NCBI GenBank assembly: GCA_029263125.1
Contig: JAJCYD010000048.1
Span: forward strand, 62,001-126,000
Source: Solirubrobacteraceae bacterium
GTDB taxonomy: Bacteria; Actinomycetota; Thermoleophilia; Solirubrobacterales; Solirubrobacteraceae
DNA: 64,000 nucleotides
Direction: 5' to 3'
Under the pieces are notes generated by a model. It did not search any database. It had not been told where the DNA came from and was given only the letters and a program-made list of their open reading frames with translations. The translations under genes and the position numbers were made by a program. Positions 1 to 64,000 of this stretch are shown here, piece after piece; within the stretch, counting starts at the first letter, position 1, and the number at the start of each line of letters is the position of its first letter.

Positions 1-972
1 ACCGTCGACCCCGAACGCGAGGAACGCCCCGATCATCCCGCCGTCCACGCCGCCGATCCCGCCGGGCAGCGGCAGCAGGTTGCCGAGGAAGCCGACGAAG
101 TAGGCCATGATGATGACCGGCCAGGTCGGCGGGTCGCCGAAGGCGTGAAAGCACGCCCACAGAATCGCGATGTTGAAGCCCCAGTAGGCGATCGCGCCGA
201 GCAGCGCCGGATCACGCCTGCGCGCGTGGACGACCGCCTCGCGCATGCCCGCCGAGAACGCGGCCGGCGCGTTGGCCAGACGCTGCCCCAGGCGGGCCAG
301 GCGCCCGCCGCTTCGAGCGACGCCCTCCAGGCGGCGCTGCAGATCCGGCGGCACCCACGACACCGCCAGGGCCAGCACGATCACGGCGAGCCCGAACATC
401 GCGGGGATGACCGTGATCCCGAACGGCGACGGCCCACTGAACACGTTGAAGTACAGGCCGAGTCCGACCACGACGAGCGCCGCCATGTAGACCGCGTAGG
501 TCAGGATCAGGAACGCCAGCGTCTTGTCTGCGACATCGCGGCGCTTCATGCCCGAGCGGCGGAGCGCCCAGGCGGTCAGCGCGATCCCGCCGGCGCCGCC
601 GGCGGCGAACAGCCGGGTCGCGGCCAGTCCCGCCATGGTGATCTGGTAGCTGGCGGCCAGGTCGATGCGCGACCCGTGGCCGATGAAGATCCCGCGGAAC
701 ATCGCGACGTATCCACCGAAGGACAGCACCGTGAACATCAGCGCCCCGGCAAGCCACCAAGGGTCGCCCTGACCGATGTCCTTGCCCTTCTCCTCGAAGT
801 CCGAGAGCTGCGGCGCGATGACGTACAACAAGGCGATCAGCGAGATACCCAGCACGCAGAAGACGAGGACGGTCTTTCGCGTCACGTGGACGCGGGGCAT
901 CGCCTCGTCGTCGTCCTCTTCCTCTTCGGGGTCCGGCGGATCGACCTCGGGCGGCTTGACCATCGTGTCCAT
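1..972 (-). CDS. UPF0104/LPG-synthase-TM family membrane protein (3' end cut by window edge)
   Basis: Integral membrane protein of the family that includes the transmembrane part of lysylphosphatidylglycerol synthase and the AglD/YbhN flippase-like proteins. About 324 residues are visible. A charged Glu/Asp-rich N-terminus (residues 10-20) is followed by several hydrophobic segments and the family-typical FLGNLLPLPGGIGGVDGG near the window edge. In-frame ATGs lie at 972 and 963; I chose 972. A TATACT -10-like hexamer is at 999-1004 on the minus strand. A paralogue of the same family lies at 31585-32574. Transport of a lipid-linked molecule is inferred from the family only. The gene continues beyond base 1. 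Confidence 0.8.
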   Translation of the reverse strand, partial: MDTMVKPPEVDPPDPEEEEDDDEAMPRVHVTRKTVLVFCVLGISLIALLYVIAPQLSDFEEKGKDIGQGDPWWLAGALMFTVLSFGGYVAMFRGIFIGHGSRIDLAASYQITMAGLAATRLFAAGGAGGIALTAWALRRSGMKRRDVADKTLAFLILTYAVYMAALVVVGLGLYFNVFSGPSPFGITVIPAMFGLAVIVLALAVSWVPPDLQRRLEGVARSGGRLARLGQRLANAPAAFSAGMREAVVHARRRDPALLGAIAYWGFNIAILWACFHAFGDPPTWPVIIMAYFVGFLGNLLPLPGGIGGVDGGMIGAFLAFGVDG

Positions 973-1045
973 GACTCTGGGTCGTGCGGGTGCTGCGAGT
1001 ATAGGTCCGGCCCTGGACCCTGTCCGAGCGCGCGCCCGCAGTTTC

Positions 1046-1780
1046 TCAGTGCCGCGCCAGGCTCGTCGCCGCGGCCTCGCCGACCAGCGCCGCGATCAGG
1101 CGGGCCCGCTCGTCGGCCTCGGTGTGCCACTGGATCCCCAGCGCGAAGCGGTTGCGCGGATCCTCAAGCGCCTCGGGAAAGTCGTCCATCTCGGCCCACC
1201 CGGTCACGAGCAGCCCGTCGCCGATGCGGTCGACTCCCTGGTGATGGTGGGACTTCGTCGGATGACGCTCCTCGCCGGCCGCGCGCGCCGCCAGCGAGCC
1301 GGGCTCCAAGCGCACGTCGTGGTCGGCGCCGTCGAACGTGCCGACGACGCGCCGGTGGTCCTCGTGGCCGAGCAGCTCGGGCAGATGCTGGTGCAACGTG
1401 CCGCCGCGGGCGACGTTGATGATCTGCATCCCACGGCAGATGCCCAGCAGCGGCACATCGCGCTCCAGCGCGCGACGCACGAGCGCGAGCTCGAACGCGT
1501 CGCGCTCGGGCACGATGTCGACGGTCTCGGGGTGGGGCACGGCGCCATAGGTGGACGGATCGAGGTCCGCGCCGCCCGCAAGGATGAGCCCGTCGAGTCG
1601 GTCCAGCAGCTCGTCGGGATGCTCGACGACCGCGGGATCGGGCGCCAGCAGCAGCGCCAACGCCCCGGCCCGGTGAACGGCGTCGACGTAGCTGCGTGCG
1701 AGCACGAACGCCGGGACGTCCCAGACGCTGAAGCGCGCCTGCTCCAGCGGAGTGCAGATGCCGATCGCCGGGCGCGCCAT
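1046..1780 (-). CDS. Class I glutamine amidotransferase-like hydrolase (peptidase C26, PuuD-like)
   Basis: A 244-aa protein of the gamma-glutamyl-gamma-aminobutyrate hydrolase family, which cleaves gamma-glutamyl amide bonds in the cytoplasm. The nucleophile elbow GICRGMQ carries the catalytic Cys. The C-terminal His/Glu pair appears as QWHTE, where the family usually has QWHPE. GGADLDPSTYG near residue 70 is typical of PuuD-like members. The gene stands alone, divergent from the crotonase gene. TAGTGT lies 7 nt upstream of the ATG, suggesting a leaderless mRNA. The true substrate cannot be told from the sequence; no putrescine-pathway genes are adjacent. Confidence 0.85.
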   Translation of the reverse strand: MARPAIGICTPLEQARFSVWDVPAFVLARSYVDAVHRAGALALLLAPDPAVVEHPDELLDRLDGLILAGGADLDPSTYGAVPHPETVDIVPERDAFELALVRRALERDVPLLGICRGMQIINVARGGTLHQHLPELLGHEDHRRVVGTFDGADHDVRLEPGSLAARAAGEERHPTKSHHHQGVDRIGDGLLVTGWAEMDDFPEALEDPRNRFALGIQWHTEADERARLIAALVGEAAATSLARH

Positions 1781-1845
1781 CGGATGGACACTAGCCGCGC
1801 CGCGTTCCGCGCCATCGCGTGCACGGGGCCGATAGCGTCACGGCC

Positions 1846-2640
1846 GTGTTCGAGGCCATCGAGGTGCAGCGCCGCGGTGCGGCGACGATCATCCGCCTGA
1901 ACCGGCCCGACGCGCTGAACGCCTGGGACACCACCCTGGCGACCGAGCTCCTGGCGGCCGTGCGAGCCGTCGCCGACGACGACGCCGTACGCGCAGTGTG
2001 CGTCACGGGATCGGGCCGGGCGTTCTCCTCGGGTGCCGACCTGCGCGAGCTGACCGGGCGTCCGCGCACCGCCGACGGCCAGCTCGACGCCTACACGACG
2101 CTGACCACGCTCTACCACCCGATTCTCACGGGCCTGCGGACGATGGCCAAGCCCGTCCTCGCGGCCATCAACGGACCAGCCGCGGGGATCGGCTGCTCAT
2201 TGGCGCTGGCCTGCGACCTGCTGGTCGCAGCGCGATCCTCCTATCTGCTGCTCGCCTCCGCGAACATCGGCCTGGTTCCCGACGGTGGCGCCACCGCGCT
2301 CATCGCCGCCCGTTCGGGAGGCGGGCGCGCCATGACGATGGCGCTGCGCGGCCAGCGGGTCGGCGCACCGGAGGCGCTGCGCTGCGGCCTCGTCGACGAG
2401 GTCCTCGACGACGACGCGTTCGAGGACGGCGTGGATGCGCTCCTGGACGGCCTCGCGGCCGGGCCGACGGCGTCCTATGCGGGGTCCAAGCGCCAGCTCA
2501 ACGCGTGGCTGTTGGCAGGCCTCGACGATCAACTCGAGCTCGAGGCGCGCATCCAGCAGGAGATGGTGGCGTCCGAGGACTTCGCCGAAGGCGTCGCCTC
2601 GTTCCTCGAGAAACGCAACCCCGAGTTCCGGGGCCGATGA
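1846..2640 (+). CDS. Enoyl-CoA hydratase/isomerase family protein (PaaG-like crotonase)
   Basis: Crotonase-fold protein of 264 aa that probably hydrates or isomerises an acyl-CoA. The oxyanion-hole segments RAFSSGADLREL and INGPAAGIG are present. The usual first catalytic Glu is not evident. GLVPDGG matches PaaG-type isomerases, which use Asp at this point. I prefer the GTG at 1846 over the in-frame GTG at 1819, because TAGCGT ends 7 nt upstream of it and the protein then begins directly at the first beta-strand. The next gene, coxB, follows closely but is functionally unrelated. Substrate unknown. Confidence 0.85.
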   Translation: MFEAIEVQRRGAATIIRLNRPDALNAWDTTLATELLAAVRAVADDDAVRAVCVTGSGRAFSSGADLRELTGRPRTADGQLDAYTTLTTLYHPILTGLRTMAKPVLAAINGPAAGIGCSLALACDLLVAARSSYLLLASANIGLVPDGGATALIAARSGGGRAMTMALRGQRVGAPEALRCGLVDEVLDDDAFEDGVDALLDGLAAGPTASYAGSKRQLNAWLLAGLDDQLELEARIQQEMVASEDFAEGVASFLEKRNPEFRGR

Positions 2641-2675
2641 CGCCCGAGGAGGGGCAGGGAGCAGATGACCGCCGC

Positions 2676-3608
2676 ATGAATAGAATGCCCGCCGCCTTGG
2701 CTTGCGCTCACGCCCGCACCCGTCGTCGCGTCTTCACGCTCGCCTTTGCCGCGGCGCTGCTGGGGGGGCTCGCGCTTGCCACCGGCGCATCTGCGGACCT
2801 GCTCACGCCGGAGTCCGGCGGATCGTCGAACGCCGACGACATCGACACGCTCTACAAGATCGTCCTGGCCGTCGCCACGGTGATCTTCATCGGCGTCGAG
2901 GGCGTGCTCGTCTACTCGCTCGTGAAGTTCCGCGCCAAGAAGCACGCCGTCGCCGCGCAGATCCGCGGCAACACGCGCCTGGAGATCGGCTGGACGCTCG
3001 GCGCCACGGTGGTGCTCGTCGTCCTCGCCGTCGTGACCTTCGCGATGCTCGGCGGCATCCGCACGCCGCCCAACTCCGACAAGGACGGCTTCGCCACGCC
3101 GGTCGTCGACAACATCCGCGGCGCCTCCGCGTTCCAGCCGCGCCCGCCCAACGGCCGCTCGCTGAACATCAAGGTCAACGGCCAGCGCTACTCATGGCGC
3201 TACACCTATCCCGCCAAGGCGAACGTGCCCGAGCAACAGAAGGTCGCCGCGTACGTCGAGATGGTGGTGCCCACCAAGACGACCGTGACGCTTGACATCG
3301 ACGCCCAGGACGTCGCGCACTCATGGTGGATCCCCGCGCTGGGCGGCAAGTTCGACGCGGTCCCCGGCCACACGAACTTCACGTGGTTCAAGATCGACAA
3401 GCCGGGCGTCTACCGCGGCCAGTGCGCCGAGTTGTGCGGGCGCAACCACGCCGACATGGTCGCCCAGGTGCGCGCCGTCGAGCCGGCCGAGTTCAAGACC
3501 TGGCTGGAGGCCAAGAAGCGCGAGATCGACGAGAACAACGCCGGCGCCCTCAAGCGCAGAGAGGCGGACGCCAAGGCCGCCGCGACACCCGCCAAAGAGG
3601 CTCCCTAG
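2676..3608 (+). CDS. coxB: Cytochrome c oxidase subunit II (cluster 1)
   Basis: Carries the CuA centre that takes electrons from cytochrome c and passes them to subunit I. About 310 aa: Sec-type signal peptide to about residue 40 (cleavage near ATGASA), transmembrane helices at about 60-82 and 104-126, then the cupredoxin domain. CuA ligands are His215 and Cys250-x-Glu252-x-Cys254-x3-His258-x2-Met261. A Lys/Ala-rich tail ends the protein; no haem c motif is present. The start is uncertain: ATG 2676 is reported, but TAGAAT at 2681-2686 lies 10 nt before an in-frame TTG at 2697 that would still leave a full signal peptide. First gene of a coxB-ctaD-ctaB operon. Confidence 0.93.
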   Translation: MNRMPAALACAHARTRRRVFTLAFAAALLGGLALATGASADLLTPESGGSSNADDIDTLYKIVLAVATVIFIGVEGVLVYSLVKFRAKKHAVAAQIRGNTRLEIGWTLGATVVLVVLAVVTFAMLGGIRTPPNSDKDGFATPVVDNIRGASAFQPRPPNGRSLNIKVNGQRYSWRYTYPAKANVPEQQKVAAYVEMVVPTKTTVTLDIDAQDVAHSWWIPALGGKFDAVPGHTNFTWFKIDKPGVYRGQCAELCGRNHADMVAQVRAVEPAEFKTWLEAKKREIDENNAGALKRREADAKAAATPAKEAP

Positions 3609-3620
3609 GAGATCGTGCTC

Positions 3621-5321
3621 ATGGCAGCCGTCGACACACCCGTTCGCATCCCGGAGATCACCGCGCACGATGTGGCGCCCGAGGCCACGGGATGGGTCTC
3701 GTGGGTCACGACGACCGATCACAAGCGGATCGGGATCATGTACCTCGTCACGACGTTCGTCTTCTTCCTGCTGGGAGGCGTCGAGGCGCTGCTGATGCGG
3801 ATTCAGCTCGGTGCGCCGGACAACACGTTCCTGACGCCGTCGACGTACAACGCGCTGTTCACGCTGCACGGCACGACGATGGTCTTCCTGTTCGTCGTCC
3901 CGATCATGGCCGGCTTCGCCAACTACTTCCTGCCGCTGATGATCGGCGCCCGCGACATGGCGTTTCCGAAGCTCAACGCGCTGTCCTACTGGCTGCTGCT
4001 CGCGGGCGGCATCGTCTTCTACGGCTCGCTGTTCTTCTCGCCGCCCGAGGCCGGGTGGACCTCCTACGCGCCGCTGAGCAGCAGCGCCTTCTCGCCGACC
4101 AGCGGCATCGACGCATGGATCTTCCTGATCCACCTGACGGGCATCTCGTCGCTGCTGGGAGCGATCAACTTCTACGCGACGATCGCCAACATGCGAGCGC
4201 CCGGCATGGGCTGGGGACGGCTGCCGCTGTTCGTCTGGTCGATCCTCGTCTACGCCATCCTGCTGATCCTCGCGCTGCCGGTGATCGCCGGCGCGGTGAC
4301 GCTGCTGCTCACCGATCGCCACTTCGGAACGGGCTTCTTCGACCAGAGCCAGGGCGGCGACCCGCTGCTGTGGCAGCACCTCTTCTGGTTCTTCGGTCAC
4401 CCCGAGGTCTACATCATGATCCTGCCGGGCTTCGGGATCATCTCCGAGGTCCTGCCCGTGTTCGCGCGCAAGCCGATCTTCGGCTACAAGGCGATCGCGG
4501 CGTCCACCGTCACGATCGCGTTCCTGGCGATGCTCGTCTGGGCGCACCACATGTTCGCGACGCCGAGCGCGACGATCGTGCTGGTCTTCTTCATGATCAG
4601 CTCCTTCTTGATCGCGATACCCACCGGCGTGAAGATCTTCAACTGGGTCGCGACGCTGTGGCGCGGGACGATCGAGTTCAAGACGCCGCTGATCTTCTCG
4701 GTCGGCTTCATCTCGGTGTTCCTCATCGGCGGCATCACCGGCGTCTTTCTCGCCGTCTTCCCCGTCGACTGGCAGCTGACCGACACGTACTTCGTCGTGG
4801 CCCACCTGCACTACGTGCTCGTCGGCGGCTCGGTCTTCGCGATCTTCGCCGGGATCTACTACTGGTTCCCGAAGATGACCGGCCGGATGCTCGGCGAGAG
4901 CATGGGCAAGTGGTCCTTCGGGTTCATGTACATCGGCTTCAACGTGACGTTCCTCATCCAGCACGCCATCGGCCTGGACGGCATGCCGCGGCGCGTCTAT
5001 GAGTACCCCGACGTCGGCAACCTCGCGATCTACAACCTGATCTCGACGGTCGGCTCGTTCATCCTGGCGATCGGCATCGGCCTGACGGTCGTCAACGTCG
5101 TGCGTTCGCTGAAGGTCGGCGTGAAGGCCGGCCCTGACCCGTGGAAGGCCAACACGCTGGAGTGGTTCACGCCATCGCCGCCTCCGGTCAACAACTTCGA
5201 CATCATCCCGCGCGTGCGCTCCGTCGAGCCGATGAAGGACGTCCGCCGCCAGGTCGCGCGCCAGACCGGCGTCGCGGTCGAGCTCGGCGCGGACCCGGCG
5301 ATGTCCGAGCCCCGGGCCTAG
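3621..5321 (+). CDS. ctaD: Cytochrome c oxidase subunit I, A1-type (cluster 1)
   Basis: Catalytic haem-copper subunit (566 aa) that reduces O2 to water and pumps protons at the inner membrane. Twelve-helix subunit I fold. The CuB region reads GHPEVY with His260 and Glu262, the gated glutamate of the D-channel that defines A1-type oxidases. AHHMF supplies the further CuB histidines, and PTGVKIF contains the K-channel lysine. HLHYVLVGG holds the haem ligands. I chose ATG 3621 over GTG 3615 because the Shine-Dalgarno AGGAG (3607-3611) is 9 nt from 3621 but only 3 nt from 3615. No subunit III gene lies in this cluster. Confidence 0.95.
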   Translation: MAAVDTPVRIPEITAHDVAPEATGWVSWVTTTDHKRIGIMYLVTTFVFFLLGGVEALLMRIQLGAPDNTFLTPSTYNALFTLHGTTMVFLFVVPIMAGFANYFLPLMIGARDMAFPKLNALSYWLLLAGGIVFYGSLFFSPPEAGWTSYAPLSSSAFSPTSGIDAWIFLIHLTGISSLLGAINFYATIANMRAPGMGWGRLPLFVWSILVYAILLILALPVIAGAVTLLLTDRHFGTGFFDQSQGGDPLLWQHLFWFFGHPEVYIMILPGFGIISEVLPVFARKPIFGYKAIAASTVTIAFLAMLVWAHHMFATPSATIVLVFFMISSFLIAIPTGVKIFNWVATLWRGTIEFKTPLIFSVGFISVFLIGGITGVFLAVFPVDWQLTDTYFVVAHLHYVLVGGSVFAIFAGIYYWFPKMTGRMLGESMGKWSFGFMYIGFNVTFLIQHAIGLDGMPRRVYEYPDVGNLAIYNLISTVGSFILAIGIGLTVVNVVRSLKVGVKAGPDPWKANTLEWFTPSPPPVNNFDIIPRVRSVEPMKDVRRQVARQTGVAVELGADPAMSEPRA

Positions 5322-5346
5322 CCGCGGCCGCGAGATCGACCGCCTG

Positions 5347-6258
5347 ATGGAAGCTTCACGCGTCTCCACGCCCGTTGCCCTGCCCCCGGCGGCAACCGGC
5401 GGCGTGCGCCAGGTCGTCGGTGACTACGTCGAGCTGACCAAGCCCAAGGTGCAGTCGCTGCTGCTGCTGACGACCGTCTGCTCGATGGAGATCGCGGGCG
5501 ATCCGTCGCTCGGCCTGATCGCCGTGACCGTCCTCGGCGGCTACCTGTCGGCCGGCGGCGCAGGCGCGGTCAACCACTACTTCGATCGCGACATCGACGC
5601 GCAGATGCCGCGTACGGCCAACCGTCCCGTGCCCAGCGGTCGCGTCGCGCCGCGCGCGGCGCTGATCTACGGGATCGTGCTCGCGCTGGCGTCGTTGGTG
5701 CTGCTGAGCACCGCCGTCAACGTCCTTGCCGCCTCCCTGGCATTCGCGGGCTTCCTCGGATACGTCTTCGTCTACACGATGTGGCTCAAGCGGCGCACGC
5801 CGCAGAACATCGTGATCGGCGGCGCCGCCGGCGCGTTCCCCCCGCTGGTCGGATGGGCGGCCGTCACGGGCAGCGTGAGCGGCATGTCGCTGTACCTCTT
5901 CGCGATCGTCTTCTTCTGGACGCCACCGCACTTCTGGGCGCTGTCGCTGCTGATGAAGGACGAGTACGCACGCGTCGGCGTTCCGATGCTGCCGGTCGTG
6001 CGGGGCGAGCACGAGACGCGCAAGCAGATCCTGCTCTACACGTTTCTGCTCTACGCGGTGACGCAACTGCCGTTCTGCGCCGGCGGATTGGGCGTCACCT
6101 ACCTCGTCTCGTCGCTGATCCTCGGCGGCCTGTTCATCGCCGGATCGGTCGTGCTCTACCGGCGCGCCGATCGCCGCAGCGCACTGCGCCTCTACCTCTT
6201 CTCGCTCGCATATCTCGCGCTGCTGTTCGGCGCGATGGTCCTCGACGCCAAGCTCTAG
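5347..6258 (+). CDS. ctaB: Protoheme IX farnesyltransferase (haem O synthase)
   Basis: Membrane prenyltransferase of 303 aa that adds a farnesyl group to haem b to make haem O, the precursor of haem A needed by the adjacent oxidases. The prenyl-diphosphate/Mg-binding motif appears as NHYFDRDID near residues 78-86, and the second Asp-rich loop lies around WALSLLMKDEYARVGVPM. Several hydrophobic helices follow. The gene sits 25 nt downstream of ctaD in the same direction, so it is probably in the same transcript. No ctaA (haem A synthase) gene is present in the window. Confidence 0.93.
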   Translation: MEASRVSTPVALPPAATGGVRQVVGDYVELTKPKVQSLLLLTTVCSMEIAGDPSLGLIAVTVLGGYLSAGGAGAVNHYFDRDIDAQMPRTANRPVPSGRVAPRAALIYGIVLALASLVLLSTAVNVLAASLAFAGFLGYVFVYTMWLKRRTPQNIVIGGAAGAFPPLVGWAAVTGSVSGMSLYLFAIVFFWTPPHFWALSLLMKDEYARVGVPMLPVVRGEHETRKQILLYTFLLYAVTQLPFCAGGLGVTYLVSSLILGGLFIAGSVVLYRRADRRSALRLYLFSLAYLALLFGAMVLDAKL

Positions 6259-6279
6259 CGACGGCTAGACTCCCGCGCC

Positions 6280-6390
6280 ATGGATCAGAAGCTCGCCCGC
6301 AAGAACATCCGCTCCGGCCTGATCGCCGGCGTCGTCTGCTTCTTCATGTTCGGCATGACGTTCGTCGCCGCATCGATCTACGTCTCGTGA
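6280..6390 (+). CDS. Small membrane protein, cytochrome oxidase small-assembly-protein-like (36 aa)
   Basis: A 36-aa peptide: a basic N-terminus (QKLARKNIRS) and one hydrophobic helix (about residues 13-33). The layout resembles the very short cytochrome oxidase assembly peptides encoded next to ctaD in other bacteria; the assignment rests on size, topology and position. TAGACT at 6266-6271 ends 8 nt upstream of the ATG, so the gene may have its own leaderless promoter. Its TGA overlaps the GTG of the next gene. Confidence 0.6.
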   Translation: MDQKLARKNIRSGLIAGVVCFFMFGMTFVAASIYVS

Positions 6391-6620
6391 GCCCGCTCGA
6401 CCCGCCCGTCCCGCCCGCCGGCGAGGAGATCCACCTTCCCGGCCCGAGCATCCAGCCGTTGCTCTTGGCGGTCGGCATCACGCTCGCGCTGCTGGGCGTG
6501 ACGCTCGGCCGGTTCATCCTGGTCAGCGGTCTCGTGCTGACCGTGTGGGTCACGATTCGCTGGATCGCCGACACGCGCCGCGACGTTCGCGCGCTGCCGT
6601 CAGATCTCAGCGAGCACTGA
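6387..6620 (+). CDS. Small two-helix membrane protein, oxidase subunit IV-like (77 aa)
   Basis: A 77-aa protein with a Pro-rich N-terminus, then GPSIQPLLLAVG opening the first helix and a second helix at about residues 40-60, ending in a charged tail. The 'PS-x2-P' entry into a hydrophobic helix resembles small subunit IV/CtaF-like accessory subunits of actinobacterial oxidases. The GTG start overlaps the preceding TGA (GTGA), which implies translational coupling with the 36-aa peptide. Its role as an accessory oxidase subunit is inferred from position. Confidence 0.6.
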   Translation: MSPLDPPVPPAGEEIHLPGPSIQPLLLAVGITLALLGVTLGRFILVSGLVLTVWVTIRWIADTRRDVRALPSDLSEH

Positions 6621-6760
6621 GCCCGCTGCGCGTTGGCGTAGCACCCTCAGGGCTGTGACCTGCCACGATTTCGTCCCAGGGATGATGCCGATGCGCCAGA
6701 TTCCGCTCTCGATGCCCCATGACGTCATCCTTGGATGGCAAGAGCTCCGTATGTAGACAT

Positions 6761-7147
6761 ATGGAAATGTCCGTTCAACGTCCCGCCACGATCCGTCACC
6801 GCACGAGTCTCTTTCGTGACGCGGTCGCCATCGTCGAGGCCGAGTTCGGCTCCGACCTGTCGCTTGACGACATCGCTCGTCGTGTTGCCTCGTCGCGACG
6901 CCAGCTACAGCGCTCCTACGCCGAGATCGGTCACACGACCTTTCGCGAGCATCTGACCGGCGTGCGCATGGACCGCGCGGCCGAGCTGCTCGCCGCGCGC
7001 GGCATGACCGTGCGCGAGGTCGCTCATCGCGTCGGCTACCGCCAACCCGCCCAGTTCGCCAAGGCGTTTCGCCGTCATCACGGGCTCGCGCCGTCGGCGT
7101 TTCGCGACACCCGGAGGTTTCGAGCCGACGTCCGACTAGCTGCCTGA
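6761..7147 (+). CDS. AraC-type helix-turn-helix transcriptional regulator (DNA-binding domain only)
   Basis: Consists almost entirely of an AraC C-terminal double helix-turn-helix. First HTH: LSLDDIARRVASSRRQLQRSY. Second HTH: TVREVAHRVGYRQPAQFAKAF, followed by the typical HHGLAPSAFR. At 128 aa (ATG 6761) there is no room for a sensor domain; an upstream in-frame ATG at 6719 would add 14 residues. TATGT-AG-ACATA (6750-6761) forms a short inverted repeat at the start. It lies between the two oxidase clusters and reads in the same direction, so oxidase regulation is possible but unproven. Confidence 0.75.
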   Translation: MEMSVQRPATIRHRTSLFRDAVAIVEAEFGSDLSLDDIARRVASSRRQLQRSYAEIGHTTFREHLTGVRMDRAAELLAARGMTVREVAHRVGYRQPAQFAKAFRRHHGLAPSAFRDTRRFRADVRLAA

Positions 7148-7306
7148 CAAATCCCCTGCACACAGGGCCTTCGGCGGTCCTGAGAATCGCGATCGCGAAA
7201 CCCGCTGCGCGCCGGTCGCTGCCATGCGCACCCGCGGCTTTGCGACACCCGTCACGAGCTTCGCTCCGCGCCCAAGCGGCACCGCGCCCAGCACGACGCC
7301 ACCAGA

Positions 7307-7336
7307 TTGCCGTTCGTCGCGCGCACCGCATAGGAT
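7307..7336 (+). promoter_or_regulatory. Putative promoter of oxidase cluster 2 (leaderless)
   Basis: TTGCCG (7307-7312), an 18-nt spacer and TAGGAT (7331-7336) resemble -35 and -10 elements. The ATG of coxB2 begins 9 nt after the -10 hexamer, so transcription would start at or next to the A of the start codon. No Shine-Dalgarno sequence is visible. Confidence 0.5.
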
Positions 7337-7345
7337 CCCGCCCCC

Positions 7346-8431
7346 ATGAGCGAGGAGACCCGGCGCCTGGAGCGCACACCAATACTGCCGCTGGTCGTCA
7401 TCGGGGTCCTTGCCTCCGCCATCGGCATCGCGATTGGACTCGTCATCGACTGGTTCCCGACGGATGCGTCGATCCAGGCCAAGCCGATCGACAACCTCTA
7501 CGACCTGATGATCATCCTGTCGGTGCCGGTCTTCGTCGTCGTCACGATCATCGTGCTGTTCAGCGCCTGGAAGTTCCGCATGCGGCCAGGCGAGGAGCAG
7601 CTCGACGGGCCGCCGATCCACGGAAACACGAAGCTCGAGGTCGTCTGGACCGCGATCCCGGCTCTCGTCCTCGTCGTGCTGTGCAGCTACACCTACGTCG
7701 TGCTGACGGACATCGAGGAGGCGCAGGCCAACGAGATGCGCATCAACGTCACCGGCCAGCAGTTCGCGTGGAGCTATGAGTACCCGCAGGCCGGCGGCAA
7801 GCCGGTCAGGTCGACGACGCTCTATCTGCCCAAGGATCGCCCCGTGCGCTTCTACGTCAAGGCGCTCGACGTGCTCCACGACTTCTGGGTGCCCGCCTTT
7901 CGGATGAAGGTCGACGCCGTTCCGGGCATCACGACCCGCTACCGCGTCACGCCGACGCGACTGGGCACCTACCCGGTCGTCTGCGCCGAGCTGTGCGGCC
8001 TCGGCCACGCCGTCATGCGCTCGACCGCGAAGGTCGTCACACCCGCGGACTTCGATTCATGGCTGGCCGAGCAACAGGCTCCTGCGGGCGGCGCCGACAC
8101 GGGCGCCGGCGCGAGCGATGGCGACAAGGGGACCAAGGCGCCGGAGATCGACGCCAAGACCATCTTTGCCGAGGGCAACGGGACCTCGATTGCGTGCGGC
8201 GCCTGCCACACGCTGGCCGACGCCGGCACGAGCTCTCAAACGGGCCCCGAGCTCGACAAGGTCCTGAAGGGCAAGGACGCGGACTTCATCAAGACCTCGA
8301 TCACAGACCCCGAGGCGGAGATCGCCGAGGGGTTCCAGGGCGGCATCATGCCCAAGAACTACGCCGATACGCTTTCGCCCGAGGAACTCGATGCGCTCGT
8401 GAAATACCTCGGCGAGGTGGCTGCGAAGTGA
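7346..8431 (+). CDS. Cytochrome c oxidase subunit II fused to cytochrome c (caa3-type, cluster 2)
   Basis: A 361-aa subunit II with its own electron donor domain. Three hydrophobic segments (about 12-35, 51-76, 99-120) precede a CuA cupredoxin domain with His178 and Cys213-x-Glu215-x-Cys217-x3-His221-x2-Met224. A Gly/Ala/Asp-rich linker (about 245-265) joins it to a class I cytochrome c domain with CGACH (284-288) and probable axial Met335 in GGIMPKNY. The fused haem c identifies a caa3-type oxidase. It starts the second oxidase operon; the next gene begins 23 nt after the stop codon. Confidence 0.94.
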   Translation: MSEETRRLERTPILPLVVIGVLASAIGIAIGLVIDWFPTDASIQAKPIDNLYDLMIILSVPVFVVVTIIVLFSAWKFRMRPGEEQLDGPPIHGNTKLEVVWTAIPALVLVVLCSYTYVVLTDIEEAQANEMRINVTGQQFAWSYEYPQAGGKPVRSTTLYLPKDRPVRFYVKALDVLHDFWVPAFRMKVDAVPGITTRYRVTPTRLGTYPVVCAELCGLGHAVMRSTAKVVTPADFDSWLAEQQAPAGGADTGAGASDGDKGTKAPEIDAKTIFAEGNGTSIACGACHTLADAGTSSQTGPELDKVLKGKDADFIKTSITDPEAEIAEGFQGGIMPKNYADTLSPEELDALVKYLGEVAAK

Positions 8432-8454
8432 GCACGACAGTGAGGAGTCGCTAG

Positions 8455-10377
8455 ATGGTCGCCAAGTTCCGCAACCCAGGGCTGTACCGAGCCGGCCTGT
8501 ACACCGTCTACGCCGTCGCGCTGGCCTACGCGATCATCTGGGTCTTCCGCACGTGGTACTCGCTGGATCCCGTGTTCAAGGGCGAGGCCGTGCTCGAGCT
8601 CGCGCTTTTCCTCTCGCCGCTGGGCTTCTTGATCGGCCTCGGCTCCTTCAGCTACTGGTTCCGCTGGGCGACGGGCAAGCCGACGATTCCGGAAGACCAC
8701 TCCGGCCACGGCGCACATTCCTGGCGCGACTACTTCAAGGTCAACACCGACCACAAGGTCATCGGCATCCAGTACGTCGTGACCTCGTTCGTCTTCTTCT
8801 TCATCGGCGGCCTGTTCGCGATGCTGATGCGCGCCGAGCTCGCGCAGCCCGGCCGCCAGTTCGTCGACTCGAGCACATTCAACGGGCTCTTCAGCGTCCA
8901 TGCGTCGCTGCTGATCTTCCTGTTCATCATCCCGGTCTTCGCCGGCCTGGCCAACTATGTCCTGCCGCTGATGATCGGCGCGCCCGACATGGCCTTCCCC
9001 CGCCTGAACGCGCTGTCCTTCTGGATGCTGCCGCTGGGCGGGATCATGATGCTGCTGTCCTTCCTGGCCCCCGGCGGCTCGTTTGCCAGCGGCTGGACGG
9101 CCTACGCGCCATTGGCGGTCACCGCGCCCGAGGGACAGGTGTTCTTCACGATCGGGGTGCAGTTCGCGGGCGCGTCGTCGATCGCGACCGCCCTGAACTT
9201 CCTCGTGACGATCATCACGATGCGTGCGCCCGGGATGAGCTTCTTCCGCATGCCGCTGCTGGTGTGGGCGAACTTCTCGACGTCGCTGCTCGTCGTCATC
9301 GCGACGCCGTTCATCGCCGTCTCGCAGTTCATGGTCTTCTTCGACCGAGCGCTGGGCTTCAACTTCTTCGAACCGGCCGGCGGCGGCGACGTGCTGATGT
9401 ACCAGCACATCTTCTGGTTCTACTCGCACCCGGCGGTCTACATCATGATGCTGCCCGGCTTCGGGATCGTGTCGGAGATCCTCGCCGTGAAGTCTCGAAA
9501 GCCGATCTTCGGCTATCGCATGATGGCCTTCTCGCTGCTGGCGATCGTCGTGCTCGGCTTCACGGTCTGGGCGCACCACATGTTCGTCTCGGGCATGCAG
9601 GACTGGATCCGCGTGCCGATGATGGTCACGACGGCGATCATCGCGGTACCGACCGGCATCAAGATCTTCTCCTGGCTGGCCACGCTGTGGCGAGGCGTCC
9701 TGCATCTCGACACACCGATGCTCTTCGCGCTCGGCTTCCTGACGATGTTCACGCTGGGCGGGATCTCGGGCGTGATGCTCGCGATCATCCCCGTGACGAT
9801 TCACGTCTCGGACACGTACTTCATCGTCGCCCACATCCACTACGTGCTGTTCGGCGGATCGCTGTTCACGATCTTCGCGGGCGTCTACTACTGGTTCCCG
9901 AAGATGACGGGCCGGATGTACGACGAGCGCCTGGGCAAGATCCACTTCTGGTCGACCTTCGTGTTCTTCAACCTGACGTTCGCGCCGATGCACGTGATCG
10001 GCATCCAGGGCATGCCGCGCCGCGTCGCCGACTACGCCGAGCAGTGGGCGACCTGGAACCTCATGATCACGATCGCGAGCTTCTTCTTGGGCCTCAGCGC
10101 GCTGGTCTTCGCCTACAACATGGTCGCCTCCTGGCGCGGCGGCCCGAAGGCCGAGTCCAACCCGTGGCGCGCGCTGACACTCGAGTGGCAGGTCACGTCG
10201 CCGCCGCCGATCTTCAACTTCGACGCGATCCCGACGGTCGTCGGCGGTCCCTATGAGTACGGCGTGCCCGGCGCCGTGCATGGCGTCCTCAAGGACGCCG
10301 AGGTCCCGACGCCGGTCGGCGCCGCGGCACATGGCGAAAGCGCCGGGACCACAGCCACTAAGGACGAGGAACACTGA
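8455..10377 (+). CDS. Cytochrome c oxidase subunit I, A2-type, with N-terminal extension (cluster 2)
   Basis: A 640-aa haem-copper subunit I. About 90 extra N-terminal residues contain two hydrophobic helices before the canonical start of the fold at NTDHKVIG. The CuB region reads YSHPAVY (residues 323-329): the channel glutamate is absent and the Tyr-Ser pair of A2-type oxidases (as in Thermus caa3) is present. AHHMF, PTGIKIF and HIHYVLFGG supply the other metal and K-channel residues. A Shine-Dalgarno AGGAG is visible upstream. The stop overlaps the start of the next gene (TGATG). Confidence 0.95.
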   Translation: MVAKFRNPGLYRAGLYTVYAVALAYAIIWVFRTWYSLDPVFKGEAVLELALFLSPLGFLIGLGSFSYWFRWATGKPTIPEDHSGHGAHSWRDYFKVNTDHKVIGIQYVVTSFVFFFIGGLFAMLMRAELAQPGRQFVDSSTFNGLFSVHASLLIFLFIIPVFAGLANYVLPLMIGAPDMAFPRLNALSFWMLPLGGIMMLLSFLAPGGSFASGWTAYAPLAVTAPEGQVFFTIGVQFAGASSIATALNFLVTIITMRAPGMSFFRMPLLVWANFSTSLLVVIATPFIAVSQFMVFFDRALGFNFFEPAGGGDVLMYQHIFWFYSHPAVYIMMLPGFGIVSEILAVKSRKPIFGYRMMAFSLLAIVVLGFTVWAHHMFVSGMQDWIRVPMMVTTAIIAVPTGIKIFSWLATLWRGVLHLDTPMLFALGFLTMFTLGGISGVMLAIIPVTIHVSDTYFIVAHIHYVLFGGSLFTIFAGVYYWFPKMTGRMYDERLGKIHFWSTFVFFNLTFAPMHVIGIQGMPRRVADYAEQWATWNLMITIASFFLGLSALVFAYNMVASWRGGPKAESNPWRALTLEWQVTSPPPIFNFDAIPTVVGGPYEYGVPGAVHGVLKDAEVPTPVGAAAHGESAGTTATKDEEH

Positions 10378-11213
10378 TGCCGCACATCCTCGTCGTCGCG
10401 AACCAGACGATCGCCGGCGCCAAGCTGCTGGACCTCGTCCGTGAGCGGGCCGCGCAGCCGGACACGAGCTTCACGCTCGTCGTGCCGATGACCAGGCCGC
10501 GCTCGGGCTACGTCATCTACGACGATGCCGTGCGCGACTCCGCGCAGGTGCGCCTCGACCTGACGCTCTCCTACCTGCGTGGCGAGGAGGTCGTCGCCAG
10601 CGGTGAGCTCGGCGACGAGGATCCCTTCACCGCCACGCTCGACGCGGTCGACGAGTACCACCCCGACGAGGTCATCATCTCGACGATGCCCCACGCGTCG
10701 TCCGGCTGGCTGCGGCGCGACCTGATCGAACGCATCCAGGATGCGTCCAGCGTGCCCGTGACGCACGTCGTCTCCGACATGGACGCCGAAGGCCTGCCCT
10801 TCGAGGTCACGCTCGTCGTCGCAAACGTGACCGCCGGACGAGGCGTGCTGCGTGCTCGCTTGAACGAGATAGCCGCAGAGGCCGAGGACATGCTCTTCAT
10901 CGTCGTCGTGCCGCTGGAGGCAGGCGGAGACGGGCGCGCGGCGGCCGTGGCGCGAGCGCGACTGGGCAACACCCTTGATCGCATGCGCCGCGAAGGTCTG
11001 CTCGTCGCTGGCATGATCGGCGACCCCGATCCCTACACGGCCGCGATGAACGCACTGCAGTTCTTCCGCGTCTCGAAGATCGTCGTCTCGACGCTGCCCG
11101 TGACCCGTTCGGGCTGGCTGCGAGCGGACCTGATCTCGCGCCTGCGCAAGGCATCCAACCTCGAGGTCGAGCACATCGTCGCCGAGCCCGAGCCCGCTGG
11201 GAGAGCACACTGA
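10377..11213 (+). CDS. Tandem universal-stress-protein-like domain protein inside the oxidase operon
   Basis: A 278-aa soluble protein made of two related Rossmann-like halves (about 1-137 and 138-278). Each half begins with a hydrophobic strand (ILVVANQT; VTLVVANVT). Each ends with the same block: a GD-x-DP(F/Y)TA segment, a strand reading IISTMP or VVSTLP, then SGWLR-x-DLI-x-R. This resembles UspA-like alpha/beta domains, but I do not see a clear GxxG-x9-GS nucleotide motif. It overlaps by one base with both subunit I (upstream) and subunit III (downstream), so it must be co-translated with the oxidase. Function unknown; assembly or sensing is only a guess. Confidence 0.8.
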   Translation: MPHILVVANQTIAGAKLLDLVRERAAQPDTSFTLVVPMTRPRSGYVIYDDAVRDSAQVRLDLTLSYLRGEEVVASGELGDEDPFTATLDAVDEYHPDEVIISTMPHASSGWLRRDLIERIQDASSVPVTHVVSDMDAEGLPFEVTLVVANVTAGRGVLRARLNEIAAEAEDMLFIVVVPLEAGGDGRAAAVARARLGNTLDRMRREGLLVAGMIGDPDPYTAAMNALQFFRVSKIVVSTLPVTRSGWLRADLISRLRKASNLEVEHIVAEPEPAGRAH

Positions 11214-11848
11214 TGGAAGCCGCCGGCATCAGCGCCTCGGTGGCGCTTGAGCACCACGACGATCACGACCACCATGGGCCGCCGCCGGCCAACCGCAGCT
11301 CGCGCGTCGATTCCGAGTTGCTCGGGATGCTGCTGTTCATCATCTCGGAGATCATGGTGTTCGGGGCCTTCTTCACGGCCTACTTCTTCATCCGCTTCGT
11401 GGCGGTGGGACACCAGTGGTTCCCCTTCGACCGCTACGAGCTGCCCGTCGCCATCGCCGGCGTGAACACCGCCATCCTGCTGAGCTCCTCGCTGACGCTG
11501 CACTGGGCGCAGCTGTCGGTGAAGAACGGCAACCGCTTCGGCCTCAAGGCGGGGATGCTGCTGACGTCCCTGCTCGGCCTGACGTTCCTGTGCATCCAGA
11601 TCAACGAGTACGTGCACATCGGCTTCGCCCCCCAGGAGAACGCGCAGGCCACGATCTTCTATGGGCTGACCGGGCTGCACGGGGCGCACGTGTTCATCGG
11701 CCTCACGCTGCTGGTCATGGTCACGGTGCGCGCGTTCCGCGGGCACTTCAGTGCCGAGCACCATCACGGCGTCGAGGTCCCAGGCATCTACTGGCACTTC
11801 GTCGACGTCATGTGGATCGTCGTGTACACGACGATCTACATCCTCTAG
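11213..11848 (+). CDS. ctaE: Cytochrome c oxidase subunit III
   Basis: A 211-aa membrane protein of the CtaE/CoxC family, which stabilises subunit I and its proton uptake. A His-rich N-terminus (HHDDHDHH, about 14-21) precedes five hydrophobic helices. Family signatures include SEIMVFGAFF, GLHGAHVFIGL and YWHFVDVMWIVVY at the C-terminus. The start overlaps the stop of the USP-like gene (TGATG). It is the only subunit III gene in the window, so it may also serve cluster 1, which lacks one. Confidence 0.94.
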   Translation: MEAAGISASVALEHHDDHDHHGPPPANRSSRVDSELLGMLLFIISEIMVFGAFFTAYFFIRFVAVGHQWFPFDRYELPVAIAGVNTAILLSSSLTLHWAQLSVKNGNRFGLKAGMLLTSLLGLTFLCIQINEYVHIGFAPQENAQATIFYGLTGLHGAHVFIGLTLLVMVTVRAFRGHFSAEHHHGVEVPGIYWHFVDVMWIVVYTTIYIL

Positions 11849-11874
11849 CGTTCCCCCGGCGTGAACCGCTCGTC

Positions 11875-12003
11875 ATGAGCCGCTCTGGCCGGCGGCCACG
11901 GCCCTGGGAGTCCGAGCAGGCCGCCTTCGCCTTCCTCGTGCGCGTCCTGGCGATCGCGGTGGCACTGGTCGTGCTGTCGCTGATCGTCAAGGCGATCCTG
12001 TAG
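11875..12003 (+). CDS. Small membrane peptide at the end of oxidase cluster 2 (42 aa)
   Basis: A 42-aa peptide: basic N-terminus (SRSGRRPRPWE) then a single hydrophobic helix (about 19-41). It sits 26 nt downstream of ctaE in the same direction. Short one-helix subunits often close oxidase operons, and that is the likely role, but no motif confirms it. Confidence 0.5.
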   Translation: MSRSGRRPRPWESEQAAFAFLVRVLAIAVALVVLSLIVKAIL

Positions 12004-12108
12004 CGACGGCGCGATGCGATCGGGCGAGCGCGATGCGCTCCCGACGCCCAGCGCCAGCGCATCCCGGCCGGGCGACTGACCACAGGGGCCGAGCCGGACG
12101 GCACAGCC

Positions 12109-12852
12109 CTACTTGACGGTGAGGACGCCTTCCATGCCGGCGGCGCGATGGCCCGGCAGGGTGCAGTAGTACTCGTAGGTGCCGGCCTTGGCGACGAAGG
12201 ACACCTTCGAGACGCCGCCGTTCACGACGTCCTCGCCGTCCTCGTCGACGCCGTTGCCTTCGACCGCGATGTCGTGCACGACCGCGGACTCATTCGGCGA
12301 GTCGATCTCCAGCGGGCCGGGGGTGGCCGACGCCTTCTCCGTCGTGTACGCGAGCTGGCCGTTGGGGTCCGCCGGGATCGCGAGCTTGCCGTCCTTGGCG
12401 ACGGCGGGCTTCCCGGCTCCCGATGCCGCCACCGCCGAGCCGAGGCGACCCGTGTCCTTGCCGCCCAGCGACGCGACGCTCGCCACGTACGCGGCGACGT
12501 CCACAGCCTCCTGGCCCTCGACGAGCTTGGGCGGCATGTAGGCCGGGCTGTCCTTGGGCAGCCTGGCGGGATGCAGAATCTGCTGGAGCACGACGCCGCG
12601 CACGGTGTCGCGCCCGAAGCCCTCGCTGAGCGACCTGCGGAAGGCCTCGTCGAGGTCCGGTCCGACGGTGCCCTTGGTCTCGGCCCGGTTGAGGACGTGA
12701 CACGCGCTGCAGGCCTTGACGAAGGCCTGCTTGCCGGCGATCAGGTCGGCGTCGTCTGGCACACCGTCGCTCCCGCAGGCAGCGAGGCCCGCGGCCAGCG
12801 CACCGCCCGCTGCGAGGCCGAGAATCCTGATGGTCAATGGTGTCCTAGCCAT
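12109..12852 (-). CDS. Lipoprotein with cytochrome c and C-terminal cupredoxin domains
   Basis: A 247-aa predicted lipoprotein with two redox domains. The signal peptide ends in the lipobox LAAC (Cys26). A class I cytochrome c follows, with CSACH at 48-52 and probable axial Met106 (YMPPK). A linker (about 130-175) leads to a plastocyanin-like domain with the type 1 copper ligands His193, Cys230, His235 and Met240 (C-x4-H-x4-M). It is anchored outside the membrane and lies convergent to the caa3 oxidase operon, so an electron-donor role for one of the oxidases is likely. TAGAGT ends 11 nt upstream of the ATG. Confidence 0.88.
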   Translation of the reverse strand: MARTPLTIRILGLAAGGALAAGLAACGSDGVPDDADLIAGKQAFVKACSACHVLNRAETKGTVGPDLDEAFRRSLSEGFGRDTVRGVVLQQILHPARLPKDSPAYMPPKLVEGQEAVDVAAYVASVASLGGKDTGRLGSAVAASGAGKPAVAKDGKLAIPADPNGQLAYTTEKASATPGPLEIDSPNESAVVHDIAVEGNGVDEDGEDVVNGGVSKVSFVAKAGTYEYYCTLPGHRAAGMEGVLTVK

Positions 12853-12977
12853 GGGCGCGCGGGACTCTATCCGAGCCGACCGACGACGTGCGGCAACCCT
12901 CCAGCCTCGGCCGACGCGCGTCCGGACGGTCGCCGATCGCGGGCCTCGCCACCGGCGTGTTGGTAGGGTTCGCCGCT

Positions 12978-13244
12978 GTGTCAGCTGCCCAGCGCTACCG
13001 CATGCGAGCCCCGTCCACCGACCGCGAGATCATCGTGGAGGCCGAATCTGGGCGCGTCTACGTGGATCGCGAAACCGGCGAGACGTTGGAGGTCGTCGGC
13101 AAGCTCTTGCCACTGGCTCCCTCGGAGTCCAAGCTGCCGTGGGCCGTCGAGCACCTGCGCTTCTGCAACTGGTGCGACCAGCTCGCCCAGCGCGACCTCA
13201 ACGACTGCCCGCACTGCGACCGGCGCATGGACCCGGTCGCCTGA
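12978..13244 (+). CDS. Small protein with C-terminal zinc-ribbon-like motif
   Basis: An 88-aa hypothetical protein. Its C-terminus has two CxxC pairs (FCNWC and CPHC, 14 residues apart), which looks like a zinc ribbon. The middle is charged, with no hydrophobic helix. I chose GTG 12978 because TAGGGT (12964-12969) lies 8 nt upstream; an in-frame GTG at 12888 would add 30 Arg/Gly-rich residues. No known function. Confidence 0.55.
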   Translation: MSAAQRYRMRAPSTDREIIVEAESGRVYVDRETGETLEVVGKLLPLAPSESKLPWAVEHLRFCNWCDQLAQRDLNDCPHCDRRMDPVA

Positions 13245-13258
13245 CCTGCGGTCGCGCG

Positions 13259-13645
13259 ATGCGCCCGCGCTGGACGGCGTTGCTGACAGCCCTGGCGCTT
13301 GCGGGCGCGGCCGGTGGCTGCGGAGCCGACGACGAGCTCTCGACCGACATTCCTCGCACGTCGCCGGATCTGACGATCCCCACGGCGACGACCGGCGTCG
13401 CTCCGGATCCCGCCACGACGACGCCGTCGACGACCGACACCACGACAGCGCCGCCCGCCGCCGCGCAACCGGCCACGCCCGCGCCCGCGGCGCCGACGAC
13501 GCCGCCACCGCCACCTCCCCCCGCGTCCACGACAGGCGGTGCCGGGCCTCCCGGCGGTGCACAGTCCACGACCGGTGGAGCCCGGGCGGACCCCGAGTTT
13601 CAGAACTTCTGCCGCGACAACCCCGGCGCACCGCCGCCCTGCTGA
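13259..13645 (+). CDS. Putative Pro/Thr-rich lipoprotein
   Basis: A 128-aa secreted protein: short basic N-terminus, hydrophobic stretch, then a lipobox-like AAGGC (Cys about 21). The mature part is low-complexity, rich in Thr, Pro and Ala (about 45-105), and ends with a compact Cys-containing tail (FCRDNPGAPPPC). It probably acts as a surface-anchored spacer. The reading frame shows strong GC bias and a clear signal peptide, but there is no recognisable domain. Confidence 0.6.
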   Translation: MRPRWTALLTALALAGAAGGCGADDELSTDIPRTSPDLTIPTATTGVAPDPATTTPSTTDTTTAPPAAAQPATPAPAAPTTPPPPPPPASTTGGAGPPGGAQSTTGGARADPEFQNFCRDNPGAPPPC

Positions 13646-13650
13646 GACGC

Positions 13651-13672
13651 CGCGTCGGAGGCCGCCGACGCG
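13651..13672 (+). terminator. Hairpin after the lipoprotein gene
   Basis: A perfect 8-bp inverted repeat, CGCGTCGG/CCGACGCG, with a 6-nt loop starts 5 nt after the stop codon. No T-run follows, which is common for terminator-like hairpins in high-G+C actinobacteria. The rest of the gap to 13845 shows nothing else. Confidence 0.45.
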
Positions 13673-13844
13673 ATGTGGGTCCGAAGCAGGAATACGTGCG
13701 CGGGTGTGGCTGCCCGATCGTGGATGCAGGCGACGCGCGCGAGCACAGGCGGGCACCGACCAGCCCGTCGAGCATCGCCCGTGGCGTCTGGCGCCGCGAG
13801 ACGGTGGCCAGACACCGCAGGCATTCCTGCTCGGCCCCTTAGCG

Positions 13845-14567
13845 CTACTTGTCCTTCGTCTCCGAGGACGGCTTGACGGGATCGCTGATGAAGGTCGCGC
13901 TGTAGGTCATGCGCACACCCTTGTAGAGGCAGTGGAAGGTCGCCGACCTACGCCGTCCGAGCAGCCCGAACTGCGTCGTCACGTCGCCGCAGCCGCTCTT
14001 GTCACGACTGGCGCGCCACGACGTGCCCGATGCAAGGCCCAACTGCATCGCGGGGGCCCACGTCGGAACCGTCAACCCGACGTACTGGCCCTTGTTGATC
14101 GGCAGCGATCGCTTCAGCGGGAACTGAACGACCTGGCCGAACCAGTCGTCGAGATCCTCCATCGGCGCCTTGGCCACGACCTTGCGGACGAGGTTCTTGC
14201 GCGGCGAGAGCACGACGACCGCGGCCTGCGAGGTACGGCCGAAGCGCTCCACGAAGAATTCCGTCTGCTTGGGTCCGGGCTTGCCCAGCGCGATCGTCCA
14301 GGCGACGATGCGGCCTTTCGCCGGCGCCTTGTACAGGCTGCGGTCGGGACCGACCTTCGCCTGGTAGCCCGTGAGCTTGGTCAGCGCCTGACAGCTTTCG
14401 TCGGGTGGCACGGGGACGGCGGTGACGCCCGCATCGGGGCAGCTGCCGCGGAGGCCCTCTCCGAGCTCTCCCAGCTCCTGGATGGCCGCCGACGAGGCGG
14501 CGGGCAGGGCGAGCGTTATGGCCAGCGCCGCTGCTGCGAGGCTTGTGATTGCGAAATGGCGTCTCAT
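13845..14567 (-). CDS. Secreted protein of unknown function
   Basis: A 240-aa exported protein. The start was placed at ATG 14567 because it gives a clean signal peptide (basic MRRHF, hydrophobic Ala/Leu core, cleavage near ASSAAI), whereas the longer reading frame would add 47 unlikely residues. The mature part has four cysteines (SCPD, SCQA, GCGD, HCLY), probably disulphide-forming. No known domain is recognised. It diverges from the ABC exporter operon. Confidence 0.6.
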   Translation of the reverse strand: MRRHFAITSLAAAALAITLALPAASSAAIQELGELGEGLRGSCPDAGVTAVPVPPDESCQALTKLTGYQAKVGPDRSLYKAPAKGRIVAWTIALGKPGPKQTEFFVERFGRTSQAAVVVLSPRKNLVRKVVAKAPMEDLDDWFGQVVQFPLKRSLPINKGQYVGLTVPTWAPAMQLGLASGTSWRASRDKSGCGDVTTQFGLLGRRRSATFHCLYKGVRMTYSATFISDPVKPSSETKDK

Positions 14568-14640
14568 GTCGAATTCCAACACGGCCCCCCCAGCGATGTT
14601 GCGTCCCCAGAAGAAGTTGCGCGTGCAATAGAATAGTCGG

Positions 14641-15615
14641 ATCGACGCGATCGAAGTCAGAGGGCTGCAGCGAGCGTTCAAGGGGGGCCTGAAGGCGGTC
14701 GACGGCATCGACCTGTCGGTGGCGCCGGGCGAGGTCTACGGCTTCCTCGGACCCAACGGGGCCGGCAAGACCACGACGGTCCGAATGCTCGTCACGCTGC
14801 TGCTTCCCACCGGCGGCCATGCACGCGTCGCCGGCCACGACGTCGCCACCGAACCGGGGCTGGTTCGCCGCCGGATCGGCGTCGCCCTGCAGGAGGCGGC
14901 GCTGGACCCGCTGATGACCGGCTCCGAGCTCATCGAGCTGCAGGCGACGCTGCACGGGATCGCGCCGCGCACCGTGCGCGCGCGCGGCTCGCAGCTCATG
15001 GAGCGCGTGGGGCTCAGCGGCGCGGCCGGTCGCCGTGCCGGCACCTACTCCGGCGGCATGCGGCGGCGCCTGGATCTCGCGATGGCGCTGATCCACGAGC
15101 CCGAGGTGCTGTTCCTCGACGAGCCGACGACCGGCCTGGATCCGACGTCGCGGCTGACGCTGTGGGACGAGGTCCGGCGCCTGCGCGACGACGGCACGAC
15201 GGTCTTCCTCACGACCCAGTATCTCGAGGAGGCCGACCAGCTCTGCGACCGGCTGGGGATCATCGCCGACGGCAGGATCGTCGCCGATGGGACCCCGGCG
15301 GCACTGAAGGCCGACATCGGCCGGCCACATCTGGATCTCGTCCTCGCCGACGGCTCGGATCTGAGCGCTGCTCGCGAGGTGGTCACCCGCTTCGGAGACC
15401 AGCGACCGTCGACCGAGGGCTGCCACCTGTCGATCGCGCTCGCGCACGGCGCGGCCGACATCGCCCCGATCCTGCGGGCCCTGGACGACGCGGACTTCGT
15501 CGTCGCCGAGCTCGAGCTCAAGCAGCCGACGCTCGACGACGTCTTCCTGGACAAGACCGGCGAGCATCTCGAGGGCGCCGACGAGCCTGAGGCAGCCGTG
15601 CCGGAAGTCGTATGA
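14641..15615 (+). CDS. ABC-2 exporter ATP-binding protein (DrrA-like); start codon anomalous
   Basis: ATPase subunit of an ABC-2 type exporter. Walker A GPNGAGKTTT, signature YSGGMRRRLD, Walker B VLFLDEPTTGLDP and the switch His region are all present. The last 80 residues form the extra domain of drug/polysaccharide exporters. The first canonical start, GTG 14719, would remove the first beta-strands. The homologous N-terminus (AIEVRGLQRAF) is encoded upstream and begins at ATC 14641, just after an in-frame stop at 14629. I therefore give 14641, with 14719 as the conservative alternative. TAGAAT (14629-14634) lies 6 nt before it. Overlaps the permease gene by ATGA. Confidence 0.85.
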   Translation: MDAIEVRGLQRAFKGGLKAVDGIDLSVAPGEVYGFLGPNGAGKTTTVRMLVTLLLPTGGHARVAGHDVATEPGLVRRRIGVALQEAALDPLMTGSELIELQATLHGIAPRTVRARGSQLMERVGLSGAAGRRAGTYSGGMRRRLDLAMALIHEPEVLFLDEPTTGLDPTSRLTLWDEVRRLRDDGTTVFLTTQYLEEADQLCDRLGIIADGRIVADGTPAALKADIGRPHLDLVLADGSDLSAAREVVTRFGDQRPSTEGCHLSIALAHGAADIAPILRALDDADFVVAELELKQPTLDDVFLDKTGEHLEGADEPEAAVPEVV

Positions 15616-16379
15616 GGCGGGCTACCGTCGCCCTCGCGCGGCGTGCGCTGGTCAACGCCTTTCGCCGGCCGCAGTTTCTCGCCCCCCTCGTCCTCTTCCC
15701 ATCGCTGTTCTTGGCGATCAACGTCGGCGGCTTGGGAGCGACCCGGGAGCTGGACGGCTTTCCCGCCGTCGACGGCTTTCTTGACTACCAGCTCGCGGCG
15801 GCGATCCTGCAATCGCTGCTGATCGGCGGCGTGACCGCCGGCATCGCCGCGGCACTGGACATCGAGGAAGGCTTCTTCGACCGGCTCGTCGCCTCCCCCA
15901 CCCCGCGCATCGCGATCGTGCTGGGCCGGGTGCTCGCAGCGAGCGTCATCGCGTTCCTGCAAGTCGTCTACTTCCTCGTCCTCGGATTCGTGTTCGGCGC
16001 CTCGATCAAGGGCGGCGTGGTCGGCGTGGCGTGCGTGCTGGCGATCGGCGTGGTCGCCGGCACGGGCTTCGGAGCGATCGGCGTGCTGATCGCGTTGCGC
16101 GCGCGCAACGCCTCGACGGTGCAGGGGATCTTCCCGCTGGTCTTCGTCGTGCTGTTCATCTCGTCGGCGTTCTTTCCGCTGGAGCTGCTGTCCGCGCCGG
16201 CCGACGTGATCGCCCGGTACAACCCGCTGTCGTTCATCGCCGACGGCATGCGCCAACCGATCGCGTTCTCCAACGAGGCCTGGCCGGTGGTGCAGGGACT
16301 GCTGGCGGCGGCCGGCATCGCGGCAGCGTCGATCGGGCTCTCGCTGCTGGCGTTGCGCGGCAGGCTGCGGCGCGCATGA
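15612..16379 (+). CDS. ABC-2 type permease (first subunit)
   Basis: A 255-aa membrane subunit of the ABC-2 family with about six hydrophobic helices. Features include the cytoplasmic segment EGFFDRLVASPTPR after the second helix and the family-typical PLSFIADGMRQP before the last helix. It is translationally coupled to the ATPase upstream and to the second permease downstream (ATGA at both junctions). With them it forms a complete exporter; antibiotic, lipid or polysaccharide substrates are all possible. Confidence 0.88.
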   Translation: MRRATVALARRALVNAFRRPQFLAPLVLFPSLFLAINVGGLGATRELDGFPAVDGFLDYQLAAAILQSLLIGGVTAGIAAALDIEEGFFDRLVASPTPRIAIVLGRVLAASVIAFLQVVYFLVLGFVFGASIKGGVVGVACVLAIGVVAGTGFGAIGVLIALRARNASTVQGIFPLVFVVLFISSAFFPLELLSAPADVIARYNPLSFIADGMRQPIAFSNEAWPVVQGLLAAAGIAAASIGLSLLALRGRLRRA

Positions 16380-17140
16380 CCGGCCATCTGAATGTCGTCG
16401 GGGCGCTCATGCGCCGCGGCCTCAACGAGATCCTGCGCGTGCCCGCCGGAGCGCTACCGGGCGTCATCGCCCCGACGATCTTCATGCTCGGCCTCGCGGC
16501 CGTCTTCGGCAAGGCCGCCACGCTCGAAAGCTATGAGGGCGTGAGCTTCCTGGCGTTCATCCTGCCCGTCGGCATGCTGCAGGGGGCCGGCTTCACCGGC
16601 GCGGCGACGGGCGTCAATCTCGCCCGCGACATCGAGCGCGGCTGGTTTGATCGCATGCTGCTCGCCCCGACCCCGCGCCCGGTGCTGCTCGCGGGCTTCG
16701 TGGCGTCCGCGAGTCTGCGTGCGCTGCTGCCTGCGAGCTTCCTGCTGATCGTGGCGCTCGCGCTCGGCGTGGGCTGGCCCGGCCTGCTGGAGCTGCTGAT
16801 CGCCGCGGTCCTCGTGATGGGCCTCGCCGCCGTCGTGGCGTGCTACGCGACGCTCGTCGCGCTGCGGTTTCGCACGCAGCAGGCGGCCCCGTTGATGCAG
16901 ATCGGCTCGTTCATCGCCGTGCTCTTCACGACGTCCTACGCCCCGCGCGAGCTGCTGGCCGGCTGGTTGGGCACGATCGCCGACGTCAACCCCGTGACGC
17001 ACGTGCTCGAAGGCGTCCGCCAGGGCTTCGTCGGCGATGTGACGTGGGCGCAGACCTGGCCCGCGCTCGTGTCCATCGTGGCGCTCGTCGCCGTCTTCGG
17101 CGCCCTCGCGGTGCGCGGCATGCGCCGCCAGGGCCGCTAA
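16376..17140 (+). CDS. ABC-2 type permease (second subunit)
   Basis: A 254-aa paralogue of the preceding permease with the same pattern (IERGWFDRMLLAPTPR; NPVTHVLEGVRQ before the last helix). The start ATG overlaps the upstream TGA, which fixes it at 16376. Two different permease genes suggest a heterodimeric transmembrane pore. It is followed 10 nt later by a methyltransferase gene, which may modify the exported compound. Confidence 0.88.
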   Translation: MTGHLNVVGALMRRGLNEILRVPAGALPGVIAPTIFMLGLAAVFGKAATLESYEGVSFLAFILPVGMLQGAGFTGAATGVNLARDIERGWFDRMLLAPTPRPVLLAGFVASASLRALLPASFLLIVALALGVGWPGLLELLIAAVLVMGLAAVVACYATLVALRFRTQQAAPLMQIGSFIAVLFTTSYAPRELLAGWLGTIADVNPVTHVLEGVRQGFVGDVTWAQTWPALVSIVALVAVFGALAVRGMRRQGR

Positions 17141-17150
17141 GCGGGCGTCG

Positions 17151-18077
17151 ATGGACGCGCCCCATCCGGTCGACGAGCTCGAACTGCGCCTGCGGCGGCT
17201 GGGTGCGATCTTCGCCCTCGGACGGCTCGACGAGCAGGGAACGACCTCATCAGGGATCCGCCGCTACTACAGGCGTTCGCGCCTGGGCTATCGGTTCGTG
17301 CATTCGCGGCGCGGCGCGATGCACATGGCGCTCAACGAGCACGGCACGTTTCACCGCGAGGGCTACGAGAGGCAGGCCGAGCTCGTGCACGATCGGCTGC
17401 CACCGGGCACCCGACACGTCCTCGAGCTGGCGTGCGGCAACGGCTTCAACCTGGCCCTGCTTGCGGCCCGCAACCCGTCCGTGAGCTTCACGGGCATCGA
17501 CCTCGTCGCCGCGCAGGTGCGCCGCGCAAACCGGGCGCTCGCCGGCCATTCCCGCGCGGCGGCGGCAGTCGGGGACTTCCAGGCTCTCGGCACGGGCGAC
17601 GGCACGCAGGACTGCGTCTTCGCGGTCGAGAGCCTGTGCCACGCCACCGACACGCCGCGCGCGCTCGGCGAGGTGGCGCGCGTCCTTCGCCCGCGGGGAC
17701 GTCTCGTCGTCGTCGACGGCTGGCGCACGCGTGGCTTCGAGGACCTGCCGGTCGCCGTGCGAGATGCGACGGTCGCCGTCGAGCGTGCGATGGCCGTCTC
17801 CGGCGGCCAGTCACTGGAGGACTTCAAGCGCGTCGCGCAGGACGCCGGGATGGCCGTCATCGAGGAGCTCGATCTCACGTCGTGGATCGCCCCCAACCTC
17901 CGGCGGCTCGCCTGCATCGCCGAGCGCTTCGTGTCACATCCCCGCGTCGCCCGCGCCGCGCGTGTCGTCGCGCCCGAAGCCCTGCTGATGAACGCCGTCG
18001 CCGCCTACCTCATGCCCCTCGTCGTCGGGGCCGGCGCGCACACCTACCGCCTGCTCACGCTGGAGCGGACGGATTAG
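17151..18077 (+). CDS. SAM-dependent class I methyltransferase
   Basis: A 308-aa cytoplasmic methyltransferase. Motif I reads LELACGNGFN (about residues 89-98), followed by the acidic strand end FTGIDLV, and motif III-like RVLRPRGRLVVVDGW. This matches the Methyltransf_11/UbiE-like group. The N-terminal 80 residues and the C-terminal part after 200 are helical and probably form the substrate lid. Position suggests co-transcription with the ABC exporter. The substrate is not deducible. It overlaps the convergent downstream gene by 4 nt. Confidence 0.85.
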   Translation: MDAPHPVDELELRLRRLGAIFALGRLDEQGTTSSGIRRYYRRSRLGYRFVHSRRGAMHMALNEHGTFHREGYERQAELVHDRLPPGTRHVLELACGNGFNLALLAARNPSVSFTGIDLVAAQVRRANRALAGHSRAAAAVGDFQALGTGDGTQDCVFAVESLCHATDTPRALGEVARVLRPRGRLVVVDGWRTRGFEDLPVAVRDATVAVERAMAVSGGQSLEDFKRVAQDAGMAVIEELDLTSWIAPNLRRLACIAERFVSHPRVARAARVVAPEALLMNAVAAYLMPLVVGAGAHTYRLLTLERTD

Positions 18078-18664
18078 CGGGTGCGAAAGCGGCGCGTCGC
18101 GCCGCCGCTGGGCACGGTGTCGATGCAGCTGACGCGATCACAGCCGGGGCGCGTGGACTCGACGGCGAAGCGGATCAGCCGCGGGCGTCCAAGTGAGCTC
18201 TGTGAGAAGCGCAGCACGATGCTTCGCCTGGACGTGCTCTGGCGGACCGACGCCGAGCGCACGCGCTGCGGCACGCCAGGATCAGACTGACGCAGGACGC
18301 TCGCGCGCAGGTCGCGCTTCGTGCGCGCGGTCACGCAGACGAGACGGTCGGGCGGCGACGCGGCCGGATCGCTGTCGGGATCGGTCCAGATCTTCAGGCA
18401 GACCGAGCCCGGGGGTCCCGACTTCGACAGCAGCGTCTCGGGCTTGATCGTGCCTGCCAGCGTGACGACGGCATACAGCCGCCCGTCGCGGGCACGTCTC
18501 AGCGACGCGCTCTGGAGGTCCAGCGACCCGCTGACGTCCTTCTTCTCGTCGGTGAGCTTGACCGTCTTGGACGCGGCCCCCGACGCGACGGTCGCGCCCG
18601 TCGCCGCCATGGCGGTCACGAGGGCCGCGACGATGAGATGTCGTCCGCGCACGCGGCACAGCAT
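18074..18664 (-). CDS. Secreted protein of unknown function
   Basis: A 196-aa exported protein with a signal peptide (residues 1 to about 32, cleavage near ASGAAS). The mature part begins with DEKKDVSG-LDLQSASL, a pattern seen in secreted actinobacterial beta-strand proteins that bind nothing known. Four Cys are present. It lies between the methyltransferase (convergent, 4-nt overlap) and the HIT gene (same strand). Confidence 0.6.
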   Translation of the reverse strand: MLCRVRGRHLIVAALVTAMAATGATVASGAASKTVKLTDEKKDVSGSLDLQSASLRRARDGRLYAVVTLAGTIKPETLLSKSGPPGSVCLKIWTDPDSDPAASPPDRLVCVTARTKRDLRASVLRQSDPGVPQRVRSASVRQSTSRRSIVLRFSQSSLGRPRLIRFAVESTRPGCDRVSCIDTVPSGGATRRFRTR

Positions 18665-18695
18665 GACGCACGGCGAACGCGGAATCGAACGGTGA

Positions 18696-19103
18696 CTATC
18701 GCCTCAGCTGCGCGGCCGCCGCCGCGATCGTTTCCATGTCCGCGTCCTCGGGGACCCATGGCAGGCGCAGCGGGTCACCCTCATAGCGCGGGATGACGTG
18801 CATGTGGAAGTGAAAGACCGACTGCCAGGCGGCGGCGCCGTTGGAGTTCAGGAGGTTCACGCCGTCCGCGCCGAGGTTCGCGATCGCCTTGCACGCCAGC
18901 CGCTGAGCCGCGACGACGACAGCCCTCAGATCGACGGGGTCGATGTCATGGACGTCCTGCGCGTGCGCGCGGGGGATCACGAGCGCGTGCCCGCGGTTGG
19001 CGGGCTGGATGTCCATGAACGACATCGTGCGCTCGTCCTCGTCGACGATCGTCGCGGGCAGCTCACCGGCGACGATCTTGCAGAAGATGCAGTCCTCGGC
19101 CAT
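18696..19103 (-). CDS. HIT-family nucleotide-binding protein
   Basis: A 135-aa histidine-triad hydrolase/transferase. The catalytic motif HFHMHVIP (about residues 97-104) fits H-x-H-x-H. The N-terminus CIFCKIVAGELPA contains the CxxC of the HinT/Hit subgroup. Such proteins hydrolyse nucleoside phosphoramidates or similar nucleotides in the cytoplasm. TAGTCT ends 9 nt upstream of the ATG, so it may have its own leaderless promoter although it follows cca on the same strand. Confidence 0.92.
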   Translation of the reverse strand: MAEDCIFCKIVAGELPATIVDEDERTMSFMDIQPANRGHALVIPRAHAQDVHDIDPVDLRAVVVAAQRLACKAIANLGADGVNLLNSNGAAAWQSVFHFHMHVIPRYEGDPLRLPWVPEDADMETIAAAAAQLRR

Positions 19104-19112
19104 CGACGCCGA

Positions 19113-19134
19113 AGACTAGTGGGCCATCCACTAG
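19113..19134 (-). promoter_or_regulatory. HIT-gene -10 element overlapping a perfect inverted repeat
   Basis: CTAGTGG (19116-19122) and CCACTAG (19128-19134) form a 7-bp perfect inverted repeat with a 5-nt loop. The repeat contains the cca stop codon and overlaps TAGTCT, the likely -10 hexamer (minus strand, 19118-19113). It could be a terminator for cca or an operator for the HIT gene. Confidence 0.4.
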
Positions 19135-20537
19135 GGCCCCTCGGGCTGCTCGCACAGCGACAGCGCCAGCGCCACGGCCTCCTCGGCGGTGCTGACCTCG
19201 CCGGCGTAGCGCGCCTCGTCGATCGCGGCCAGCAGGCGTCCGAGCTGCGGCCCCTCGGTGAGCGCCAGCGCGCGAGCGAGGTCGTCGCCGCGAACGAGCG
19301 GCTCGCGCCGGCCTGTCGCCCGCCAGCGCAGCGCGGCCGGGAGCACCTCGCGCGCGAGATCGAGGTGCTTGGCGATCGACTCCTCGGCCTTGCGACCCCT
19401 CGTGGCCAGGCGGTCGGCGACGGACAGCAGCGTCACGTCCACGCCGACGGTCTCGCAGCCATCCAGGTAGCCGTAGAGCGCGCGTCGCGACAGCGGGCGG
19501 TCGTGGACGAGGAACCCGAGCCGCAGGTGGTGGCGGACGAGCGCCGCCACATGTGCTTTCAGGCGCTCGCTGGCGCGCAGCCTCGTGAGCACGTCGCGGG
19601 CGAGCTGTGCCCCCGCGCGATCGTGGCCGTGGAACGTCGGCGTGCCGTCGTCGCGATGGTCGAGCGTCGCCGGCTTGGCGGCGTCGTGCAGCAGCGCGCC
19701 GAGCCGCAGCGCCACGCCGCGGTCGAGGTCGTCCGCCAGCGGCTCGGCGAGCAACGCACCGGCGGCGTCGGCGTGCTGAGCGCCGAGCACCGCCGCCGGG
19801 TCGCGCTGAAGCTCGACGAGTCGGGCGAGCACCTCGAGCGTGTGGTCGTAGACGTCGGCGTGGTGGTAGCGGTTCTGTTGCACGCCGCGCAGGGCGGCGA
19901 GCTCGGGCAAGACCGCCGCCGTCACTCCGACCTCGTCCATCTGTCCGAGCGCGTCCACGACGCCGTCGACCGCCACGATCCGCTTGAGCTCGGCGAAGAC
20001 GCGCTCCTGCGCTACCGCTGCCACGCGCGGCGCCTGCGCTCGGGCGAGGCGAGCGGTCTGCGGCTGGATGTCGAACTGCAGCTCGGCGGCGATCCTCACC
20101 AGGCGCAGGGCGCGCAGCGGATCGTCGGCGAACGCGCTCGATCCGACGGCTCGCAGGCGTCTCGACGTGAGGTCGGCCTCGCCGCCGTGAGGGTCGATCC
20201 GATCGCCGCCGGCCAGCGGGCGGGCGATCGCGTTGATCGTGAAGTCGCGCAGGGCGAGGTCCGCCAAGAGCGTGCCGCCGCGCAGCGGGCTGATGTCGGC
20301 CTGCCAGCCGCGGTCGGTCGACAGGACGCGCCAGGCCCCGAACTCCTCCGAGAGCTCGAAGGCCGGCCCGCGGATCGCGCGCGCGAGCGTGCGCGCCGCA
20401 GCACGAGCGTCACCGTCGACGACGAGGTCGAGGTCGCGGAGCGGGCGCCGCAGTAGCTCGTCGCGCACCGCACCGCCCACGAGCCACGCCGCGTGCCCCT
20501 CGAGCGCCTCTCTCGTGATCGCGACGGGGTCGCTCAC
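19131..20537 (-). CDS. cca: CCA-adding tRNA nucleotidyltransferase/poly(A) polymerase family with HD domain
   Basis: A 468-aa class II nucleotidyltransferase that repairs or adds the 3' CCA of tRNA. The head domain has VGGAVRD and the metal-binding DLDLVVDG, followed by RDFTINAIA and DDPLRALRLVR. An HD phosphohydrolase domain follows (HHADVYDHT; LHDAAKP). The last ~70 residues form the C-terminal tail. Starts with GTG overlapping the alr stop by 4 nt. CCA versus poly(A) specificity cannot be fixed by eye, but one copy in an actinobacterium is normally CCA-adding. Confidence 0.9.
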   Translation of the reverse strand: MSDPVAITREALEGHAAWLVGGAVRDELLRRPLRDLDLVVDGDARAAARTLARAIRGPAFELSEEFGAWRVLSTDRGWQADISPLRGGTLLADLALRDFTINAIARPLAGGDRIDPHGGEADLTSRRLRAVGSSAFADDPLRALRLVRIAAELQFDIQPQTARLARAQAPRVAAVAQERVFAELKRIVAVDGVVDALGQMDEVGVTAAVLPELAALRGVQQNRYHHADVYDHTLEVLARLVELQRDPAAVLGAQHADAAGALLAEPLADDLDRGVALRLGALLHDAAKPATLDHRDDGTPTFHGHDRAGAQLARDVLTRLRASERLKAHVAALVRHHLRLGFLVHDRPLSRRALYGYLDGCETVGVDVTLLSVADRLATRGRKAEESIAKHLDLAREVLPAALRWRATGRREPLVRGDDLARALALTEGPQLGRLLAAIDEARYAGEVSTAEEAVALALSLCEQPEGP

Positions 20538-21652
20538 GGCAGCGGTTCACCATCGCGGTGGTACTCGCGCGGCACCCGTGCCAGCAGCGCGCAGGTGATC
20601 TCGTAGTTGATCGTGCCAAGGCGCCGCGCGAGCTCCTCGGCGAGGATCCGCTCCGCTCCCTGGCGGCCGATCAGCACGGCGTCGTCGCCCACCGCCACCG
20701 CACCGGCCGCGCGGACGTCGACGGTCACGTTGTCCATGCTGACGGTCCCGACGAGCGCCCGGCGCTCGCCGCCCACCAGCACGTCGGCGTTGTCGCTCAG
20801 CGCGCGACGCACTCCGTCGCCGTAGCCGATCGGCAGCGTGGCGACGCGCGTCGGCGCCGGCGCGACGAAACGGCGGCCATAGCCCACGCTCTCGCCCACC
20901 GCGACGGCCTTGACGGCGGCGACACGGGTATGCAGCTCGAGCGCCGGCTCCAGGTCGTGCTCGGCGGGATCCTCGCCGAACGGATCCAGGCCGTAGATCG
21001 CGACGCCCGTGCGCACGAGGTCGAAGTGCGTGGCGGCGTCGCGCAGCGTCGCGGCGCTGTTGGCGGCATGCACGACCATCCGCGGGTGCGCCTCGCGCAG
21101 CGGCGTCACCCAGTCCTCGAAGCGCGCGAGCTGCTCGTACAGGAACGGGTCGTCGCGCTCGTCGGCGGTGGCGAAGTGGGTCATGGCTCCCGCCAGGCGA
21201 ACGCCCGGGGCAGCGGCGGCGACCTTGGCGACGCGCGTCGCCTGCGCGGGATCGCGGGTGCCCAGGCGGCCCATCCCCGTGTCGAGCTTGACGTGGACCG
21301 ACCCGCCTCCGAGCGCCGCGACCGCCTCGACGAAGCGCTCGTCCCAGGCGACGACGTCCCCACGGGCCGCAAGGGCGATCTCCAGCTCGTCGGGCGACAG
21401 GGCGCCCATCACGAGGATCGGGGCCTGGACGGCGTGCTCGCGCAACCTGCGGGCCTCCTGCGCGGAGGCGACCGCGAGCCAGGTGGCGCCACCCGCCAGC
21501 GCCGCACGGGCGCACGCACGTCCGCCGTGCCCGTAGCCGTCTGCCTTGACGACCGCGCAGAGCCCGGCGCCGGGCTTCAGCTCACGCCGCAGGCGCTCGA
21601 CGTTTCGCTGGATCGCGGCCACGTTGATCAGCGCCAGGGCGCGGACGTTCAT
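20534..21652 (-). CDS. alr: Alanine racemase
   Basis: PLP-dependent enzyme (372 aa) making D-alanine for peptidoglycan. The PLP lysine sits in AVVKADGYGHG (about residues 33-43). The N-terminal TIM barrel contains KLDTGMGRLG and MTHFATAD, and the C-terminal beta domain has the catalytic tyrosine region SVGYGRRF and VSMDN. Overlaps nnr upstream and cca downstream by 4 nt each, an order (acpS-nnr-alr) common in bacteria. Confidence 0.95.
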   Translation of the reverse strand: MNVRALALINVAAIQRNVERLRRELKPGAGLCAVVKADGYGHGGRACARAALAGGATWLAVASAQEARRLREHAVQAPILVMGALSPDELEIALAARGDVVAWDERFVEAVAALGGGSVHVKLDTGMGRLGTRDPAQATRVAKVAAAAPGVRLAGAMTHFATADERDDPFLYEQLARFEDWVTPLREAHPRMVVHAANSAATLRDAATHFDLVRTGVAIYGLDPFGEDPAEHDLEPALELHTRVAAVKAVAVGESVGYGRRFVAPAPTRVATLPIGYGDGVRRALSDNADVLVGGERRALVGTVSMDNVTVDVRAAGAVAVGDDAVLIGRQGAERILAEELARRLGTINYEITCALLARVPREYHRDGEPLP

Positions 21653-23196
21653 GGCGACTCCGCCTGGCTCCCGGCACCCGGCTCGCCGCGGTCCGCGCGG
21701 GCGAGCGCGGCCACGACGTCGCGTGCGATGACGCCGTCGGGCCCGTGCTCCCCCGCCGCGACGCGGCCCGCGGCCGCATGGCGTCGTACCCCGGTGCAGG
21801 CGGCGGTGAACGGATCCAGGCCCTTGGCCATGAAGGCCGCGATGACGCCGCTCAGCACGTCGCCGGTGCCCGCCGTCGCGAGGGCGGGGGCACCGAGGCC
21901 GTTGACGACGGCTGTGCCATCCGGAGCGGCGACGATCGTGTCGTCGCCCTTGAGCACGACGATCGCCTGCGAGCGCCGTGCCGCCTCGCGCACGCTGTCC
22001 AGCCGGCGTGCCGCCACCTCATCGCTCGAGATGCCCAGCAGTCGTCCGAGCTCGCCTGCGTGGGGCGTCAGCACGGTCGGCGCGGCGCGCCGCGCGAGCG
22101 CGTCGATCTGGCCGGCGTGGGCGTTGAGGCCGTCGGCATCGAGCAGCAGCGCGACGGGGGCGCGCGCCGCGACTTCGCGCGCGAATGCGAAGGCCCCGTC
22201 GCTGCGGCCCAATCCCGGTCCGAGCGCGAGCGCGCCTGCGCGCTCGCAGGCATGCAGCGCGGCGCTCGCCGCGGCGGGAGTCAGTGCGCCGTCCTCGTCA
22301 GCCAGGGCGCGGGTCATAACCTCCAGCAGGCGCAGCTCGAAGATCGTCTCAAGCGAGCGGGGGACCAGCGCGGTGACGTAGCCGGCGCCGGCTCGCATCG
22401 CCGCCTCGGCGGCCAGGCAGGGCGCGCCCGTCAGGCCGCGCGAGCCGCCCGCGACGACCACATGGCCGGCACTGAACTTCGTGCTCGGCGCATCACGTCC
22501 GGGGACGAGCCCGTGCACGCGCTCGGTCAGCAGGCCGACGTCGGCCCGCGCGGGCGCCCCCGCCGGGATCCCGATGTCAATGACCTCAAGCTCGCCGGTG
22601 TGCTGCTTGCCGGGCGCGATCCAGTGGCCGGGCTTGGCGGCGGCGAACGTCGCGGTCATCATGGCCTTGACGGCCACGCCCTCGGTCGCCCCGGTGCTCG
22701 CGTCCACGCCGCTGGCGATGTCGGCCGCCACGACGGCGACCTGACTGGCGACGATCGCCTCGATCGCGTCCTTCGCCGGGCCCCGCGGCTCGCCCGCGAA
22801 CCCGGTGCCAAGGATCGCGTCGACGATCACCGCAACCCCATCCAGGGCAGCGACGGTGAACGGCTCGTGCGCTCCGTTGAGCCTGCGCAGGTTCTCGGCC
22901 GCATCGCCGCGATGCTCGTCGTCGCCGGCGAGCGTGAGCACCCGGACGCGCCGCCCGAGCTCGCCGAGCAGCCGGCCCGCGACGAACCCGTCGCCGCCGT
23001 TGTTGCCCTTGCCGCAGACGACCGCGATCGCGCCGCGCGGCACGATCCGGTCGACGGCGAGCGCCAGCCCGGACCCGGCGCGCTCCATGAGGTCCAGCGA
23101 GGCGATCTCGCGCTCGTCGATCGCCCAGCGGTCGATCGCGCGCATCTGCTCGGCGCCCTGCAGGGGATCGACCCATGCCGCCAGCACACCGCTCAC
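21649..23196 (-). CDS. nnr: Bifunctional NAD(P)H-hydrate epimerase / ADP-dependent dehydratase
   Basis: Repairs hydrated NAD(P)H. 515 aa in two domains. The N-terminal YjeF_N epimerase (about 1-215) has CGKGNNGGDGFVAGR and IDIGIPAG. The C-terminal YjeF_C/CARKD dehydratase (about 225-505) has VVAGGSRGLTGAP, LTPHAGELGRLLG and AGTGDVLSGVIAA, the last being the ATP/ADP-binding catalytic Asp loop. The GTG start overlaps the acpS stop, and the end overlaps alr. Confidence 0.94.
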   Translation of the reverse strand: MSGVLAAWVDPLQGAEQMRAIDRWAIDEREIASLDLMERAGSGLALAVDRIVPRGAIAVVCGKGNNGGDGFVAGRLLGELGRRVRVLTLAGDDEHRGDAAENLRRLNGAHEPFTVAALDGVAVIVDAILGTGFAGEPRGPAKDAIEAIVASQVAVVAADIASGVDASTGATEGVAVKAMMTATFAAAKPGHWIAPGKQHTGELEVIDIGIPAGAPARADVGLLTERVHGLVPGRDAPSTKFSAGHVVVAGGSRGLTGAPCLAAEAAMRAGAGYVTALVPRSLETIFELRLLEVMTRALADEDGALTPAAASAALHACERAGALALGPGLGRSDGAFAFAREVAARAPVALLLDADGLNAHAGQIDALARRAAPTVLTPHAGELGRLLGISSDEVAARRLDSVREAARRSQAIVVLKGDDTIVAAPDGTAVVNGLGAPALATAGTGDVLSGVIAAFMAKGLDPFTAACTGVRRHAAAGRVAAGEHGPDGVIARDVVAALARADRGEPGAGSQAESP

Positions 23197-23531
23197 CGCA
23201 CGAACGCCACGGCGCCGGCCGTGACCTTCGAATGGGTCATCGAGATGTCGACCTGCACGCCGAGCGCGGCAAGCGGGCCATGCAGCGCCACGCGCGTCTG
23301 GGATCCCTCCCCCACGACCTCGATGTCGTGCGGGTTCCAGGACTCCAGGCGCAGCGCCTTGGCCACCGCCTCCTTTGCACAGAAGCGCGCCGCCAGGTGC
23401 TGGCCAGGCCGGGCACGCTGCTGCGCATAGGCGCGCTCGCCGTCGGTGAACAGCCGCAGCGCGAGGCGCGGGCGGCGATCCAGCGCCTGTTCCATGCGCT
23501 CGATCTCCAGCAGGTCGATCCCGACGGACAT
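23193..23531 (-). CDS. acpS: Holo-[acyl-carrier-protein] synthase
   Basis: A 112-aa phosphopantetheinyl transferase that activates acyl carrier protein for fatty acid synthesis. The two family motifs are GIDLLEIERM (Mg-binding Asp) and FCAKEAVAKAL (catalytic Glu/Lys). The length is canonical. TACGAT ends 6 nt upstream of the ATG, marking the probable leaderless promoter of the acpS-nnr-alr-cca operon. Confidence 0.94.
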   Translation of the reverse strand: MSVGIDLLEIERMEQALDRRPRLALRLFTDGERAYAQQRARPGQHLAARFCAKEAVAKALRLESWNPHDIEVVGEGSQTRVALHGPLAALGVQVDISMTHSKVTAGAVAFVR

Positions 23532-23619
23532 GCGGCCATCGTACGTCGTGCTTGAACGCCGTTCGTCACGACGTCACGCCCAATCAGCAGAGCACTCGAC
23601 ACGACGAAGGAGGACCATG

Positions 23620-24189
23620 ATGGCCACCGCGCCCTGCCAAGCCGCACAGCGAGACACGATCCGCGCGTACCGCGCCTCAAGCCAGGTCCTGGTCGTCGTC
23701 GAAGGGGAGCTGCCCAGCCCGGGCTTCAGCGTGAAGATCGTGCAGCGACCGGAGCGCATCTTCCCGCCGTTCTACGAGGTGCAGCAATGCCCGCTGCCGG
23801 GGTTCTTCGCGCAGGTCATCGTGCCCTACAAGGTGTCGCTGACGGTCAACCACCCCGAGGACCAGGATGTCGTCACGGTCTTTCATGCCGACGGCAAGGA
23901 CGAGGTCAAGATCCAGGCGGCGGGCGAGGACCTGTCCGCCTACGACGCGATCGTCGGCGGGGACAGCGCCGACCGCGCGTGCCCCGACGGATCTGACCAG
24001 GCGACGGGCTTCTCCAAGGCCCTGAGCTTCGACGAGGCGTTCGCCGACGCGATCGCCAAGCTGCCGCCGATCGAGGCCCAGCACCCCGACATGCTCGAGA
24101 CGGTGCGCGTCGCGGAGATCGGCAGCCTGTTCGGCGGCATCGCCGGCTTCCACGACATGTACGTGCGCGTCTGCCGCACGCACGACTGA
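23620..24189 (+). CDS. Conserved-looking protein of unknown function
   Basis: A 189-aa soluble protein that I do not recognise. It has no signal peptide or hydrophobic helix. The N-terminal half is beta-rich (QVLVVVEGELPSPG; VIVPYKVSLTV) and the C-terminal half is acidic and helical. A strong Shine-Dalgarno AAGGAGGA (23607-23614) favours ATG 23620 (5-nt spacing) over ATG 23617. It is inserted on the opposite strand between glmS (convergent) and acpS (divergent), so it is an independent unit in an otherwise housekeeping block. Confidence 0.65.
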   Translation: MATAPCQAAQRDTIRAYRASSQVLVVVEGELPSPGFSVKIVQRPERIFPPFYEVQQCPLPGFFAQVIVPYKVSLTVNHPEDQDVVTVFHADGKDEVKIQAAGEDLSAYDAIVGGDSADRACPDGSDQATGFSKALSFDEAFADAIAKLPPIEAQHPDMLETVRVAEIGSLFGGIAGFHDMYVRVCRTHD

Positions 24190-24198
24190 GGGCCCGCG

Positions 24199-26076
24199 CT
24201 ACTCGACGGTGACGGTCTTGGCGAGGTTGCGCGGTTGGTCGACGTTCAACCCGCGCTTGCGCGCGACGTAGTAGGCGAACAGCTGCAGCGGGATCACCGC
24301 CAGCAGCGCCTGAAGCATCCAGTCGGTGCGCGGGACGTAGATGACCTCTTCGGCCTGAGCGGCGATGCGATCGTCGCCCTCGGTCGCGACGGCGATGACG
24401 TGGGCGCCGCGGGCACGGACCTCCTGCATGTTGGAGATCATCTTGTCGAGGATCGGCATGTCCGTCGCGATGCAAACGACCGGCGTGGACTCGTCGAGCA
24501 GCGCGATCGGGCCGTGCTTCATCTCGCCGCCGGCGTAGGCGTCGGTGGCGATGTAGGAGATCTCCTTGAGCTTCAGCGCGCCCTCCAGCGCGACGGCGCG
24601 GCCCACATGGCGCCCCAGGTAGAGGTAGAAGTCCGAGTCCGCATGGCGCTCGGCGCACGCCTGGATCGATTCGTCGAGCGATGCGATCAGCGTCGTGATG
24701 TGATGGGGCAGCTGCTTGACGTCGGCGACGAGCTCGACGATCCGCTCGCGCGGCAGCGAGCCGCGCATCTCGGCGAGTCGCAGCGCCAGCAGGTACATCG
24801 CGGCCACCTGGCAGACGAAGGTCTTGGTCGCCGCGACGGAGACCTCCATGCCCGCGCGCGTGTAGAGCACGCCGTCGGCGTCGCGCGTCGCCTGCGAGCC
24901 GACGACGTTGGTCACGGCGATGACCTTCGCGCCGCGCTCGCGAGCCAGGCGCATCGCGGCGAGCGTGTCGGCGGTCTCACCGGACTGCGTGATGCCGATC
25001 ACGAGCTCGCGGTCGGAGACGATCGGGTTGCGGTAGCGCCACTCCGACGCGATGTCCATCTCGACGGGGATCCGCGCCCACTCCTCGATCGCGTAGCGGC
25101 CGATCAGGCCGGCGTGAAAGGACGTGCCGGCGGCCAGGATCAGGATCCGGTCGATGCCGTGAAGCAGCGACTCGTCCAGACCCGCCTCCGCGAGATCGAC
25201 GCCGTCGTCGCGCAGGGTGCGGTCGGCGATCGTCTCGGCCACGGCGCCGGCCTGGTCGTGGATCTCCTTGAGCATGAAGGTCTCATAGCCGCCCTTCTCG
25301 GCGGTCGAGACGTCCCAGTCCACGGTCGTCACCTCGCGCTGGATCGGCGTCCCGTCGGGTGTCAGGAACTCCACGCCGTCTGGCCGCACGACGACGATCT
25401 CCTCGTTCTCGATGACCTGCACGTCGCGCGTGTGCTCCAGGAAGGCGGGGATCGCCGACGCGAGGAACTGCTCACCGTCGCCGCGGCCGATGATCAGCGG
25501 GCACTCCTTGCGCGCGCCGACGAGGGTGTCGGGCTCGCTCGCGCTGATCGCCACGAACGCGTAGTGGCCCTGAAGCTCGGCGTAAGCGGCGCGCACGGCC
25601 TCGACGAGGCTGCCGGTCGCCATGTGGTGGGAGACGAGGTGCGCGATGACCTCGGCATCGGTCTCCGACGTGAACTGCGCGCCCATGTCGCTCAGGCGCG
25701 ACTTCAGCGCCAGGTAGTTCTCGACGATGCCGTTGACGACGACGTGCACCTCGTCGGTCGTGTCGAAGTGCGGGTGGGCGTTGGCCTCCGTGACCCGGCC
25801 GTGGGTCGCCCAGCGCGTGTGGCCGATGCCGCAGGTCGACGGTCGCGCGATCGTGGCGACGGCGGCCTCGTCGGCGACGGCCTCGCCGCCGTTTGCCTGC
25901 AACACGGCCGCCCGCAGCTTGCTGAGATTTCCGACCGCGCGAACCGAGCCGATCGCGCCGTCGGCGAGCACCGAGACGCCCGCAGAGTCATAGCCGCGGT
26001 ACTCGAGCTTCTCCAAGCCCGCCAGAAGGATCTCCTGGACCGCACGCTGACCGACGTAGCCGACGATTCCGCACAT
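24199..26076 (-). CDS. glmS: Glutamine--fructose-6-phosphate aminotransferase (isomerising)
   Basis: Makes glucosamine-6-phosphate, the first step toward UDP-GlcNAc. 625 aa: N-terminal Ntn glutaminase domain starting CGIVGYVG (Cys after Met removal is the nucleophile), with RWATHG; then two SIS isomerase domains (GTSFHAGLIGRYAIE; STPVVCI) and the C-terminal LAKTVTVE typical of GlmS. TAGGAT ends 9 nt upstream of the ATG, and its TAG is the stop codon of glmM. No glmS ribozyme is evident in the 12-nt gap. Confidence 0.96.
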   Translation of the reverse strand: MCGIVGYVGQRAVQEILLAGLEKLEYRGYDSAGVSVLADGAIGSVRAVGNLSKLRAAVLQANGGEAVADEAAVATIARPSTCGIGHTRWATHGRVTEANAHPHFDTTDEVHVVVNGIVENYLALKSRLSDMGAQFTSETDAEVIAHLVSHHMATGSLVEAVRAAYAELQGHYAFVAISASEPDTLVGARKECPLIIGRGDGEQFLASAIPAFLEHTRDVQVIENEEIVVVRPDGVEFLTPDGTPIQREVTTVDWDVSTAEKGGYETFMLKEIHDQAGAVAETIADRTLRDDGVDLAEAGLDESLLHGIDRILILAAGTSFHAGLIGRYAIEEWARIPVEMDIASEWRYRNPIVSDRELVIGITQSGETADTLAAMRLARERGAKVIAVTNVVGSQATRDADGVLYTRAGMEVSVAATKTFVCQVAAMYLLALRLAEMRGSLPRERIVELVADVKQLPHHITTLIASLDESIQACAERHADSDFYLYLGRHVGRAVALEGALKLKEISYIATDAYAGGEMKHGPIALLDESTPVVCIATDMPILDKMISNMQEVRARGAHVIAVATEGDDRIAAQAEEVIYVPRTDWMLQALLAVIPLQLFAYYVARKRGLNVDQPRNLAKTVTVE

Positions 26077-26088
26077 GAGCGCTGGATC

Positions 26089-27426
26089 CTACGGCCCGGC
26101 GTGGCCCTCCACGATCGCGACGAGGCGGCCGCAGACCGCGTCGGCCTCGTCGTCGCTGGGCGCCTCGACCATCACCCGCACGAGCTGCTCGGTGCCCGAC
26201 GAGCGCACGAGCACGCGCCCGCGGCCTTGCAGGGCCGTGCCCTCGCGGTCTGCCGCGGACAGCAGCTCGGCGCCGGCCATCACCGCATCGCGATCGGCTA
26301 CGCGGACGTTCACGAGCCGCTGGGGAAGCTTGTCCATCGCGCTGCGCTCGACGAGGTCAGTGCCGGCAAGCGCTTCGAGGGTCAGCAACGCGCTCGCGAT
26401 GCCGTCGCCCGACGCCACGAACCCGGTGTCGATGATGTGGCCGGACTGCTCGCCGCCCAGGCCCCAGCCGAGGTCGCGCAGCTTCTCCAGCACGTAACGG
26501 TCGCCGACCTGCGTCGTCTCGACGCGCACCCCCGCGTCGCGCATCGCGGTGTGAAAGCCGTAGTTCGTCATGACGGTGACGACGACGCCGCCGCCGGGCA
26601 GGCGATCGTGCGCGCGCAGGTGCAGCGCGGCGAGCGCGATCAGCTCGTCGCCGTCGACGAGGGCGCCGGTGCGGTCGACGGCCAGCAGGCGGTCGCCGTC
26701 GCCGTCGAAGGCGAAGCCGACGTCGTGGCCGCCCTCACGCATCGCCGTCACGAGCGCCCGGGTGTGCGTGGAGCCGCAGCCGTCGTTGATGTTGCGCCCG
26801 TCGGGCGCGGCGGCGAGCACGGTGACCTCGGCGCCCAGGCGGCGGAAGATCTCGGGCGCCACGCGATGGGTCGCGCCGTTGGCGCAGTCAAGCGCCACGG
26901 CGATCCCGGCGAGATCGAGGTCGGCGAAGCGCTCATGCAGCGCGCGCAGGTAGTCCTCGCCCGTGCCGTGCAGCGGCTGGATGCCGCCGATCCGCGCGGG
27001 CCGCGCCGCTGCCGGCGCGTCCATGCGCGCCTCGATCGCCAGCTCGGTGGCGTCTGAGAGCTTGAATCCGTCGGCGCCGAAGAACTTGATGCCGTTGTCC
27101 TCGTAGGGATTGTGCGAGGCCGAGATGACGGCCGCGAGGTCAAACCCGAAGCGCGCGATCAGCAGCGGAGCGGCCGGCGTCGGCAGCACGCCACCGAGCA
27201 ACACGTCGCCGCCGGCCGACGCGATGCCGGACGCCAGCGCGGCCTCGAGCATCTCGCCGGACTCGCGCGTGTCGCGGATGACCAGCACGCGCGGGTGCTC
27301 CCCGCCGACCTCAATGGTGGCCGCGGCGCCGATCGACTGAGCGAGCCCGGCGGTCAGCACCTCGCCCGCGACGCCGCGCACGCCATCGGTGCCGAAGTGC
27401 GTGCGAACGGCGGAGCCGGCGCTCAT
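26089..27426 (-). CDS. glmM: Phosphoglucosamine mutase
   Basis: Interconverts glucosamine-6-P and glucosamine-1-P for peptidoglycan synthesis. 445 aa of the alpha-D-phosphohexomutase family: N-terminal FGTDGVRG, catalytic phosphoserine loop ISASHNPYEDNG, metal loop DGDGDR, sugar-binding GGEQSGH, and C-terminal phosphate loop RSSGTEQLVRV. It lies 22 nt downstream of rpsI, the usual rplM-rpsI-glmM order in Gram-positive high-G+C bacteria. Confidence 0.96.
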   Translation of the reverse strand: MSAGSAVRTHFGTDGVRGVAGEVLTAGLAQSIGAAATIEVGGEHPRVLVIRDTRESGEMLEAALASGIASAGGDVLLGGVLPTPAAPLLIARFGFDLAAVISASHNPYEDNGIKFFGADGFKLSDATELAIEARMDAPAAARPARIGGIQPLHGTGEDYLRALHERFADLDLAGIAVALDCANGATHRVAPEIFRRLGAEVTVLAAAPDGRNINDGCGSTHTRALVTAMREGGHDVGFAFDGDGDRLLAVDRTGALVDGDELIALAALHLRAHDRLPGGGVVVTVMTNYGFHTAMRDAGVRVETTQVGDRYVLEKLRDLGWGLGGEQSGHIIDTGFVASGDGIASALLTLEALAGTDLVERSAMDKLPQRLVNVRVADRDAVMAGAELLSAADREGTALQGRGRVLVRSSGTEQLVRVMVEAPSDDEADAVCGRLVAIVEGHAGP

Positions 27427-27448
27427 GAGACGCCGAGCGCGGGTCGGC

Positions 27449-28285
27449 CTAGCGCTTGGAGAACTGCGGCTTCTTGCGGGCCTTCTTCAGGCCAGCCTTC
27501 TTGCGCTCCTTGACGCGCGCGTCACGCGTCAGGAACCCGCGGCGCTTGAGCTCGCCGCGCAGGCTCGGGTCGGCTTCCAGCAGCGCGCGCGAGATGCCGT
27601 GGCGCAGGGCGCCGGCCTGAGCACTGACGCCGCCGCCATGCAGCCTCGCCACGACGTCCATGCGGTCGTCGTAGCCGACGACCTCCAGCGGCTGACGGAT
27701 GGTGCGCCCGAGCGCGGGACGGGGGAAGTAGGAGTCAAGCGGCTTGTCGTTGATCGTGTAGGCACCGGTGCCCGGCCGCAGGATCACGCGGGCGCAGGCG
27801 GTCTTGCGCTTGCCGGTCGCGCGGTAGCGGGCCCCGGCGGCCAGGTCGATCGTGGCGGCCACGGGCTGCTCGTCGGCGCGGTCCTGCTCGGCCGCAAGCT
27901 CGGCGGCGCTGAGCTCGTCCTCGTCGAGGCCGGCCAGCGGGTCGGCTCCCTCGGCGACGATGTCGACCTCGAGGTCGGCGCCGGGGATCGCGGGCTTGAC
28001 GCGCGCGGTGGGCTCCGGCGCGCCGTCCTGGTCATCGTCGGACTCATCGGCGACCGCGACGGACTCCGCAGCGGGAGCGTCGGCGGGCGGGACGTCGGCG
28101 GGAGCGGGCGTCTCGTCGGCAGAAGCGGGCGTCTCGTCGGCAGAAGCGGGCGTCTCGTCGGCGGGAGCGGGCGTCTCGTCGGCGGAAGCGGACGTCTCGT
28201 CAGGGGACTGCGCGGCGGGAGCGGCTGCCTCGTCGGCTGCGTCGGGCGGCGAGTCCTCGGGCGGCTCGGCGTTCTCGTCGGTCAC
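27449..28285 (-). CDS. rpsI: 30S ribosomal protein S9 with long acidic N-terminal extension
   Basis: The C-terminal ~127 residues (from about 152) are a complete uS9: [43 protein letters not shown], and the Arg/Lys-rich tail ending QFSKR. Ahead lies an unusual ~140-residue Ala/Pro/Asp/Glu-rich extension with a 7-residue repeat ([14 protein letters not shown]). The protein is 278 aa, about twice the usual length. The frame is open and GTG 28285 overlaps the rplM stop (GTGA). An internal in-frame GTG at 27862 would give a normal-sized S9 (137 aa). Confidence 0.9.
28087..28205 (-). repeat. 21-bp tandem repeat inside rpsI
   Basis: About five imperfect 21-bp units, clearest with starts at 28108, 28129, 28150, 28171 and 28192. 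They encode the heptapeptide DETPA(S/P)A in the S9 extension. Units differ by one or two bases, so repeat-number variation by slippage is plausible. Confidence 0.85.
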
Positions 28286-28719
28286 GAGGGGTGGATCTCC
28301 ATCGGTTGCGGTTTCTGAGCCACGTGAGGATGCTCGGGCCCGGCGTAGATCTTGAGCTTCGTGATCTGCTTGCGGGCCAGCCGGTTACGCGGGAGCATGC
28401 CCTTGACGGCCAGGCGGATGACCTCTTCGGGACGGCGCTCGAGCATCTCGCCGAGCGTCCGCGTCTTGAGGCCCCCCGGGTAGCCGGAGTGGCGGTAGTA
28501 CTTCTTGTCGGCGCGCTTGTTGCCGGTCACCGAGATCTTCTCCGCGTTGATCACCACGACGAAGTCGCCGGTGTCGACGTGCGGGGTGTAGGTCGGCTTG
28601 CGCTTGCCGCGCAGCGCGTCGGCGATCTGGGTGGCCAGGCGACCGAGCGTCTGCCCGGTCGCGTCGACGACGAGCCAGTTGCGCTCGCGATCGTTGGCAT
28701 TGGCGACATAGGTCTTCAT
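28282..28719 (-). CDS. rplM: 50S ribosomal protein L13
   Basis: uL13 of 145 aa, an early-assembly protein of the large subunit. Recognisable segments: [36 protein letters not shown] and [11 protein letters not shown]. Start at ATG 28719 gives the standard MKTYVAN beginning. The region just upstream contains a terminator-like hairpin and no visible Shine-Dalgarno. The end overlaps rpsI. Confidence 0.95.
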
Positions 28720-28725
28720 GGCAGG

Positions 28726-28767
28726 AAAAAGGCCACGCGATCCGCCGCGTGGCGTGGGTGCAGTGTA
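28726..28767 (-). promoter_or_regulatory. rplM promoter and leader with terminator-like hairpin (possible attenuator)
   Basis: On the minus strand TACACT (28767-28762) resembles a -10 element. It is followed by a perfect 8-bp stem, GCCACGCG/CGCGTGGC (28753-28746 and 28739-28732), with a 6-nt loop, then C and five Ts (28731-28726), 6 nt before the rplM ATG. Stem plus T-run is the form of an intrinsic terminator. It could end the upstream znuA transcript or attenuate the L13-S9 operon. Confidence 0.55.
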
Positions 28768-28799
28768 GGGAATCGCGTGCGGCCACGAAATCCGGCCGC

Positions 28800-29732
28800 T
28801 CATCCAGGCAGCTCGCAGTCCACAGCGCCATCTGAGAAGCCCTTCACGAGGGCGCTCGTGTTGGCCCGCAGCGAGCCCAGATACGTCGAGCCGGGAGTCC
28901 CCGCCCGACCCAGCGAGTCGGAGTACAGCGCGGCGCCCACCGACGCTCCGGCGTCGCGCGCGATCGCCTTCGTCAGCTGCTGGTTGACCGAGCTCTCCGG
29001 GAAGATCGTCGACACGCCGGCCGAGCGGATCGTGCGCACGAGCCGTGCCACCTCACCGCCGGAGGCCTGCGCCTGCGTCGAGAGCGCGGGGATCACCGTC
29101 CCGATGACCTCGATGTCGTAGCGATCGGCATACGCGCCGAACGCGTCGTGATCGGTGACGAGCTTGCGGTCGGCCCGGGGCACCCGCCGCATGCAACCGG
29201 CGATGGCGGCGTCGAGCTTCAGCAGGCGCGAGACGTAGCTGTCCGCGCCGGCGGCGTATGCGTCGCGGCCGGGGGGATCGGCCGCGATCAGCGCGTCGCG
29301 GATGCGCTGCGCGGCGATCACCGCGGTGCGCGGGTTCTGCCACCAGTGCGGGTCCTCGCGTCGCGGGCGCAGCGTGTCGAGAATCGTGATCGTCGTCGTG
29401 CTCGAGCCCGCGCCTCGCAGGACGTCTGCGAGCCAGGCATCGATGTCGCCGCCGGAGCGCACGACGAGCTTCGCGTCGCCGATCGCCCGCAGGTCACTCG
29501 GACGGGGCTCGTAGGCATGGGGGTCGGTTCCGGGCTTGAGGATCTGCTCGACGGCGGCGCGATCGCTGGCCACGGCTCGCGCGATGTCGCCGAGCTGCGT
29601 CGTCGTGACGACGACCGTGGGGCCGCTACGCCTGCCGGCGTCGTCGCCGGTGCTCGACCCGCAGGCAGCAAGCGACGCCGTCGCGAGAACCAGCATGAAG
29701 ACGGCGATCAGCCAGCGCATCGCCGGCCACAC
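28800..29732 (-). CDS. Zinc/manganese ABC transporter substrate-binding lipoprotein (ZnuA-like)
   Basis: A cluster A-I metal-binding receptor of 310 aa. Signal peptide with lipobox SLAAC (about residues 20-24). Metal ligands fit the family: His in DPHAYEP, His in DPHWWQNP, His in [13 protein letters not shown], and the C-terminal acidic segment near [13 protein letters not shown] 29732 is reported; ATG 29720 four codons later is an alternative. No ABC permease or ATPase gene is adjacent, so the partners must lie elsewhere. A Zur-box-like sequence sits directly upstream. Confidence 0.88.
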
Positions 29733-29735
29733 TAA

Positions 29736-29750
29736 CAGGAACGATTCTCA
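29736..29750 (-). promoter_or_regulatory. Zur/Fur-box-like operator
   Basis: Minus strand TGAGAATCGTTCCTG. The left half (TGAGAAT) differs at one position from the Fur-family 7-1-7 half-site TGATAAT, and the right half is degenerate. It ends 3 nt before the GTG of the zinc-receptor gene, where a repressor would block transcription. Zinc-dependent control is inferred. Confidence 0.4.
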
Positions 29751-29793
29751 TCTAGAACGTCCTCGCTGGCGACAGGACGCCGTCCGGCTCGCT

Positions 29794-30774
29794 TCAGCTT
29801 GCGGCCGCGGACGTCGACTCGGTGTCGCCGTTGGACTCACGCGAGCCACGCTCCGAGCGCGACGACGTCTCGTCGCCTCCGACCGCAACGGCGGCCTTCG
29901 CAGTCACGAGGTGGTAGAGGATCAGGACCTGCACGATCGCCAGCGACTCCGAGCGCAGGGTCTCGGTTCCGACGGTGAACTCGCCGAGGCGCTCGGTGCG
30001 CAGGTGGCTGGCAAAGTGCATCTTCTCCCAGATCGCCTCCTCGATCGCGGCGCCGCGATCGCGGTCGACGTTGCCGGGGATGAACAGGCGGATCTCACCG
30101 TTCTTCTCGTCGATCGTGATCCCGTCGCTACCGCCGGCATCGACCACGACCGAGAGGTCCGGGTGCGGCAGGCCTTCGCGCAGCGTCAGCACCGCGTCGA
30201 GGTGGTCCTGCTCGCCCTTCTCGTTGGGCCGGAAGGAGATGACGATGTCGCCCTGTCCCTGCTGCGGGCGGATGAAGGCCTCGGAGTCGGGCTCGCGGCG
30301 ATCGAGGTCGTCGAGCACACCCTGCTCGGTGTAGCCACGCTTGGTCGTGTCGCGCTTGATCTTCCACGCGCGCCGCATCTCCTCGGGAGGCGCGAGGTAC
30401 ACGCGCACGTCGTAGGTGTCGGCCAGTTCCTGGGTGTGGTAGCCGAGCAGGCCCTCGATCACGGCGAAGCGCTTGGGCATCACGTACCGTGGCGGTCCGA
30501 ACGTGCCGTCGCCGTGCTTGTAGACGGGCTTGAGGATCGGTTCGCCGTTGCGCAGATGCACCAGATGCTGCGCGATGATGTCCATGTAGTTGCAGTCGGG
30601 GTGCAGCGGCGTGATGCCGTGCTCCGCCCGCTGCGTGCGGTCGTACTTGTGGTAGTCGTCCATCCCGATGTGGGTGACGTTCTCCTTGCCGAGAATCTCG
30701 ACGAGGCCTTTTGTGATCGTCGTCTTGCCGGTCGCCGAGTCGCCGACGACGCCGAGGATGATGGGGCGCGCCAT
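29794..30774 (-). CDS. Phosphoribulokinase-like P-loop kinase
   Basis: A 326-aa PRK/uridine kinase-family protein resembling the plant/cyanobacterial-length PRKs. Walker A is GDSATGKT, followed by MDDYHKYDR, DPHCN-like LHPDCNYMD, LKPVYKH, VIEGLLGYH and FIRPQQGQGDIVI. PRKs phosphorylate ribulose-5-phosphate. The P-loop lacks the Cys that makes cyanobacterial/plant enzymes redox-sensitive. The C-terminal ~30 residues are Ser/Glu-rich. A good Shine-Dalgarno (GGGAGAGGA) is present. No RuBisCO gene lies in the window, so a Calvin-cycle role is unproven. Confidence 0.82.
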   Translation of the reverse strand: MARPIILGVVGDSATGKTTITKGLVEILGKENVTHIGMDDYHKYDRTQRAEHGITPLHPDCNYMDIIAQHLVHLRNGEPILKPVYKHGDGTFGPPRYVMPKRFAVIEGLLGYHTQELADTYDVRVYLAPPEEMRRAWKIKRDTTKRGYTEQGVLDDLDRREPDSEAFIRPQQGQGDIVISFRPNEKGEQDHLDAVLTLREGLPHPDLSVVVDAGGSDGITIDEKNGEIRLFIPGNVDRDRGAAIEEAIWEKMHFASHLRTERLGEFTVGTETLRSESLAIVQVLILYHLVTAKAAVAVGGDETSSRSERGSRESNGDTESTSAAAS

Positions 30775-30786
30775 GTGTTCCTCTCC

Positions 30787-30820
30787 CTATCTGAGTCGCC
30801 GCCGAGTCGGGGAAAGATAG
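30787..30820. repeat. Inverted repeat in the divergent promoter region
   Basis: CTATCT (30787-30792) and AGATAG (30815-30820) are perfect inverted arms 22 nt apart, between the divergent PRK-like and glycosyltransferase genes. They could be an operator; no regulator is identified. Confidence 0.3.
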
Positions 30821-30880
30821 CGCCCGCCCGCCCGCGACGACCTGCGCCTCGCCGGCACGCGACGATCCGCGGCGTTCGCC

Positions 30881-31588
30881 ATGCGCTTGAATGCCGCGAT
30901 CGGCGTCTCTTTCCTCATCCCGGCGTACAACGAGGCCGCGACTATCGAGGAGGTCCTCGACCGCATCCACGCGCTGGACCTCGACGCGGAGATCATCGTC
31001 GTCGACGACGGCTCCGTCGATGACACGGCGGCGATCGTCGAATCCTTCGCAAGCGCGCATGCCGGTGTCGTGCTGCTGCGCCAGCCCAACCGGGGCAAGG
31101 GCTCGGCCGTGCGGCTCGCGGCGACGCACATCACCAAGGAGATCGCGGTCATCCAGGACGCCGACATGGAGTACGACCCCGCGGACGTCGTCGCGCTGAT
31201 CGCCCCGATCCAGCGGGGCGTCGCCGACGTCGTGTACGGCTCGCGCCTCAGTGGCGGTGCGCCGCAGCGTGCCTACCTGTTCTGGCATCTGGTCGGCAAC
31301 CGCTTCCTGTCGCTGCTCACGGGGTTGCTGTTCAACACGACGATCAGCGACATGGAGACCGGATACAAGGCCTTTCGCTCCGACGTGCTGCGCTCGCTGC
31401 GCTTGACCCAGGACGACTTCGCGATCGAGCCCGAGATCACCGGCGAGATCTGCCGCCGCCATCTGCGCATCTACGAGATGCCGATCGCCTACTACGGGCG
31501 CACCTACGCGGAGGGCAAGAACATCACGTGGCGCGACGGCCTCAAGGCGATCGCGGTGCTCGTGCAGGTGCGACTGCGGCGCTTGTGA
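30881..31588 (+). CDS. Family 2 glycosyltransferase (dolichol-phosphate-mannose-synthase-like)
   Basis: A 235-aa GT-A glycosyltransferase that probably transfers a sugar from a nucleotide donor to a polyprenyl phosphate. Motifs: FLIPAYNEAATIEEV, VVDDGSVDDT, NRGKGSAVR, and the metal-binding QDADMEYDP. There is no membrane helix at the C-terminus. The GTG of the next gene overlaps its stop (GTGA), so a glycosyl-lipid maker and a flippase-like membrane protein are made together. Confidence 0.9.
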   Translation: MRLNAAIGVSFLIPAYNEAATIEEVLDRIHALDLDAEIIVVDDGSVDDTAAIVESFASAHAGVVLLRQPNRGKGSAVRLAATHITKEIAVIQDADMEYDPADVVALIAPIQRGVADVVYGSRLSGGAPQRAYLFWHLVGNRFLSLLTGLLFNTTISDMETGYKAFRSDVLRSLRLTQDDFAIEPEITGEICRRHLRIYEMPIAYYGRTYAEGKNITWRDGLKAIAVLVQVRLRRL

Positions 31589-32574
31589 CCGTCGCGAGCT
31601 CGCGGCGGCCGCTGCTGCTCGCCGCCGCCGTGGTCGTGACCGTCGGCGCGATGGCGTACGCGTTCAACGGCGTCGCGCTGCCAGACGCCGCCGCGGCGCT
31701 CTCCAGCAGCAACCTGTGGTGGCTCGTGCCCTCGTTCGCCGTCTTCGTCGCCGGCGTCGTGCTGCGCGCGGTGCGCTGGTGGGCGCTGTTTGACCCCAGC
31801 CACCGCCCTCCGCTGCGCGCGGTCTCGCGGGCGCTGCTGATCGGCTACTTCTTCAACAACATCCTGCCGGCGCGCGCGGGCGAGGCGGCGCGCGTGATCT
31901 CGCTGCACGGCCGCGCGAGCACCTCGCGCGCGGAGACGATCGGGACCGTCGTCGCCGAGCGCGTCTTTGACCTGCTGGCGCTGCTGGTCATCCTGCTCGC
32001 CGCGTACCCCTGGCTGCCGCCGATCACGTGGCTGCGCGCCGCGGCGTTCCTCGGCATCGCGGTCGTCGTGCTCGTCGCGGCGCTGTCCTTCGTGCTCGTG
32101 CGCTACGAGGAGCGCGCCATCCACTGGCTGCTCTCGCCGTTGCGCCGGGTGCGCCGTGACGGCTTCGCCGAACGCGTCGAGCACGCCGCCGTCAACGCCA
32201 CCCGCGGGCTCGTCGCGATTCGCGATCCGCGCGTGGCGACCCTGTCGATGCTGCTGACGATCGCGTCGTGGGTCGTGCTGAGCTGCTCGTACTGGATCCT
32301 GATGTCCGGGTTCTCGCTGGACCTGCCGTTCGCCGCGGGTCTGCTGGTCACCGTGACGATCAACGTCGGGCTGATCCTTCCCTCCTCCCCTGCGGCGATC
32401 GGCGTCTTCGAGGCCGCGACGGTGATCGCGCTGACGGCATTCGCCATCCCGCAGGCGCAAGCGCTGTCCTACGCGCTCGTCCTGCACCTGCTGAACCTCG
32501 TGCCGTTCCTCGTCGCCGGCGCCGCGTTGCTGGCACCCGGGGCGCTGGCTCGCAGGCACCGCGACAGCGCCTGA
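31585..32574 (+). CDS. UPF0104/LPG-synthase-TM family membrane protein
   Basis: A 329-aa integral membrane protein with about eight hydrophobic helices. Family signatures are FFNNILPARAGEAARVI and VAERVFDLLAL in the N-terminal half and LPSSPAAIGVFEAA in the C-terminal half. GTG 31585 was chosen because it overlaps the glycosyltransferase stop. Related to the partial gene at 1-972. It probably moves or modifies a lipid-linked product of the neighbouring glycosyltransferase; this is inference. Confidence 0.87.
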   Translation: MTVASSRRPLLLAAAVVVTVGAMAYAFNGVALPDAAAALSSSNLWWLVPSFAVFVAGVVLRAVRWWALFDPSHRPPLRAVSRALLIGYFFNNILPARAGEAARVISLHGRASTSRAETIGTVVAERVFDLLALLVILLAAYPWLPPITWLRAAAFLGIAVVVLVAALSFVLVRYEERAIHWLLSPLRRVRRDGFAERVEHAAVNATRGLVAIRDPRVATLSMLLTIASWVVLSCSYWILMSGFSLDLPFAAGLLVTVTINVGLILPSSPAAIGVFEAATVIALTAFAIPQAQALSYALVLHLLNLVPFLVAGAALLAPGALARRHRDSA

Positions 32575-32612
32575 CGTGCACGCCGCGTTCCGGCGTGCGC
32601 CATCATCGAGGG

Positions 32613-33257
32613 ATGTCCGACGCCGCACCCAAGCCCGAACGCCAGGCTCCAACAACGCTTGCCGAAGCGGTCGGCGGGCCGCTTGGGATGCTCGAGTCCG
32701 CGGTGCCCGCGGTCGCATTCATCGTGACCTACACCTTCACCGGCCAGGACACCAACACGTCGGCGATCGTCGCGGTCGGCATCGCGCTCGCCCTGACGGT
32801 CGCGCGGCTCGCGCGCCGCGAGTCCCCGCAGCAGGCGCTGTCGGGGCTCATCGGCGTCGCCTTCGCAGCGTTCATCGCGACGCGCAGCGGCAAGGCCGAG
32901 AACTTCTTCCTACCGGGCCTGCTGCTCAACGCGGTCAACGTCACCGTGCTGCTGGCATCGGTCGCTGTGCGCTGGCCGCTGATCGGCGTCATCGTGACCA
33001 AGCTCGACGGCGAGGACAACACCTGGCGCGACGATGCGCGGCGCATGCGCGCGTTTCGCCGCGCGACGTATCTCTGGGTGGGCGTGTTCTCGGCGCGCCT
33101 GCTCGTCCAGCTTCCGATGTACCTCGCCGGCGCGGTCGTCGTGCTCGGGATCTTCCGAACGGCGATGGGCCTGCCGCTGTTCGCGCTCGGTCTGTGGCTT
33201 ACGTGGCTGCTGGTGCGCGGAGTGCGCGCGCCGCCGTCCGCGACCGCTCAGGCCTGA
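32613..33257 (+). CDS. DUF3159 family membrane protein
   Basis: A 214-aa protein matching the actinobacterial DUF3159 layout: a soluble N-terminus, then hydrophobic pairs at about 30-60, 70-90 and 105-125, the conserved-looking block NTWRDDARRMRAF-RATYLWVG in the middle, and two final helices. Function unknown in the family. It follows the flippase-like gene by 38 nt and is convergent with guaA. Confidence 0.75.
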   Translation: MSDAAPKPERQAPTTLAEAVGGPLGMLESAVPAVAFIVTYTFTGQDTNTSAIVAVGIALALTVARLARRESPQQALSGLIGVAFAAFIATRSGKAENFFLPGLLLNAVNVTVLLASVAVRWPLIGVIVTKLDGEDNTWRDDARRMRAFRRATYLWVGVFSARLLVQLPMYLAGAVVVLGIFRTAMGLPLFALGLWLTWLLVRGVRAPPSATAQA

Positions 33258-33291
33258 CCTCCCCTCGCCGCGCCCAGGGCGATGGATCGGG

Positions 33292-34908
33292 CTACTCCCA
33301 TTCGATCGTTCCCGGCGGCTTGGAGGTGATGTCCAGCACGACGCGGTTGACATCGCGCAGCTCGTTGATCATCCGCGAGGCGATCTGCTCGAGCAGGTCG
33401 TAGGGCAACCGCGCCCAATCGGCGGTCATCGCGTCGTCTGAGGTGACCGCGCGCAGCACGACGACGCAGCCGTAGGTGCGCTCGTCGCCCTGCACGCCGA
33501 CGGTGCGCACGTCGGGCAGCACGCAGAAGGATTGCCACAGGTCGCGGTACAACCCGGCCTTGCGGATCTCGTCCTGGAAGATGTAGTCGCACTCGCGCAG
33601 CAGGTCCAGGCGCTCCTTGGTCGCTTCGCCGCCGACGATCCGGATCGCCAGGCCAGGTCCGGGGAACGGCTGGCGCCAGACCAGGCGCTCGGGCAGGCCG
33701 AGCTCGGCGCCGACGGCGCGCACCTCGTCCTTGAACAGCGCGCGCAGCGGCTCGACGAGATCGAACTGCAGATCCTCGGGAAGGCCGCCGACGTTGTGGT
33801 GGGACTTGATCGTCGAGGCGCCCGTGCCACCGCCGGACTCGATGACGTCGGAGTACAGCGTGCCCTGGACGAGGTAGTGCGCGTCGCCGATCTTCTCGGC
33901 CTCCTCCTCGAAGACGCGGATGAACTCCGCGCCGATCGCCTTGCGCTTGGCCTCAGGGTCGGTCACCCCGGCCAGCCTGCTCAAAAAGCGCTGCTCGGCG
34001 TCGACGGCGACGAGCGGGACCTTGAAGTGATCGCGGAACGCGGCGACGACCTGCTCGCCCTCGTTCTTTCGCATCAGGCCGTGGTCGACGAAGACGCAGG
34101 TCAGCTGGTCGCCGACCGCGCGGTGGACGAGCAGCGCGGCGACGCTGGAGTCCACGCCGCCCGACAGGCCGCAGATGACCTTGTGAGTACCGACCTGGGC
34201 GCGGATCTTCGCGATCTGCTCGGCGACGATGCTCTCGGGGCTCCAGGTGCGGTCGGCGCCGCAGATGTCGCCGAGGAAGCGTTCGAGGATCGTCTGGCCG
34301 TAGGGGGTGTGGACGACCTCGGGGTGAAACTGGATGCCGTAGATGCCGCGCTCGATGTCTTCCAGCGCGGCAACCGGCGAACCCGTGGACGAGGCCAGGG
34401 CCGTGAAGCCCGGCGGTGGCGCATACACGGTGTCGCGATGGGACATCCAGCACGTCTGGCGCTCGGGCAGGCCGGCGAACAGGCGACCGGGGTCGCGGAC
34501 GGTCAGCTCCGAGCGCCCGAACTCGCCGATCTCCGCGCCCTCGACGCTGCCGCCGAGCTCGGTCGCGATCAGCTGCATCCCGTAGCAGATGCCGAGCACC
34601 GGGATGCCGAGCTCGAGCAGCTCGCGCTCCAGGCGCGGCGCCGCGGGCGCATACACCGACGCCGGGCCGCCGGAGAGGATCAGGCCCTTCGGCTGGCGCT
34701 TGCGCACCTCCTCCACGCCGACGTGGTGGGGCAGCAGCTCGCTGAAGACCCCCAGCTCGCGGACGCGACGCGCGATCAGCTGCGAATACTGACCGCCGTA
34801 GTCGAGCACGACGACCTCGTCGACGCGCCGCGGCGTCTGAACGTCGAGCACGCTCTCGTCGACGAGCTCCGTCGCGGCGGTCGTGGCGGTGACGACGCCT
34901 TCCGCCAT
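33292..34908 (-). CDS. guaA: GMP synthase (glutamine-hydrolysing)
   Basis: Converts XMP to GMP. 538 aa: a non-conserved N-terminal extension (about 1-28), a class I glutaminase domain (GICYGMQ nucleophile; GIQFHPEV), an ATP-pyrophosphatase domain ([12 protein letters not shown]) and the C-terminal dimerisation domain ending KPPGTIEWE. Three nucleotides separate it from guaB3 upstream, so the two are one transcript. Confidence 0.96.
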
Positions 34909-34911
34909 GGG

Positions 34912-36153
34912 TCAGGCGTCCTGGAGCGCCGGATCCTCGTGGATGCCGTTGCCGTTGGAGGGCTTCGGCGCGGAGGTCGCCGATCCGCGTGCGCCCATGC
35001 CGACACCCTGGGCGACCTGAAGCTGCTTGCCCTCGGTCTGCAGCGCGGGCGCGATCATCAGCTCGGCGCGGTTGAACTCCGCGATGTCCTTGTAGCCGCA
35101 GGTCGCCATCGACGTGCGCAGCCCGCCCATGAGGTTGAACGTGCCGTCGTTCTGGTGGGCGGGACCGGTGACGATCTCCTCGAGCGAGCCGTTCTGCACG
35201 GTCCGCACCCGCGCGCCGCGCGGAAGCGTGGAGTGGAAGGTCGCCATGCCCCAGTGGTAGCCGCGACCGGGCGCCTCGTGGGCGCGAGCCAGCGGCGAGC
35301 CGATCATGACGGCGTCCGCGCCACACGCGATCGCCTTGGAGACGTCGCCGCCGTTGCGCATCCCGCCGTCGGCGATGACCTGGCAGTACTCACCCGTCTC
35401 GAGCATGTTCTGCGAGCGAGCGCCCGCGACGTCCGCGATCGCCGTTGCCTGCGGGACGCCGATGCCGAGCACGCCGCGGGTCGTGCAGGCGGCGCCCGGA
35501 CCGACGCCGACGAGCACGCCGGCCGCGCCCGTACGCATCAGGTGCAGGGCGGTGTGGTAGCTCGCGCAGCCACCGACGACGACGGGGAGAGGCACCTCGC
35601 GAATGAACTCCTTGAGGTTCAGCGGGGGACGGTTCTCGTCGTTGGAAACGTGCTCGGCGGAGACGACGGTCCCCTGGATGACGAGGATGTCCAGGCCCGC
35701 CTCAAGCGCCAGCTCGTGGTACTGGCGAACCCGCTGAGGCGTCAGCGAGCAGGCGACGACGACGCCCTGGTCCTTGATCTCGCGGATGCGCTGCGTGATC
35801 AGCTCGGGAATGATCGGCCGCTGGTAGATCTCCTGCATCTCGCGCGTCGCGGAGTCCTTGGGCAGGTGCGAGATGCGCTCGAGCTGCTCCTCGGCGTCCT
35901 CGTAGCGGGTGAAGATCCCCTCGAGATTCAGGACGGCGAGACCGCCGAGCTTGCCGATCAGGCCGGCCGTCGTCGGCGAGACGACCCCGTCCATCGCCGA
36001 GGCCAGCAGCGGCAGCTCGAAGCGGTAGTCGCCGAGCTTCCACGAGATGTCCACGTCGTCGGGGTCCCTGGTGCGTCGTGAGGGCACGATCGCGATGTCG
36101 TCGAATCCGTATGCGCGGCGTGCTTTCTTCCCGCGACCGATCTCAATCTCCAT
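34912..36153 (-). CDS. guaB3: IMP dehydrogenase-family protein GuaB3
   Basis: A 413-aa TIM-barrel enzyme of the IMPDH/GMP reductase superfamily without the CBS domains of GuaB. The barrel core has ASAMDGVVSP, the catalytic cysteine loop GPGAACTTRGVLG, VIADGGMRNGGD and the phosphate-binding region GADAVMIGSPLA. The ~40-residue C-terminal tail is disordered-looking. GuaB3 is common in actinobacteria; its reaction there is, to my knowledge, not settled. TAGGAT ends 6 nt upstream of the ATG. Confidence 0.9.
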   Translation of the reverse strand: MEIEIGRGKKARRAYGFDDIAIVPSRRTRDPDDVDISWKLGDYRFELPLLASAMDGVVSPTTAGLIGKLGGLAVLNLEGIFTRYEDAEEQLERISHLPKDSATREMQEIYQRPIIPELITQRIREIKDQGVVVACSLTPQRVRQYHELALEAGLDILVIQGTVVSAEHVSNDENRPPLNLKEFIREVPLPVVVGGCASYHTALHLMRTGAAGVLVGVGPGAACTTRGVLGIGVPQATAIADVAGARSQNMLETGEYCQVIADGGMRNGGDVSKAIACGADAVMIGSPLARAHEAPGRGYHWGMATFHSTLPRGARVRTVQNGSLEEIVTGPAHQNDGTFNLMGGLRTSMATCGYKDIAEFNRAELMIAPALQTEGKQLQVAQGVGMGARGSATSAPKPSNGNGIHEDPALQDA

Positions 36154-36185
36154 TGATGCATCCTAGGCGTGTGGGCGGACAAGAA

Positions 36186-36205
36186 GACCCCGCCAGGACG
36201 GGGTC
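36186..36205 (-). terminator. Hairpin upstream of guaB3 (possible attenuator)
   Basis: Perfect 7-bp stem GACCCCG/CGGGGTC with a 6-nt loop. On the minus strand it is followed by TTCTT. No minus-strand gene precedes it, so if it acts as a terminator it would lie in a guaB3 leader or block transcription reading through from the other side. I do not see a purine riboswitch. Confidence 0.35.
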
Positions 36206-36271
36206 GGAAACGACGAAACACGCACCTTGCGGACGACGGCCGGTACGTCTTCGGAGGTTAGCAGCGGGCTT

Positions 36272-36355
36272 ATGTCGACCTGGCTTCAGATGTCACGTCC
36301 GAAGCCGCTGCGTCGTCCGGTCTTCGATGGTGTCATCGAGGCCAAGGAGGACTGA
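36272..36355 (+). CDS. Possible 27-codon leader ORF
   Basis: ATG 36272 to TGA 36355 encodes 27 residues, partly basic, with a weak upstream GGAGG (15-nt spacing). Its last codons contain the Shine-Dalgarno AAGGAGG of the next gene. It could be an uORF or chance. Confidence 0.2.
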   Translation: MSTWLQMSRPKPLRRPVFDGVIEAKED

Positions 36356-36361
36356 TCGCAG

Positions 36362-37168
36362 ATGCGCATCGCGGTCGTAGGAGGAACGGGCGTGCTCGGG
36401 CGGGCCGTCGTGGCGCAGCTCGCCGAGCGCCGTCACGACGTGCGGGTGCTGTCGCGCTCCGCACCGGCGCCGGCGGCGCTCGGCGCGAGCCACCATCGCG
36501 TGGACGTCGTCACCGGCGACGGCCTGCGCGACGCGCTCGGCTGCGTCGATGCCGTCGTCGATGCGACGAACACGGCCGGCAGCGGGCGCAAGGCGGCGCC
36601 GGTGCTCGTCGATGGCTGCCGTCACCTGCTCGACGCCGAAGCGGCGGAGGGTGTCGAGCACCATCTCGCAATCTCGATCGTCGGGATCGACGCCGTGCCG
36701 TTCTCCTATTACCGCACGAAGCTCGCGCAGGAGGCGGTCGTCGAACAGGGACCGGTCGCCTGGAGTCTCGTTCGCGCGACGCAGTTCCATCAGCTCCTTG
36801 ATCTCGTGTTCACGACGACCGCGCCGGCCTGGATCCTTCCGGCAATGAGCTTTCCGCTCGCACCGGTCGATCCGCGCTTCCTCGCGCAGGTGCTCGCCGA
36901 CGGCGTGGAGGCCGGCGCGCGTGGCAGGCTGCCAGCGGTTGCTGGACCGACCGCGCAACCGCTGGATGAGCTGGCGCGAGCATGGGGGCAGGCTCGCGCC
37001 CGGCGGACCCTCCGTGTGAAGCTGCCGCTCAAGGGAGCGGTGCGACGCGCGCTGGCGGCCGGCGCGCTCGTGCCCGACGACGAGGCGGTCCGCGGCGGAC
37101 CGGGTTTCGAAGCATGGCTGCGTGAGCACCCTGGCAGGCAGCTCAGCGTGGCCAGAGCGCGCACATGA
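36362..37168 (+). CDS. NmrA/SDR-like NAD(P)-binding oxidoreductase
   Basis: A 268-aa atypical short-chain dehydrogenase. The Rossmann fingerprint is VVGGTGVLG (residues 5-13), followed by DVVTGDG and VDATNT. SYYRTK carries the Tyr-x3-Lys-like pair. Shine-Dalgarno AAGGAGG (36344-36350) is 11 nt from ATG 36362. The stop overlaps the start of the ECF41 sigma gene (ATGA). ECF41 factors are typically encoded beside a carboxymuconolactone decarboxylase, oxidoreductase or epimerase, and this gene fills that place. Confidence 0.85.
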   Translation: MRIAVVGGTGVLGRAVVAQLAERRHDVRVLSRSAPAPAALGASHHRVDVVTGDGLRDALGCVDAVVDATNTAGSGRKAAPVLVDGCRHLLDAEAAEGVEHHLAISIVGIDAVPFSYYRTKLAQEAVVEQGPVAWSLVRATQFHQLLDLVFTTTAPAWILPAMSFPLAPVDPRFLAQVLADGVEAGARGRLPAVAGPTAQPLDELARAWGQARARRTLRVKLPLKGAVRRALAAGALVPDDEAVRGGPGFEAWLREHPGRQLSVARART

Positions 37169-38055
37169 GCACATCGGCGGAGCGCTTCGAGGAGCTGCGT
37201 CCCCGGCTGATGCGCGTGGCCTACAGCCACCTCGGCAACGTCGCCGAGGCCGAGGACGTCGTGCAGGAGGCGTGGTTGCGCCTGCAGCGCGCCGAGACGG
37301 GGTCGATCGGCGATCTGCGCGCCTGGCTGACGACGGTCGTCAGCCGGCTGGCGCTCGACGCGCTCGGCTCGGCCCGTGCCCGACGCGAGCGCTATATCGG
37401 GCCGTGGCTGCCCGACCCGCTCGTCGATGCCAGGGCCGGTGACGACCCCGCGGACCGCGTGACGCTCGACGAGAGCGTCAGCCTCTCGCTGCTGTTCGTG
37501 CTCGAGCGCCTGTCACCGGCGCAGCGAACCGCGTTCGTCCTGCACGACGTCTTCGGTTACGCCTTCGACGAGGTCGGCGAGATCGTCGGCCGCACGCCGG
37601 CGGCCGCACGTCAGCTGGCGTCGCGAGCGCGGCGCGACGTCCTGGAGGCCCGCCCGCGCCAGTCGGGGACGCCAGAGCAGCAGCGTCGCGCCGTCGAGGC
37701 GTTCGCGGCCTCCGCAGGAGGCGGAGATCTGCAGGGGCTGCTTGCAGTCTTGGATCCGGACGTCGTCATGCGCTCCGACGGCGGAGGCCGTGTCCAGGCA
37801 TCGCGCGTGCCGCTCGTCGGCGCCGACCGCGTCAGCCGGGCGCTCATCGCGCTCGCGCGAACGTTCGCCGGCCAGTCGGACGCGCGCTTCGCCGACGTCA
37901 ACGGGATGCCGGGGTTGCTGATGGTCAATCGCCTCGACGGGCAGGTCTCGGTACTCACGTTCACCGTCGACGACGCTCAGATCACGACGATCCACATCCA
38001 GCGCAACCCGGACAAGTTGCGTCACATCCGGGCGCCGGGAGAAGCCGCGCCATGA
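37165..38055 (+). CDS. RNA polymerase sigma factor, ECF41 (SigJ-like) with SnoaL-like C-terminal domain
   Basis: A 296-aa ECF sigma factor. Region 2 (about 10-75) includes EDVVQEAWLRL; region 4 (about 115-165) has LSPAQRTAFVLHDVFGYAFDEV. Diagnostic ECF41 features are WLPDPL in the linker, DGGGRV in the C-terminal NTF2/SnoaL-like domain (about 175-290) and NGMPG near the end. The C-terminal domain regulates the sigma factor in cis, so no separate anti-sigma factor is expected. Coupled to the upstream oxidoreductase. Confidence 0.93.
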   Translation: MSTSAERFEELRPRLMRVAYSHLGNVAEAEDVVQEAWLRLQRAETGSIGDLRAWLTTVVSRLALDALGSARARRERYIGPWLPDPLVDARAGDDPADRVTLDESVSLSLLFVLERLSPAQRTAFVLHDVFGYAFDEVGEIVGRTPAAARQLASRARRDVLEARPRQSGTPEQQRRAVEAFAASAGGGDLQGLLAVLDPDVVMRSDGGGRVQASRVPLVGADRVSRALIALARTFAGQSDARFADVNGMPGLLMVNRLDGQVSVLTFTVDDAQITTIHIQRNPDKLRHIRAPGEAAP

Positions 38056-38063
38056 CCGGCCGT

Positions 38064-39128
38064 CTACAGGCCGGCGACGCTGACGCTCGTGGCTTCGGGA
38101 GCACAGAACCGTGCCGTGCGCGTGGCCTCGGCGCGGATCTGGGCGTGGGTGGAGCGGCGGATGTCGACGTGCGGCTCGATCGTGACCTTGACGTCGCCGC
38201 GCCCGCGCTCCAGGCGCTAGCTCGCCGCGACGCGCCCGTCGACGGTCACCGTCTGATCGCCGCTGAGGGTGAGCTTCAGCGGCTGGACGGCCGGCGGGAT
38301 GATGCGCTCGCGATCGGCGTAGGCGAGCAATGCCTGATCCCAGCGCGACAGGAAGCGCACCGGGAGCTTGGACGCCGCCGGCGGTAGCGGGGCGTCGGGG
38401 AGGTCCAGCAGCTCGGTTCCGTGCTCGTCGCGGTAGGACACCGTCATCACGCGCTCCCAGCCGGGAGCGAGGTCACGTTGCGCGACGCCGGCCCAGGACG
38501 CGACGTCCCGACGGCTCGCCGGACCGAACGCGGCCAGGTAGCGCTCGAGCACGAGCGCCGCCGCGTCGGCGCCATCGGGCAGCGGGCGCGGGTCGAGGAC
38601 GAAGCGCGCCCTGCTGCGGTCGCCCCAGTGGCCGGCCGGCGGGAGCTGGCGCAGCGCCAGCAGGCTGCGCGCGAACACGATCGGCGTCCATGGCTCGTCG
38701 GTGACGCCCTCGTAGCGACCGACGCGCTCGCGGATCTCCTCGTTGGAGCGCGGCTCGGACAGCCAGGCGCCGAGGTCGGCGGTGACCTTCGCCTCGTCGA
38801 GGTGGGCGTAGGTCCTGCGCCACGTCCGCATCCGCGCCTGGCGGGAGAGCTGGTGGTAGGCCGGGTAGTCGCGGGCGGCCACGAGATGCAGCGTGGTGCG
38901 CATGATCGTCGTCTTGACGACGTCGCCGGCATCGATCGCCGCCTGCAGGTCGTCGCGGTCAAATCCCTCGACGCGCGCGGCCAGCGCGACGTAGGGCGCC
39001 GGCGCGTCCTGGCCCTGCAGCGGCGTCAGCAGCCCGATCGCGTCGGCGGCGACCAGCGGGCGGCGCTCGATCAGCATCTGGCGCGCGGCGAGCGCGGCCG
39101 TCAGCTCCTTGCGCGTCAGCGTCCGCAT
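38064..39128 (-). pseudogene. Winged-helix DNA-binding protein (HTH_42/DUF1006), interrupted by in-frame amber codon
   Basis: The frame encodes a 354-codon member of the winged-helix HTH_42 family, proposed to act on DNA. It is open except for TAG at 38217-38219 (codon 304). Upstream, family features include LLTPLQGQDAPAPY and RFLSRWDQALLAY. Downstream the same frame continues for 50 residues (RLERGRGDVKVTIEP...) to a stop at 38064, 8 nt from the convergent sigma gene. The family usually has Trp before this RxERG segment, so a TGG-to-TAG change is likely. ATG 39128 is preferred over 39239, which would overlap the next gene. Truncated 303-aa product, readthrough or sequencing error are all possible. 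Confidence 0.75.
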
Positions 39129-39213
39129 GCCGAGGTCGCGACGCAGGATGAATGTCGAGAAGTAGGCCGCGGTATTCGCCCAGTATTCGACACCCGTCGA
39201 GTCGGGACCGCCG

Positions 39214-40170
39214 TCAACGGGGCGGCTGGCGGCAGACAACGTCTCCGGATCCTGGCTGCCGCGCGCAGGTCCCCTGTTCGATGAGGTTCGCTCCGCCCCG
39301 CTCGGCGACCACCGTGGTGTCTGGGTTCGTGGGGATGCGCAGCAGCTCGGCGGTCTTGTCGTCGAGGGGCAGGCGCTCGTAGCGCTTCACGCGGAATCGC
39401 GTCGTCGTCCGTCCGGCGCTGCCGAGCGTGACCGACGCAGAGCCCGCGAGCGGCGCGAATGTGTCGGGATCGACGTCAAAGACCACGCGTCGCGGCGTGC
39501 CGTCGGCGTGCACACCGGTCAGCGTGCCGGCCAGCCGGCGCACGGTGCGCCCCTCCGACTGGACGGTGCCTGTGTCCCTGAGCTGGCCCGAACCGAGCAT
39601 GCGAGCCAGTTCTGTGACGGGATCGCCATCGCCCAGGCCCAGCGCGCTGGGAACTCGTGAGCGCTCGTCGGCGCCGGGACCGAGCAGGACCGACATGTCG
39701 TTGCCGTGTGGCATGAAGCTGCGGAAATCGCCGGGCCGGTATGACTGCTGCAGGCGATCGGTGAACGATTGCGCGTCGGGGTCCAGGGGCTGCCCTGGTC
39801 GAACCTCACGGAAGCTTGCGGCCGTATTGATGAGCCGCCACCGGGCCGGGTTGATGGCCGACCACTGCTCGCTCGTCTGTGGCTCCTGTGGCCCATCGGG
39901 GGTCACGAAGCTCGTCGCGATCACGAGATGGACGATCTCGTCGTCGGACGGCGTCAGCGCCGCGCGCGCTTCGGCAATGACGTCGAGCCCCGAGCCGCCG
40001 CCTCCGCCGGGCCATGAAAGCAGCGCCACGACCACCGCGACCGCCGAAGCGGCGGCAGCGAACGCCAGTGTCCGGCGCGAGAGCAGCACGCGGCGTCGTG
40101 GCTGTCGCGCGGCTCGCGCGAGCTCTTCTCCAAAGTGATCCTTCAACCGGTCAAGTCTGGTGTCAGTCAT
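39214..40170 (-). CDS. Single-pass membrane protein, probable partner of the adjacent sigma factor
   Basis: A 318-aa protein: about 25 cytoplasmic residues, one transmembrane helix (about 32-52) and an extracytoplasmic part of ~265 residues with no known fold that I recognise. Its ATG overlaps the end of the ECF sigma gene (ATGA), the typical place for an anti-sigma factor or sensor. A zinc anti-sigma motif is not visible in the short N-terminus, so the anti-sigma role is inference. Confidence 0.65.
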   Translation of the reverse strand: MTDTRLDRLKDHFGEELARAARQPRRRVLLSRRTLAFAAAASAVAVVVALLSWPGGGGGSGLDVIAEARAALTPSDDEIVHLVIATSFVTPDGPQEPQTSEQWSAINPARWRLINTAASFREVRPGQPLDPDAQSFTDRLQQSYRPGDFRSFMPHGNDMSVLLGPGADERSRVPSALGLGDGDPVTELARMLGSGQLRDTGTVQSEGRTVRRLAGTLTGVHADGTPRRVVFDVDPDTFAPLAGSASVTLGSAGRTTTRFRVKRYERLPLDDKTAELLRIPTNPDTTVVAERGGANLIEQGTCARQPGSGDVVCRQPPR

Positions 40171-40710
40171 CCGACGGTCGCCTCCTTGATGGCGGGTCGG
40201 TCGAGGGTCTCGGCCAGCGTCGAAAGTCCGCGTGACACGCGGGCGCGCGCTGCCGGCTGGGAGATGGAGAGGCGCCGCGCCACCTCGGAGTAGGCCAGCT
40301 CGTCGACGACGCGCAACTGCACCGCGAGCCGGACCGGCTCAGAGATCGGCCAATGCGTCGACGAGCTGGGTGCGTAGGACTGCCAGATCTGCGCTCGCCA
40401 CGATCTCTGAGCACAGGGCGGCGTCGGCCTGTGGTCGCTCGATGCGGAGCCGGTCCAGCGCCCGCCGCTCGGCACTGCCGCGACGGTGATACAAGGCAAG
40501 TTGGCGTCGCGCGATGGCGTACAGCCAGCTGGCACGCTCAGCGTCTGTGCTCCCGCGAAAGCGCCGCCGACCGGCCACCGCTTGAGCGAAGGTCTCGGCC
40601 CAGAGGTCCAGCGCGGTCTGCGGGTCGCCGGTGCGGCGCGCGAAGAACGTCAGCAGCCCGTCGCGGTGCGCGGCGTACAACGCTTCGAGATCGATCCGGG
40701 CGGCGGCCAC
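40167..40710 (-). pseudogene. ECF-type RNA polymerase sigma factor, frameshifted
   Basis: Sigma region 2 is encoded from GTG 40710 (YAAHRDGLLTFFARRTG; LWAETFAQAV; ASWLYAIARRQL) and stops at TGA 40341-40339. Sigma region 4 continues at once in the +1 frame (PVRLAVQLRVVDELAYSEVA; SQPAARARVSRGL) to 40167. Skipping one base at CTC-TGA-G restores ALADL-EPVRL. A two-base deletion in a Leu-Pro-Glu codon run would explain it. The site resembles but does not match the prfB CTT-TGA-C frameshift site. May be decayed, recoded or a sequence error. Confidence 0.8.
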
Positions 40711-40794
40711 AATGGCTAGGTTGCACCGCCTCCCGCGCTGTGACACCGACGCGTCAAAGCCCGGGTCAACCGATCCTCGCGGCGAATCCCCGGC

Positions 40795-41994
40795 TCAGGC
40801 CACGAACTCGATCTCGACCGGTTCGCCGGCGCCGATCGCGTCGCGGTCGCCGGGGACGAGGGCCAGCGCGTCGATGCCGAGCATCGAGGTGAGGATGTGG
40901 GAGTCCTGCGAGCGCGTGGGGCGCACATGCCAGCCGTCGTCCTGCAGCGACGAGCGGCAGCGCACGATCGTCGTGCGCCCGCGCGCGCCGGGAAGCTCCT
41001 CGTCTGCGGTCGCCATCGTCGGATGCACGACGCGCTCGCGGCCGAGCATGGCGTCCAGCGCCGGGACGACGAACAGCCGGAATGCCATCAGCGCCGACAC
41101 GGGGTTTCCGGGCAGGGCGAAGACGAGCGTGCCCTCCTCGTTGATCGCGAAGGTCGTCGGGCGGCCGGGCTTGAGCTTCACGCCCGCGAAGACCTCGCGG
41201 AAGCCGAGGCGCTTCAGCGCGGGGCGCACGTGGTCGTGTGGTCCGACCGACACGCCGCCGGTGGTGATCAGCATGTCGACGTCGCGCAGCGCCGCGCGCA
41301 GCACCGACACCGTCGCCTCGAGGTCGTCGCCGACGCGAACCCGTGCGACCAGATCGCCGCCGGCACGATGCACGGCGCCGCCGAGCGCGGGGCCGTTTGA
41401 ATCGCGGATGCCGCCGGGCGCCAGCGGCTTGCCCGGGTCGGTCAGCTCATCGCCGGTGCCGGCCAGCGCCACGCGCGGGCGGCGCACGACCATCGGGCGC
41501 GGGATGTTCAGCGACGCGAGCACGCCCAGCTCGGATGGGCCGAGCACGGATCCTGCGTGGATGACGAGCGATCCGGCGAGGATGTCCTCGCCGGCGGGAC
41601 GCACGTGCTTGGCGACCGGCACGACCCCGTCGACCACCACGGTCGCGTCCTCGGCCGTCGTCTGCTCCTGGGGCACGATCGCGTCCGCGCCGTCGGGAAC
41701 GGGCGCGCCGGTGGAGATGCGAACGGCCGTGCCGGTCCGGACGGTCACCCCCGCCTCGCTGCCGGCCTTCGCCTCCCCGATGAGCTCCAGGCGCGCGGCT
41801 CCGCTCGCCGTGTCGGCGGCGAGGATCGCGTAGCCGTCCATCGCCGAGGCATCAAACGGCGGGACATGGTTGGGCGCGGCCGCATCCTCGGCGAGCGCGC
41901 GGCCGAGCGCCTCGTCGAGGCCGACCTCCTCGGAGCCGAGCACCGCGGCATGCTCGAGCACCGCGTTGCGCGCCTCGTGGATCGAGACGGCCAC
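40795..41994 (-). CDS. moeA: Molybdopterin molybdenumtransferase
   Basis: Inserts molybdate into adenylylated molybdopterin. 399 aa in MoeA domain order: N-terminal FDASAMDGYAI (domain I/II), central MogA-like domain with TTGGVSVGPHD and FALPGNPVSALMAF, then the C-terminal beta-barrel (domain IV). The gene starts (GTG) immediately after the DUF6457 stop. Molybdenum cofactor is needed by the nitrate reductase at 48951-52496. Confidence 0.94.
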   Translation of the reverse strand: MAVSIHEARNAVLEHAAVLGSEEVGLDEALGRALAEDAAAPNHVPPFDASAMDGYAILAADTASGAARLELIGEAKAGSEAGVTVRTGTAVRISTGAPVPDGADAIVPQEQTTAEDATVVVDGVVPVAKHVRPAGEDILAGSLVIHAGSVLGPSELGVLASLNIPRPMVVRRPRVALAGTGDELTDPGKPLAPGGIRDSNGPALGGAVHRAGGDLVARVRVGDDLEATVSVLRAALRDVDMLITTGGVSVGPHDHVRPALKRLGFREVFAGVKLKPGRPTTFAINEEGTLVFALPGNPVSALMAFRLFVVPALDAMLGRERVVHPTMATADEELPGARGRTTIVRCRSSLQDDGWHVRPTRSQDSHILTSMLGIDALALVPGDRDAIGAGEPVEIEFVA

Positions 41995-42213
41995 CTACTC
42001 GACCCCGGGCGCGACGCGCCGTGCGGCCGCGAGCAGCTCCGCCGCCGGCATGCCGCTCGCGCCGCCGACGAAGCAGGCGATCGGCGCGGCGAAGCGCTCG
42101 GACGCGTGGGCCGCGATCGTGGCGAGCGTCAGCAGGCCGTCGATCTCCTCGGCGCTGGGAACCTCGGCTCCCACCTCGGCGGCGAACGCCGCCAGAAACT
42201 CGTTTGCCGTCAT
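41995..42213 (-). CDS. DUF6457 family small protein
   Basis: A 72-aa protein matching the DUF6457 pattern: helix with EFLAAFAAEVG, LLTLATIAAHASERFAAPIACFVGG and AAELLAAARRVAP. This domain occurs alone or fused to MobA-like proteins in actinobacteria, generally beside molybdenum cofactor genes, as here directly ahead of moeA. Biochemical role unknown. Confidence 0.8.
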   Translation of the reverse strand: MTANEFLAAFAAEVGAEVPSAEEIDGLLTLATIAAHASERFAAPIACFVGGASGMPAAELLAAARRVAPGVE

Positions 42214-42239
42214 GGGGCTGACGGTAGCGGGCGGGGTGC

Positions 42240-43355
42240 TCAGACGCCCAGCAGCGCGTCGATCGTGGCGCTCGCGCGGCCGTCGGACACGGTCTCGCCG
42301 GCCAGCGCCGCTCCGGCGCTGACGCTCGCGCAGCGACCGGCGACGTACAGGCGCAGCCCGGCGCTCAGCAGCGCGGTCTGCGCTGCGACGCCGTGCTCGT
42401 CGCCGGCGGCGATGGCCCGCGTGAGGTCCGCGGCGACTGCCGGATCGCGGTCGCCGCGCAGCAGGGCGCCCGGCGACTCGGGCAGCTCGATCGGTCCCAG
42501 CGAGTCCGATGCCGACGGCCTCCCCGCGCGCATGACGTCCGCTCCCTCCATGCCGCGCACCGTGACGACGCGGTGCGCGCCGAGCAGCGAGAGCGCACCC
42601 TGCAGGCGCTCGCGATAGATGCTGTGTGTGTGGCCGATGACGAAATGCGTCGCGCCGAGATGGTCGACGAGCTTCTCGGCGCTGTGCAGCGGGCCGCGCA
42701 ACCCGATCTCGTCACGCAGCGTCGCCAGGGCGTCCCAGCCTGCAATCGCCGCGCCGGCGTGCACGAGCGCGACGCCGCAGCGGTCGAGCATCGCCCGCGA
42801 CTCGGCGGGCTCGGGCCGGGCCGGGCCTCCCAGAGCGGCGAGGACGTCGGCGGGCGTCGTGCCGTGCTTGGGACCGAGCGTCGCGCCGCAGTGCACGACG
42901 ACGCGGGCGCCGGCGGCGGCCGCCAGCACGGCGGCGGCGAGCGACAGGTGGGGCGCGTCGACCATGCCGTCGTAGGCCCCGGCGCAGGCGATCGTCGGAC
43001 CCCGGTCCGCCGCGGGGCTTTCGGAGACGGTCGACGCCGCGTCGCGCAGCGCCTGCGTCATGCCGGCCAGCTCGGCCGGAGACTCGCCCTTGATGCGCAT
43101 CGCGACGAGGAAGGCGCCGGCCTGCACGGGACTGACGTCCCCGGCCAGTAGCGCGGCCGTCGCCGAGCGAGCCTCCTCGAAGGTCAGCGCGCGGCTGCCG
43201 CGCGGCCCGGTCCCGACCGCCTTGATGACGGCGCGAAAGCCGCCGTAGCCGGTGCGCCCCGCGCGCTGGGAGAGCGTCGGCGCGATGGCGATCGGACCGC
43301 TGCTCCCGCGCGGTGGCTCAGGGTCCTTCGCTTCGATGCCCGCCTGCAGGCTCAT
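42240..43355 (-). CDS. Anthranilate phosphoribosyltransferase-like protein (TrpD2/YbiB-like)
   Basis: A 371-aa nucleoside phosphorylase/phosphoribosyltransferase class II protein. The N-terminal helical domain has SPVQAGAFLVAMRIKGESPAEL. The phosphate-binding CAGAYDG and the catalytic region VVHCG-x5-KHGTTPADVL are TrpD-like, but the canonical GTGGD is replaced by CAGAYDG, as in TrpD2/YbiB-type proteins, which are not tryptophan enzymes. No trp genes are near. It is coupled to the GlnR-like regulator upstream (ATGA), placing it in nitrogen metabolism. Confidence 0.8.
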   Translation of the reverse strand: MSLQAGIEAKDPEPPRGSSGPIAIAPTLSQRAGRTGYGGFRAVIKAVGTGPRGSRALTFEEARSATAALLAGDVSPVQAGAFLVAMRIKGESPAELAGMTQALRDAASTVSESPAADRGPTIACAGAYDGMVDAPHLSLAAAVLAAAAGARVVVHCGATLGPKHGTTPADVLAALGGPARPEPAESRAMLDRCGVALVHAGAAIAGWDALATLRDEIGLRGPLHSAEKLVDHLGATHFVIGHTHSIYRERLQGALSLLGAHRVVTVRGMEGADVMRAGRPSASDSLGPIELPESPGALLRGDRDPAVAADLTRAIAAGDEHGVAAQTALLSAGLRLYVAGRCASVSAGAALAGETVSDGRASATIDALLGV

Positions 43356-44026
43356 GTTCCCTCCCAGCGGTAGCCGACGCTGCGTACGGTCTTGATCCGC
43401 GACGCGTTCTCCGAGCCCAGCTTCGCGCGGACGCGGCGGATGTGGACGTCGACCGTCCGCGCGCCCCCGTAGTAGTCATAGCCCCACACGCGGTTGAGCA
43501 GCGCCTCCCGAGAGAACACGCGCTTGGGGTGGGTGACGAGGAACTTCAGCAGCTCGTACTCCATGTAGGTGAAGTCCACCGGCCGGCCGTCGATGGCGAC
43601 CTGGTAGGTGGCAAGGTTCATCTCCAGCGAGCCGACGCGGACGATGTCGTCGTGGTCGATGCCGTTGACGGCCCGTCGTGCGCGCGCGATCCGCGCCTGC
43701 AGCTCGCCCGCGGAGAAGGGCTCGATGAGCAGCTCGTGGCCCTCGGAGACACCGAGACCCTCGGCCAGCGCGCCCGATGCCATCGCGACGAGCACCGGCA
43801 CCTCGCCGAGATCCTCGTCGGCCGCCAGCCGCGCGCACAGCTCCGCGCAGGACGGCTGCTCCAGCCCGGAGGCGAGGATCACGGCCAGTGCCGGCGCCTT
43901 GCTGTCGCCGTCGGGCGGGCGCAGCGTGCCGTTGGCCGCGACGCGGTGCGGGCTGAAGCCCAGCTCGGCCAGCAGCCGCGACGTGGCATCGCCGCCCTGC
44001 GTGCCGTAGATCCAGGCGTCGCTCAC
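43352..44026 (-). CDS. GlnR-like OmpR-family winged-helix regulator
   Basis: A 224-aa regulator. The C-terminal winged helix (about 125-222) is strongly conserved: FTYMEYELLKFLVTHP, SREALLNRVWGYDYYGGARTVDVHI and TVRSVGYRWEG. The N-terminal receiver-like domain (1-115) lacks an evident phospho-acceptor Asp where it should follow the strand ALAVI. Such atypical receivers are typical of GlnR, the actinobacterial nitrogen regulator. GTG start overlaps the upstream glutamine-synthetase-like gene and its stop overlaps trpD2. Confidence 0.8.
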   Translation of the reverse strand: MSDAWIYGTQGGDATSRLLAELGFSPHRVAANGTLRPPDGDSKAPALAVILASGLEQPSCAELCARLAADEDLGEVPVLVAMASGALAEGLGVSEGHELLIEPFSAGELQARIARARRAVNGIDHDDIVRVGSLEMNLATYQVAIDGRPVDFTYMEYELLKFLVTHPKRVFSREALLNRVWGYDYYGGARTVDVHIRRVRAKLGSENASRIKTVRSVGYRWEGT

Positions 44027-45363
44027 AGCAGTCGCAGGTAGCGGGAACGATCGAACTCGGTCACGGTGCGCCGCTCGGCATCGGTCTCGCGGCGCTTGTT
44101 GGCGACGTAGGCGTCGACGAGCCGGTCGCCGAGCGTCTCGCGAACGAGCTCGGAGGCATCGAAGAGGTCGGTTGCCTCGCGCAGGTCCAGCGGTAGGCGC
44201 GTGCCCGAAGCGGCGTCGTCGACGCTCTCGGCCTGAAGCTCATAGCCGCGCTCGATGCCGCGCAGGCCTGCCGCGAGGACGAGCGACAACACGAGGTAGG
44301 GGTTGCAGGCGGGGTCCGGAGAGCGCAGCTCGAAGCGAGCACCCTCCACGCGCCCCGGCCGGCGCGACGGGACGCGGACGAGCGCCGCAGCGCCGCGGCG
44401 CGTCCAGCTGATGGTCTCCGGCGCCTCGAAACCGGTGGCCAGGCGGCGGTAGGAGTTGATCCACTGGTTCGTGACGGCGGTCAGCTCGCCGGCATGGGCG
44501 AGCACCCCGGCGAGGAAGGCGCGGCCGGTCGGAGAGAGCGCCTCGTCGGGCTCGGCGTCGTGGAAGGCGTTGCGATCACCTTCGAACAGCGAGATGTGCA
44601 TGTGCATGCCCGAGCCGGGATGGTCCTCCAGGGGCTTTGGCATGAACGTCGCGTAGGCACCGAGCTCGTGGGCGGCCTCCTTGACGGCGATCCGGAACGT
44701 CGTGACGGCGTCGGCCATCGACAGCGCGTCGTCGTGGGCGAGCTGGATCTCGTGCTGGGACGGCGCGACCTCGTGGTGGGAGGCCTTGACGGGGATCCCC
44801 ATCTGCTCGAGGTAGTCGATCGTGCGGCGACGAAAGTCCGAGCCGACGTCCAGCGGCGTGAGGTCGAAGTAGGCGCCGTCGTCGAGGGTCACCGGGGCGG
44901 CGCCGTTGGTGCCCAGCGGGCCGAAGATGAAGAACTCGACCTCACAGCCGACCTGCATCGTGTAGCCCAGCGCCCCCGCCTGGTCTAAGACGCGGCCCAG
45001 CGCCGCGCGCGAGTCGCCGCCGAACGGCTCGCCGTCGGGCTGGCGCACGTCGCAGAACATGCGCGCGACGAGCGAGTCCGGGCGCCACGGGAGCACCTGA
45101 AAGGTGCGCGGGTCGGGGTGGGCGATGACGTCGTGCTCGCGCAGCCGCGACGCGCCCTCAAGCGAGGATCCGTCGAGGCCGACGCCCTCGTCCAGCGCGG
45201 ATTCCAGCTCGGAGACGGGGATCGAGACGCTCTTGAGCAGGCCGAGCACGTCGATGAACCACAGGCGGATGAACTTCACGCCGCGCTCCTCGACTGTGCG
45301 CAGCACGAACTGGCGGTGACCGGACACTGCGTCGAAGGTATGGCCATGACGGCGGTCTGTCAT
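44023..45363 (-). CDS. Glutamine synthetase family protein (GSI-alpha-like)
   Basis: A 446-aa member of the glutamine synthetase superfamily, first gene of an operon with a GlnR-like regulator. Conserved segments: GLDGSSLEG, EVEFFIFG, HHEVAPSQHEIQ, HPGSGMHMHIS, FEAPETISW and FELRSPDPACNPYL. The block that reads NRSALVRVP in true enzymes is GAAALVRVP here, so the Arg that contacts the ATP gamma-phosphate (Arg339 in Salmonella numbering) is missing. The adenylylation motif is absent. It may make glutamine or another gamma-glutamyl amide. ATG 45363 is preferred; GTG 45408 is an alternative. Confidence 0.85.
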   Translation of the reverse strand: MTDRRHGHTFDAVSGHRQFVLRTVEERGVKFIRLWFIDVLGLLKSVSIPVSELESALDEGVGLDGSSLEGASRLREHDVIAHPDPRTFQVLPWRPDSLVARMFCDVRQPDGEPFGGDSRAALGRVLDQAGALGYTMQVGCEVEFFIFGPLGTNGAAPVTLDDGAYFDLTPLDVGSDFRRRTIDYLEQMGIPVKASHHEVAPSQHEIQLAHDDALSMADAVTTFRIAVKEAAHELGAYATFMPKPLEDHPGSGMHMHISLFEGDRNAFHDAEPDEALSPTGRAFLAGVLAHAGELTAVTNQWINSYRRLATGFEAPETISWTRRGAAALVRVPSRRPGRVEGARFELRSPDPACNPYLVLSLVLAAGLRGIERGYELQAESVDDAASGTRLPLDLREATDLFDASELVRETLGDRLVDAYVANKRRETDAERRTVTEFDRSRYLRLL

Positions 45364-45416
45364 TGGCCCGCCGGTCCATAGCCACTCGACATCGGGTCGA
45401 GCGCTCACCCCCGTCG

Positions 45417-45455
45417 TAACCTGTATTGACCTATTAGCAGGTTATGATCTAGGGT
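45417..45455 (+). promoter_or_regulatory. Divergent control region with inverted repeat and promoter
   Basis: TAACCTG (45417-45423) and CAGGTTA (45438-45444) are perfect 7-bp inverted arms 14 nt apart. TTGACC (45426-45431) and TAGGGT (45450-45455), 18 nt apart, form a promoter on the + strand. The cupin ATG follows 6 nt later. The operator therefore covers the -35 and spacer. A related TAACCTG motif occurs at 48768. Confidence 0.5.
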
Positions 45456-45461
45456 CGCGGC

Positions 45462-45884
45462 ATGAGCTTTCGTGTCCTGCCCGCCGGCGAGGCCCACTGG
45501 CGCCCGTCCAACCAGCTGCGCGTCGAGAACACCGATCTCGCCAAGCAGCTGCGGTCTTCGACGCTGGCCGCGCGGATGTGGCGCCTGGCGCCGGGCCAGG
45601 CCTCAACGAGGCACCGCCACGAGAAGCAGACCGAGCTGTACGTCGTCCTGGAGGGCACCGGCAGGATTCGCGTCGAGGGCGAGCTGCTGACGCTGGACCG
45701 GCTGTCGAGCATCCTCGTCGAGCCGCAGGCCGTCCGCCAGGTGTTCAACGACACCGATGCCGACGTGCTGTGGCTCGTCGTCGGCACGCCGCCCGAGCTC
45801 GCCAACACCTTGGAGATGACGCCCGAGCAGCTGGCATGGGGCTACCCCGACGGCCCGCTCGCGCTGCCGCCCGAGCTGGCTTGA
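45462..45884 (+). CDS. Cupin-domain protein
   Basis: A 140-aa single-domain cupin. Motif 1 appears as RHRHEKQTELYVVLEGTG (metal-binding His/His/Glu) and motif 2 around ILVEPQAVRQVFND, where the usual His is replaced by Arg-Gln. It is probably cytoplasmic; the bound ligand is unknown. The DUF2332 gene starts within its stop codon (TTGA), so they are co-translated. Confidence 0.8.
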   Translation: MSFRVLPAGEAHWRPSNQLRVENTDLAKQLRSSTLAARMWRLAPGQASTRHRHEKQTELYVVLEGTGRIRVEGELLTLDRLSSILVEPQAVRQVFNDTDADVLWLVVGTPPELANTLEMTPEQLAWGYPDGPLALPPELA

Positions 45885-47032
45885 GCGGCGCGCCGCCCTC
45901 GGGCGCCGTCGCGGACGTCGATCGGCTGCGCGCGGACTTCGAGCGCCTTGCGCGGGTGGAGTGCGCAACGCGATCGCCGCTGTCGGCGGCGATCTGCCGC
46001 GCCGTCGCGCGCGACAGCGCAACACTCGCGCTCGCCATGCGCGCGCCCTCCGCGCAGCGACGCCCGACGTTGTTGCTCGCCGCGATTCACGACCTGCTGC
46101 TGGCCGGCGCCGAGCACCCGCTGGCGGCCCATGTTCCAACGGTCGCGGGCGGGCGGACGCCCAGCGGACGGGCCGGCGAGTTGGCGCTGGACTTCTGCGC
46201 CGCACATCGGCGACAGCTCGCCGCCATCCTGTCCACGCGCGGCACGCAGACCAACGAGGTCAACCGCGTCGCCGCGCTGCTGCCCGCGCTCGCGGTCGCG
46301 ACGCCGCCCGGCGCGCCACTGCGCCTGGTCGAACTCGGCGCCAGCGCCGGGCTGAACCTCCTCGCGGACCGCTACGAGGTCCGCTACGACCAAGCGGGCG
46401 GGGCGAGCTTCGCCGTCCATGGCCCCCGAACCCCCCACCACCCCCCGGTCGTGTGCTCGTGCGCAGTGCGAGGAACGCTGCCCCGCGACATGCCGATGCC
46501 CGCGATCGCATCGAGGATCGGCGTCGACCTGGCGCCCATCGACGTGCGCGACCCGCAGGCCGTGCGCTGGCTGCTGGCATGCACGTGGCCCGACGAGCCC
46601 GACCGCATCACGCGGCTGCGAGCGGCGATCGCGGTTGCGCGGGTGCACCCTCCGACCGTCGTGCAAGGTGACGGGCCACGGCTGCTCGCCGAGCTCGTCG
46701 GACCTGATGGCGGGCAGCATCCGGTGATCTGGCACTCGTGGGTGCTCGCCTACGGCACGCCATCCGAGCAGCGCCTGCTCGCGACGGCGATCGACGAGAT
46801 CGGCAGACGCCGCGACGTCACGTGGATCTATCTCGAGCAGCACAGCGAGACGCCCGGCCTGCCGACGCCGGTCGTCGCGGCCCACGACCCCGCCGACTCG
46901 GCGCTCGTGGCGGTCACCTACCGTCGCGGAGCGCGAACCGTGCAGCGGCTCGCGGATGCCCATCCGCACGCGCGCCACATGCGCTGGCTGGCGTCACGGC
47001 AGGGCGAAGCGCAGGACCTTGCGGACCGCTGA
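45881..47032 (+). CDS. DUF2332 family protein
   Basis: A 383-aa protein of the actinobacterial DUF2332 family: TNEVNRVAALLPAL, LVELGASAGLNLL (methyltransferase motif I-like), RIGVDLAPIDV and VIWHSWVLAY. The fold suggests a Rossmann-type enzyme, but the reaction is unknown. TTG 45881 is taken as start because it overlaps the cupin stop. Its last 39 nt overlap the convergent desaturase gene, with both reading frames apparently real. Confidence 0.8.
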   Translation: MSGAPPSGAVADVDRLRADFERLARVECATRSPLSAAICRAVARDSATLALAMRAPSAQRRPTLLLAAIHDLLLAGAEHPLAAHVPTVAGGRTPSGRAGELALDFCAAHRRQLAAILSTRGTQTNEVNRVAALLPALAVATPPGAPLRLVELGASAGLNLLADRYEVRYDQAGGASFAVHGPRTPHHPPVVCSCAVRGTLPRDMPMPAIASRIGVDLAPIDVRDPQAVRWLLACTWPDEPDRITRLRAAIAVARVHPPTVVQGDGPRLLAELVGPDGGQHPVIWHSWVLAYGTPSEQRLLATAIDEIGRRRDVTWIYLEQHSETPGLPTPVVAAHDPADSALVAVTYRRGARTVQRLADAHPHARHMRWLASRQGEAQDLADR

Positions 47033-48055
47033 CCCGTACTGGCGACCCAGACGGCCGCTCGTGTAGGGCAGGTCATAGCGCCCGCACACGTCGCGGACCT
47101 TCGGCGCGATCTCGGCGTAGCGGTTGCTGGGGACCGCCGGAAAGAGGTGATGCTCGATCTGGTAGGAGAGATGGCCGGTCATCACATGAAAGAGGCGCTT
47201 GCCCTCCAGATTGCAGGACCCCGTGAGCTGGCGGACGTACTTGGCTCCGCGCGACTCCTGCCGGACCTGCTCCTCGGTGAACACCTGCGCACCTTCGGGG
47301 AAGTGCCCACAGAAGACGATCGTCTGCAACCACACGTTGCGCAGCACGTTCGCGGCCAGCGTCGCTGCCATCGCCCTGCCGGCCGAACGACCACACAGCG
47401 CGGGGCTCACGACGAAGTCCTTGATCACCTGACGGCTCGCCTTGCGGCCGAAGGCCTTGAGCTCCGCCCTGGCGTCCTTCCACGGCTTCTCGCCGCGCCG
47501 CACGGCGTCGAGCTCCATGTCGAAGATCGCGATTCCCCATTCGAAGGTCGCGGCCATGCCGATCCCGTAGAGCGGCTGGATCAGGTAGATCGGGTGCCAC
47601 GGCTGGCAGGCGTCGATGCGGATCGCCGAGTACCCCAGGTCGCGATCGAGGCCGACGACGTTCGTGTACGTGTGATGTTGATAGTTGTGCGAGCGCTTCC
47701 ACGACGTCGCCGTCGAGACCGTGTCGGACTCCCACTTCGACGAGTTGATCTGCGGGTCACGCATCCAATCCCACTGGCCGTGCATGACGTTGTGGCCGAT
47801 CTCCATGTTGTCGAGGATCTTCGACGCGGTCAGCATCGCGATGGCGCAGAGCAGCGCCGGGCGGTGTCGCGCTCCGATCAGGAGGCTGCGCCCCCCGACG
47901 TCCAATGCGCGCTGGATCGCGATCACCCGGCGGATGTAGCGCTCGTCGTCCGCGCCGAGGTCGTCGCGCACCGACCGTGCGATCGCGTCGAACTCGCGGG
48001 CTATCTCGTCGAGATCGCCCGTGGAGAGATGCTGCATGGCAAGGCTGTCGTTCAT
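46994..48055 (-). CDS. Membrane fatty acid desaturase
   Basis: A 353-aa di-iron desaturase (DesA/linoleoyl-CoA-type) that introduces a double bond in an acyl chain at the membrane. The three histidine boxes are HNVMH (within GHNVMHGQ), HNYQHH and QIEHHLFP. The hydrophobic pairs that normally flank them lie at about 65-80, 155-180 and 235-255. No cytochrome b5 or ferredoxin reductase domain is fused. Convergent with DUF2332. A 13-bp palindrome sits just upstream of the ATG. Confidence 0.9.
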   Translation of the reverse strand: MNDSLAMQHLSTGDLDEIAREFDAIARSVRDDLGADDERYIRRVIAIQRALDVGGRSLLIGARHRPALLCAIAMLTASKILDNMEIGHNVMHGQWDWMRDPQINSSKWESDTVSTATSWKRSHNYQHHTYTNVVGLDRDLGYSAIRIDACQPWHPIYLIQPLYGIGMAATFEWGIAIFDMELDAVRRGEKPWKDARAELKAFGRKASRQVIKDFVVSPALCGRSAGRAMAATLAANVLRNVWLQTIVFCGHFPEGAQVFTEEQVRQESRGAKYVRQLTGSCNLEGKRLFHVMTGHLSYQIEHHLFPAVPSNRYAEIAPKVRDVCGRYDLPYTSGRLGRQYGSAVRKVLRFALP

Positions 48056-48067
48056 GGAGTGATGACG

Positions 48068-48080
48068 TCACAATCTGTGA
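48068..48080 (-). promoter_or_regulatory. Palindromic operator candidate of the desaturase gene
   Basis: TCACA-ATC-TGTGA is a perfect inverted repeat centred 19 nt upstream of the desaturase start. Its position suits a repressor such as a TetR- or GntR-type lipid regulator, but no such gene is adjacent. Confidence 0.35.
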
Positions 48081-48153
48081 GAGGAGCAGGTCGTCGCACG
48101 GCAGACGTGCTCGTCCGCCAGACGGGCGCGCCGACCGCGGATGTCAGGGCCGG

Positions 48154-48768
48154 CTACGAGCGCCGGACACGCGCCCGATGGCGCCGGGCCTTGGCGACGT
48201 TGCCGCAGCCGCGCATCGAGCACCACTGGCGCGCCGATGTCGGGGAGCGGTCGTAAAAGCGTGCGCTGCAGGTGTCCGAGGCGCAGATGCGCACACGCGA
48301 GCGCTGGTCGGTGCCGAGCATCCGCGCGGCGTCCAGCGCGAGCGTGCCGAGGGCGTGGCGAAACGGATCCACCGGGGTCGCCGGGTGCAGCACGGGGCTG
48401 CCGTCGGCGTCACGTGCGAGCGTCTGCCTCGTGACGGCGCATGGCATCCATGCGTCGATCGTCGCGAGGGCTTCGGGCTCGACCGCTTCGCCGCTGGTCA
48501 GCGCGGCGACGGCGACGTCGATGCTCTCGCGCAACCGGCGAGCGTCGCGCAGCTGCGCGGTCGAGGGGCGCGCGTCAGAGCCCGGCGGCAGGAGGTTCGC
48601 GCGCTCCAGCCAGCACGTGAGGTCGGCTGGCGTCACGAGTGTCTCGACCCTACGCCACCAGCGCTCGCGAAGCGTATTGACGAAGTCCATCGCTGGCCGG
48701 CCGCCGAGCCAATACCAGTACGGCTCGCCGGATGCCAGCGGGAGCTCGAGGTCGTCAGGCAGGTCCAT
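48154..48768 (-). CDS. CGNR zinc-finger transcriptional regulator
   Basis: A 204-aa protein of the ABATE/CGNR family. The N-terminal domain (about 1-140) has FVNTLRERW. The C-terminal zinc finger reads CASDTCSARFYDRS followed by WCSMRGCGNVAKARRHR, with four Cys ligands and the CGN-x3-R signature. Such proteins are likely DNA-binding regulators. Its ATG overlaps a TAACCTG motif shared with the cupin promoter. Divergent from the nitrate reductase gene. Confidence 0.88.
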   Translation of the reverse strand: MDLPDDLELPLASGEPYWYWLGGRPAMDFVNTLRERWWRRVETLVTPADLTCWLERANLLPPGSDARPSTAQLRDARRLRESIDVAVAALTSGEAVEPEALATIDAWMPCAVTRQTLARDADGSPVLHPATPVDPFRHALGTLALDAARMLGTDQRSRVRICASDTCSARFYDRSPTSARQWCSMRGCGNVAKARRHRARVRRS

Positions 48769-48800
48769 AACCTGATTGTCGCGAACAAGCCGGTTACCTG
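48768..48800 (-). promoter_or_regulatory. TAACCTG motif region at the CGNR gene start
   Basis: TAACCTG (48768-48774) overlaps the start codon, with GGTTA (48792-48796) as an inverted partner and TTACCTG (48794-48800) as a direct near-copy. The similarity to 45417-45444 suggests one regulator, perhaps CGNR itself. Confidence 0.35.
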
Positions 48801-48950
48801 TCGCGGCACCGAGACGTCGATCAGCGTCTGCACACGGAGTCCTACGACAGCTGCGGTCGGGCGGTTCAGGTCCTGGCGCGCTCGGGCCGGCGGCCGTTCA
48901 CACAGCGTTCATCGATCCGACGCGGCAGGGAAACTGCCGATCCGCACCCT

Positions 48951-51900
48951 GTGGCGCAGATGCAGAGCACCCCGACCCAGTGTCCGTACTGCGGCGTCGG
49001 TTGCGGCCTCCTGGCCGACGTGCAGGACGGGCGGCTCATCAGCGTCCGCGGCGACCGCCACCATCCCGTCAACCGCGGCCGCACCTGCCGCAAACCGCTC
49101 GGGCTGCCGTTCGCCGTCGAGGCTCCCGACCGCGCCACCGTGCCATTGTGGCGCTCCGATCGCGACGCTCGCTTCGAGCCGACCGGCTGGGAGGACGTGC
49201 TCGCAACGGTCGCCGGGCGCATGCGGGCGATCGTCGGGGAGCATGGCCCTGACGCCGTCGCGTTCTACATCTCCGGACAGCTGCTGACCGAGGACTACTA
49301 CGCGATCAACAAGCTCGCCAAGGGCTTTCTCGGCACGAACAACGTCGACTCAAACTCGCGCTTGTGCATGTCCTCAGCCGTCGCCGGCTACAGCGGCGCG
49401 TTCGGCTTCGACGGCCCGCCGCCTGCCTACGCGGACATCGCGCTGTCGGACTGCTTCCTGCTGCTCGGCACGAACACGGCGGCATGCCATCCGATCGTCT
49501 GGTCGCGCATCCGCGACCGTCAGGCCGAGGGCGCCTTCGTCATCTGCGCCGACCCGCGCGCGACGAAGACCGCGCAGGGTTCTGACCTGCACCTGCCGGT
49601 GCGCCCCGGCACCGACCTCGCGCTGCTCAGCGCGATGCTGCATGTCGTCGACCGCGACGGATTGCTCGACGAGGACTTCATCACTCGCCACACCGGAGGT
49701 TGGGGCGAGGCACGGGCGGTCGCCCAGCAATGGACGCCCGCCCGTGCCCAGGGGGTCTGCGGCGTCGACGCCACGCTCATCGAACAGGCGGCACATCGGT
49801 TCGCCGGCGCGGGCGCCGCGATGGCGCTGTGGTCGATGGGCGCCAACCAGTCGACCGTCGGGACGCTGAAGAACCGTGCGCTGATCAACCTCTGCCTCGC
49901 GACCGGCCAGATCGGCCGGCCGGGCTCGGGACCGCTGTCGCTCACCGGCCAGCCCAACGCGATGGGGGGCCGCGAGACGGGCGGCCTCTCGCACCTGCTG
50001 CCCGGCTACCGCAAGGTGGTCGACGCCGAGGACCGCGCCGCGATGGCCGCCCACTGGGGCGTCGACGTCGAGGCGCTGTCGGCCACACCGGGGCTCCCCG
50101 CCGTCGCGCTCTTCGACGCGCTCGAGGAGGGCCGGGTCAAGGCCGTCTGGATCATGGCCACCAACCCGCTCGTCTCGCTGCCCGACGGCCAGCGAGCTCG
50201 CGCGGCGTTGGAACGCGCGGAGCTCGTCGTCGTGCAGGACCCCCACCACCCGACCGAGACCTCGTCGCTGGCGCATGCCGTGCTGCCCGCCGCCGCATGG
50301 CCCGAGAAGGAGGGCGCGATGACGAACTCCGAGCGCCGCGTCGGGCTCGTGCGACGCGTCGTCGCGCCGCCTGGAGAAGCCCGTGCGGACTGGGAGATCG
50401 TCGCGGGACTCGCGCGCCACCTCGGCCATGGAGACGCCTTCGCATGGCCGGACGCCGCCGCGGTCTTCGACGAGTTCGCCGCCTGCACCGCCGGACGCCC
50501 GTGCGATCTCAGCGGCGTCTCGCACGAGCGCCTGCGCCGAGAGGGCGGGGTGCAGTGGCCATGCCCGGCGCAGCCCGTCGACGAGCATCCCGGCACGCCG
50601 CGCCTGTACGCCGACAAGCGCTTCCCCACCCCCGACGGCCGCGCGCGCTTCGCCCCCACCCCCCACGTCGACCCGGCCGAGACGCCCGACCCAGACTTCC
50701 CGATCCTGCTGACGACCGGCCGCGTCGCCGACCAGTGGCACACGATGACGCGCACCGGACACTCCCCCGCGCTGCTCGCGGCGGCGGGCCTCCCGACCGT
50801 GTCGGTGCATCCCCGCGATGCCGAGGCGGCGGGCTTGCAGGACGGTGGGCAGGCGCGTATCGCGTCGCGCCGTGGGACGGCGCGGTTTGCGGTCAGCTTC
50901 GACGACACGCTGCCCAACGGCGTCGCGTTCGCGCCGTTTCACTGGGGCGCCCTGCATGCCGACGCCGGCGCGGGCACGCTCAACGCGCTGACGATCAGCA
51001 CCGTCGACGAGACCTCCGCGCAGCCCGAGCTCAAGGCCGTCGCGGTGCGCCTGCAGCCGGTGCGCAAGCGCGACGAGCCGGTGTCGAGGCGCGCTCCGCC
51101 CAAGCCCCGCCGGCTGGTCGTGGTGGGAACCGGCATGTCGGGCCTGGCGGTCGTCGAGGAAGCGCTGCGCCGGCGGCCCGCCGAGCACTGGAAGATCGTC
51201 ATGCTCGGCGAGGAGCCGGGCCCCACCTACAACCGGGTGCTGCTGTCCAAGCTGCTGGCCAACAGCGCCGGTCCGGGCGAGCTCGAGCTGAGACCGCTGT
51301 CGTGGTACGCCAGGCACCGAGTCGACCTGCGCGGAGGGTGCAGCGCCTCATCGCTGGATCTCCAGCAGCGCAGCGTGCTCGACGAATCGGGTGGCAGCCA
51401 CCCATACGACGCACTGGTCATCGCCACGGGATCGCGCGCGTTCGTCCCGCCGATCCCGGGTGCAGACCTACCGCACGTCGACGTCTTCCGCACGTGGCGC
51501 GACGCCGACGCGCTCGCCGCCACGCCGGCCGGCGCGCGCGCGGTCGTCGTCGGCGGCGGCCTGCTCGGCCTGGAGGCGGCGGCCGGCCTGCACGCCCGCG
51601 GCGTCGGCGTGACCGTCGTCGAGCTCGCCGGCCACCTCATGAACATGCAGCTCGACCACGGAGCGGCGGCGATCCTGCGGCGCGATCTCGAGCGCCAGGG
51701 CATCGCGTGCCTGCTGGGCCGCAGCGCATCGCGCATCCAAGCCGACCGCGTCGTGCTCGACGACGCCAGCGAGCTCGCGTGCGAGCGCGTGGTCGTCGCC
51801 GCGGGGGTGCGCGCCGAGACGACGCTGGCCCGTGCCGCGGGCCTGCAATGCGAGCGCGGGATCGTCGTCGATGACGAACTGCGGGCCAGCGCCCCCGGCG

Positions 51901-52496
51901 TGTGGGCGGTCGGCGAATGTGCCGAGCATCGCGGCACCGTCTACGGCCTGTGGGCGCCCCTTGCCGAGCAGGCGCGCGTCGCGGGCGCCCAGATCGCGGG
52001 CGACCCCGGGGTCTTCCACGGCGCGGTGCAGGCGACGACGCTGAAGGTCTCGGGCGTTGACGTCTACGCCGGCGGCGGCTCGGCGGGCGCGGCGCCCGAC
52101 GGTCACGACGAGATCGTCTTCAGCGACACGCGCAACGGCATCTACCGGCGGCTCGTCCTCGACGGCGACCGCCTGACCGGCGGCGTGCTCGTCGGGGACG
52201 CCAGCGCGGCGCGGCGGCTGACCGAGCTGCTGCGCTCGAATTCCGACGTGCCCGCGGACATCCGCGCGGCCGGCGGCGGCGCCCCGCCGCAGCCGCTCGC
52301 CGCCGACCCCACGGCGACACTGTGCTCATGCAACGCGGTCACCGTCGGCGAGGTTCAGGCGGCGATCCGCCGCGATGGACTGCGAAGCGTCGCCCAGGTC
52401 GGAGCGCGTACGCGCGCCGCCACCGGCTGCGGCGGATGCACAAGCGACGTGGAGGAACTGCTGGCGGCCGTGGCCGCGGTCGCCGACGTGTCCTGA
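48951..52496 (+). CDS. Assimilatory nitrate reductase fused to FAD/NAD(P)H reductase and BFD [2Fe-2S] domain
   Basis: A 1181-aa multidomain enzyme. Residues 1 to about 710: molybdopterin nitrate reductase of the NasA type, with the N-terminal [4Fe-4S] cysteines (Cys11, Cys14, Cys18, Cys46), RLCMSSAVAGY (Mo-ligand Cys) and the C-terminal molydopterin-binding domain (LLTTGRVADQWHTMTRTG). About 720-1110: FAD/NAD(P)-binding NirB/NasB-like reductase (VVVGTGMSG; VVVGGGLLGLEAA; VWAVGECAEH). About 1120-1170: BFD-like [2Fe-2S] domain (CSC; CGGC). It could take electrons directly from NAD(P)H. GTG 48951 is used; ATG 48960 is equally possible. Confidence 0.92.
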   Translation: MAQMQSTPTQCPYCGVGCGLLADVQDGRLISVRGDRHHPVNRGRTCRKPLGLPFAVEAPDRATVPLWRSDRDARFEPTGWEDVLATVAGRMRAIVGEHGPDAVAFYISGQLLTEDYYAINKLAKGFLGTNNVDSNSRLCMSSAVAGYSGAFGFDGPPPAYADIALSDCFLLLGTNTAACHPIVWSRIRDRQAEGAFVICADPRATKTAQGSDLHLPVRPGTDLALLSAMLHVVDRDGLLDEDFITRHTGGWGEARAVAQQWTPARAQGVCGVDATLIEQAAHRFAGAGAAMALWSMGANQSTVGTLKNRALINLCLATGQIGRPGSGPLSLTGQPNAMGGRETGGLSHLLPGYRKVVDAEDRAAMAAHWGVDVEALSATPGLPAVALFDALEEGRVKAVWIMATNPLVSLPDGQRARAALERAELVVVQDPHHPTETSSLAHAVLPAAAWPEKEGAMTNSERRVGLVRRVVAPPGEARADWEIVAGLARHLGHGDAFAWPDAAAVFDEFAACTAGRPCDLSGVSHERLRREGGVQWPCPAQPVDEHPGTPRLYADKRFPTPDGRARFAPTPHVDPAETPDPDFPILLTTGRVADQWHTMTRTGHSPALLAAAGLPTVSVHPRDAEAAGLQDGGQARIASRRGTARFAVSFDDTLPNGVAFAPFHWGALHADAGAGTLNALTISTVDETSAQPELKAVAVRLQPVRKRDEPVSRRAPPKPRRLVVVGTGMSGLAVVEEALRRRPAEHWKIVMLGEEPGPTYNRVLLSKLLANSAGPGELELRPLSWYARHRVDLRGGCSASSLDLQQRSVLDESGGSHPYDALVIATGSRAFVPPIPGADLPHVDVFRTWRDADALAATPAGARAVVVGGGLLGLEAAAGLHARGVGVTVVELAGHLMNMQLDHGAAAILRRDLERQGIACLLGRSASRIQADRVVLDDASELACERVVVAAGVRAETTLARAAGLQCERGIVVDDELRASAPGVWAVGECAEHRGTVYGLWAPLAEQARVAGAQIAGDPGVFHGAVQATTLKVSGVDVYAGGGSAGAAPDGHDEIVFSDTRNGIYRRLVLDGDRLTGGVLVGDASAARRLTELLRSNSDVPADIRAAGGGAPPQPLAADPTATLCSCNAVTVGEVQAAIRRDGLRSVAQVGARTRAATGCGGCTSDVEELLAAVAAVADVS

Positions 52497-52514
52497 TCTG
52501 TGGACAGGTCGACC

Positions 52515-52545
52515 GGCCGGCGCCCCGCGTCGCAGGGCGCCGGCC
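52515..52545. terminator. Bidirectional GC-rich hairpin between convergent genes
   Basis: GGCCGGCGCCC (52515-52525) and GGGCGCCGGCC (52535-52545) form a perfect 11-bp stem with a 9-nt loop. It lies between the stops of the nitrate reductase fusion and the convergent secreted-protein gene, with no T-run. Confidence 0.7.
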
Positions 52546-52550
52546 ATCCG

Positions 52551-53363
52551 TCAGAGGGAGCGCCGGACGCCCGTCCGGCATTTCTTGGCACGGCTGGTGT
52601 GCAGGTTGTCCAGGAACACCGCGGAGTCATAGATCCGGTCGCCCTGGTCGAAGATCGACAGGTAGAGCCGGCGGAGACCCGGCTTGACCCTGGTCGACGC
52701 CCGCAGCTTGCGGGTGGCGCCGTCGTAGGTGGTTCCCTTCGCGTGGCGGGCGCGAACGGTCGTATCGCCGACCTTGTTGACGCGAATGGGATGGCCCTTG
52801 CTGTCACGAGCGAAGTTGAGGGGGGCCGTGATCGTGGGGTCCTCCTTGGTGCCCGCGTTCCAGTTGGAGCCATCCAGCTCGGCGATGAACGCGTCGTTGA
52901 ACTCCTCGTCGACGAACTCCGGGAACTCCTCGGAGAGAAAGCGAAAGTCAAAGCTCAGGCAGTTGTCGCCGGTCGGCACGCGCAGGTCGATCCGCATGAT
53001 CACGACGTCGCGCGCACCGCGAATCGACGGACCGCGCGATTCGGTACCGGTGTCGGGCGCGTTGTTGGGGTCGTCTGCCCGGCGTGCGTTGCCGGTGGAG
53101 AGGATGCCGAACGAGCCACCCCTGGTCGGAAAGCCCGCCAGGCGCGTGGTCGACGCAGCCGCCGGCTTGGAGCTCGGCGGCAGGGCCGAGAACACGGCGC
53201 GCCTCACGAGGCCCGGCTGGCTGGCCATGGCCCGCGCGACCGGTGTCGCCGACGGATCTCGGGGATACTCGACGATCTTCGCCTGCCCGCTTGACGCCGC
53301 GATCACCGACGCCAACGCTACGGTGGTCACTGCTGGCACTGCACAACGGATTCGGACGGACAT
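52551..53363 (-). CDS. Secreted choice-of-anchor L domain protein
   Basis: A 270-aa exported protein. ATG 53363 gives a signal peptide (basic SVRIR, Ala/Val core, cleavage near SSGQAK). The mature part matches the choice-of-anchor L pattern: LSFDFRFLSEEFPEFV, NDAFIAELDGS, TAPLNFARDSKG and a C-terminal VKPGLRRLYLSIFDQGD-YDSAVFLDN. These are extracellular beta-sandwich domains of unknown ligand. It has no visible C-terminal sorting signal. It separates the nitrate and nitrite reductase genes and seems unrelated to them. Confidence 0.78.
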   Translation of the reverse strand: MSVRIRCAVPAVTTVALASVIAASSGQAKIVEYPRDPSATPVARAMASQPGLVRRAVFSALPPSSKPAAASTTRLAGFPTRGGSFGILSTGNARRADDPNNAPDTGTESRGPSIRGARDVVIMRIDLRVPTGDNCLSFDFRFLSEEFPEFVDEEFNDAFIAELDGSNWNAGTKEDPTITAPLNFARDSKGHPIRVNKVGDTTVRARHAKGTTYDGATRKLRASTRVKPGLRRLYLSIFDQGDRIYDSAVFLDNLHTSRAKKCRTGVRRSL

Positions 53364-53474
53364 CTGAGCCTTTCGGAGAGAGAGAAGCGAGCGCGCGACG
53401 GTACTCCGCGAGCCGGCCGCACGCTCCGGTAATGCCGCGCCCCGTGCACGCCGCCTGCCCGGCCAGCAGGTCCG

Positions 53475-53512
53475 TTCATCACCTGGAAACACCACCAACA
53501 CCGCGAGGAAAC
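53475..53512 (+). promoter_or_regulatory. GlnR-box-like array upstream of nirB
   Basis: Two GAAAC pentamers (53486-53490 and 53508-53512) are exactly 22 nt apart. The pentamers 11 nt before each (TTCAT, AACAC) keep part of the gTnAc a-site. This is the a-n6-b-n6-a-n6-b spacing of actinobacterial GlnR boxes. It ends 23 nt before the nirB ATG. Confidence 0.5.
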
Positions 53513-53535
53513 GGCCACCCGCCACCATCGTCGCC

Positions 53536-55953
53536 ATGAGCGAATCCGTGGTGATCGTCGGCGGTGGCATAGCCGGGCAAGCCGTCTGCGAAGCGCTGCG
53601 CGAACGCGATCCGGATGCGGCGATCACGCTCGTCTGCGGCGAAGTCAGCGCACCGTATGACCGCGTGCGGCTGTCGGAGATCCTGGTCTCCGGCGAGGAC
53701 CCCGAGACGCTTCAACTGCGTCCCGGCGAGTGGTACGCCGACCACGACGTGGAGCTGCTGCTCGGCCGCTGGGTGACCTCGGTCGACACCGACGACGGCC
53801 GCCTGGAGCTCGACGACGGCGCCGAGCTGACGTTCGACAAGCTCGTGCTCGCCACCGGCTCGCAGGCGCTGATGCCGCCGATCGCGGGCATCGACCTTCC
53901 CGGCGTGCATCCGTTCCGCGGTCCGCAGGACTGCGAGGCGATTCGCGCGGCCGCCGCCGGTGGCGCACAGCACGCCGCGGTCATCGGTGGCGGGCTGCTC
54001 GGCCTCGAGGCCGCGCGCGGGATTGCCGCTCAGGGCTGCGCGGTCACGGTCATCCACCTGCTCGACCGGCTGATGGAACGCCAGCTCGACGCCGGCGCGG
54101 CGTCGTTGCTCGCGCCCGCGCTCGCCGAGCTGGACATCGCGATCGAGTTCGACCGCAACACGACCGCGATCATCGGCCCCGAGCACGCGACCGGGCTGCA
54201 CTTCAAGGGCGGCGACCGGCTCGGCGCCGACCTCGTCGTCGTGTCGGTCGGCATCCGCCCCGAGGTCAAGCTGGCGCGCGCGATCGGCGTCGAATGCGAT
54301 CGCGGCATCGTCGTCGACGACGCGATGCGCACGAGCATCCCCGGCGTGCTGGCCGTCGGCGAGTGCGCGCAGCACCGCGGCCTCGTCTACGGGCTCGTCG
54401 CGCCGATCCACGACCAGGCGCGCGTCGCGGCCGCGACGCTCGTCGACGTCGAGGCCGCCTACCTCGGGTCGGTGCCCAGCGCCAAGCTCAAGGTCGCCGG
54501 CATCGATCTCGTCTGCGCCGGCGAGGCGGAGGGTGACCAGGAGGCCGTCGTCACCGATGGCGCCGCCGGCATCTACCGCAAGCTCGCGACGCGAAACGGT
54601 CGCGTCGTCGGCGCGATCCTGCTCGGCAACACCCGCGGATCGGAGGCGCTCGTCGCCGCGGTGCGCTCCGGCGAGCCGATCGACGACCCGCTGCAGGCGC
54701 TCGCCGACGCGTCGCTCGCCGGCCCCGCCGACCTGCCGGACACCGCGCAGATCTGCGATTGCAACGGCGTCTGCAAGGGCGACCTGATGGCGGCGGTCAC
54801 CGAGGGCGGCTGCTCCACGCCGCGCGAGGTCATGGCGGTCACCCGCGCGGGCACCGGCTGCGGCTCCTGCCGCCCGGCCGTCATCGAGATCGTCGCCGCC
54901 GCGGCCGGCGGGCTCTCCGACGAGCCGACCTATCTGTGCCCATGTCGCAAGCAGACGCGCGAACAGCTCGCCGGGCGCATCCGCGACGACGGGCTTGAGT
55001 CCGTCAGCGACGTCGCCAACGCGTGCGGCACCGGGCGCGAGTGCGGGGTCTGCAAGCCGGCGCTCGCCTACCTCGTCTCCGAGGTCAAGGCCAACCGCCA
55101 CCAGGAGGAGCGCGACGCGCGCTTCATCAACGATCGCGTCCACGCGAACATCCAGAAGGACGGGACGTTCTCCGTCGTCCCGCGGATGTACGGCGGCGTG
55201 ACGACGCCCGACGAGCTACGCCGGATCGCCGACGTCGCCGACAAGTACCACGTGCCGCTCGTGAAGGTCACAGGTGGCCAGCGCCTGGACCTCCTCGGGG
55301 TTCGCAAGCAGGATCTCCCCGCGATCTGGGCCGACCTCGGGATGCCGTCGGGACACGCATATGCCAAGGCTGTGCGGACGGTGAAGACCTGCGTCGGGAC
55401 CGAGTTCTGCCGCTTTGGCCTCGGCGACGCGATCGGCCTGGGCATCGAGATGGAGAAGGCCTGGGAAGGCCTGCATACGCCGCATAAGGTCAAGTCCGGC
55501 GTCAGCGGCTGCCCGCGCAACTGTGCCGAGGCGACGATCAAGGACATCGGCCTCGTGGCCGTCGAGGGCGGCTGGCAGGTGCGCGCCGGCGGCGCCGCCG
55601 GCGGCAACGTGCGCGAGGCCGACATCCTGGCGACCGTCGAGACCCGCGCCGAGGCCCTGCGCGTCGCAACGACGTTCCTGCAGTACTACCGCGAGAACGC
55701 CGACTACAAGGAGCGCACCTACGACTTCATCCCGCGCATCGGGCTTCAGAAGATCCGCGAGATCGTGCTCGACGAGAAGATCGGAGCGCAGCTGCGCGAG
55801 CGCCTGCAGATCGCCAAGGCCGCGACCAAGGACCCGTGGCTGGAGCGCGACGATCCCTACCACCCGCGCCAATTCTCAGACCTCGACCCGCCCGAGACGG
55901 CCGACACCGCCGAGCCCCACCTCGTCGGACCACCCGCTGGAGGTGAGCGATGA
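53536..55953 (+). CDS. nirB: Nitrite reductase (NADH) large subunit
   Basis: Reduces nitrite to ammonia in the cytoplasm. 805 aa: FAD-binding (VIVGGGIAGQAVCEAL) and NAD-binding (VIGGGLLGLEAARGIA) Rossmann domains, then two BFD-like [2Fe-2S] cysteine sets (CDCNGVC...CGSC; CPC...CGVC, the second more divergent), a ferredoxin-like half-domain and the sirohaem/[4Fe-4S] site TCVGTEFCRFG...SGCPRNCAEA. Overlaps nirD by 4 nt. A GlnR-box-like array lies just upstream. Sirohaem synthesis and nitrite/nitrate transport genes are not in the window. Confidence 0.96.
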   Translation: MSESVVIVGGGIAGQAVCEALRERDPDAAITLVCGEVSAPYDRVRLSEILVSGEDPETLQLRPGEWYADHDVELLLGRWVTSVDTDDGRLELDDGAELTFDKLVLATGSQALMPPIAGIDLPGVHPFRGPQDCEAIRAAAAGGAQHAAVIGGGLLGLEAARGIAAQGCAVTVIHLLDRLMERQLDAGAASLLAPALAELDIAIEFDRNTTAIIGPEHATGLHFKGGDRLGADLVVVSVGIRPEVKLARAIGVECDRGIVVDDAMRTSIPGVLAVGECAQHRGLVYGLVAPIHDQARVAAATLVDVEAAYLGSVPSAKLKVAGIDLVCAGEAEGDQEAVVTDGAAGIYRKLATRNGRVVGAILLGNTRGSEALVAAVRSGEPIDDPLQALADASLAGPADLPDTAQICDCNGVCKGDLMAAVTEGGCSTPREVMAVTRAGTGCGSCRPAVIEIVAAAAGGLSDEPTYLCPCRKQTREQLAGRIRDDGLESVSDVANACGTGRECGVCKPALAYLVSEVKANRHQEERDARFINDRVHANIQKDGTFSVVPRMYGGVTTPDELRRIADVADKYHVPLVKVTGGQRLDLLGVRKQDLPAIWADLGMPSGHAYAKAVRTVKTCVGTEFCRFGLGDAIGLGIEMEKAWEGLHTPHKVKSGVSGCPRNCAEATIKDIGLVAVEGGWQVRAGGAAGGNVREADILATVETRAEALRVATTFLQYYRENADYKERTYDFIPRIGLQKIREIVLDEKIGAQLRERLQIAKAATKDPWLERDDPYHPRQFSDLDPPETADTAEPHLVGPPAGGER

Positions 55954-56267
55954 CCTACGCCTGCCGCATCGACGACGTGCCACTCGGCGAAGGACGAGTC
56001 GTGACCCTCGACGGCCAGCGCATCGCCGTCTTCCGCGCGGCCGGCGGCTGGTACGCGCTGGACGCCGCCTGCCCGCACATGGGCGGACCGCTGGCCGACG
56101 GGATCGTGTGCGACCGCGCGGTCATCTGCCCACTGCACGACCGCCGCTATGACCTGCAGACCGGCGAGCCGCTCGGCGCCGGCGACCCGGTGGCAGTGCA
56201 TGCCGTCGAGGTGCGCGGCGACCAGGTCTTCGTGCGGGTCAGCACGCGCGAGGCTGTCGCCGCCTGA
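55950..56267 (+). CDS. nirD: Nitrite reductase (NADH) small subunit, Rieske-type
   Basis: A 105-aa Rieske-fold subunit that assists NirB. It has the [2Fe-2S] ligands CPHMGG (about residues 41-46) and CPLHDRRYD (about 60-68). The ATG overlaps the nirB stop (ATGA), so the two are made in equal amounts. It ends 3 nt before the convergent antiporter gene. Confidence 0.95.
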   Translation: MTYACRIDDVPLGEGRVVTLDGQRIAVFRAAGGWYALDAACPHMGGPLADGIVCDRAVICPLHDRRYDLQTGEPLGAGDPVAVHAVEVRGDQVFVRVSTREAVAA

Positions 56268-56270
56268 GCG

Positions 56271-57527
56271 TCAGCGGATCGTCCTGCGCGTGGGCAGCTC
56301 CGGCGCCGGGGCGTGCTCGGGAAGCGTCCCCGAGTCGTCGGCGAGCCGCCGCGCCAGCCGTCCCGCCCACGGGGCCGCCGACAGTCCGTGGGCGTAGACG
56401 CTGACGAGCACCGTCCACGTCGCCACGAGAACGATCAGCTCGGCGCCGGAGCCTTCGAGCTCCTCGAAGACCAGCAGCGCAAAGAGGATCGACGCGAGCC
56501 CGCGCGGGCCGAACCACGCGGCGAAGACGCGGGTCTCCAGCAGGAGCCGTGAGCGCCAGAGCGACAGCAGGACCGGCGCCATGCGGATGACCGTCAGGCT
56601 GAGCACGACGTACCCCGCCACCGCCCACGTCAGCTCGTCGAGGGCCGGGCCTGCCAGCGCCGCGCCGAAGATCGTGAACGTCACGACGCTGAGCAGCTCG
56701 CCCTGGTCGGCGGTGAAGTCCTGGGCGCCCGCGCACTGCTCGCGCGCCAGATGCCCGAACGCCAGGCCGGCGGTGAACGCGGCAATGAAGCCGTTGCCGT
56801 CGACCGCCGACGCGGCGGCGAAGCCCGCGACGGCGATCGAGATCGTCGCGAGCTGGCGGTAGATCCCCTCGACGCGATCGGCCACCGACCGGCGGCGCAG
56901 CAACCATGCGCCGCCGGCTCCCGCGACGACGCCGCACAGGACCCCGAGGCCGATCTGGCTGGCGACGAACGCGCCCCATTCGCCGAACCCCTCCGCGTCG
57001 GCCTCGGCCCCGGCCCATGCCAGGCAGATCGCCACGACGGGCAGGACGATCCCGTCGTTCAGGCCGCTCTCGACGTTGAGTCCCTGCCGCAGGCGGACCG
57101 GAAGGCGCATGTCGCTGACGACGGCCTGCCCCAGCGCGGCGTCGGTCGGTGCGAGCACCGCGGCGATCAGCGCCGCCTCGGCAATCGTGAGGTCGGGCAG
57201 CAGGACGAGCGCGACGATGGTTCCGAGCAGCAGCGTCAGCGGCAGCCCGATCCCCAGCAGCCGGCCCGGCAGCCACCACGACGATCGCAGCGCGCGCAGG
57301 TCGATCCGCACAGCGTCGGTGAACAGCACGAGCACGAGCGTCGCCTCGACCACGACGCTCACGGCCTCGTTGTCCAGGCCCAGATCGAAGACGCCGACGC
57401 CCGAGCCGCCGACGATCAGGCCGACGGCGACGAACACCATCGGCGCGGTGACCGGTGACATCGCGAGGCGCTCGGAGACCAGCGCGTAGCCGAAGATCGC
57501 CAGCGAGATGACGAGCAGCTCGGCCAC
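56271..57527 (-). CDS. Cation/proton antiporter, CPA1 family (NhaP-like)
   Basis: A 418-aa sodium/proton exchanger with about 12 hydrophobic helices. Diagnostic segments are LAPTDAALGQAVV (helix V-like), LNVESGLNDGIVLP with the ion-binding Asp, and WFGPRGLAS near the C-terminus. The soluble tail is short (about 35 residues). It is transcribed alone. Na+ versus K+ preference cannot be read from sequence. Confidence 0.92.
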   Translation of the reverse strand: MAELLVISLAIFGYALVSERLAMSPVTAPMVFVAVGLIVGGSGVGVFDLGLDNEAVSVVVEATLVLVLFTDAVRIDLRALRSSWWLPGRLLGIGLPLTLLLGTIVALVLLPDLTIAEAALIAAVLAPTDAALGQAVVSDMRLPVRLRQGLNVESGLNDGIVLPVVAICLAWAGAEADAEGFGEWGAFVASQIGLGVLCGVVAGAGGAWLLRRRSVADRVEGIYRQLATISIAVAGFAAASAVDGNGFIAAFTAGLAFGHLAREQCAGAQDFTADQGELLSVVTFTIFGAALAGPALDELTWAVAGYVVLSLTVIRMAPVLLSLWRSRLLLETRVFAAWFGPRGLASILFALLVFEELEGSGAELIVLVATWTVLVSVYAHGLSAAPWAGRLARRLADDSGTLPEHAPAPELPTRRTIR

Positions 57528-57566
57528 CGTCCGATGCTCTCACAGGGGCGCGGTCCGGCCACTGGC

Positions 57567-57594
57567 CCTGAACCCGCCGGGGGCGGGATTCAGG
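57567..57594. terminator. Hairpin between the PfkB gene and the antiporter gene
   Basis: CCTGAACCCGCC and GGCGGGATTCAGG pair along nearly their full length with one bulge. It lies about 40 nt upstream of the antiporter start and downstream of the pfkB operon on the same strand. No T-run. Apart from this and the 57790 hairpin, the 290-nt gap (57528-57817) shows nothing. Confidence 0.4.
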
Positions 57595-57789
57595 ACCTTG
57601 CAACTGGCTGTTGGCGACCCGCGCGAGCGATTCGATGCGGCCGTCGGCCACTCATGGAATCACCGGGAGGCTTCGTCGTCGCGGACCGGGAGATGGTGTC
57701 CGCACGAGCGTCGCACCGTGCTGTGTCTTGACTCGGCGAAGCCTGCCATCGGGCGGGTGCGGCGACCATGCGGCTGGCAGGCGTCTGGG

Positions 57790-57807
57790 GGTACGGGTAT
57801 CCGTACC
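57790..57807 (-). terminator. Hairpin just after the PfkB gene
   Basis: GGTACGG/CCGTACC, a perfect 7-bp stem with a 4-nt loop, begins 10 nt downstream of the stop codon on the minus strand. A terminator without a T-run is likely. Confidence 0.45.
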
Positions 57808-57817
57808 GCGGCCCGGC

Positions 57818-58777
57818 TCAGCCCACTTCGGCGGGCGCCGGGAGGGTGCCGACCTCGATGCCCCCGAGCAGTCGCTCGACCTTCTGCGGATCCACGAGGC
57901 CGGCGCCCAGCCGCTGGACGGACTCCGCGCCGCACGCGACGCCGAAGCGCAGGCATTCGCCCGGCGGTCGGCCCTCGTAGCGCGCCGCGACATAGCCCGC
58001 GAGGAAGGCGTCGCCGGCGCCGACGGCGGCGACCGCCTCGCGCGGCTCGATTCGCACGCGGTACAACTCGCGCTCGCCATCGACGAGCACCGAGGCGAAG
58101 CAGCCGTCGGGCACCGTCATGATCGCCTCGACGGCGCCGAGGTCGATCATCGCGCGCACGGCGATGACGCGGTCCTCGTCGTCGTTGAACTCGTGGCCGA
58201 CGAGCTCCTCGGCTTCCAGCACGTTCGGCGAGACGACGTTCGGACCCGACCGCACCGCGTGGCGCAGCGGGTCGCCGTCGGTGTCGACGACGACGACGAG
58301 GCCCATCTGGCGCAGCTCGCGGATCAGGCCGGCGTAGAAGTCGGAGTCCATGCCGCGCGGCAGCGACCCGGCGAAGACCACGATCGCCGCGCCGCGCGCC
58401 AGGTACAGCAGCTTGTCGTGGAAGAGCCCCAGCTCGGCGGCGGTGACGGCCGGGCCGCGCTCGTTGATCTCCGTCTGCTCGCCGTTGGTGGGATCGAGCA
58501 CCGCCGTGTTCGTGCGCGACTCCTCTTTGATGCGCACGAAGTCGTTGAGGATCGCCTCCTCGGTCAGCGCCTCCACGATCCGCGTGCCCGTCGATCCGCC
58601 CGCGAAGCCCGTCGCGATGACGGGCTGTCCGAGCGTCTTCAGCGTGCGCGCGACGTTGACGCCCTTGCCGCCCGGCAACGTCGTCTGCTCGACGGTCCGA
58701 TGCCGGCGCCCGAGCCGGAAGTTCGGCACCGACAGCGACTTGTCGATCGCCGCGTTCAGGGTGACGGTGATGATCAC
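57818..58777 (-). CDS. PfkB-family hexose kinase (1-phosphofructokinase/tagatose-6-P kinase type)
   Basis: A 319-aa ribokinase-fold kinase that probably phosphorylates a sugar phosphate. N-terminal LNAAIDKS and PGGKGVNVARTL are the substrate-binding signatures of the FruK/LacC group. FAGSLPRGM marks the centre, and the ATP/anion-hole motif is AAVGAGDAFLAGYVA with the catalytic Asp. No PTS fructose genes are adjacent. The ATG overlaps the dacA-like stop, so the two are coupled for reasons not obvious from function. Confidence 0.88.
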   Translation of the reverse strand: MIITVTLNAAIDKSLSVPNFRLGRRHRTVEQTTLPGGKGVNVARTLKTLGQPVIATGFAGGSTGTRIVEALTEEAILNDFVRIKEESRTNTAVLDPTNGEQTEINERGPAVTAAELGLFHDKLLYLARGAAIVVFAGSLPRGMDSDFYAGLIRELRQMGLVVVVDTDGDPLRHAVRSGPNVVSPNVLEAEELVGHEFNDDEDRVIAVRAMIDLGAVEAIMTVPDGCFASVLVDGERELYRVRIEPREAVAAVGAGDAFLAGYVAARYEGRPPGECLRFGVACGAESVQRLGAGLVDPQKVERLLGGIEVGTLPAPAEVG

Positions 58778-60084
58778 GAGGCTGGCGTCTCCTCGCGTCG
58801 GCGAGCGCGCCGATCTTCCGCATCCAGCGCCTGCCTGCGGCGCATCGCCCGTCGACGCAGCATCACGAGAGGGAGGCTACAGATCAGCAGCGCCAGCAGC
58901 GCGAAAAGTGTCTGGGAGCGGTCGACGAGGTCGCCAAGGCGCGTGCCGAGTCCCGCCTCCTCGACCGGCCGTGCCGTCACGAGCGGCACCTTCGCGAGCG
59001 TCTTGTCGCCGGAGCGCACGATCGCCGTCGCCACGCGCGAGCCCCGCGGCAGCGGCCCGTCGATCTCCGTGGGAAGCCCCTCGATCCGCAGGCGGGTGCG
59101 TGCTCCGGTTCGCAGGACCTCGCGAACCGTCTCACCGGCGACCACGTCGACCGACTGGCCGTCGCGGTAGCGCAGCGCGATGTTGCCCACGACGCGCCCC
59201 TGCGGCAGCGGCGTCGCGACCTCGTAGCCGTTGAGGCCGAAGCGCAGCAGCTCCAGCGAGTCGGCGTTGCGCGCGCGTTCGCTGGGGTCGCCGAGCACGG
59301 CGCTGACGACGGTGACGCCGTCGCGTGTCGCCGAGCCGACGAGGACGTAGCCGGCCTTGTTCGTGTGGCCGGTCTTGACGCCGTTGACGAAGTCGTAGTC
59401 GCCGACAAGCGTGTTGCGGTTGGTGACCTTGCGCGTGGTGGCCCCGCTGCGCAGCGTCGCGCGGTCCAGGTCGGTCGTGCGGCGGAAGAACTCCGAGCGG
59501 CGCAGGCGGATCGCCAGCGTCACCAGGTCGCGTGCGCTGGAGTAGTTGCCCGGCGAGTCCAGGCCGATCGGGTTCGTGTAGTGCGTGTCCTTCAGGCCGA
59601 GCTCCCGCGCGCGCTTGTTCATCTCGGCGACGAAGGCCTTCGTCGATCCCATCGTGCCGACGGCGAGCGTCGCGGCCGCGTCGTTGGCGCTGGGCAGCAG
59701 GCTGGCCCGCAGCAGGTCACGAACGCTCATGCGCTCGCCGGGACGCAGGCCGAGCTGCGATTCCACCGGCGAGGCGCGGTAGTCCGTGGCGCTGAAGACG
59801 TCGTCCAGGTCGCTGTTCTCCAGCGCGACGAGCACGGTCATGAGCTTCGTCGTCGATGCGATGGCGCGGCGCTTGCCGGAGTTCTTCTCGTACAGGACGT
59901 CGCCGGTCGAGGTCTCCATGACGATCGCCGCCTTGGCCTGCAGCGACGGTCGGCCCGAGCTCTGGGCAACCGCCTCTGATGCGCCGCCGAGCCATAGCGA
60001 GAAGATCGCCGCAAGCGCGACGAGGGTGCTTCTCACGGTCTGCGTTGCGCCTGCGACACCGCGCGAGAGGATACGCGGCGCCAT
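58774..60084 (-). CDS. D-alanyl-D-alanine carboxypeptidase (penicillin-binding protein 5/DacF type)
   Basis: A 436-aa class C low-molecular-mass PBP that trims the D-Ala from peptidoglycan stems. Signal peptide to about residue 41 (SEAVAQ). The catalytic triad motifs are STTK (SxxK), SAN (SxN) and KTGHTNKAG (KTG). A C-terminal PBP5-like domain (about 265-360), one transmembrane helix (about 385-405) and a basic cytoplasmic tail follow. ATG 60084 was chosen for the signal peptide; the longer frame to 60180 would overlap pyrF. Confidence 0.92.
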   Translation of the reverse strand: MAPRILSRGVAGATQTVRSTLVALAAIFSLWLGGASEAVAQSSGRPSLQAKAAIVMETSTGDVLYEKNSGKRRAIASTTKLMTVLVALENSDLDDVFSATDYRASPVESQLGLRPGERMSVRDLLRASLLPSANDAAATLAVGTMGSTKAFVAEMNKRARELGLKDTHYTNPIGLDSPGNYSSARDLVTLAIRLRRSEFFRRTTDLDRATLRSGATTRKVTNRNTLVGDYDFVNGVKTGHTNKAGYVLVGSATRDGVTVVSAVLGDPSERARNADSLELLRFGLNGYEVATPLPQGRVVGNIALRYRDGQSVDVVAGETVREVLRTGARTRLRIEGLPTEIDGPLPRGSRVATAIVRSGDKTLAKVPLVTARPVEEAGLGTRLGDLVDRSQTLFALLALLICSLPLVMLRRRAMRRRQALDAEDRRARRREETPAS

Positions 60085-60097
60085 CTGAGCGCGAGCC

Positions 60098-61003
60098 TCA
60101 CCCAAGCGACCACGCCACGGCACGCAGCCGTTCGGCCTCGGCGCGCGCGGCGTCGGCGGGCGATCCGCCGGCGGTCTCATGAGCGCGCGCGATCGAGCGC
60201 GACGCGCTGATCAGCCCGCCGGCGCGCCCGACGACGAAGGCCGGTGCGAGGTCCTCGACGCGCCCGCCCTGCGCACCGATGCCGGGCAGCAGGAACGGCG
60301 CCCGCGGCATCAACTCTCGCATCCGGGCCACATGCTCGGGCGCCGTCGCACCCACGACGGCCGCGATCTCCGACAGGCCGTCGCCCGGCCCCGCGAGCCC
60401 GGCGACGATCCGCGCGAGGCGCTCCCAGACGCGCTCCCTGCCGCCACCGGCGAGCTGTAGGTCCTCGACATCCGCCGCGCCGGGGTTGGAGGTCCGCACG
60501 AGGATGAAGACCCCGGCATCGGCGGCACGAGCGCCGGCCACCAGCGGATGCAGCGAATCGCCGCCCAGCAACGGGTTGGCGGTGAACGCATCGGCGCCGA
60601 GCCCGGGCGCATCGCCGAACGGCGTCGGCGTGCTGCCCACGAGCGCCTGCGCGTAAGCCGCGGCCGAGACGTCGATGTCGCCGCGCTTGCCATCGGCGAT
60701 CACGAGCAGGCCAGCCTCGCGGGCATGGGCGACGGTGGCGGCGAGCGCCGACCAGCCGGCGGCGCCGAGCCGCTCGAAGCACGCGAGCTGGGGCTTGACG
60801 GCCACGCATGCGGCTCCGGCGCCGTCGATCAGCGCCGCGCAGTGAGCGGCGACCGCGGTGGCGGCGCGCTCGGCCGCCGACCCCGTGTCGGGCACGGCTT
60901 CGAGCGCCTGCGGCCACAGGCGCACAGGATCGGGATCGAGGCCCAGCACGATCTGCGACTCGCGAGCCGCGACGAGGTCTTCGAGCCGTCGCGCGAACGT
61001 CAC
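60098..61003 (-). CDS. pyrF: Orotidine 5'-phosphate decarboxylase (type 2)
   Basis: Last step of UMP synthesis. 301 aa, the length of type 2 (archaeal/mycobacterial-like) PyrF. LGLDPDP is the N-terminal signature, AVKPQLACFE the first substrate contact, and the catalytic loop reads VIADGKRGDID with the Lys-Asp pair. LLPGIGAQGG closes the barrel near the phosphate. GTG 61003 start. Other pyrimidine genes are not adjacent. Confidence 0.94.
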   Translation of the reverse strand: MTFARRLEDLVAARESQIVLGLDPDPVRLWPQALEAVPDTGSAAERAATAVAAHCAALIDGAGAACVAVKPQLACFERLGAAGWSALAATVAHAREAGLLVIADGKRGDIDVSAAAYAQALVGSTPTPFGDAPGLGADAFTANPLLGGDSLHPLVAGARAADAGVFILVRTSNPGAADVEDLQLAGGGRERVWERLARIVAGLAGPGDGLSEIAAVVGATAPEHVARMRELMPRAPFLLPGIGAQGGRVEDLAPAFVVGRAGGLISASRSIARAHETAGGSPADAARAEAERLRAVAWSLG

Positions 61004-61104
61004 GGGTGAGACTCCGTCACAGCGTGGCTCCTTGTCGCGCCTGAGAACGTGCCGGCGAACCTAGCAGCGCGACCGGATAGGGCCGGATCGGGGAGGATGC
61101 CCCG

Positions 61105-61245
61105 GTGCCACTGAACCGGATCGCCTGGTTGATGACGATCGGCGCGGCGTTGATCACGGCCGTGCTGCTGTTCGTGTCGGGCTACAACGGCTACGGCGCG
61201 CTGTCGATCGCCGTCGGCCTGTGCGCGGCGATCAACCTGCTGTAG
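61105..61245 (+). CDS. Small two-helix membrane peptide (46 aa)
   Basis: GTG 61105 with Shine-Dalgarno GGGAGG (61091-61096, 8-nt spacing). The 46 residues form two short hydrophobic segments (about 6-24 and 30-45) with no motif. Its last 14 nt overlap the convergent CDF gene. Likely real because of the ribosome-binding site; function unknown. Confidence 0.45.
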   Translation: MPLNRIAWLMTIGAALITAVLLFVSGYNGYGALSIAVGLCAAINLL

Positions 61246-62182
61246 GACGAGGGTGCGTCGGCACCTCGAAGCCCGGCCTGACGCTGCCCTCCGGCTCGAG
61301 GTGGATGAGCACGTCCGCCCCGCGAAGGCGCCCGCGGATCGCGTCCTGCAGCTGATGGGCGGTCTGGTGCGCGTCCTCCAGCGACGTGCCGCCGACGAAC
61401 TGCACGTGCAGGTCGACGTAGCGCCGCGAGCCCGCCCGGCGTGCGCGCAGCTTGTGGTAGCCGCAGACCCCGCGCGCACCGAAACCCTCGACGGTCAGGC
61501 GCACGGCGTCGAGCTCCTCGGGAGGAAGCGCCTCGTCGACGAGCACGCGCGAGGCGCGCAGCAGCAGCTTGATGCCGGCGTAGACGATCGCCGCCGCGAC
61601 GGCGAGCGCAATCACGGGGTCCAGCCACTGCGCTCCGGTGACCTGCACGAGCACGAGCCCGACGAGCACGGCCGCTGACGTGGCCGCATCGGTGCGCAGG
61701 TGTGCCGCATCGCCCTCCAGCGCCGGAGAGTCCGTTTCGCGCGCGCGTCGCGCGAGCACCGTCGAGACGACGACGTTCGCCAGCACCGAGAAGGCGATCA
61801 CCCCGATGCCGATGCCAAGCGACTGCACCTCGCCGCCGGTCACCAGCCGCCGCACCGATGCGTAGACGATGACTCCTGCGCCGACGAGGATCAGCATCGC
61901 CTCGATGGCGGCGGCGAGGTTCTCGACCTTCTCGTGGCCGTAAGGGTGGTCGTCGTCGGCCGGCTTGTCGGCCGTGCGAACCGAGACGTACGCGACGACC
62001 GACGCGATCAGGTCGACCGACGAGTGCATCGCCTCCGTGATGATCGCCACCGAGCCCGTGATCGCGCCCGCCACGAGCTTGAGCAGGATGAGCAGCGAGT
62101 TCGAGGCGATCGACAGCGCGGCGGCGCGCGTCTTGACGCCGCCCGGCTCCACGGAGGTCGCCGCGATGAGCGGACCGGCCAT
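61232..62182 (-). CDS. Cation diffusion facilitator family transporter
   Basis: A 316-aa CDF metal/proton antiporter exporting a divalent metal. Six transmembrane helices in the first ~210 residues. The metal-site residues are in AMHSSVDLIAS (helix II, His-x3-Asp) and HLRTDAATS (helix V, His-x3-Asp); DHPYGHEKVE is the typical loop. The cytoplasmic C-terminal domain has VDLHVQFVGGTSLEDAHQ. The helix II/V His-Asp pair is consistent with zinc. One-base overlap with rdgB (TGATG). Confidence 0.92.
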   Translation of the reverse strand: MAGPLIAATSVEPGGVKTRAAALSIASNSLLILLKLVAGAITGSVAIITEAMHSSVDLIASVVAYVSVRTADKPADDDHPYGHEKVENLAAAIEAMLILVGAGVIVYASVRRLVTGGEVQSLGIGIGVIAFSVLANVVVSTVLARRARETDSPALEGDAAHLRTDAATSAAVLVGLVLVQVTGAQWLDPVIALAVAAAIVYAGIKLLLRASRVLVDEALPPEELDAVRLTVEGFGARGVCGYHKLRARRAGSRRYVDLHVQFVGGTSLEDAHQTAHQLQDAIRGRLRGADVLIHLEPEGSVRPGFEVPTHPRPTAG

Positions 62183-62754
62183 CAGCCGTCGATCAGGGCA
62201 CGCAGCTCGCGGGCGGCTCGCCCGCGGTGGCTGATCGCGTCCTTCTCATGGGGTTCGAGCTCAGCCATCGTGCGCTCCCCCGGCAGATCGTCGGGCAGGA
62301 AGGCCGGGTCATACCCGAAGCCACCGTCGCCACGCGGCGTGGCGGCGAGCGTGCCGGTGCAGCGACCTTCCACGGCATGCACGATGGCGCCCGTGGCCGG
62401 GTCGGCGTGCACGAGCGCGCAGACGTAGGCCAGTCCGGAGCCGGCGGGCGCGTCGCGCAGCAGCTTGGCGAGGTTCTGCTCGTCGGTGGCGTGCTCGCCG
62501 GCGAAGCGGGCCGAGCGCACCCCGGGCCTGCCATCCAGCGCCGCCGATTGAATGCCCGAGTCATCGGCGATCGCGTGCAGTCCGGTCGCGCGCGCCGCGG
62601 TCAGCGCCTTGTCGCGTGCGTTCTCCAGGAACGTCTCGCCGGTCTCAGGCGGAAGCTCGACGTCGTCGGGCAGGGCGATGACCTCGTGCGGGGCCAACAG
62701 CGTCGCGAACTCGCGCGCCTTGTGAGCGTTGCGGGTCGCGAGGACGAGCTTCAC
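62182..62754 (-). CDS. rdgB: XTP/dITP diphosphohydrolase (RdgB/HAM1)
   Basis: House-cleaning pyrophosphatase of 190 aa that removes non-canonical purine NTPs. Signatures: LATRNAHKAREF at the N-terminus, ETFLENARDKA, ADDSGIQSAALDG and GYDPAFLP, and the terminal SHRGRA. Lies one base after rph, the usual rph-rdgB pairing. GTG start. Confidence 0.95.
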   Translation of the reverse strand: MKLVLATRNAHKAREFATLLAPHEVIALPDDVELPPETGETFLENARDKALTAARATGLHAIADDSGIQSAALDGRPGVRSARFAGEHATDEQNLAKLLRDAPAGSGLAYVCALVHADPATGAIVHAVEGRCTGTLAATPRGDGGFGYDPAFLPDDLPGERTMAELEPHEKDAISHRGRAARELRALIDG

Positions 62755-62755
62755 G

Positions 62756-63490
62756 TCACGCGACCGCGCCCGCCTGCACGGCCCGCAGGCGCTCGATGCC
62801 GTCGCCGGCCAGCGCGAGCAGGTCGTCGAGGTGCGCTCGCGACAACGGCGTGCGCTCGGCCGTGGCCTGGACCTCGATCAGGCCGCCCTCGCCGGTCATC
62901 ACGACGTTCGCGTCGACCTCGGCGGTCGAGTCCTCGGAGTAGTCGAGGTCCAGCAGCGGGACGCCGCCGACGATGCCGGCGGAGATCGCCGCGACCGTGC
63001 CGGTCAGCGGCGAGCGCTCGAGCTTCTCCTCCGCGACGAGCTTGCGGCATGCGAGGTCCAGCGCCACGAACGCGCCGGTGATCGAGGCGCAGCGCGTGCC
63101 GCCGTCGGCGGTCAGGACGTCGCAGTCGAGGTAGATCGTGCGCTCGCCGAGCGCCTCGAAGTCGATCACGCCGCGCAGCGCGCGCCCGATCAGGCGCTGG
63201 ATCTCGACGGTGCGCCCGTCGAGCTTGCCGCGCGTTGCGTCGCGCTGCTTGCGCTCGCCGGTGGAGGCGGGCAGCATGCCGTACTCGGCCGTCGCCCAGC
63301 CGCGGCCCTTGCCGGCCATCCAGCGCGGGACGGATTCCTGCACCGACGCGGTGCAGATGACACGCGTCTCGCCCTGGGTGATGAGCGCCGAGCCCGTCGC
63401 GGGCTTGACGAAGTTCGGCTCGATCGTCGTGGGGCGAAGATCTGACGGCGTGCGGCCGTAGGAGCGTTGGGGCGTGGCGGTCGTGGTCAT
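62756..63490 (-). CDS. rph: Ribonuclease PH
   Basis: Phosphorolytic 3'-5' exoribonuclease that trims tRNA 3' ends. 244 aa: [10 protein letters not shown] at the N-terminus, [34 protein letters not shown] (phosphate/metal site) and GTGEGG-like [15 protein letters not shown] near the C-terminus. ATG 63490 overlaps the murI stop (ATGA). The longer frame to 63592 lies inside murI and was rejected. Confidence 0.95.
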
Positions 63491-64000
63491 GCGAAGGCCT
63501 CCTGGGTCAATGCGACGTGGTCGACCGTGCCCATCGGTAGCTGCAAGAAGCGCGATCCGATCGTCGCGAACGCCGCGGCGTCGCCGGTGCACAGGAAGCT
63601 GTAGCGGCCTTCGACCTCGCTGGGCGTCGCCAGGTCGCGCAGCGCCAAAGCATGCCCGACGCGGCGCACGATCGCCGTGCCGGAGGTCACGAGCGTGACC
63701 TGCGGGCCCAGCAGGCGCTGCAGCAGCGCGCCGACGAACGGGTAGTGCGTGCAGCCGAGGATCACCGTGTCGACACCGGCCTCGCGCAGCGGCGCGCAGT
63801 ACTCGCGAGCCAGCTCGACATCCTGCTCGGTGATCGGCGCGCCGTTCTGGCTGATCCGCGCGAGCCGCGGGCAGGGGACGCTCGTCAAGCGCACGAGCGG
63901 GTCGACGGCGAGCACGGCGCGCTCGTAGGCGCCGCTTGCGATCGTCGCCGGTGTCGCGAGCACTCCGACGCGACCGTTGCGCGTCCTGGCGACCGCGAGG
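63487..64000 (-). CDS. murI: Glutamate racemase (5' end beyond the window)
   Basis: Makes D-glutamate for peptidoglycan. Only the C-terminal ~170 residues are visible. [15 protein letters not shown] and [10 protein letters not shown], which carries the second catalytic Cys and its His partner, identify it. Operon murI-rph-rdgB-CDF on the minus strand, all overlapping or adjacent. The N-terminal catalytic Cys lies outside the window. Confidence 0.92.

What the first reader, a model, noticed from the sequence alone, without database searches (positions are those of the whole stretch)
40795..45363. Five-gene operon joins a glutamine-synthetase-like protein, a GlnR-like regulator, TrpD2, DUF6457 and MoeA
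The first three genes overlap by 4 nt, and the others follow with gaps of 26 and 0 nt. The order ties nitrogen sensing to molybdenum-cofactor synthesis beside a nitrate reductase locus. TrpD2-like and DUF6457 proteins have no clear function, so this context is a lead: a nitrate-assimilation or Moco-related role.
Basis: partly seen in the sequence, partly recalled or inferred. Interest (0 to 1): 0.55.

Follow-up and report, generated by a model that had tools for sequence, protein, structure and literature searches.

The report
Enzyme-like partner beside nitrate-control regulator
A soil bacterium's nitrate-use genes sit beside a three-gene control unit that pairs an altered copy of a nitrogen enzyme with a gene switch; the same enzyme-switch pair recurs across a whole bacterial phylum, in one family with the enzyme's active site gone, so the "enzyme" may really be a nitrogen sensor.

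Summary
The five genes are real and placed as described. The five-gene order is not the conserved unit: MoeA follows only in the window's close kin, and DUF6457 placement varies. The conserved unit is three genes: a glutamine synthetase (GS)-like protein, a GlnR-family orphan regulator (RR) and a CnaT/TrpD2-like protein. All 15 genomes (of 201 of the order) with the third gene have all three; in 13 of 15 they lie divergently within about 4 kb of a nitrate reductase gene, NasC. The GS-RR pair alone is older: it sits beside nas genes without CnaT, and in 62 of 87 examined RR places elsewhere in the phylum. The GS groups with GlnA2, not housekeeping GlnA, and lost the substrate residue Asn264. 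In one family (12 of 12) it lost metal ligands but stays paired. A tandem site, GTTCAY-N5-GTTCAY, precedes nasC in 14 of 19 linked loci and 0 of 15 comparison promoters, and occurs exactly once in the own genome. Best reading: a GS-derived nitrogen sensor controlling a GlnR-family activator of nitrate assimilation. Polyamine-ligase and PHO-box readings remain open.

The parts
44023..45363 (-). GS-like protein, GlnA2-type (446 aa); Salmonella-numbered N264 -> P249, R339 -> A325; metal ligands kept
   Evidence: (below TIGR00653 cut-off)
43352..44026 (-). GlnR-family orphan regulator: receiver-like N-terminal domain without the phospho-acceptor Asp, OmpR-type winged helix
42240..43355 (-). CnaT/TrpD2-like protein (TrpD fold, PRPP motifs altered)
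41995..42213 (-). DUF6457 protein, Moco-associated
40795..41994 (-). MoeA, molybdopterin molybdotransferase; follows CnaT only in the window's close kin
48896..48912 (+). GTTCAY-N5-GTTCAY tandem site upstream of nasC; only match in the window at up to 1 mismatch and the only exact match in the own genome
53474..53490 (+). weaker related site GTTCATCACCTGGAAAC upstream of nirB
   Evidence: seen by eye, no statistic
48951..52496 (+). nitrate reductase-type molybdopterin oxidoreductase fused to a NirB-type flavoprotein half; assimilatory role inferred from context
53536..55953 (+). NirB, nitrite reductase large subunit
   Evidence: over TIGR02374 cut-off
55950..56267 (+). NirD-like Rieske protein
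   Evidence: just below TIGR02378 cut-off

Best explanation
This is a control module for nitrate assimilation. (1, inferred) The GS-like protein is a GlnA2-type synthetase recruited as a nitrogen-status sensor: it binds glutamate/glutamine or ATP without being the cell's main GS, and its ligand state sets whether the co-encoded regulator can act. (2, shown by sequence and fold prediction) The regulator is a GlnR-family orphan OmpR-type protein with a receiver-like domain lacking the phospho-acceptor Asp, so a kinase is unlikely to drive it; protein contact or a ligand is the likely input. (3, inferred from position and association) It binds a GTTCAY-N5-GTTCAY tandem site upstream of nasC and switches on nasC-nirB-nirD. 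(4, inferred) The CnaT-like protein, with a TrpD fold and altered PRPP motifs, is an accessory positive factor, as CnaT is for the cyanobacterial nir operon. (5, inferred) DUF6457 and MoeA supply molybdenum cofactor and are add-ons. Shown: gene order, conservation, nas linkage, altered residues, the DNA site. Not shown: any binding, sensing or transcription.
For: GS-RR-CnaT kept in 15 of 15 CnaT genomes, 13 of 15 divergent to NasC within about 4 kb. GS-RR without CnaT also divergent to NasC in 6 further genomes. Nas loci with the order NirB-NirD-NasC mostly lack the pair (G119 is an exception). RR vs NasC: 24 of 25 against 20 of 176, Fisher p=5e-18, not corrected for kinship. A NarK-type transporter follows RR or CnaT in relatives. 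GS directly upstream of RR in 62 of 87 RR places examined outside the order, 18 families. In family f42 the paired GS lost the E212, E220 and H269 equivalents in 12 of 12. Window GS below the TIGR00653 cut-off (382 vs 429), own housekeeping GlnA above it (525). The B. subtilis R62 equivalent is Arg in 16 of 16 paired GS of the order and in 0 of 12 housekeeping GlnA. RR: nearest solved sequences and top fold hit are GlnR; recognition helix almost identical to that of Streptomyces-type GlnR. Site in 14 of 19 linked vs 0 of 15 comparison promoters. In M. smegmatis, glnR upregulation bypasses glnA2 essentiality (PMC6142876, abstract and passages).
Against: In the window's order the metal-ligand positions of the GS are kept, so it may still be an enzyme. 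S. coelicolor GlnA2, which shares the N264-to-Pro change, is a gamma-glutamylpolyamine synthetase in vitro (PMC8998196, passages). Six of 64 paired GS outside the order keep N264. In Streptomyces-like genomes GlnR stands alone (10 of 10 examined), so an adjacent GS is not universal. G160 has GS-RR but no NasC. The nasC site resembles a PHO box and is absent or diverged in 5 of 19 linked loci.
Confidence: 0.48

Rival explanations
1. The GS-like protein is a metabolic enzyme, not a sensor: a gamma-glutamyl ligase for polyamines or another amine, as reported for Streptomyces GlnA2, co-transcribed with a nitrogen regulator only because both serve nitrogen limitation.
For: Same clade as actinomycete GlnA2; S. 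coelicolor GlnA2 makes gamma-glutamylpolyamines and cannot replace GS (PMC8998196); metal ligands, D50 and Y179 positions kept in the order.
Against: In f42 the paired GS lost the E212, E220 and H269 equivalents in 12 of 12 yet keeps its place; no polyamine genes were seen among the proteins scanned near the window pair; NCBIfam GGputSyn scores below GlnA.
Confidence: 0.3
2. The nasC tandem site is a PHO box bound by a PhoP/RegX3-type regulator; nitrate genes here answer to phosphate, and the neighbouring RR controls something else.
For: Other exact matches in these genomes precede alkaline phosphatase, PhoX, polyphosphate kinase, a phosphate-binding-type protein and phosphoesterases.
Against: The site is missing from 15 of 15 comparison promoters. 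nas sites carry their own signature: AGCG at spacer end and next base in 11 of 13 vs 0 of 38 other sites, second half GTTCAT in 11 of 13 vs 6 of 38; relatedness of the nas sites is not corrected for.
Confidence: 0.15
3. One reading: one operon coupling nitrogen sensing to molybdenum-cofactor synthesis, with TrpD2 and DUF6457 in a Moco role.
For: MoeA and DUF6457 are co-directional and tightly spaced in the window; DUF6457 neighbours include Moco or molybdate genes.
Against: MoeA follows only in the window's close kin; TrpD2 always follows the regulator, and not MoeA in the other loci.
Confidence: 0.05

Closest known systems
Bacillus/Listeria/Staphylococcus GS-GlnR circuit (glnRA operon, MerR-family GlnR)
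   Same: GS and its regulator share an operon; the regulator senses nitrogen through GS (PMC9249791, abstract and passages); the Arg62 equivalent is kept in the order's paired GS
   Different: Here the regulator is an OmpR/GlnR-type protein, not MerR-family; GS comes first; the GS is a GlnA2-type second copy; no physical interaction is known
Actinomycete GlnR (OmpR-type orphan nitrogen regulator)
   Same: Winged helix and recognition helix; receiver-like N-terminus; nitrate genes as targets
   Different: Phospho-acceptor Asp position lost; co-encoded with a GS. The signal of actinomycete GlnR is itself unknown (PMC10704036, passages)
Actinomycete GlnA2
   Same: Same clade in the tree; N264 position is Pro in S. 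coelicolor too
   Different: Next to a GlnR-type gene and nas genes instead of glnE; R339 also lost in 14 of the 15 aligned orthologues
Cyanobacterial CnaT (all0601), needed for nir operon expression
   Same: Encoded beside nitrate assimilation genes; nearest NCBIfam model PRK07394 is strong in Synechococcus elongatus
   Different: Scores 154 against a cut-off of 287; no cyanobacterial sequence could be fetched for a tree; that PRK07394 is CnaT is recalled, not tested
Anthranilate phosphoribosyltransferase TrpD and TrpD2/YbiB
   Same: Fold (TM 0.76 and 0.86 to 1v8g)
   Different: GTGGD, KHGN and DE motifs altered; own invariant motifs

Membership tests
GlnR (actinomycete OmpR-type) | OmpR-type winged helix closest to GlnR among known structures | tested here: met
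   phmmer best three hits 8hig, 8hih, 8hml; Foldseek top hit 8hih GlnR; 52% identity to 8hig
GlnR (actinomycete OmpR-type) | Recognition helix RTVDVHVRRLRAKLG | tested here: met
   RTVDVHIRRVRAKLG in the window, conservative changes only; GlnR-only loci L141, L142
GlnR (actinomycete OmpR-type) | Conserved Asp at the phospho-acceptor position (D50) | tested here: not met
   VILVDGRRDL in L141/L142 vs LAVILASG in the window; so it is called GlnR-family, not GlnR
GlnR (actinomycete OmpR-type) | Binds GlnR box and controls nitrogen genes | tested here: inconclusive
   11-bp tandem site at nasC; strict GTnAC-N6-GnAAC not found
GlnA2 | Falls with actinomycete GlnA2 apart from housekeeping GlnA | tested here: met
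   99/98 clade of 56 rows; L218, L220, L233 taken as GlnA2 because glnE lies within 10 kb
GlnA2 | N264 position not Asn | tested here: met
   P249 in the window; Asn264 to Pro238 in S. coelicolor
GlnA2 | gamma-glutamylpolyamine synthetase activity | not testable with these tools
   needs enzyme assay
Type I glutamate-ammonia ligase (TIGR00653) | Score over curated cut-off 429 | tested here: not met
   381.7; own housekeeping GlnA 525
CnaT (cyanobacterial) | Over cut-off of nearest model NF005635/PRK07394 | tested here: not met
   154 vs 287 bits
CnaT (cyanobacterial) | Encoded beside nitrate assimilation genes | tested here: met
   13 of 15 within about 4 kb of NasC
CnaT (cyanobacterial) | Needed for nas/nir transcription | not testable with these tools
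   needs deletion strain
TrpD | PRPP motifs GTGGD, KHGN and DE (motifs recalled) | tested here: not met
   GAYDG, VHCG and EGAD in their place
Bacillus-type glnRA circuit | MerR-family GlnR | tested here: not met
   regulator is Trans_reg_C, OmpR type
Bacillus-type glnRA circuit | GS and regulator interact directly | not testable with these tools
   no complex prediction or binding assay
MoeA | MoeA_N, MoCF_biosynth and MoeA_C domains | tested here: met

The most novel reading that the evidence does not exclude
Across Actinomycetota outside the classical actinomycetes, OmpR-type GlnR works with its own dedicated GS-derived sensor (GlnA2-type, in one family a true pseudoenzyme), a GS-regulator circuit that arose independently of the Bacillus MerR-type GlnR circuit; in Solirubrobacterales it has been specialised for nitrate genes and joined by a CnaT-like factor. 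GlnA2 would then be part of the long-missing input of GlnR in Mycobacterium and Streptomyces.
Probability: 0.33. Interest if true: 0.87.

Novelty: new variant of a known kind. Interest (0 to 1): 0.67.

Why it matters
A 2023 review says the nitrogen signal and any kinase for actinomycete GlnR are unknown (PMC10704036, passages). A phylum-wide GS-GlnR-type gene pair, with a GS that lost catalytic residues in at least one family, names a concrete candidate for that input and offers a reason for the glnA2-glnR genetic link in M. smegmatis. It also puts a CnaT-like protein beside nitrate genes outside cyanobacteria, and gives a defined DNA site to test.

Tried and rejected
One conserved five-gene operon: rejected, since MoeA and DUF6457 are not kept in relatives. 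Strict GlnR box GTnAC-N6-GnAAC in the divergent promoters: 0 found; looser TnAC-N9-AC was 10 against 3.7 expected. TrpD2-like protein as true TrpD: rejected on motifs. One search used a wrong Pfam accession (PF20056 for PF20058) and is not evidence. Paper searches: the CnaT paper is not held; a search for GlnR with 8HIH found nothing; a search for GlnR or GS in deep actinobacterial lineages listed only ecology and taxonomy papers. The listings of searches showed no report of an OmpR-type GS-GlnR pair; the library is partial, so this is not proof of absence from print.

Rows dropped before counts: in the tree the long-window duplicates L185-L192, L194, L195, L217, L219, L221-L223 and fragments under 400 aa; L066 and L067 were left out of alignment A1 because their CnaT copies are cut by contig ends. 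The NasC count uses a threshold of 700 bits that I chose after seeing the list, plus G043, whose gene is split.
Full report
Observation. Pfam confirms Gln-synt N and C domains, Trans_reg_C, Glycos_trans_3 with its N domain, DUF6457 and the three MoeA domains. The nitrate locus is at 48951-56267: a molybdopterin oxidoreductase fused to a NirB-type flavoprotein half, then NirB and NirD. NCBIfam places the fusion protein near formate dehydrogenase and NasA/NasC models, all below cut-off, so its assimilatory role rests on context.

What is conserved. Searching 201 genomes of the order with the TrpD2-like protein gave 14 genomes over 230 bits, one more (G088) with a contig-cut copy at 65% identity, and then TrpD-like matches below 95 bits. 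I fetched the 14 neighbourhoods outside the window. All 15 loci have GS-RR-CnaT in that order. The RR/CnaT 4-nt overlap recurs in 11 of the 13 loci with a complete CnaT gene, and the GS/RR 4-nt overlap in 7 of 15, with starts chosen by script. In 13 of 15 NasC is on the opposite strand within about 4 kb; in G030 it is 16 kb off and in G088 the contig ends. MoeA follows CnaT only in the window and its close kin (L054-L056, and L075; L055 has another ORF between). DUF6457 is in the window, L058, L059, L063 and L067.

GS-RR is the older core. Six further genomes (L091, L092, L103, L104, L105, L110) have GS-RR, no CnaT, and divergent NasC. In the place of CnaT the four I scanned carry an MFS gene; the two of them put to NCBIfam, and two such genes behind CnaT, resemble NarK/NarU. 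NasC loci with the order NirB-NirD-NasC lack GS-RR nearby; G119 (L102) is an exception, with GS-RR some 5 kb away. A profile of RR found 25 of 201 genomes in the order. With NasC counted at 700 bits or more, plus the split gene of G043, NasC is in 24 of 25 RR genomes and 20 of 176 others; the test takes no account of kinship.

Across the phylum. RR matched 248 of 396 sampled genomes at E 1e-35. I examined 87 RR places outside the order, chosen from the listed matches and not at random (27 loci, 40, 20): GS directly upstream on the same strand in 62, RR before GS in 2, a divergent GS nearby in 3, none of these in 20. The 62 lie in 18 families of the tool's unnamed numbering. RR of 150-166 bits in L141-L150, several of them large Streptomyces-like genomes, stood without a GS (10 of 10).

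The GS is not housekeeping GlnA. A maximum-likelihood tree of 85 GS proteins puts most paired GS, the window's included, with the actinomycete-type L218, L220, L233 in one clade of 56 rows (99/98), apart from the order's housekeeping GlnA. Those three have a glnE gene within 10 kb, which marks them as GlnA2 (the glnE-glnA2 neighbourhood of M. tuberculosis is recalled). A further paired clade of 12 rows, from f28, f42 and f48, branches just outside. The position of Salmonella N264 is never Asn in 16 paired GS of the order and always Asn in 12 housekeeping copies; outside the order 6 of 64 paired copies keep Asn. R339 is lost in the window and most of its kin. The B. subtilis R62 position is Arg in 16 of 16 paired and 0 of 12 housekeeping copies of the order. 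Residue numbers of Salmonella and Bacillus GS are recalled and mapped by motif.

A pseudo-GS in one family. In f42 all 12 paired GS examined (L171, L177, L276-L285) replace E212 by Ser or Ala, E220 by Gly and H269 by Phe or Met, with open frames and the regulator still downstream. This is the strongest sign that the pair can do without catalysis. It lies outside the window's order, where the metal ligands are kept.

The regulator. The nearest solved sequences are GlnR chains 8hig, 8hih and 8hml. A model from the 15-row alignment (pLDDT 84.5) has a receiver-like alpha/beta half and a winged helix; the top fold hit is M. tuberculosis GlnR, though whole-chain TM-scores are near 0.4, as expected if the two domains are oriented differently. 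The phospho-acceptor Asp present in GlnR-only loci is absent, and the recognition helix is nearly the same.

The DNA site. Upstream of NasC, 14 of 19 GS-RR-linked loci carry GTTCAY-N5-GTTCAY exactly; L091 and L104 have GTAAC-N6-TTCAC and three loci of one genus are diverged. None of 15 comparison promoters has it; the best, 10 of 12 positions, is in L102, which does have GS-RR. The comparison set was mostly nas loci lacking the pair but included L102 and the distant nas locus of G030. In the own genome the exact site occurs once, at nasC. Against a simple reading: other exact sites in these genomes lie before phosphate genes, so the half-site is shared with PHO boxes. The nas sites differ in spacer and second half, without correction for kinship.

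CnaT-like protein. The best NCBIfam model is PRK07394, 154 bits against a cut-off of 287, also best for the two orthologues L061 and L065; among 14 control genomes only Synechococcus elongatus passes 1e-75. CnaT is cited as a positive regulatory element of nirA operon expression (PMC9430850, passages). The model has the TrpD fold, and the PRPP motifs are changed but replaced by other invariant ones, which argues for a new role and not decay.

DUF6457. One neighbour protein at each of 10 of 20 DUF6457 loci was scanned: MoaD-MoaE, MoaA, a MobA-like NTP transferase and a MOT1 molybdate transporter are clear Moco or molybdate links, a TOBE-type ABC ATPase is a probable one, and five are not. This supports a Moco link for DUF6457.

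Mechanism and literature. In Firmicutes, feedback-inhibited GS binds MerR-type GlnR in its active-site cavity (PMC9249791, abstract and passages). In M. smegmatis, deletion of glnA2 became possible with raised glnR expression (PMC6142876, abstract and passages). S. coelicolor GlnA2 has no GS activity and glutamylates polyamines, and GlnR binds its promoter (PMC8998196, passages). The GlnR signal is unknown (PMC10704036, passages). I therefore favour a GS-derived partner or sensor for the regulator, with the enzyme reading as the main rival.

Noticed in passing
window 45417-45444: Perfect inverted repeat TAACCTG-N14-CAGGTTA just upstream of a cupin gene (45462-45884); a second TAACCTG at 48768 with GGTTACCTG at 48792 lies upstream of a CGNR/ABATE regulator gene, so both may share an unknown regulator.
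   Followed up: partly
window 33292-36153; L054, L063: GuaB3-like and GuaA genes lie near the nitrate module in the window, and near the CnaT locus in relatives, suggesting wider conserved gene order.
   Followed up: no
window 48951-52496: Nitrate reductase-type catalytic subunit fused at its C-terminus to the flavoprotein half of NirB plus a BFD-type domain, 1181 aa, kept in many genomes of the order.
   Followed up: partly
L077: Public record titled Bifidobacterium breve MAG carries a Solirubrobacterales-type locus; probably mislabelled.
   Followed up: no
L171, L177, L276-L285: Paired GS without metal-ligand residues in family f42: an intact-frame pseudo-GS kept beside a GlnR-type regulator.
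   Followed up: partly
L185, L186, L188, L191, L163, L166: A second, more distant GS gene lies near the GS-RR pair in several families.
   Followed up: no
L181 (G160): GS-RR followed by an MFS gene in a genome with no NasC: the pair may serve another nitrogen source.
   Followed up: no

What the first reader, a model, noticed from the sequence alone, without database searches (positions are those of the whole stretch)
48951..52496. Self-contained nitrate reductase: NasA fused to an NAD(P)H/FAD reductase and [2Fe-2S] domain
One 1181-residue frame carries a complete molybdopterin nitrate reductase, a NirB/NasB-like FAD/NAD(P)H module and a BFD cysteine domain. In well-studied systems the reductase is a separate protein (NasB/NasC) or ferredoxin. 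The fusion would remove the need for a separate electron donor. No frameshift or internal start explains it as two genes.
Basis: partly seen in the sequence, partly recalled or inferred. Interest (0 to 1): 0.65.

Follow-up and report, generated by a model that had tools for sequence, protein, structure and literature searches.

The report
Nitrate reductase with built-in NAD(P)H module
In one order of soil actinobacteria the enzyme that turns nitrate into nitrite carries, in the same protein chain, its own NAD(P)H-powered electron supply, apparently copied from a nitrite reductase gene like the one next door; the arrangement seems to have arisen once and is kept across the order, but nobody appears to have tested it in the laboratory.

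Summary
The frame is real: one 1181-codon ORF (probable start ATG 48960, 1178 aa) with a complete NasA-type molybdenum nitrate reductase, an FAD/NAD(P)H module and a BFD [2Fe-2S] domain. It heads a nasA-nirB-nirD cluster near glutamine synthetase and an OmpR/GlnR-like regulator. It is no artefact: 29 genomes of the order (own included, three families) hold the same architecture in one frame, identity down to 53%; no intact unfused NasA was seen there. Trees show one origin of the NasA part, sister to unfused NasA of another actinobacterial class. The reductase part is an actinobacterial NirB front half, not the proteobacterial stand-alone NasB/NasC reductase (AU p 8e-67). Likely event: the front of nirB was copied onto nasA. 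Self-contained bacterial nitrate reductases are already known (mycobacterial NasN), but with a diflavin module and in a distant NasA clade; this is a separate, apparently uncharacterised solution. A GlnR-type operator precedes nirB (the only perfect match in the genome), a variant precedes nasA, and near-matches precede narK. NAD(P)H-dependent activity and self-sufficiency are inferred, not shown.

The parts
48951..52496 (+). Fused assimilatory nitrate reductase, NasA + NirB-type reductase + BFD (1181 codons; probable true start ATG 48960)
   Evidence: Single open frame; Pfam domains; conserved one-frame fusion in the order; conserved start position
48960..51062 (+). NasA catalytic part: [4Fe-4S] Cys11/14/18/46, Mo ligand Cys139-Met140, bis-MGD domains (to about residue 704)
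   Evidence: Pfam; residues invariant in 43 NasA sequences; closest PDB structure periplasmic nitrate reductase NapA 2v45/2jio by fold and sequence
51102..52250 (+). FAD/NAD(P)H oxidoreductase module, NirB front half (residues about 718-1100)
   Evidence: Pyr_redox_2 + Rubredoxin_C; TIGR02374 NirB model 1-469; PY tree
52302..52478 (+). BFD-like [2Fe-2S] domain, Cys1125, 1127, 1160, 1163 (residues about 1118-1176)
   Evidence: Fer2_BFD 57.6 bits; four Cys invariant in 16 fused homologues
48897..48934 (+). Predicted operator of the fused gene: TTCAC-n6-TTCAT-n6-GACGC-n6-GAAAC, 11-nt pitch
   Evidence: Conserved at the same distance from the start codon in relatives; weaker match than the nirB box
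53475..53512 (+). Predicted GlnR-type operator of nirB: TTCAT-n6-GAAAC-n6-AACAC-n6-GAAAC
   Evidence: Only perfect match in the 3.75 Mb genome, control 0; same place in relatives
53536..55953 (+). NirB, NAD(P)H nitrite reductase large subunit (Pyr_redox_2, two BFD, NIR_SIR)
   Evidence: Pfam; TIGR02374 792 bits over cut-off 578
55950..56267 (+). NirD-type Rieske protein, start overlaps end of nirB
   Evidence: Rieske; TIGR02378 70.9 bits, just under cut-off 74.65
44023..45408 (-). Glutamine synthetase, conserved neighbour
   Evidence: Gln-synt_N/C; context of relatives
43352..44026 (-). OmpR/PhoB-family regulator with no recognised receiver domain, candidate GlnR-like regulator
   Evidence: Trans_reg_C only; context of relatives

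Best explanation
A cytoplasmic assimilatory nitrate reductase that carries its own electron supply. Proposed path: NAD(P)H reduces FAD in the NirB-like module; electrons pass singly through the BFD [2Fe-2S] cluster to the N-terminal [4Fe-4S] cluster and on to Mo-bisMGD (ligand Cys139), where nitrate becomes nitrite; NirB/NirD then make ammonium and glutamine synthetase fixes it. It arose in the ancestor of this order (Solirubrobacterales, Thermoleophilia) when a copy of the front half of an actinobacterial nirB (FAD-NADH module plus first BFD) was joined to the end of nasA. Shown here: domains, cofactor-binding residues, single frame, conservation, clades, gene neighbourhood, operator-like sequences. 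Inferred: cofactor occupancy, electron path, NAD(P)H dependence, self-sufficiency, regulation.
For: Domains and cofactor motifs. NirB model continuous over 722-1175. Full-length one-frame fusion without internal stop in 29 genomes of the order and 6 more with one stop flagged (three of these checked: an intact frame). Fused NasA forms one clade (100), sister to unfused NasA of another actinobacterial class that sits in a nasA-nirB-nirD operon (99). Reductase module groups with actinobacterial NirB front halves (98/90); grouping with proteobacterial NasB rejected, p-AU 7.8e-67. Conserved cluster with NirB, NirD, GS and regulator. In P. denitrificans NasC receives NADH electrons via the NirB homologue NasB and NasG (PMC5424462), so NirB is a plausible ancestral donor. 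Predicted structure has three folded parts joined by low-confidence linkers at about 710-716 and 1107-1119.
Against: No biochemistry for any member. Nothing rules out that the fused module also needs or serves another partner. Solirubrobacter soli, which has the gene (L039), was reported not to reduce nitrate to nitrite in phenotype tests (PMC6741124, citing Kim 2007), though such tests miss repressed or fully assimilatory activity. The exact NirB donor is unresolved: same-order NirB is favoured (93/86), NirB of the sister class not rejected (p 0.32). The predicted model is weak in the reductase module (few aligned rows) and gives no cofactor distances.
Confidence: 0.82

Rival explanations
1. 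The fusion exists, but its module is mainly a docking or storage device and electrons still come from NirB/NirD or a ferredoxin, as in Paracoccus NasC or cyanobacterial NarB.
For: NirB and NirD are encoded next door and co-conserved; Paracoccus NasC is served by NasB/NasG (PMC5424462).
Against: FAD, NAD and four [2Fe-2S] Cys motifs are kept across the order and even divergent second copies keep a shortened four-Cys BFD, as expected of a working reductase.
Confidence: 0.1
2. Two genes that only look fused: a missed frameshift or an internal start making NasA and reductase separately.
For: One MAG (L183, G774) has the halves in different frames with a stop in the linker, and one genome (L136, G258) has a frameshift inside the Mo part. 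Nonomuraea has NasA and a Pyr_redox-BFD protein as two touching ORFs.
Against: One open frame in 29 genomes from independent assemblies, with a linker free of stops.
Confidence: 0.03
3. The catalytic part is not a nitrate reductase but a formate dehydrogenase-like enzyme (best NCBIfam hit is Fdh-alpha).
For: TIGR01591 Fdh-alpha 547 bits, above the NasA models.
Against: That score is below the family's cut-off of 666; the Mo ligand motif is Cys-Met, as in all 42 other NasA sequences aligned, not Cys/Sec-His as in formate dehydrogenase (own knowledge); it sits in the NasA clade and next to nirBD. The same genome has a separate Fdh-alpha over cut-off (L002, 781 bits), far away in the tree.
Confidence: 0.02

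Closest known systems
NasN, diflavin NADPH nitrate reductase of Mycobacterium smegmatis (MSMEG_4206) and relatives; same layout in proteobacterial 'bifunctional nitrate reductase/sulfite reductase flavoprotein'
   Same: One polypeptide with NasA catalytic part and its own NAD(P)H module; actinobacterial; GlnR-linked (PMC11162112, PMC7816997, PMC10704036).
   Different: Module is Flavodoxin_1 + FAD_binding_1 + NAD_binding_1 and no BFD (L169, L091); its NasA part lies in a distant clade. So the two fusions are independent.
Two-protein NADH nitrate reductases: Klebsiella NasA + NasC, Bacillus NasC + NasB, Bradyrhizobium NasC + Flp
   Same: Same kinds of domain: Mo subunit and an FAD-NAD(P)H Pyr_redox protein (PMC4724949; L036 in Cupriavidus).
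   Different: Reductase is separate; in proteobacteria the BFD sits directly on NasA (L036); their reductase is not the closest kin of the fused module.
Paracoccus NasC fed by NasB (NirB) and NasG (PMC5424462)
   Same: NirB-type NADH module supplies electrons for nitrate reduction.
   Different: There the module is shared with nitrite reductase; here a NirB front half is built into the nitrate reductase.
Unfused NasA of another actinobacterial class (L163-L168)
   Same: Sister NasA clade, nasA-nirB-nirD order.
   Different: NasA about 740-790 aa, no reductase or BFD domain.

Membership tests
NasA/NarB/NasC assimilatory nitrate reductase | N-terminal four-Cys [4Fe-4S] motif and Mo-bisMGD domains | tested here: met
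   Molybdop_Fe4S4, Molybdopterin, Molydop_binding; C11, C14, C18, C46 invariant
NasA/NarB/NasC assimilatory nitrate reductase | Cysteine Mo ligand followed by Met | tested here: met
   C139-M140 invariant in 43 sequences
NasA/NarB/NasC assimilatory nitrate reductase | Falls in the NasA clade, apart from formate dehydrogenase | tested here: met
   Tree
NasA/NarB/NasC assimilatory nitrate reductase | NCBIfam NasA/NasC model over its curated cut-off | tested here: not met
   NF047855 505 bits against 1100, NF041323 507 against 1000; these equivalog models were evidently built for narrower groups, so this says it is not one of those named subfamilies
NasA/NarB/NasC assimilatory nitrate reductase | Nitrate reduction, cytoplasmic location | not testable with these tools
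   The frame begins just before the first cluster motif, leaving no room for a signal peptide; no assay
NasN-type diflavin nitrate reductase | Flavodoxin (FMN), FAD_binding_1 and NAD_binding_1 domains behind NasA | tested here: not met
   Absent, present in L169 and L091
NirB | Front half: Pyr_redox_2, Rubredoxin_C, BFD in this order | tested here: met
   TIGR02374 positions 1-469
NirB | Sirohaem/[4Fe-4S] nitrite reductase half | tested here: not met
   No NIR_SIR in the fused protein
Two-protein NasA + NasB/NasC system | Separate reductase protein of the NasB/NasC lineage | tested here: not met
   One frame; NasB grouping rejected
GlnR regulon | a-b-a-b box gTnAc-n6-GaAAc-n6-GtnAC-n6-GAAAc before the gene (PMC10704036) | tested here: inconclusive
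   Matching pitch and b-sites before nirB, variant before nasA; a-sites differ (TTCAY), and binding and the regulator's identity are untested

The most novel reading that the evidence does not exclude
An uncharacterised, order-wide class of single-polypeptide NAD(P)H nitrate reductase, made independently of NasN by copying the front half of nirB onto nasA, so that nitrate and nitrite reductase in one cluster run on paralogous NAD(P)H modules; the co-substrate (NADH or NADPH) may have switched within the family, since the acidic residue expected of NADH enzymes is present in half of the members and replaced by His in the rest.
Probability: 0.7. Interest if true: 0.55.

Novelty: new variant of a known kind. 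Interest (0 to 1): 0.47.

Why it matters
Which protein feeds electrons to bacterial assimilatory nitrate reductase differs from lineage to lineage and is often unknown. Here sequence names the donor and shows how it got there: a piece of the next enzyme of the pathway was copied and attached. It is a second, independent bacterial route to a self-contained nitrate reductase beside NasN, in common soil actinobacteria whose nitrate use is poorly known, and a one-gene NAD(P)H nitrate reductase would be handy for assays and biocatalysis.

Tried and rejected
Fdh-alpha reading of the Mo part: under cut-off, wrong active-site motif, wrong clade. Frameshift or two-gene reading: excluded by conservation. 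Proteobacterial NasB as source of the module: rejected. Fusion outside the order: none in 80 named genome loci, the top 40 of 1723 plasmid records, 396 phylum genomes or 39 genomes of the sister class; these are samples ranked by NasA similarity. Rfam: no RNA family in the window. Strict GlnR pattern GTNAC-n6-GAAAC: no more than chance in the window; the element was found from the conserved C-terminal tails instead. An alignment mixing NasA-only and reductase-only rows for folding was misaligned and dropped; the model used has only three rows over the reductase. Literature search found no description of this architecture, but the library lacks most subscription papers and the original NasN paper.

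Full report
Observation. The window holds one open frame, 48951-52496 (+), 1181 codons. Pfam finds, in order, Molybdop_Fe4S4, Molybdopterin, Molydop_binding, Pyr_redox_2, Rubredoxin_C and Fer2_BFD. Same-genus homologues begin where the window has ATG 48960, so the protein is probably 1178 aa. NirB follows at 53536-55953 and NirD at 55950-56267. A CGNR/ABATE-type regulator (48154-48768, minus) and a desaturase lie upstream; glutamine synthetase and an OmpR-family regulator lie at 43352-45408.

Identity of the catalytic part. The best NCBIfam score is Fdh-alpha, but under its cut-off. The active-site motif is RLCMSSAVAG, with Cys139-Met140 invariant in 43 NasA sequences, as are the four cluster cysteines. 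The closest solved structures by sequence and by fold are periplasmic nitrate reductases (2jio; 2v45, TM 0.93 over the target, 36% identity). In the tree it lies in the NasA clade, far from the genome's own formate dehydrogenase L002. It is a nitrate reductase by every sequence test available.

Identity of the reductase part. The NirB model TIGR02374 matches residues 722-1175 continuously to its positions 1-469: FAD-NAD module plus first BFD, stopping before the sirohaem half. Identity to the NirB next door is 42%.

Is the fusion real and how common? In 299 genomes of the class, 26 have this NasA and all belong to three families of one order (my count). In all 232 held genomes of the order, 49 have it; 29 (own included) are full length in one frame with no stop, and 6 more have one stop flagged, of which the three I checked are intact frames. 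The other matches are cut by contig ends or frameshifted: L136 has a frameshift, L141 lacks its N-terminus in frame, and L183 has the halves in different frames. No intact unfused NasA was seen in the order. Named members are Conexibacter sp. DBS9H8 and Solirubrobacter soli, which place the window in Solirubrobacterales, Thermoleophilia; the genome itself is unnamed. Outside the order the architecture was not met in 80 named loci, 396 genomes of the phylum and 39 of a sister class.

Origin. NasA tree (118 rows): all fused sequences form one clade (100) that is sister (99) to unfused NasA of family f23 of another class of the phylum, where nasA is followed by nirB and nirD. The two non-fused labels inside the clade are a contig end (L145) and a frameshift (L136). 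Diflavin enzymes, including an actinobacterial one (L169), form a distant clade. Reductase tree (57 rows, careful): fused modules group with NirB front halves of Actinomycetota (98/90), nearest to same-order NirB (93/86). Forcing them with proteobacterial stand-alone NasB is rejected (p-AU 7.8e-67); forcing them with f23 NirB is not (p 0.32). So the donor was an actinobacterial nirB, probably but not certainly the neighbour. In Paracoccus the NirB homologue already donates electrons to nitrate reductase through NasG (PMC5424462), so the fusion would fix in one chain a contact that may have existed before; this last step is inference.

Mechanism. Proposed route: NAD(P)H, FAD, [2Fe-2S] (Cys1125, 1127, 1160, 1163), [4Fe-4S], Mo, nitrate. 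All ligand residues are conserved in the 16 aligned fusions. The AlphaFold2 model (mean pLDDT 84, pTM 0.68) shows a confident NasA part and a less confident reductase, with low-confidence linkers at about 710-716 and 1107-1119, compatible with a mobile module; only three rows covered the reductase, so orientation is not informative. The residue at the end of the second NAD-site strand is Glu in the window protein and 7 of the other 15 aligned fusions, and His in 8. By general knowledge of such folds Glu favours NADH, so co-substrate may differ between branches.

Regulation. Several fused proteins end in a conserved tail (ARNTSD..KP). The DNA shows why: the 3' end of the gene contains TTCAY-n6-GAAAC-n17-GAAAC just before nirB. 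In the window the element is intergenic, at 53475-53512, ending 23 bases before the nirB ATG. A search of the whole genome with two mismatches gave this one perfect match and two overlapping two-mismatch hits about 150 bases before a NarK-family gene (301 bits, cut-off 312), with none for the reversed control. A variant with the same 11-nt pitch, TTCAC-n6-TTCAT-n6-GACGC-n6-GAAAC, lies at 48897-48934, 25 bases before ATG 48960, and is conserved in place in relatives. The published GlnR box is gTnAc-n6-GaAAc-n6-GtnAC-n6-GAAAc (PMC10704036): same pitch and b-sites, different a-sites. The linked OmpR-family gene is a candidate regulator; its receiver region is not recognised by Pfam. The short distance to the start codon would fit leaderless transcripts with the box over the -35 region; this is inference.

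Comparison and novelty. Self-contained nitrate reductases are known: NasN of mycobacteria is NADPH-dependent and diflavin (PMC11162112, PMC7816997). The present enzyme differs in module, cofactors and ancestry. It is therefore a new variant of a known kind. I found no paper describing it; a genome paper that included S. soli lists only narGHIJ-type nitrate reduction genes and notes that S. soli was not seen to reduce nitrate (PMC6741124). Absence from a partial library is weak evidence.

Verdict. Observation confirmed; interpretation partly supported. Moderately interesting: a clean, datable fusion with an identified type of donor gene, conserved across an order, awaiting one straightforward assay.

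Noticed in passing
L138:4926-7043(+), L139:4565-6853(+), L140:5089-7203(+): The same reductase + BFD module, nested inside the fused clade (97/90), sits behind a hydrophobic N-terminal domain with four conserved His and no Pfam match: possibly a membrane cytochrome-b-like protein driven by NAD(P)H. Absent from the window's genome as far as seen.
   Followed up: partly
L142:6178-10458(+), L143:7420-11658(-): Genomes of genus g15 carry a second, divergent fused copy with a shortened BFD that keeps four Cys.
   Followed up: partly
L037:2474-4513(+) and 4513-5904(+): Nonomuraea gerenzanensis has NasA and a Pyr_redox-BFD protein as two touching genes, a two-gene counterpart of the fusion, but its sequences are distant.
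   Followed up: partly
window 53475-53512; relatives listed: An operator-like element doubles as coding sequence for the C-terminal tail of the fused protein in several genera, while in the window's genus it is intergenic.
   Followed up: yes
window 52551-53627 (-): A 358-aa ORF without any Pfam match lies on the opposite strand between the fused gene and nirB, separating them by about 1 kb; ORFs of similar size and strand occur there in L119 and L120.
   Followed up: no
window 40795-41994 (-): MoeA (molybdopterin biosynthesis) is encoded in the same neighbourhood and recurs in same-genus genomes.
   Followed up: no
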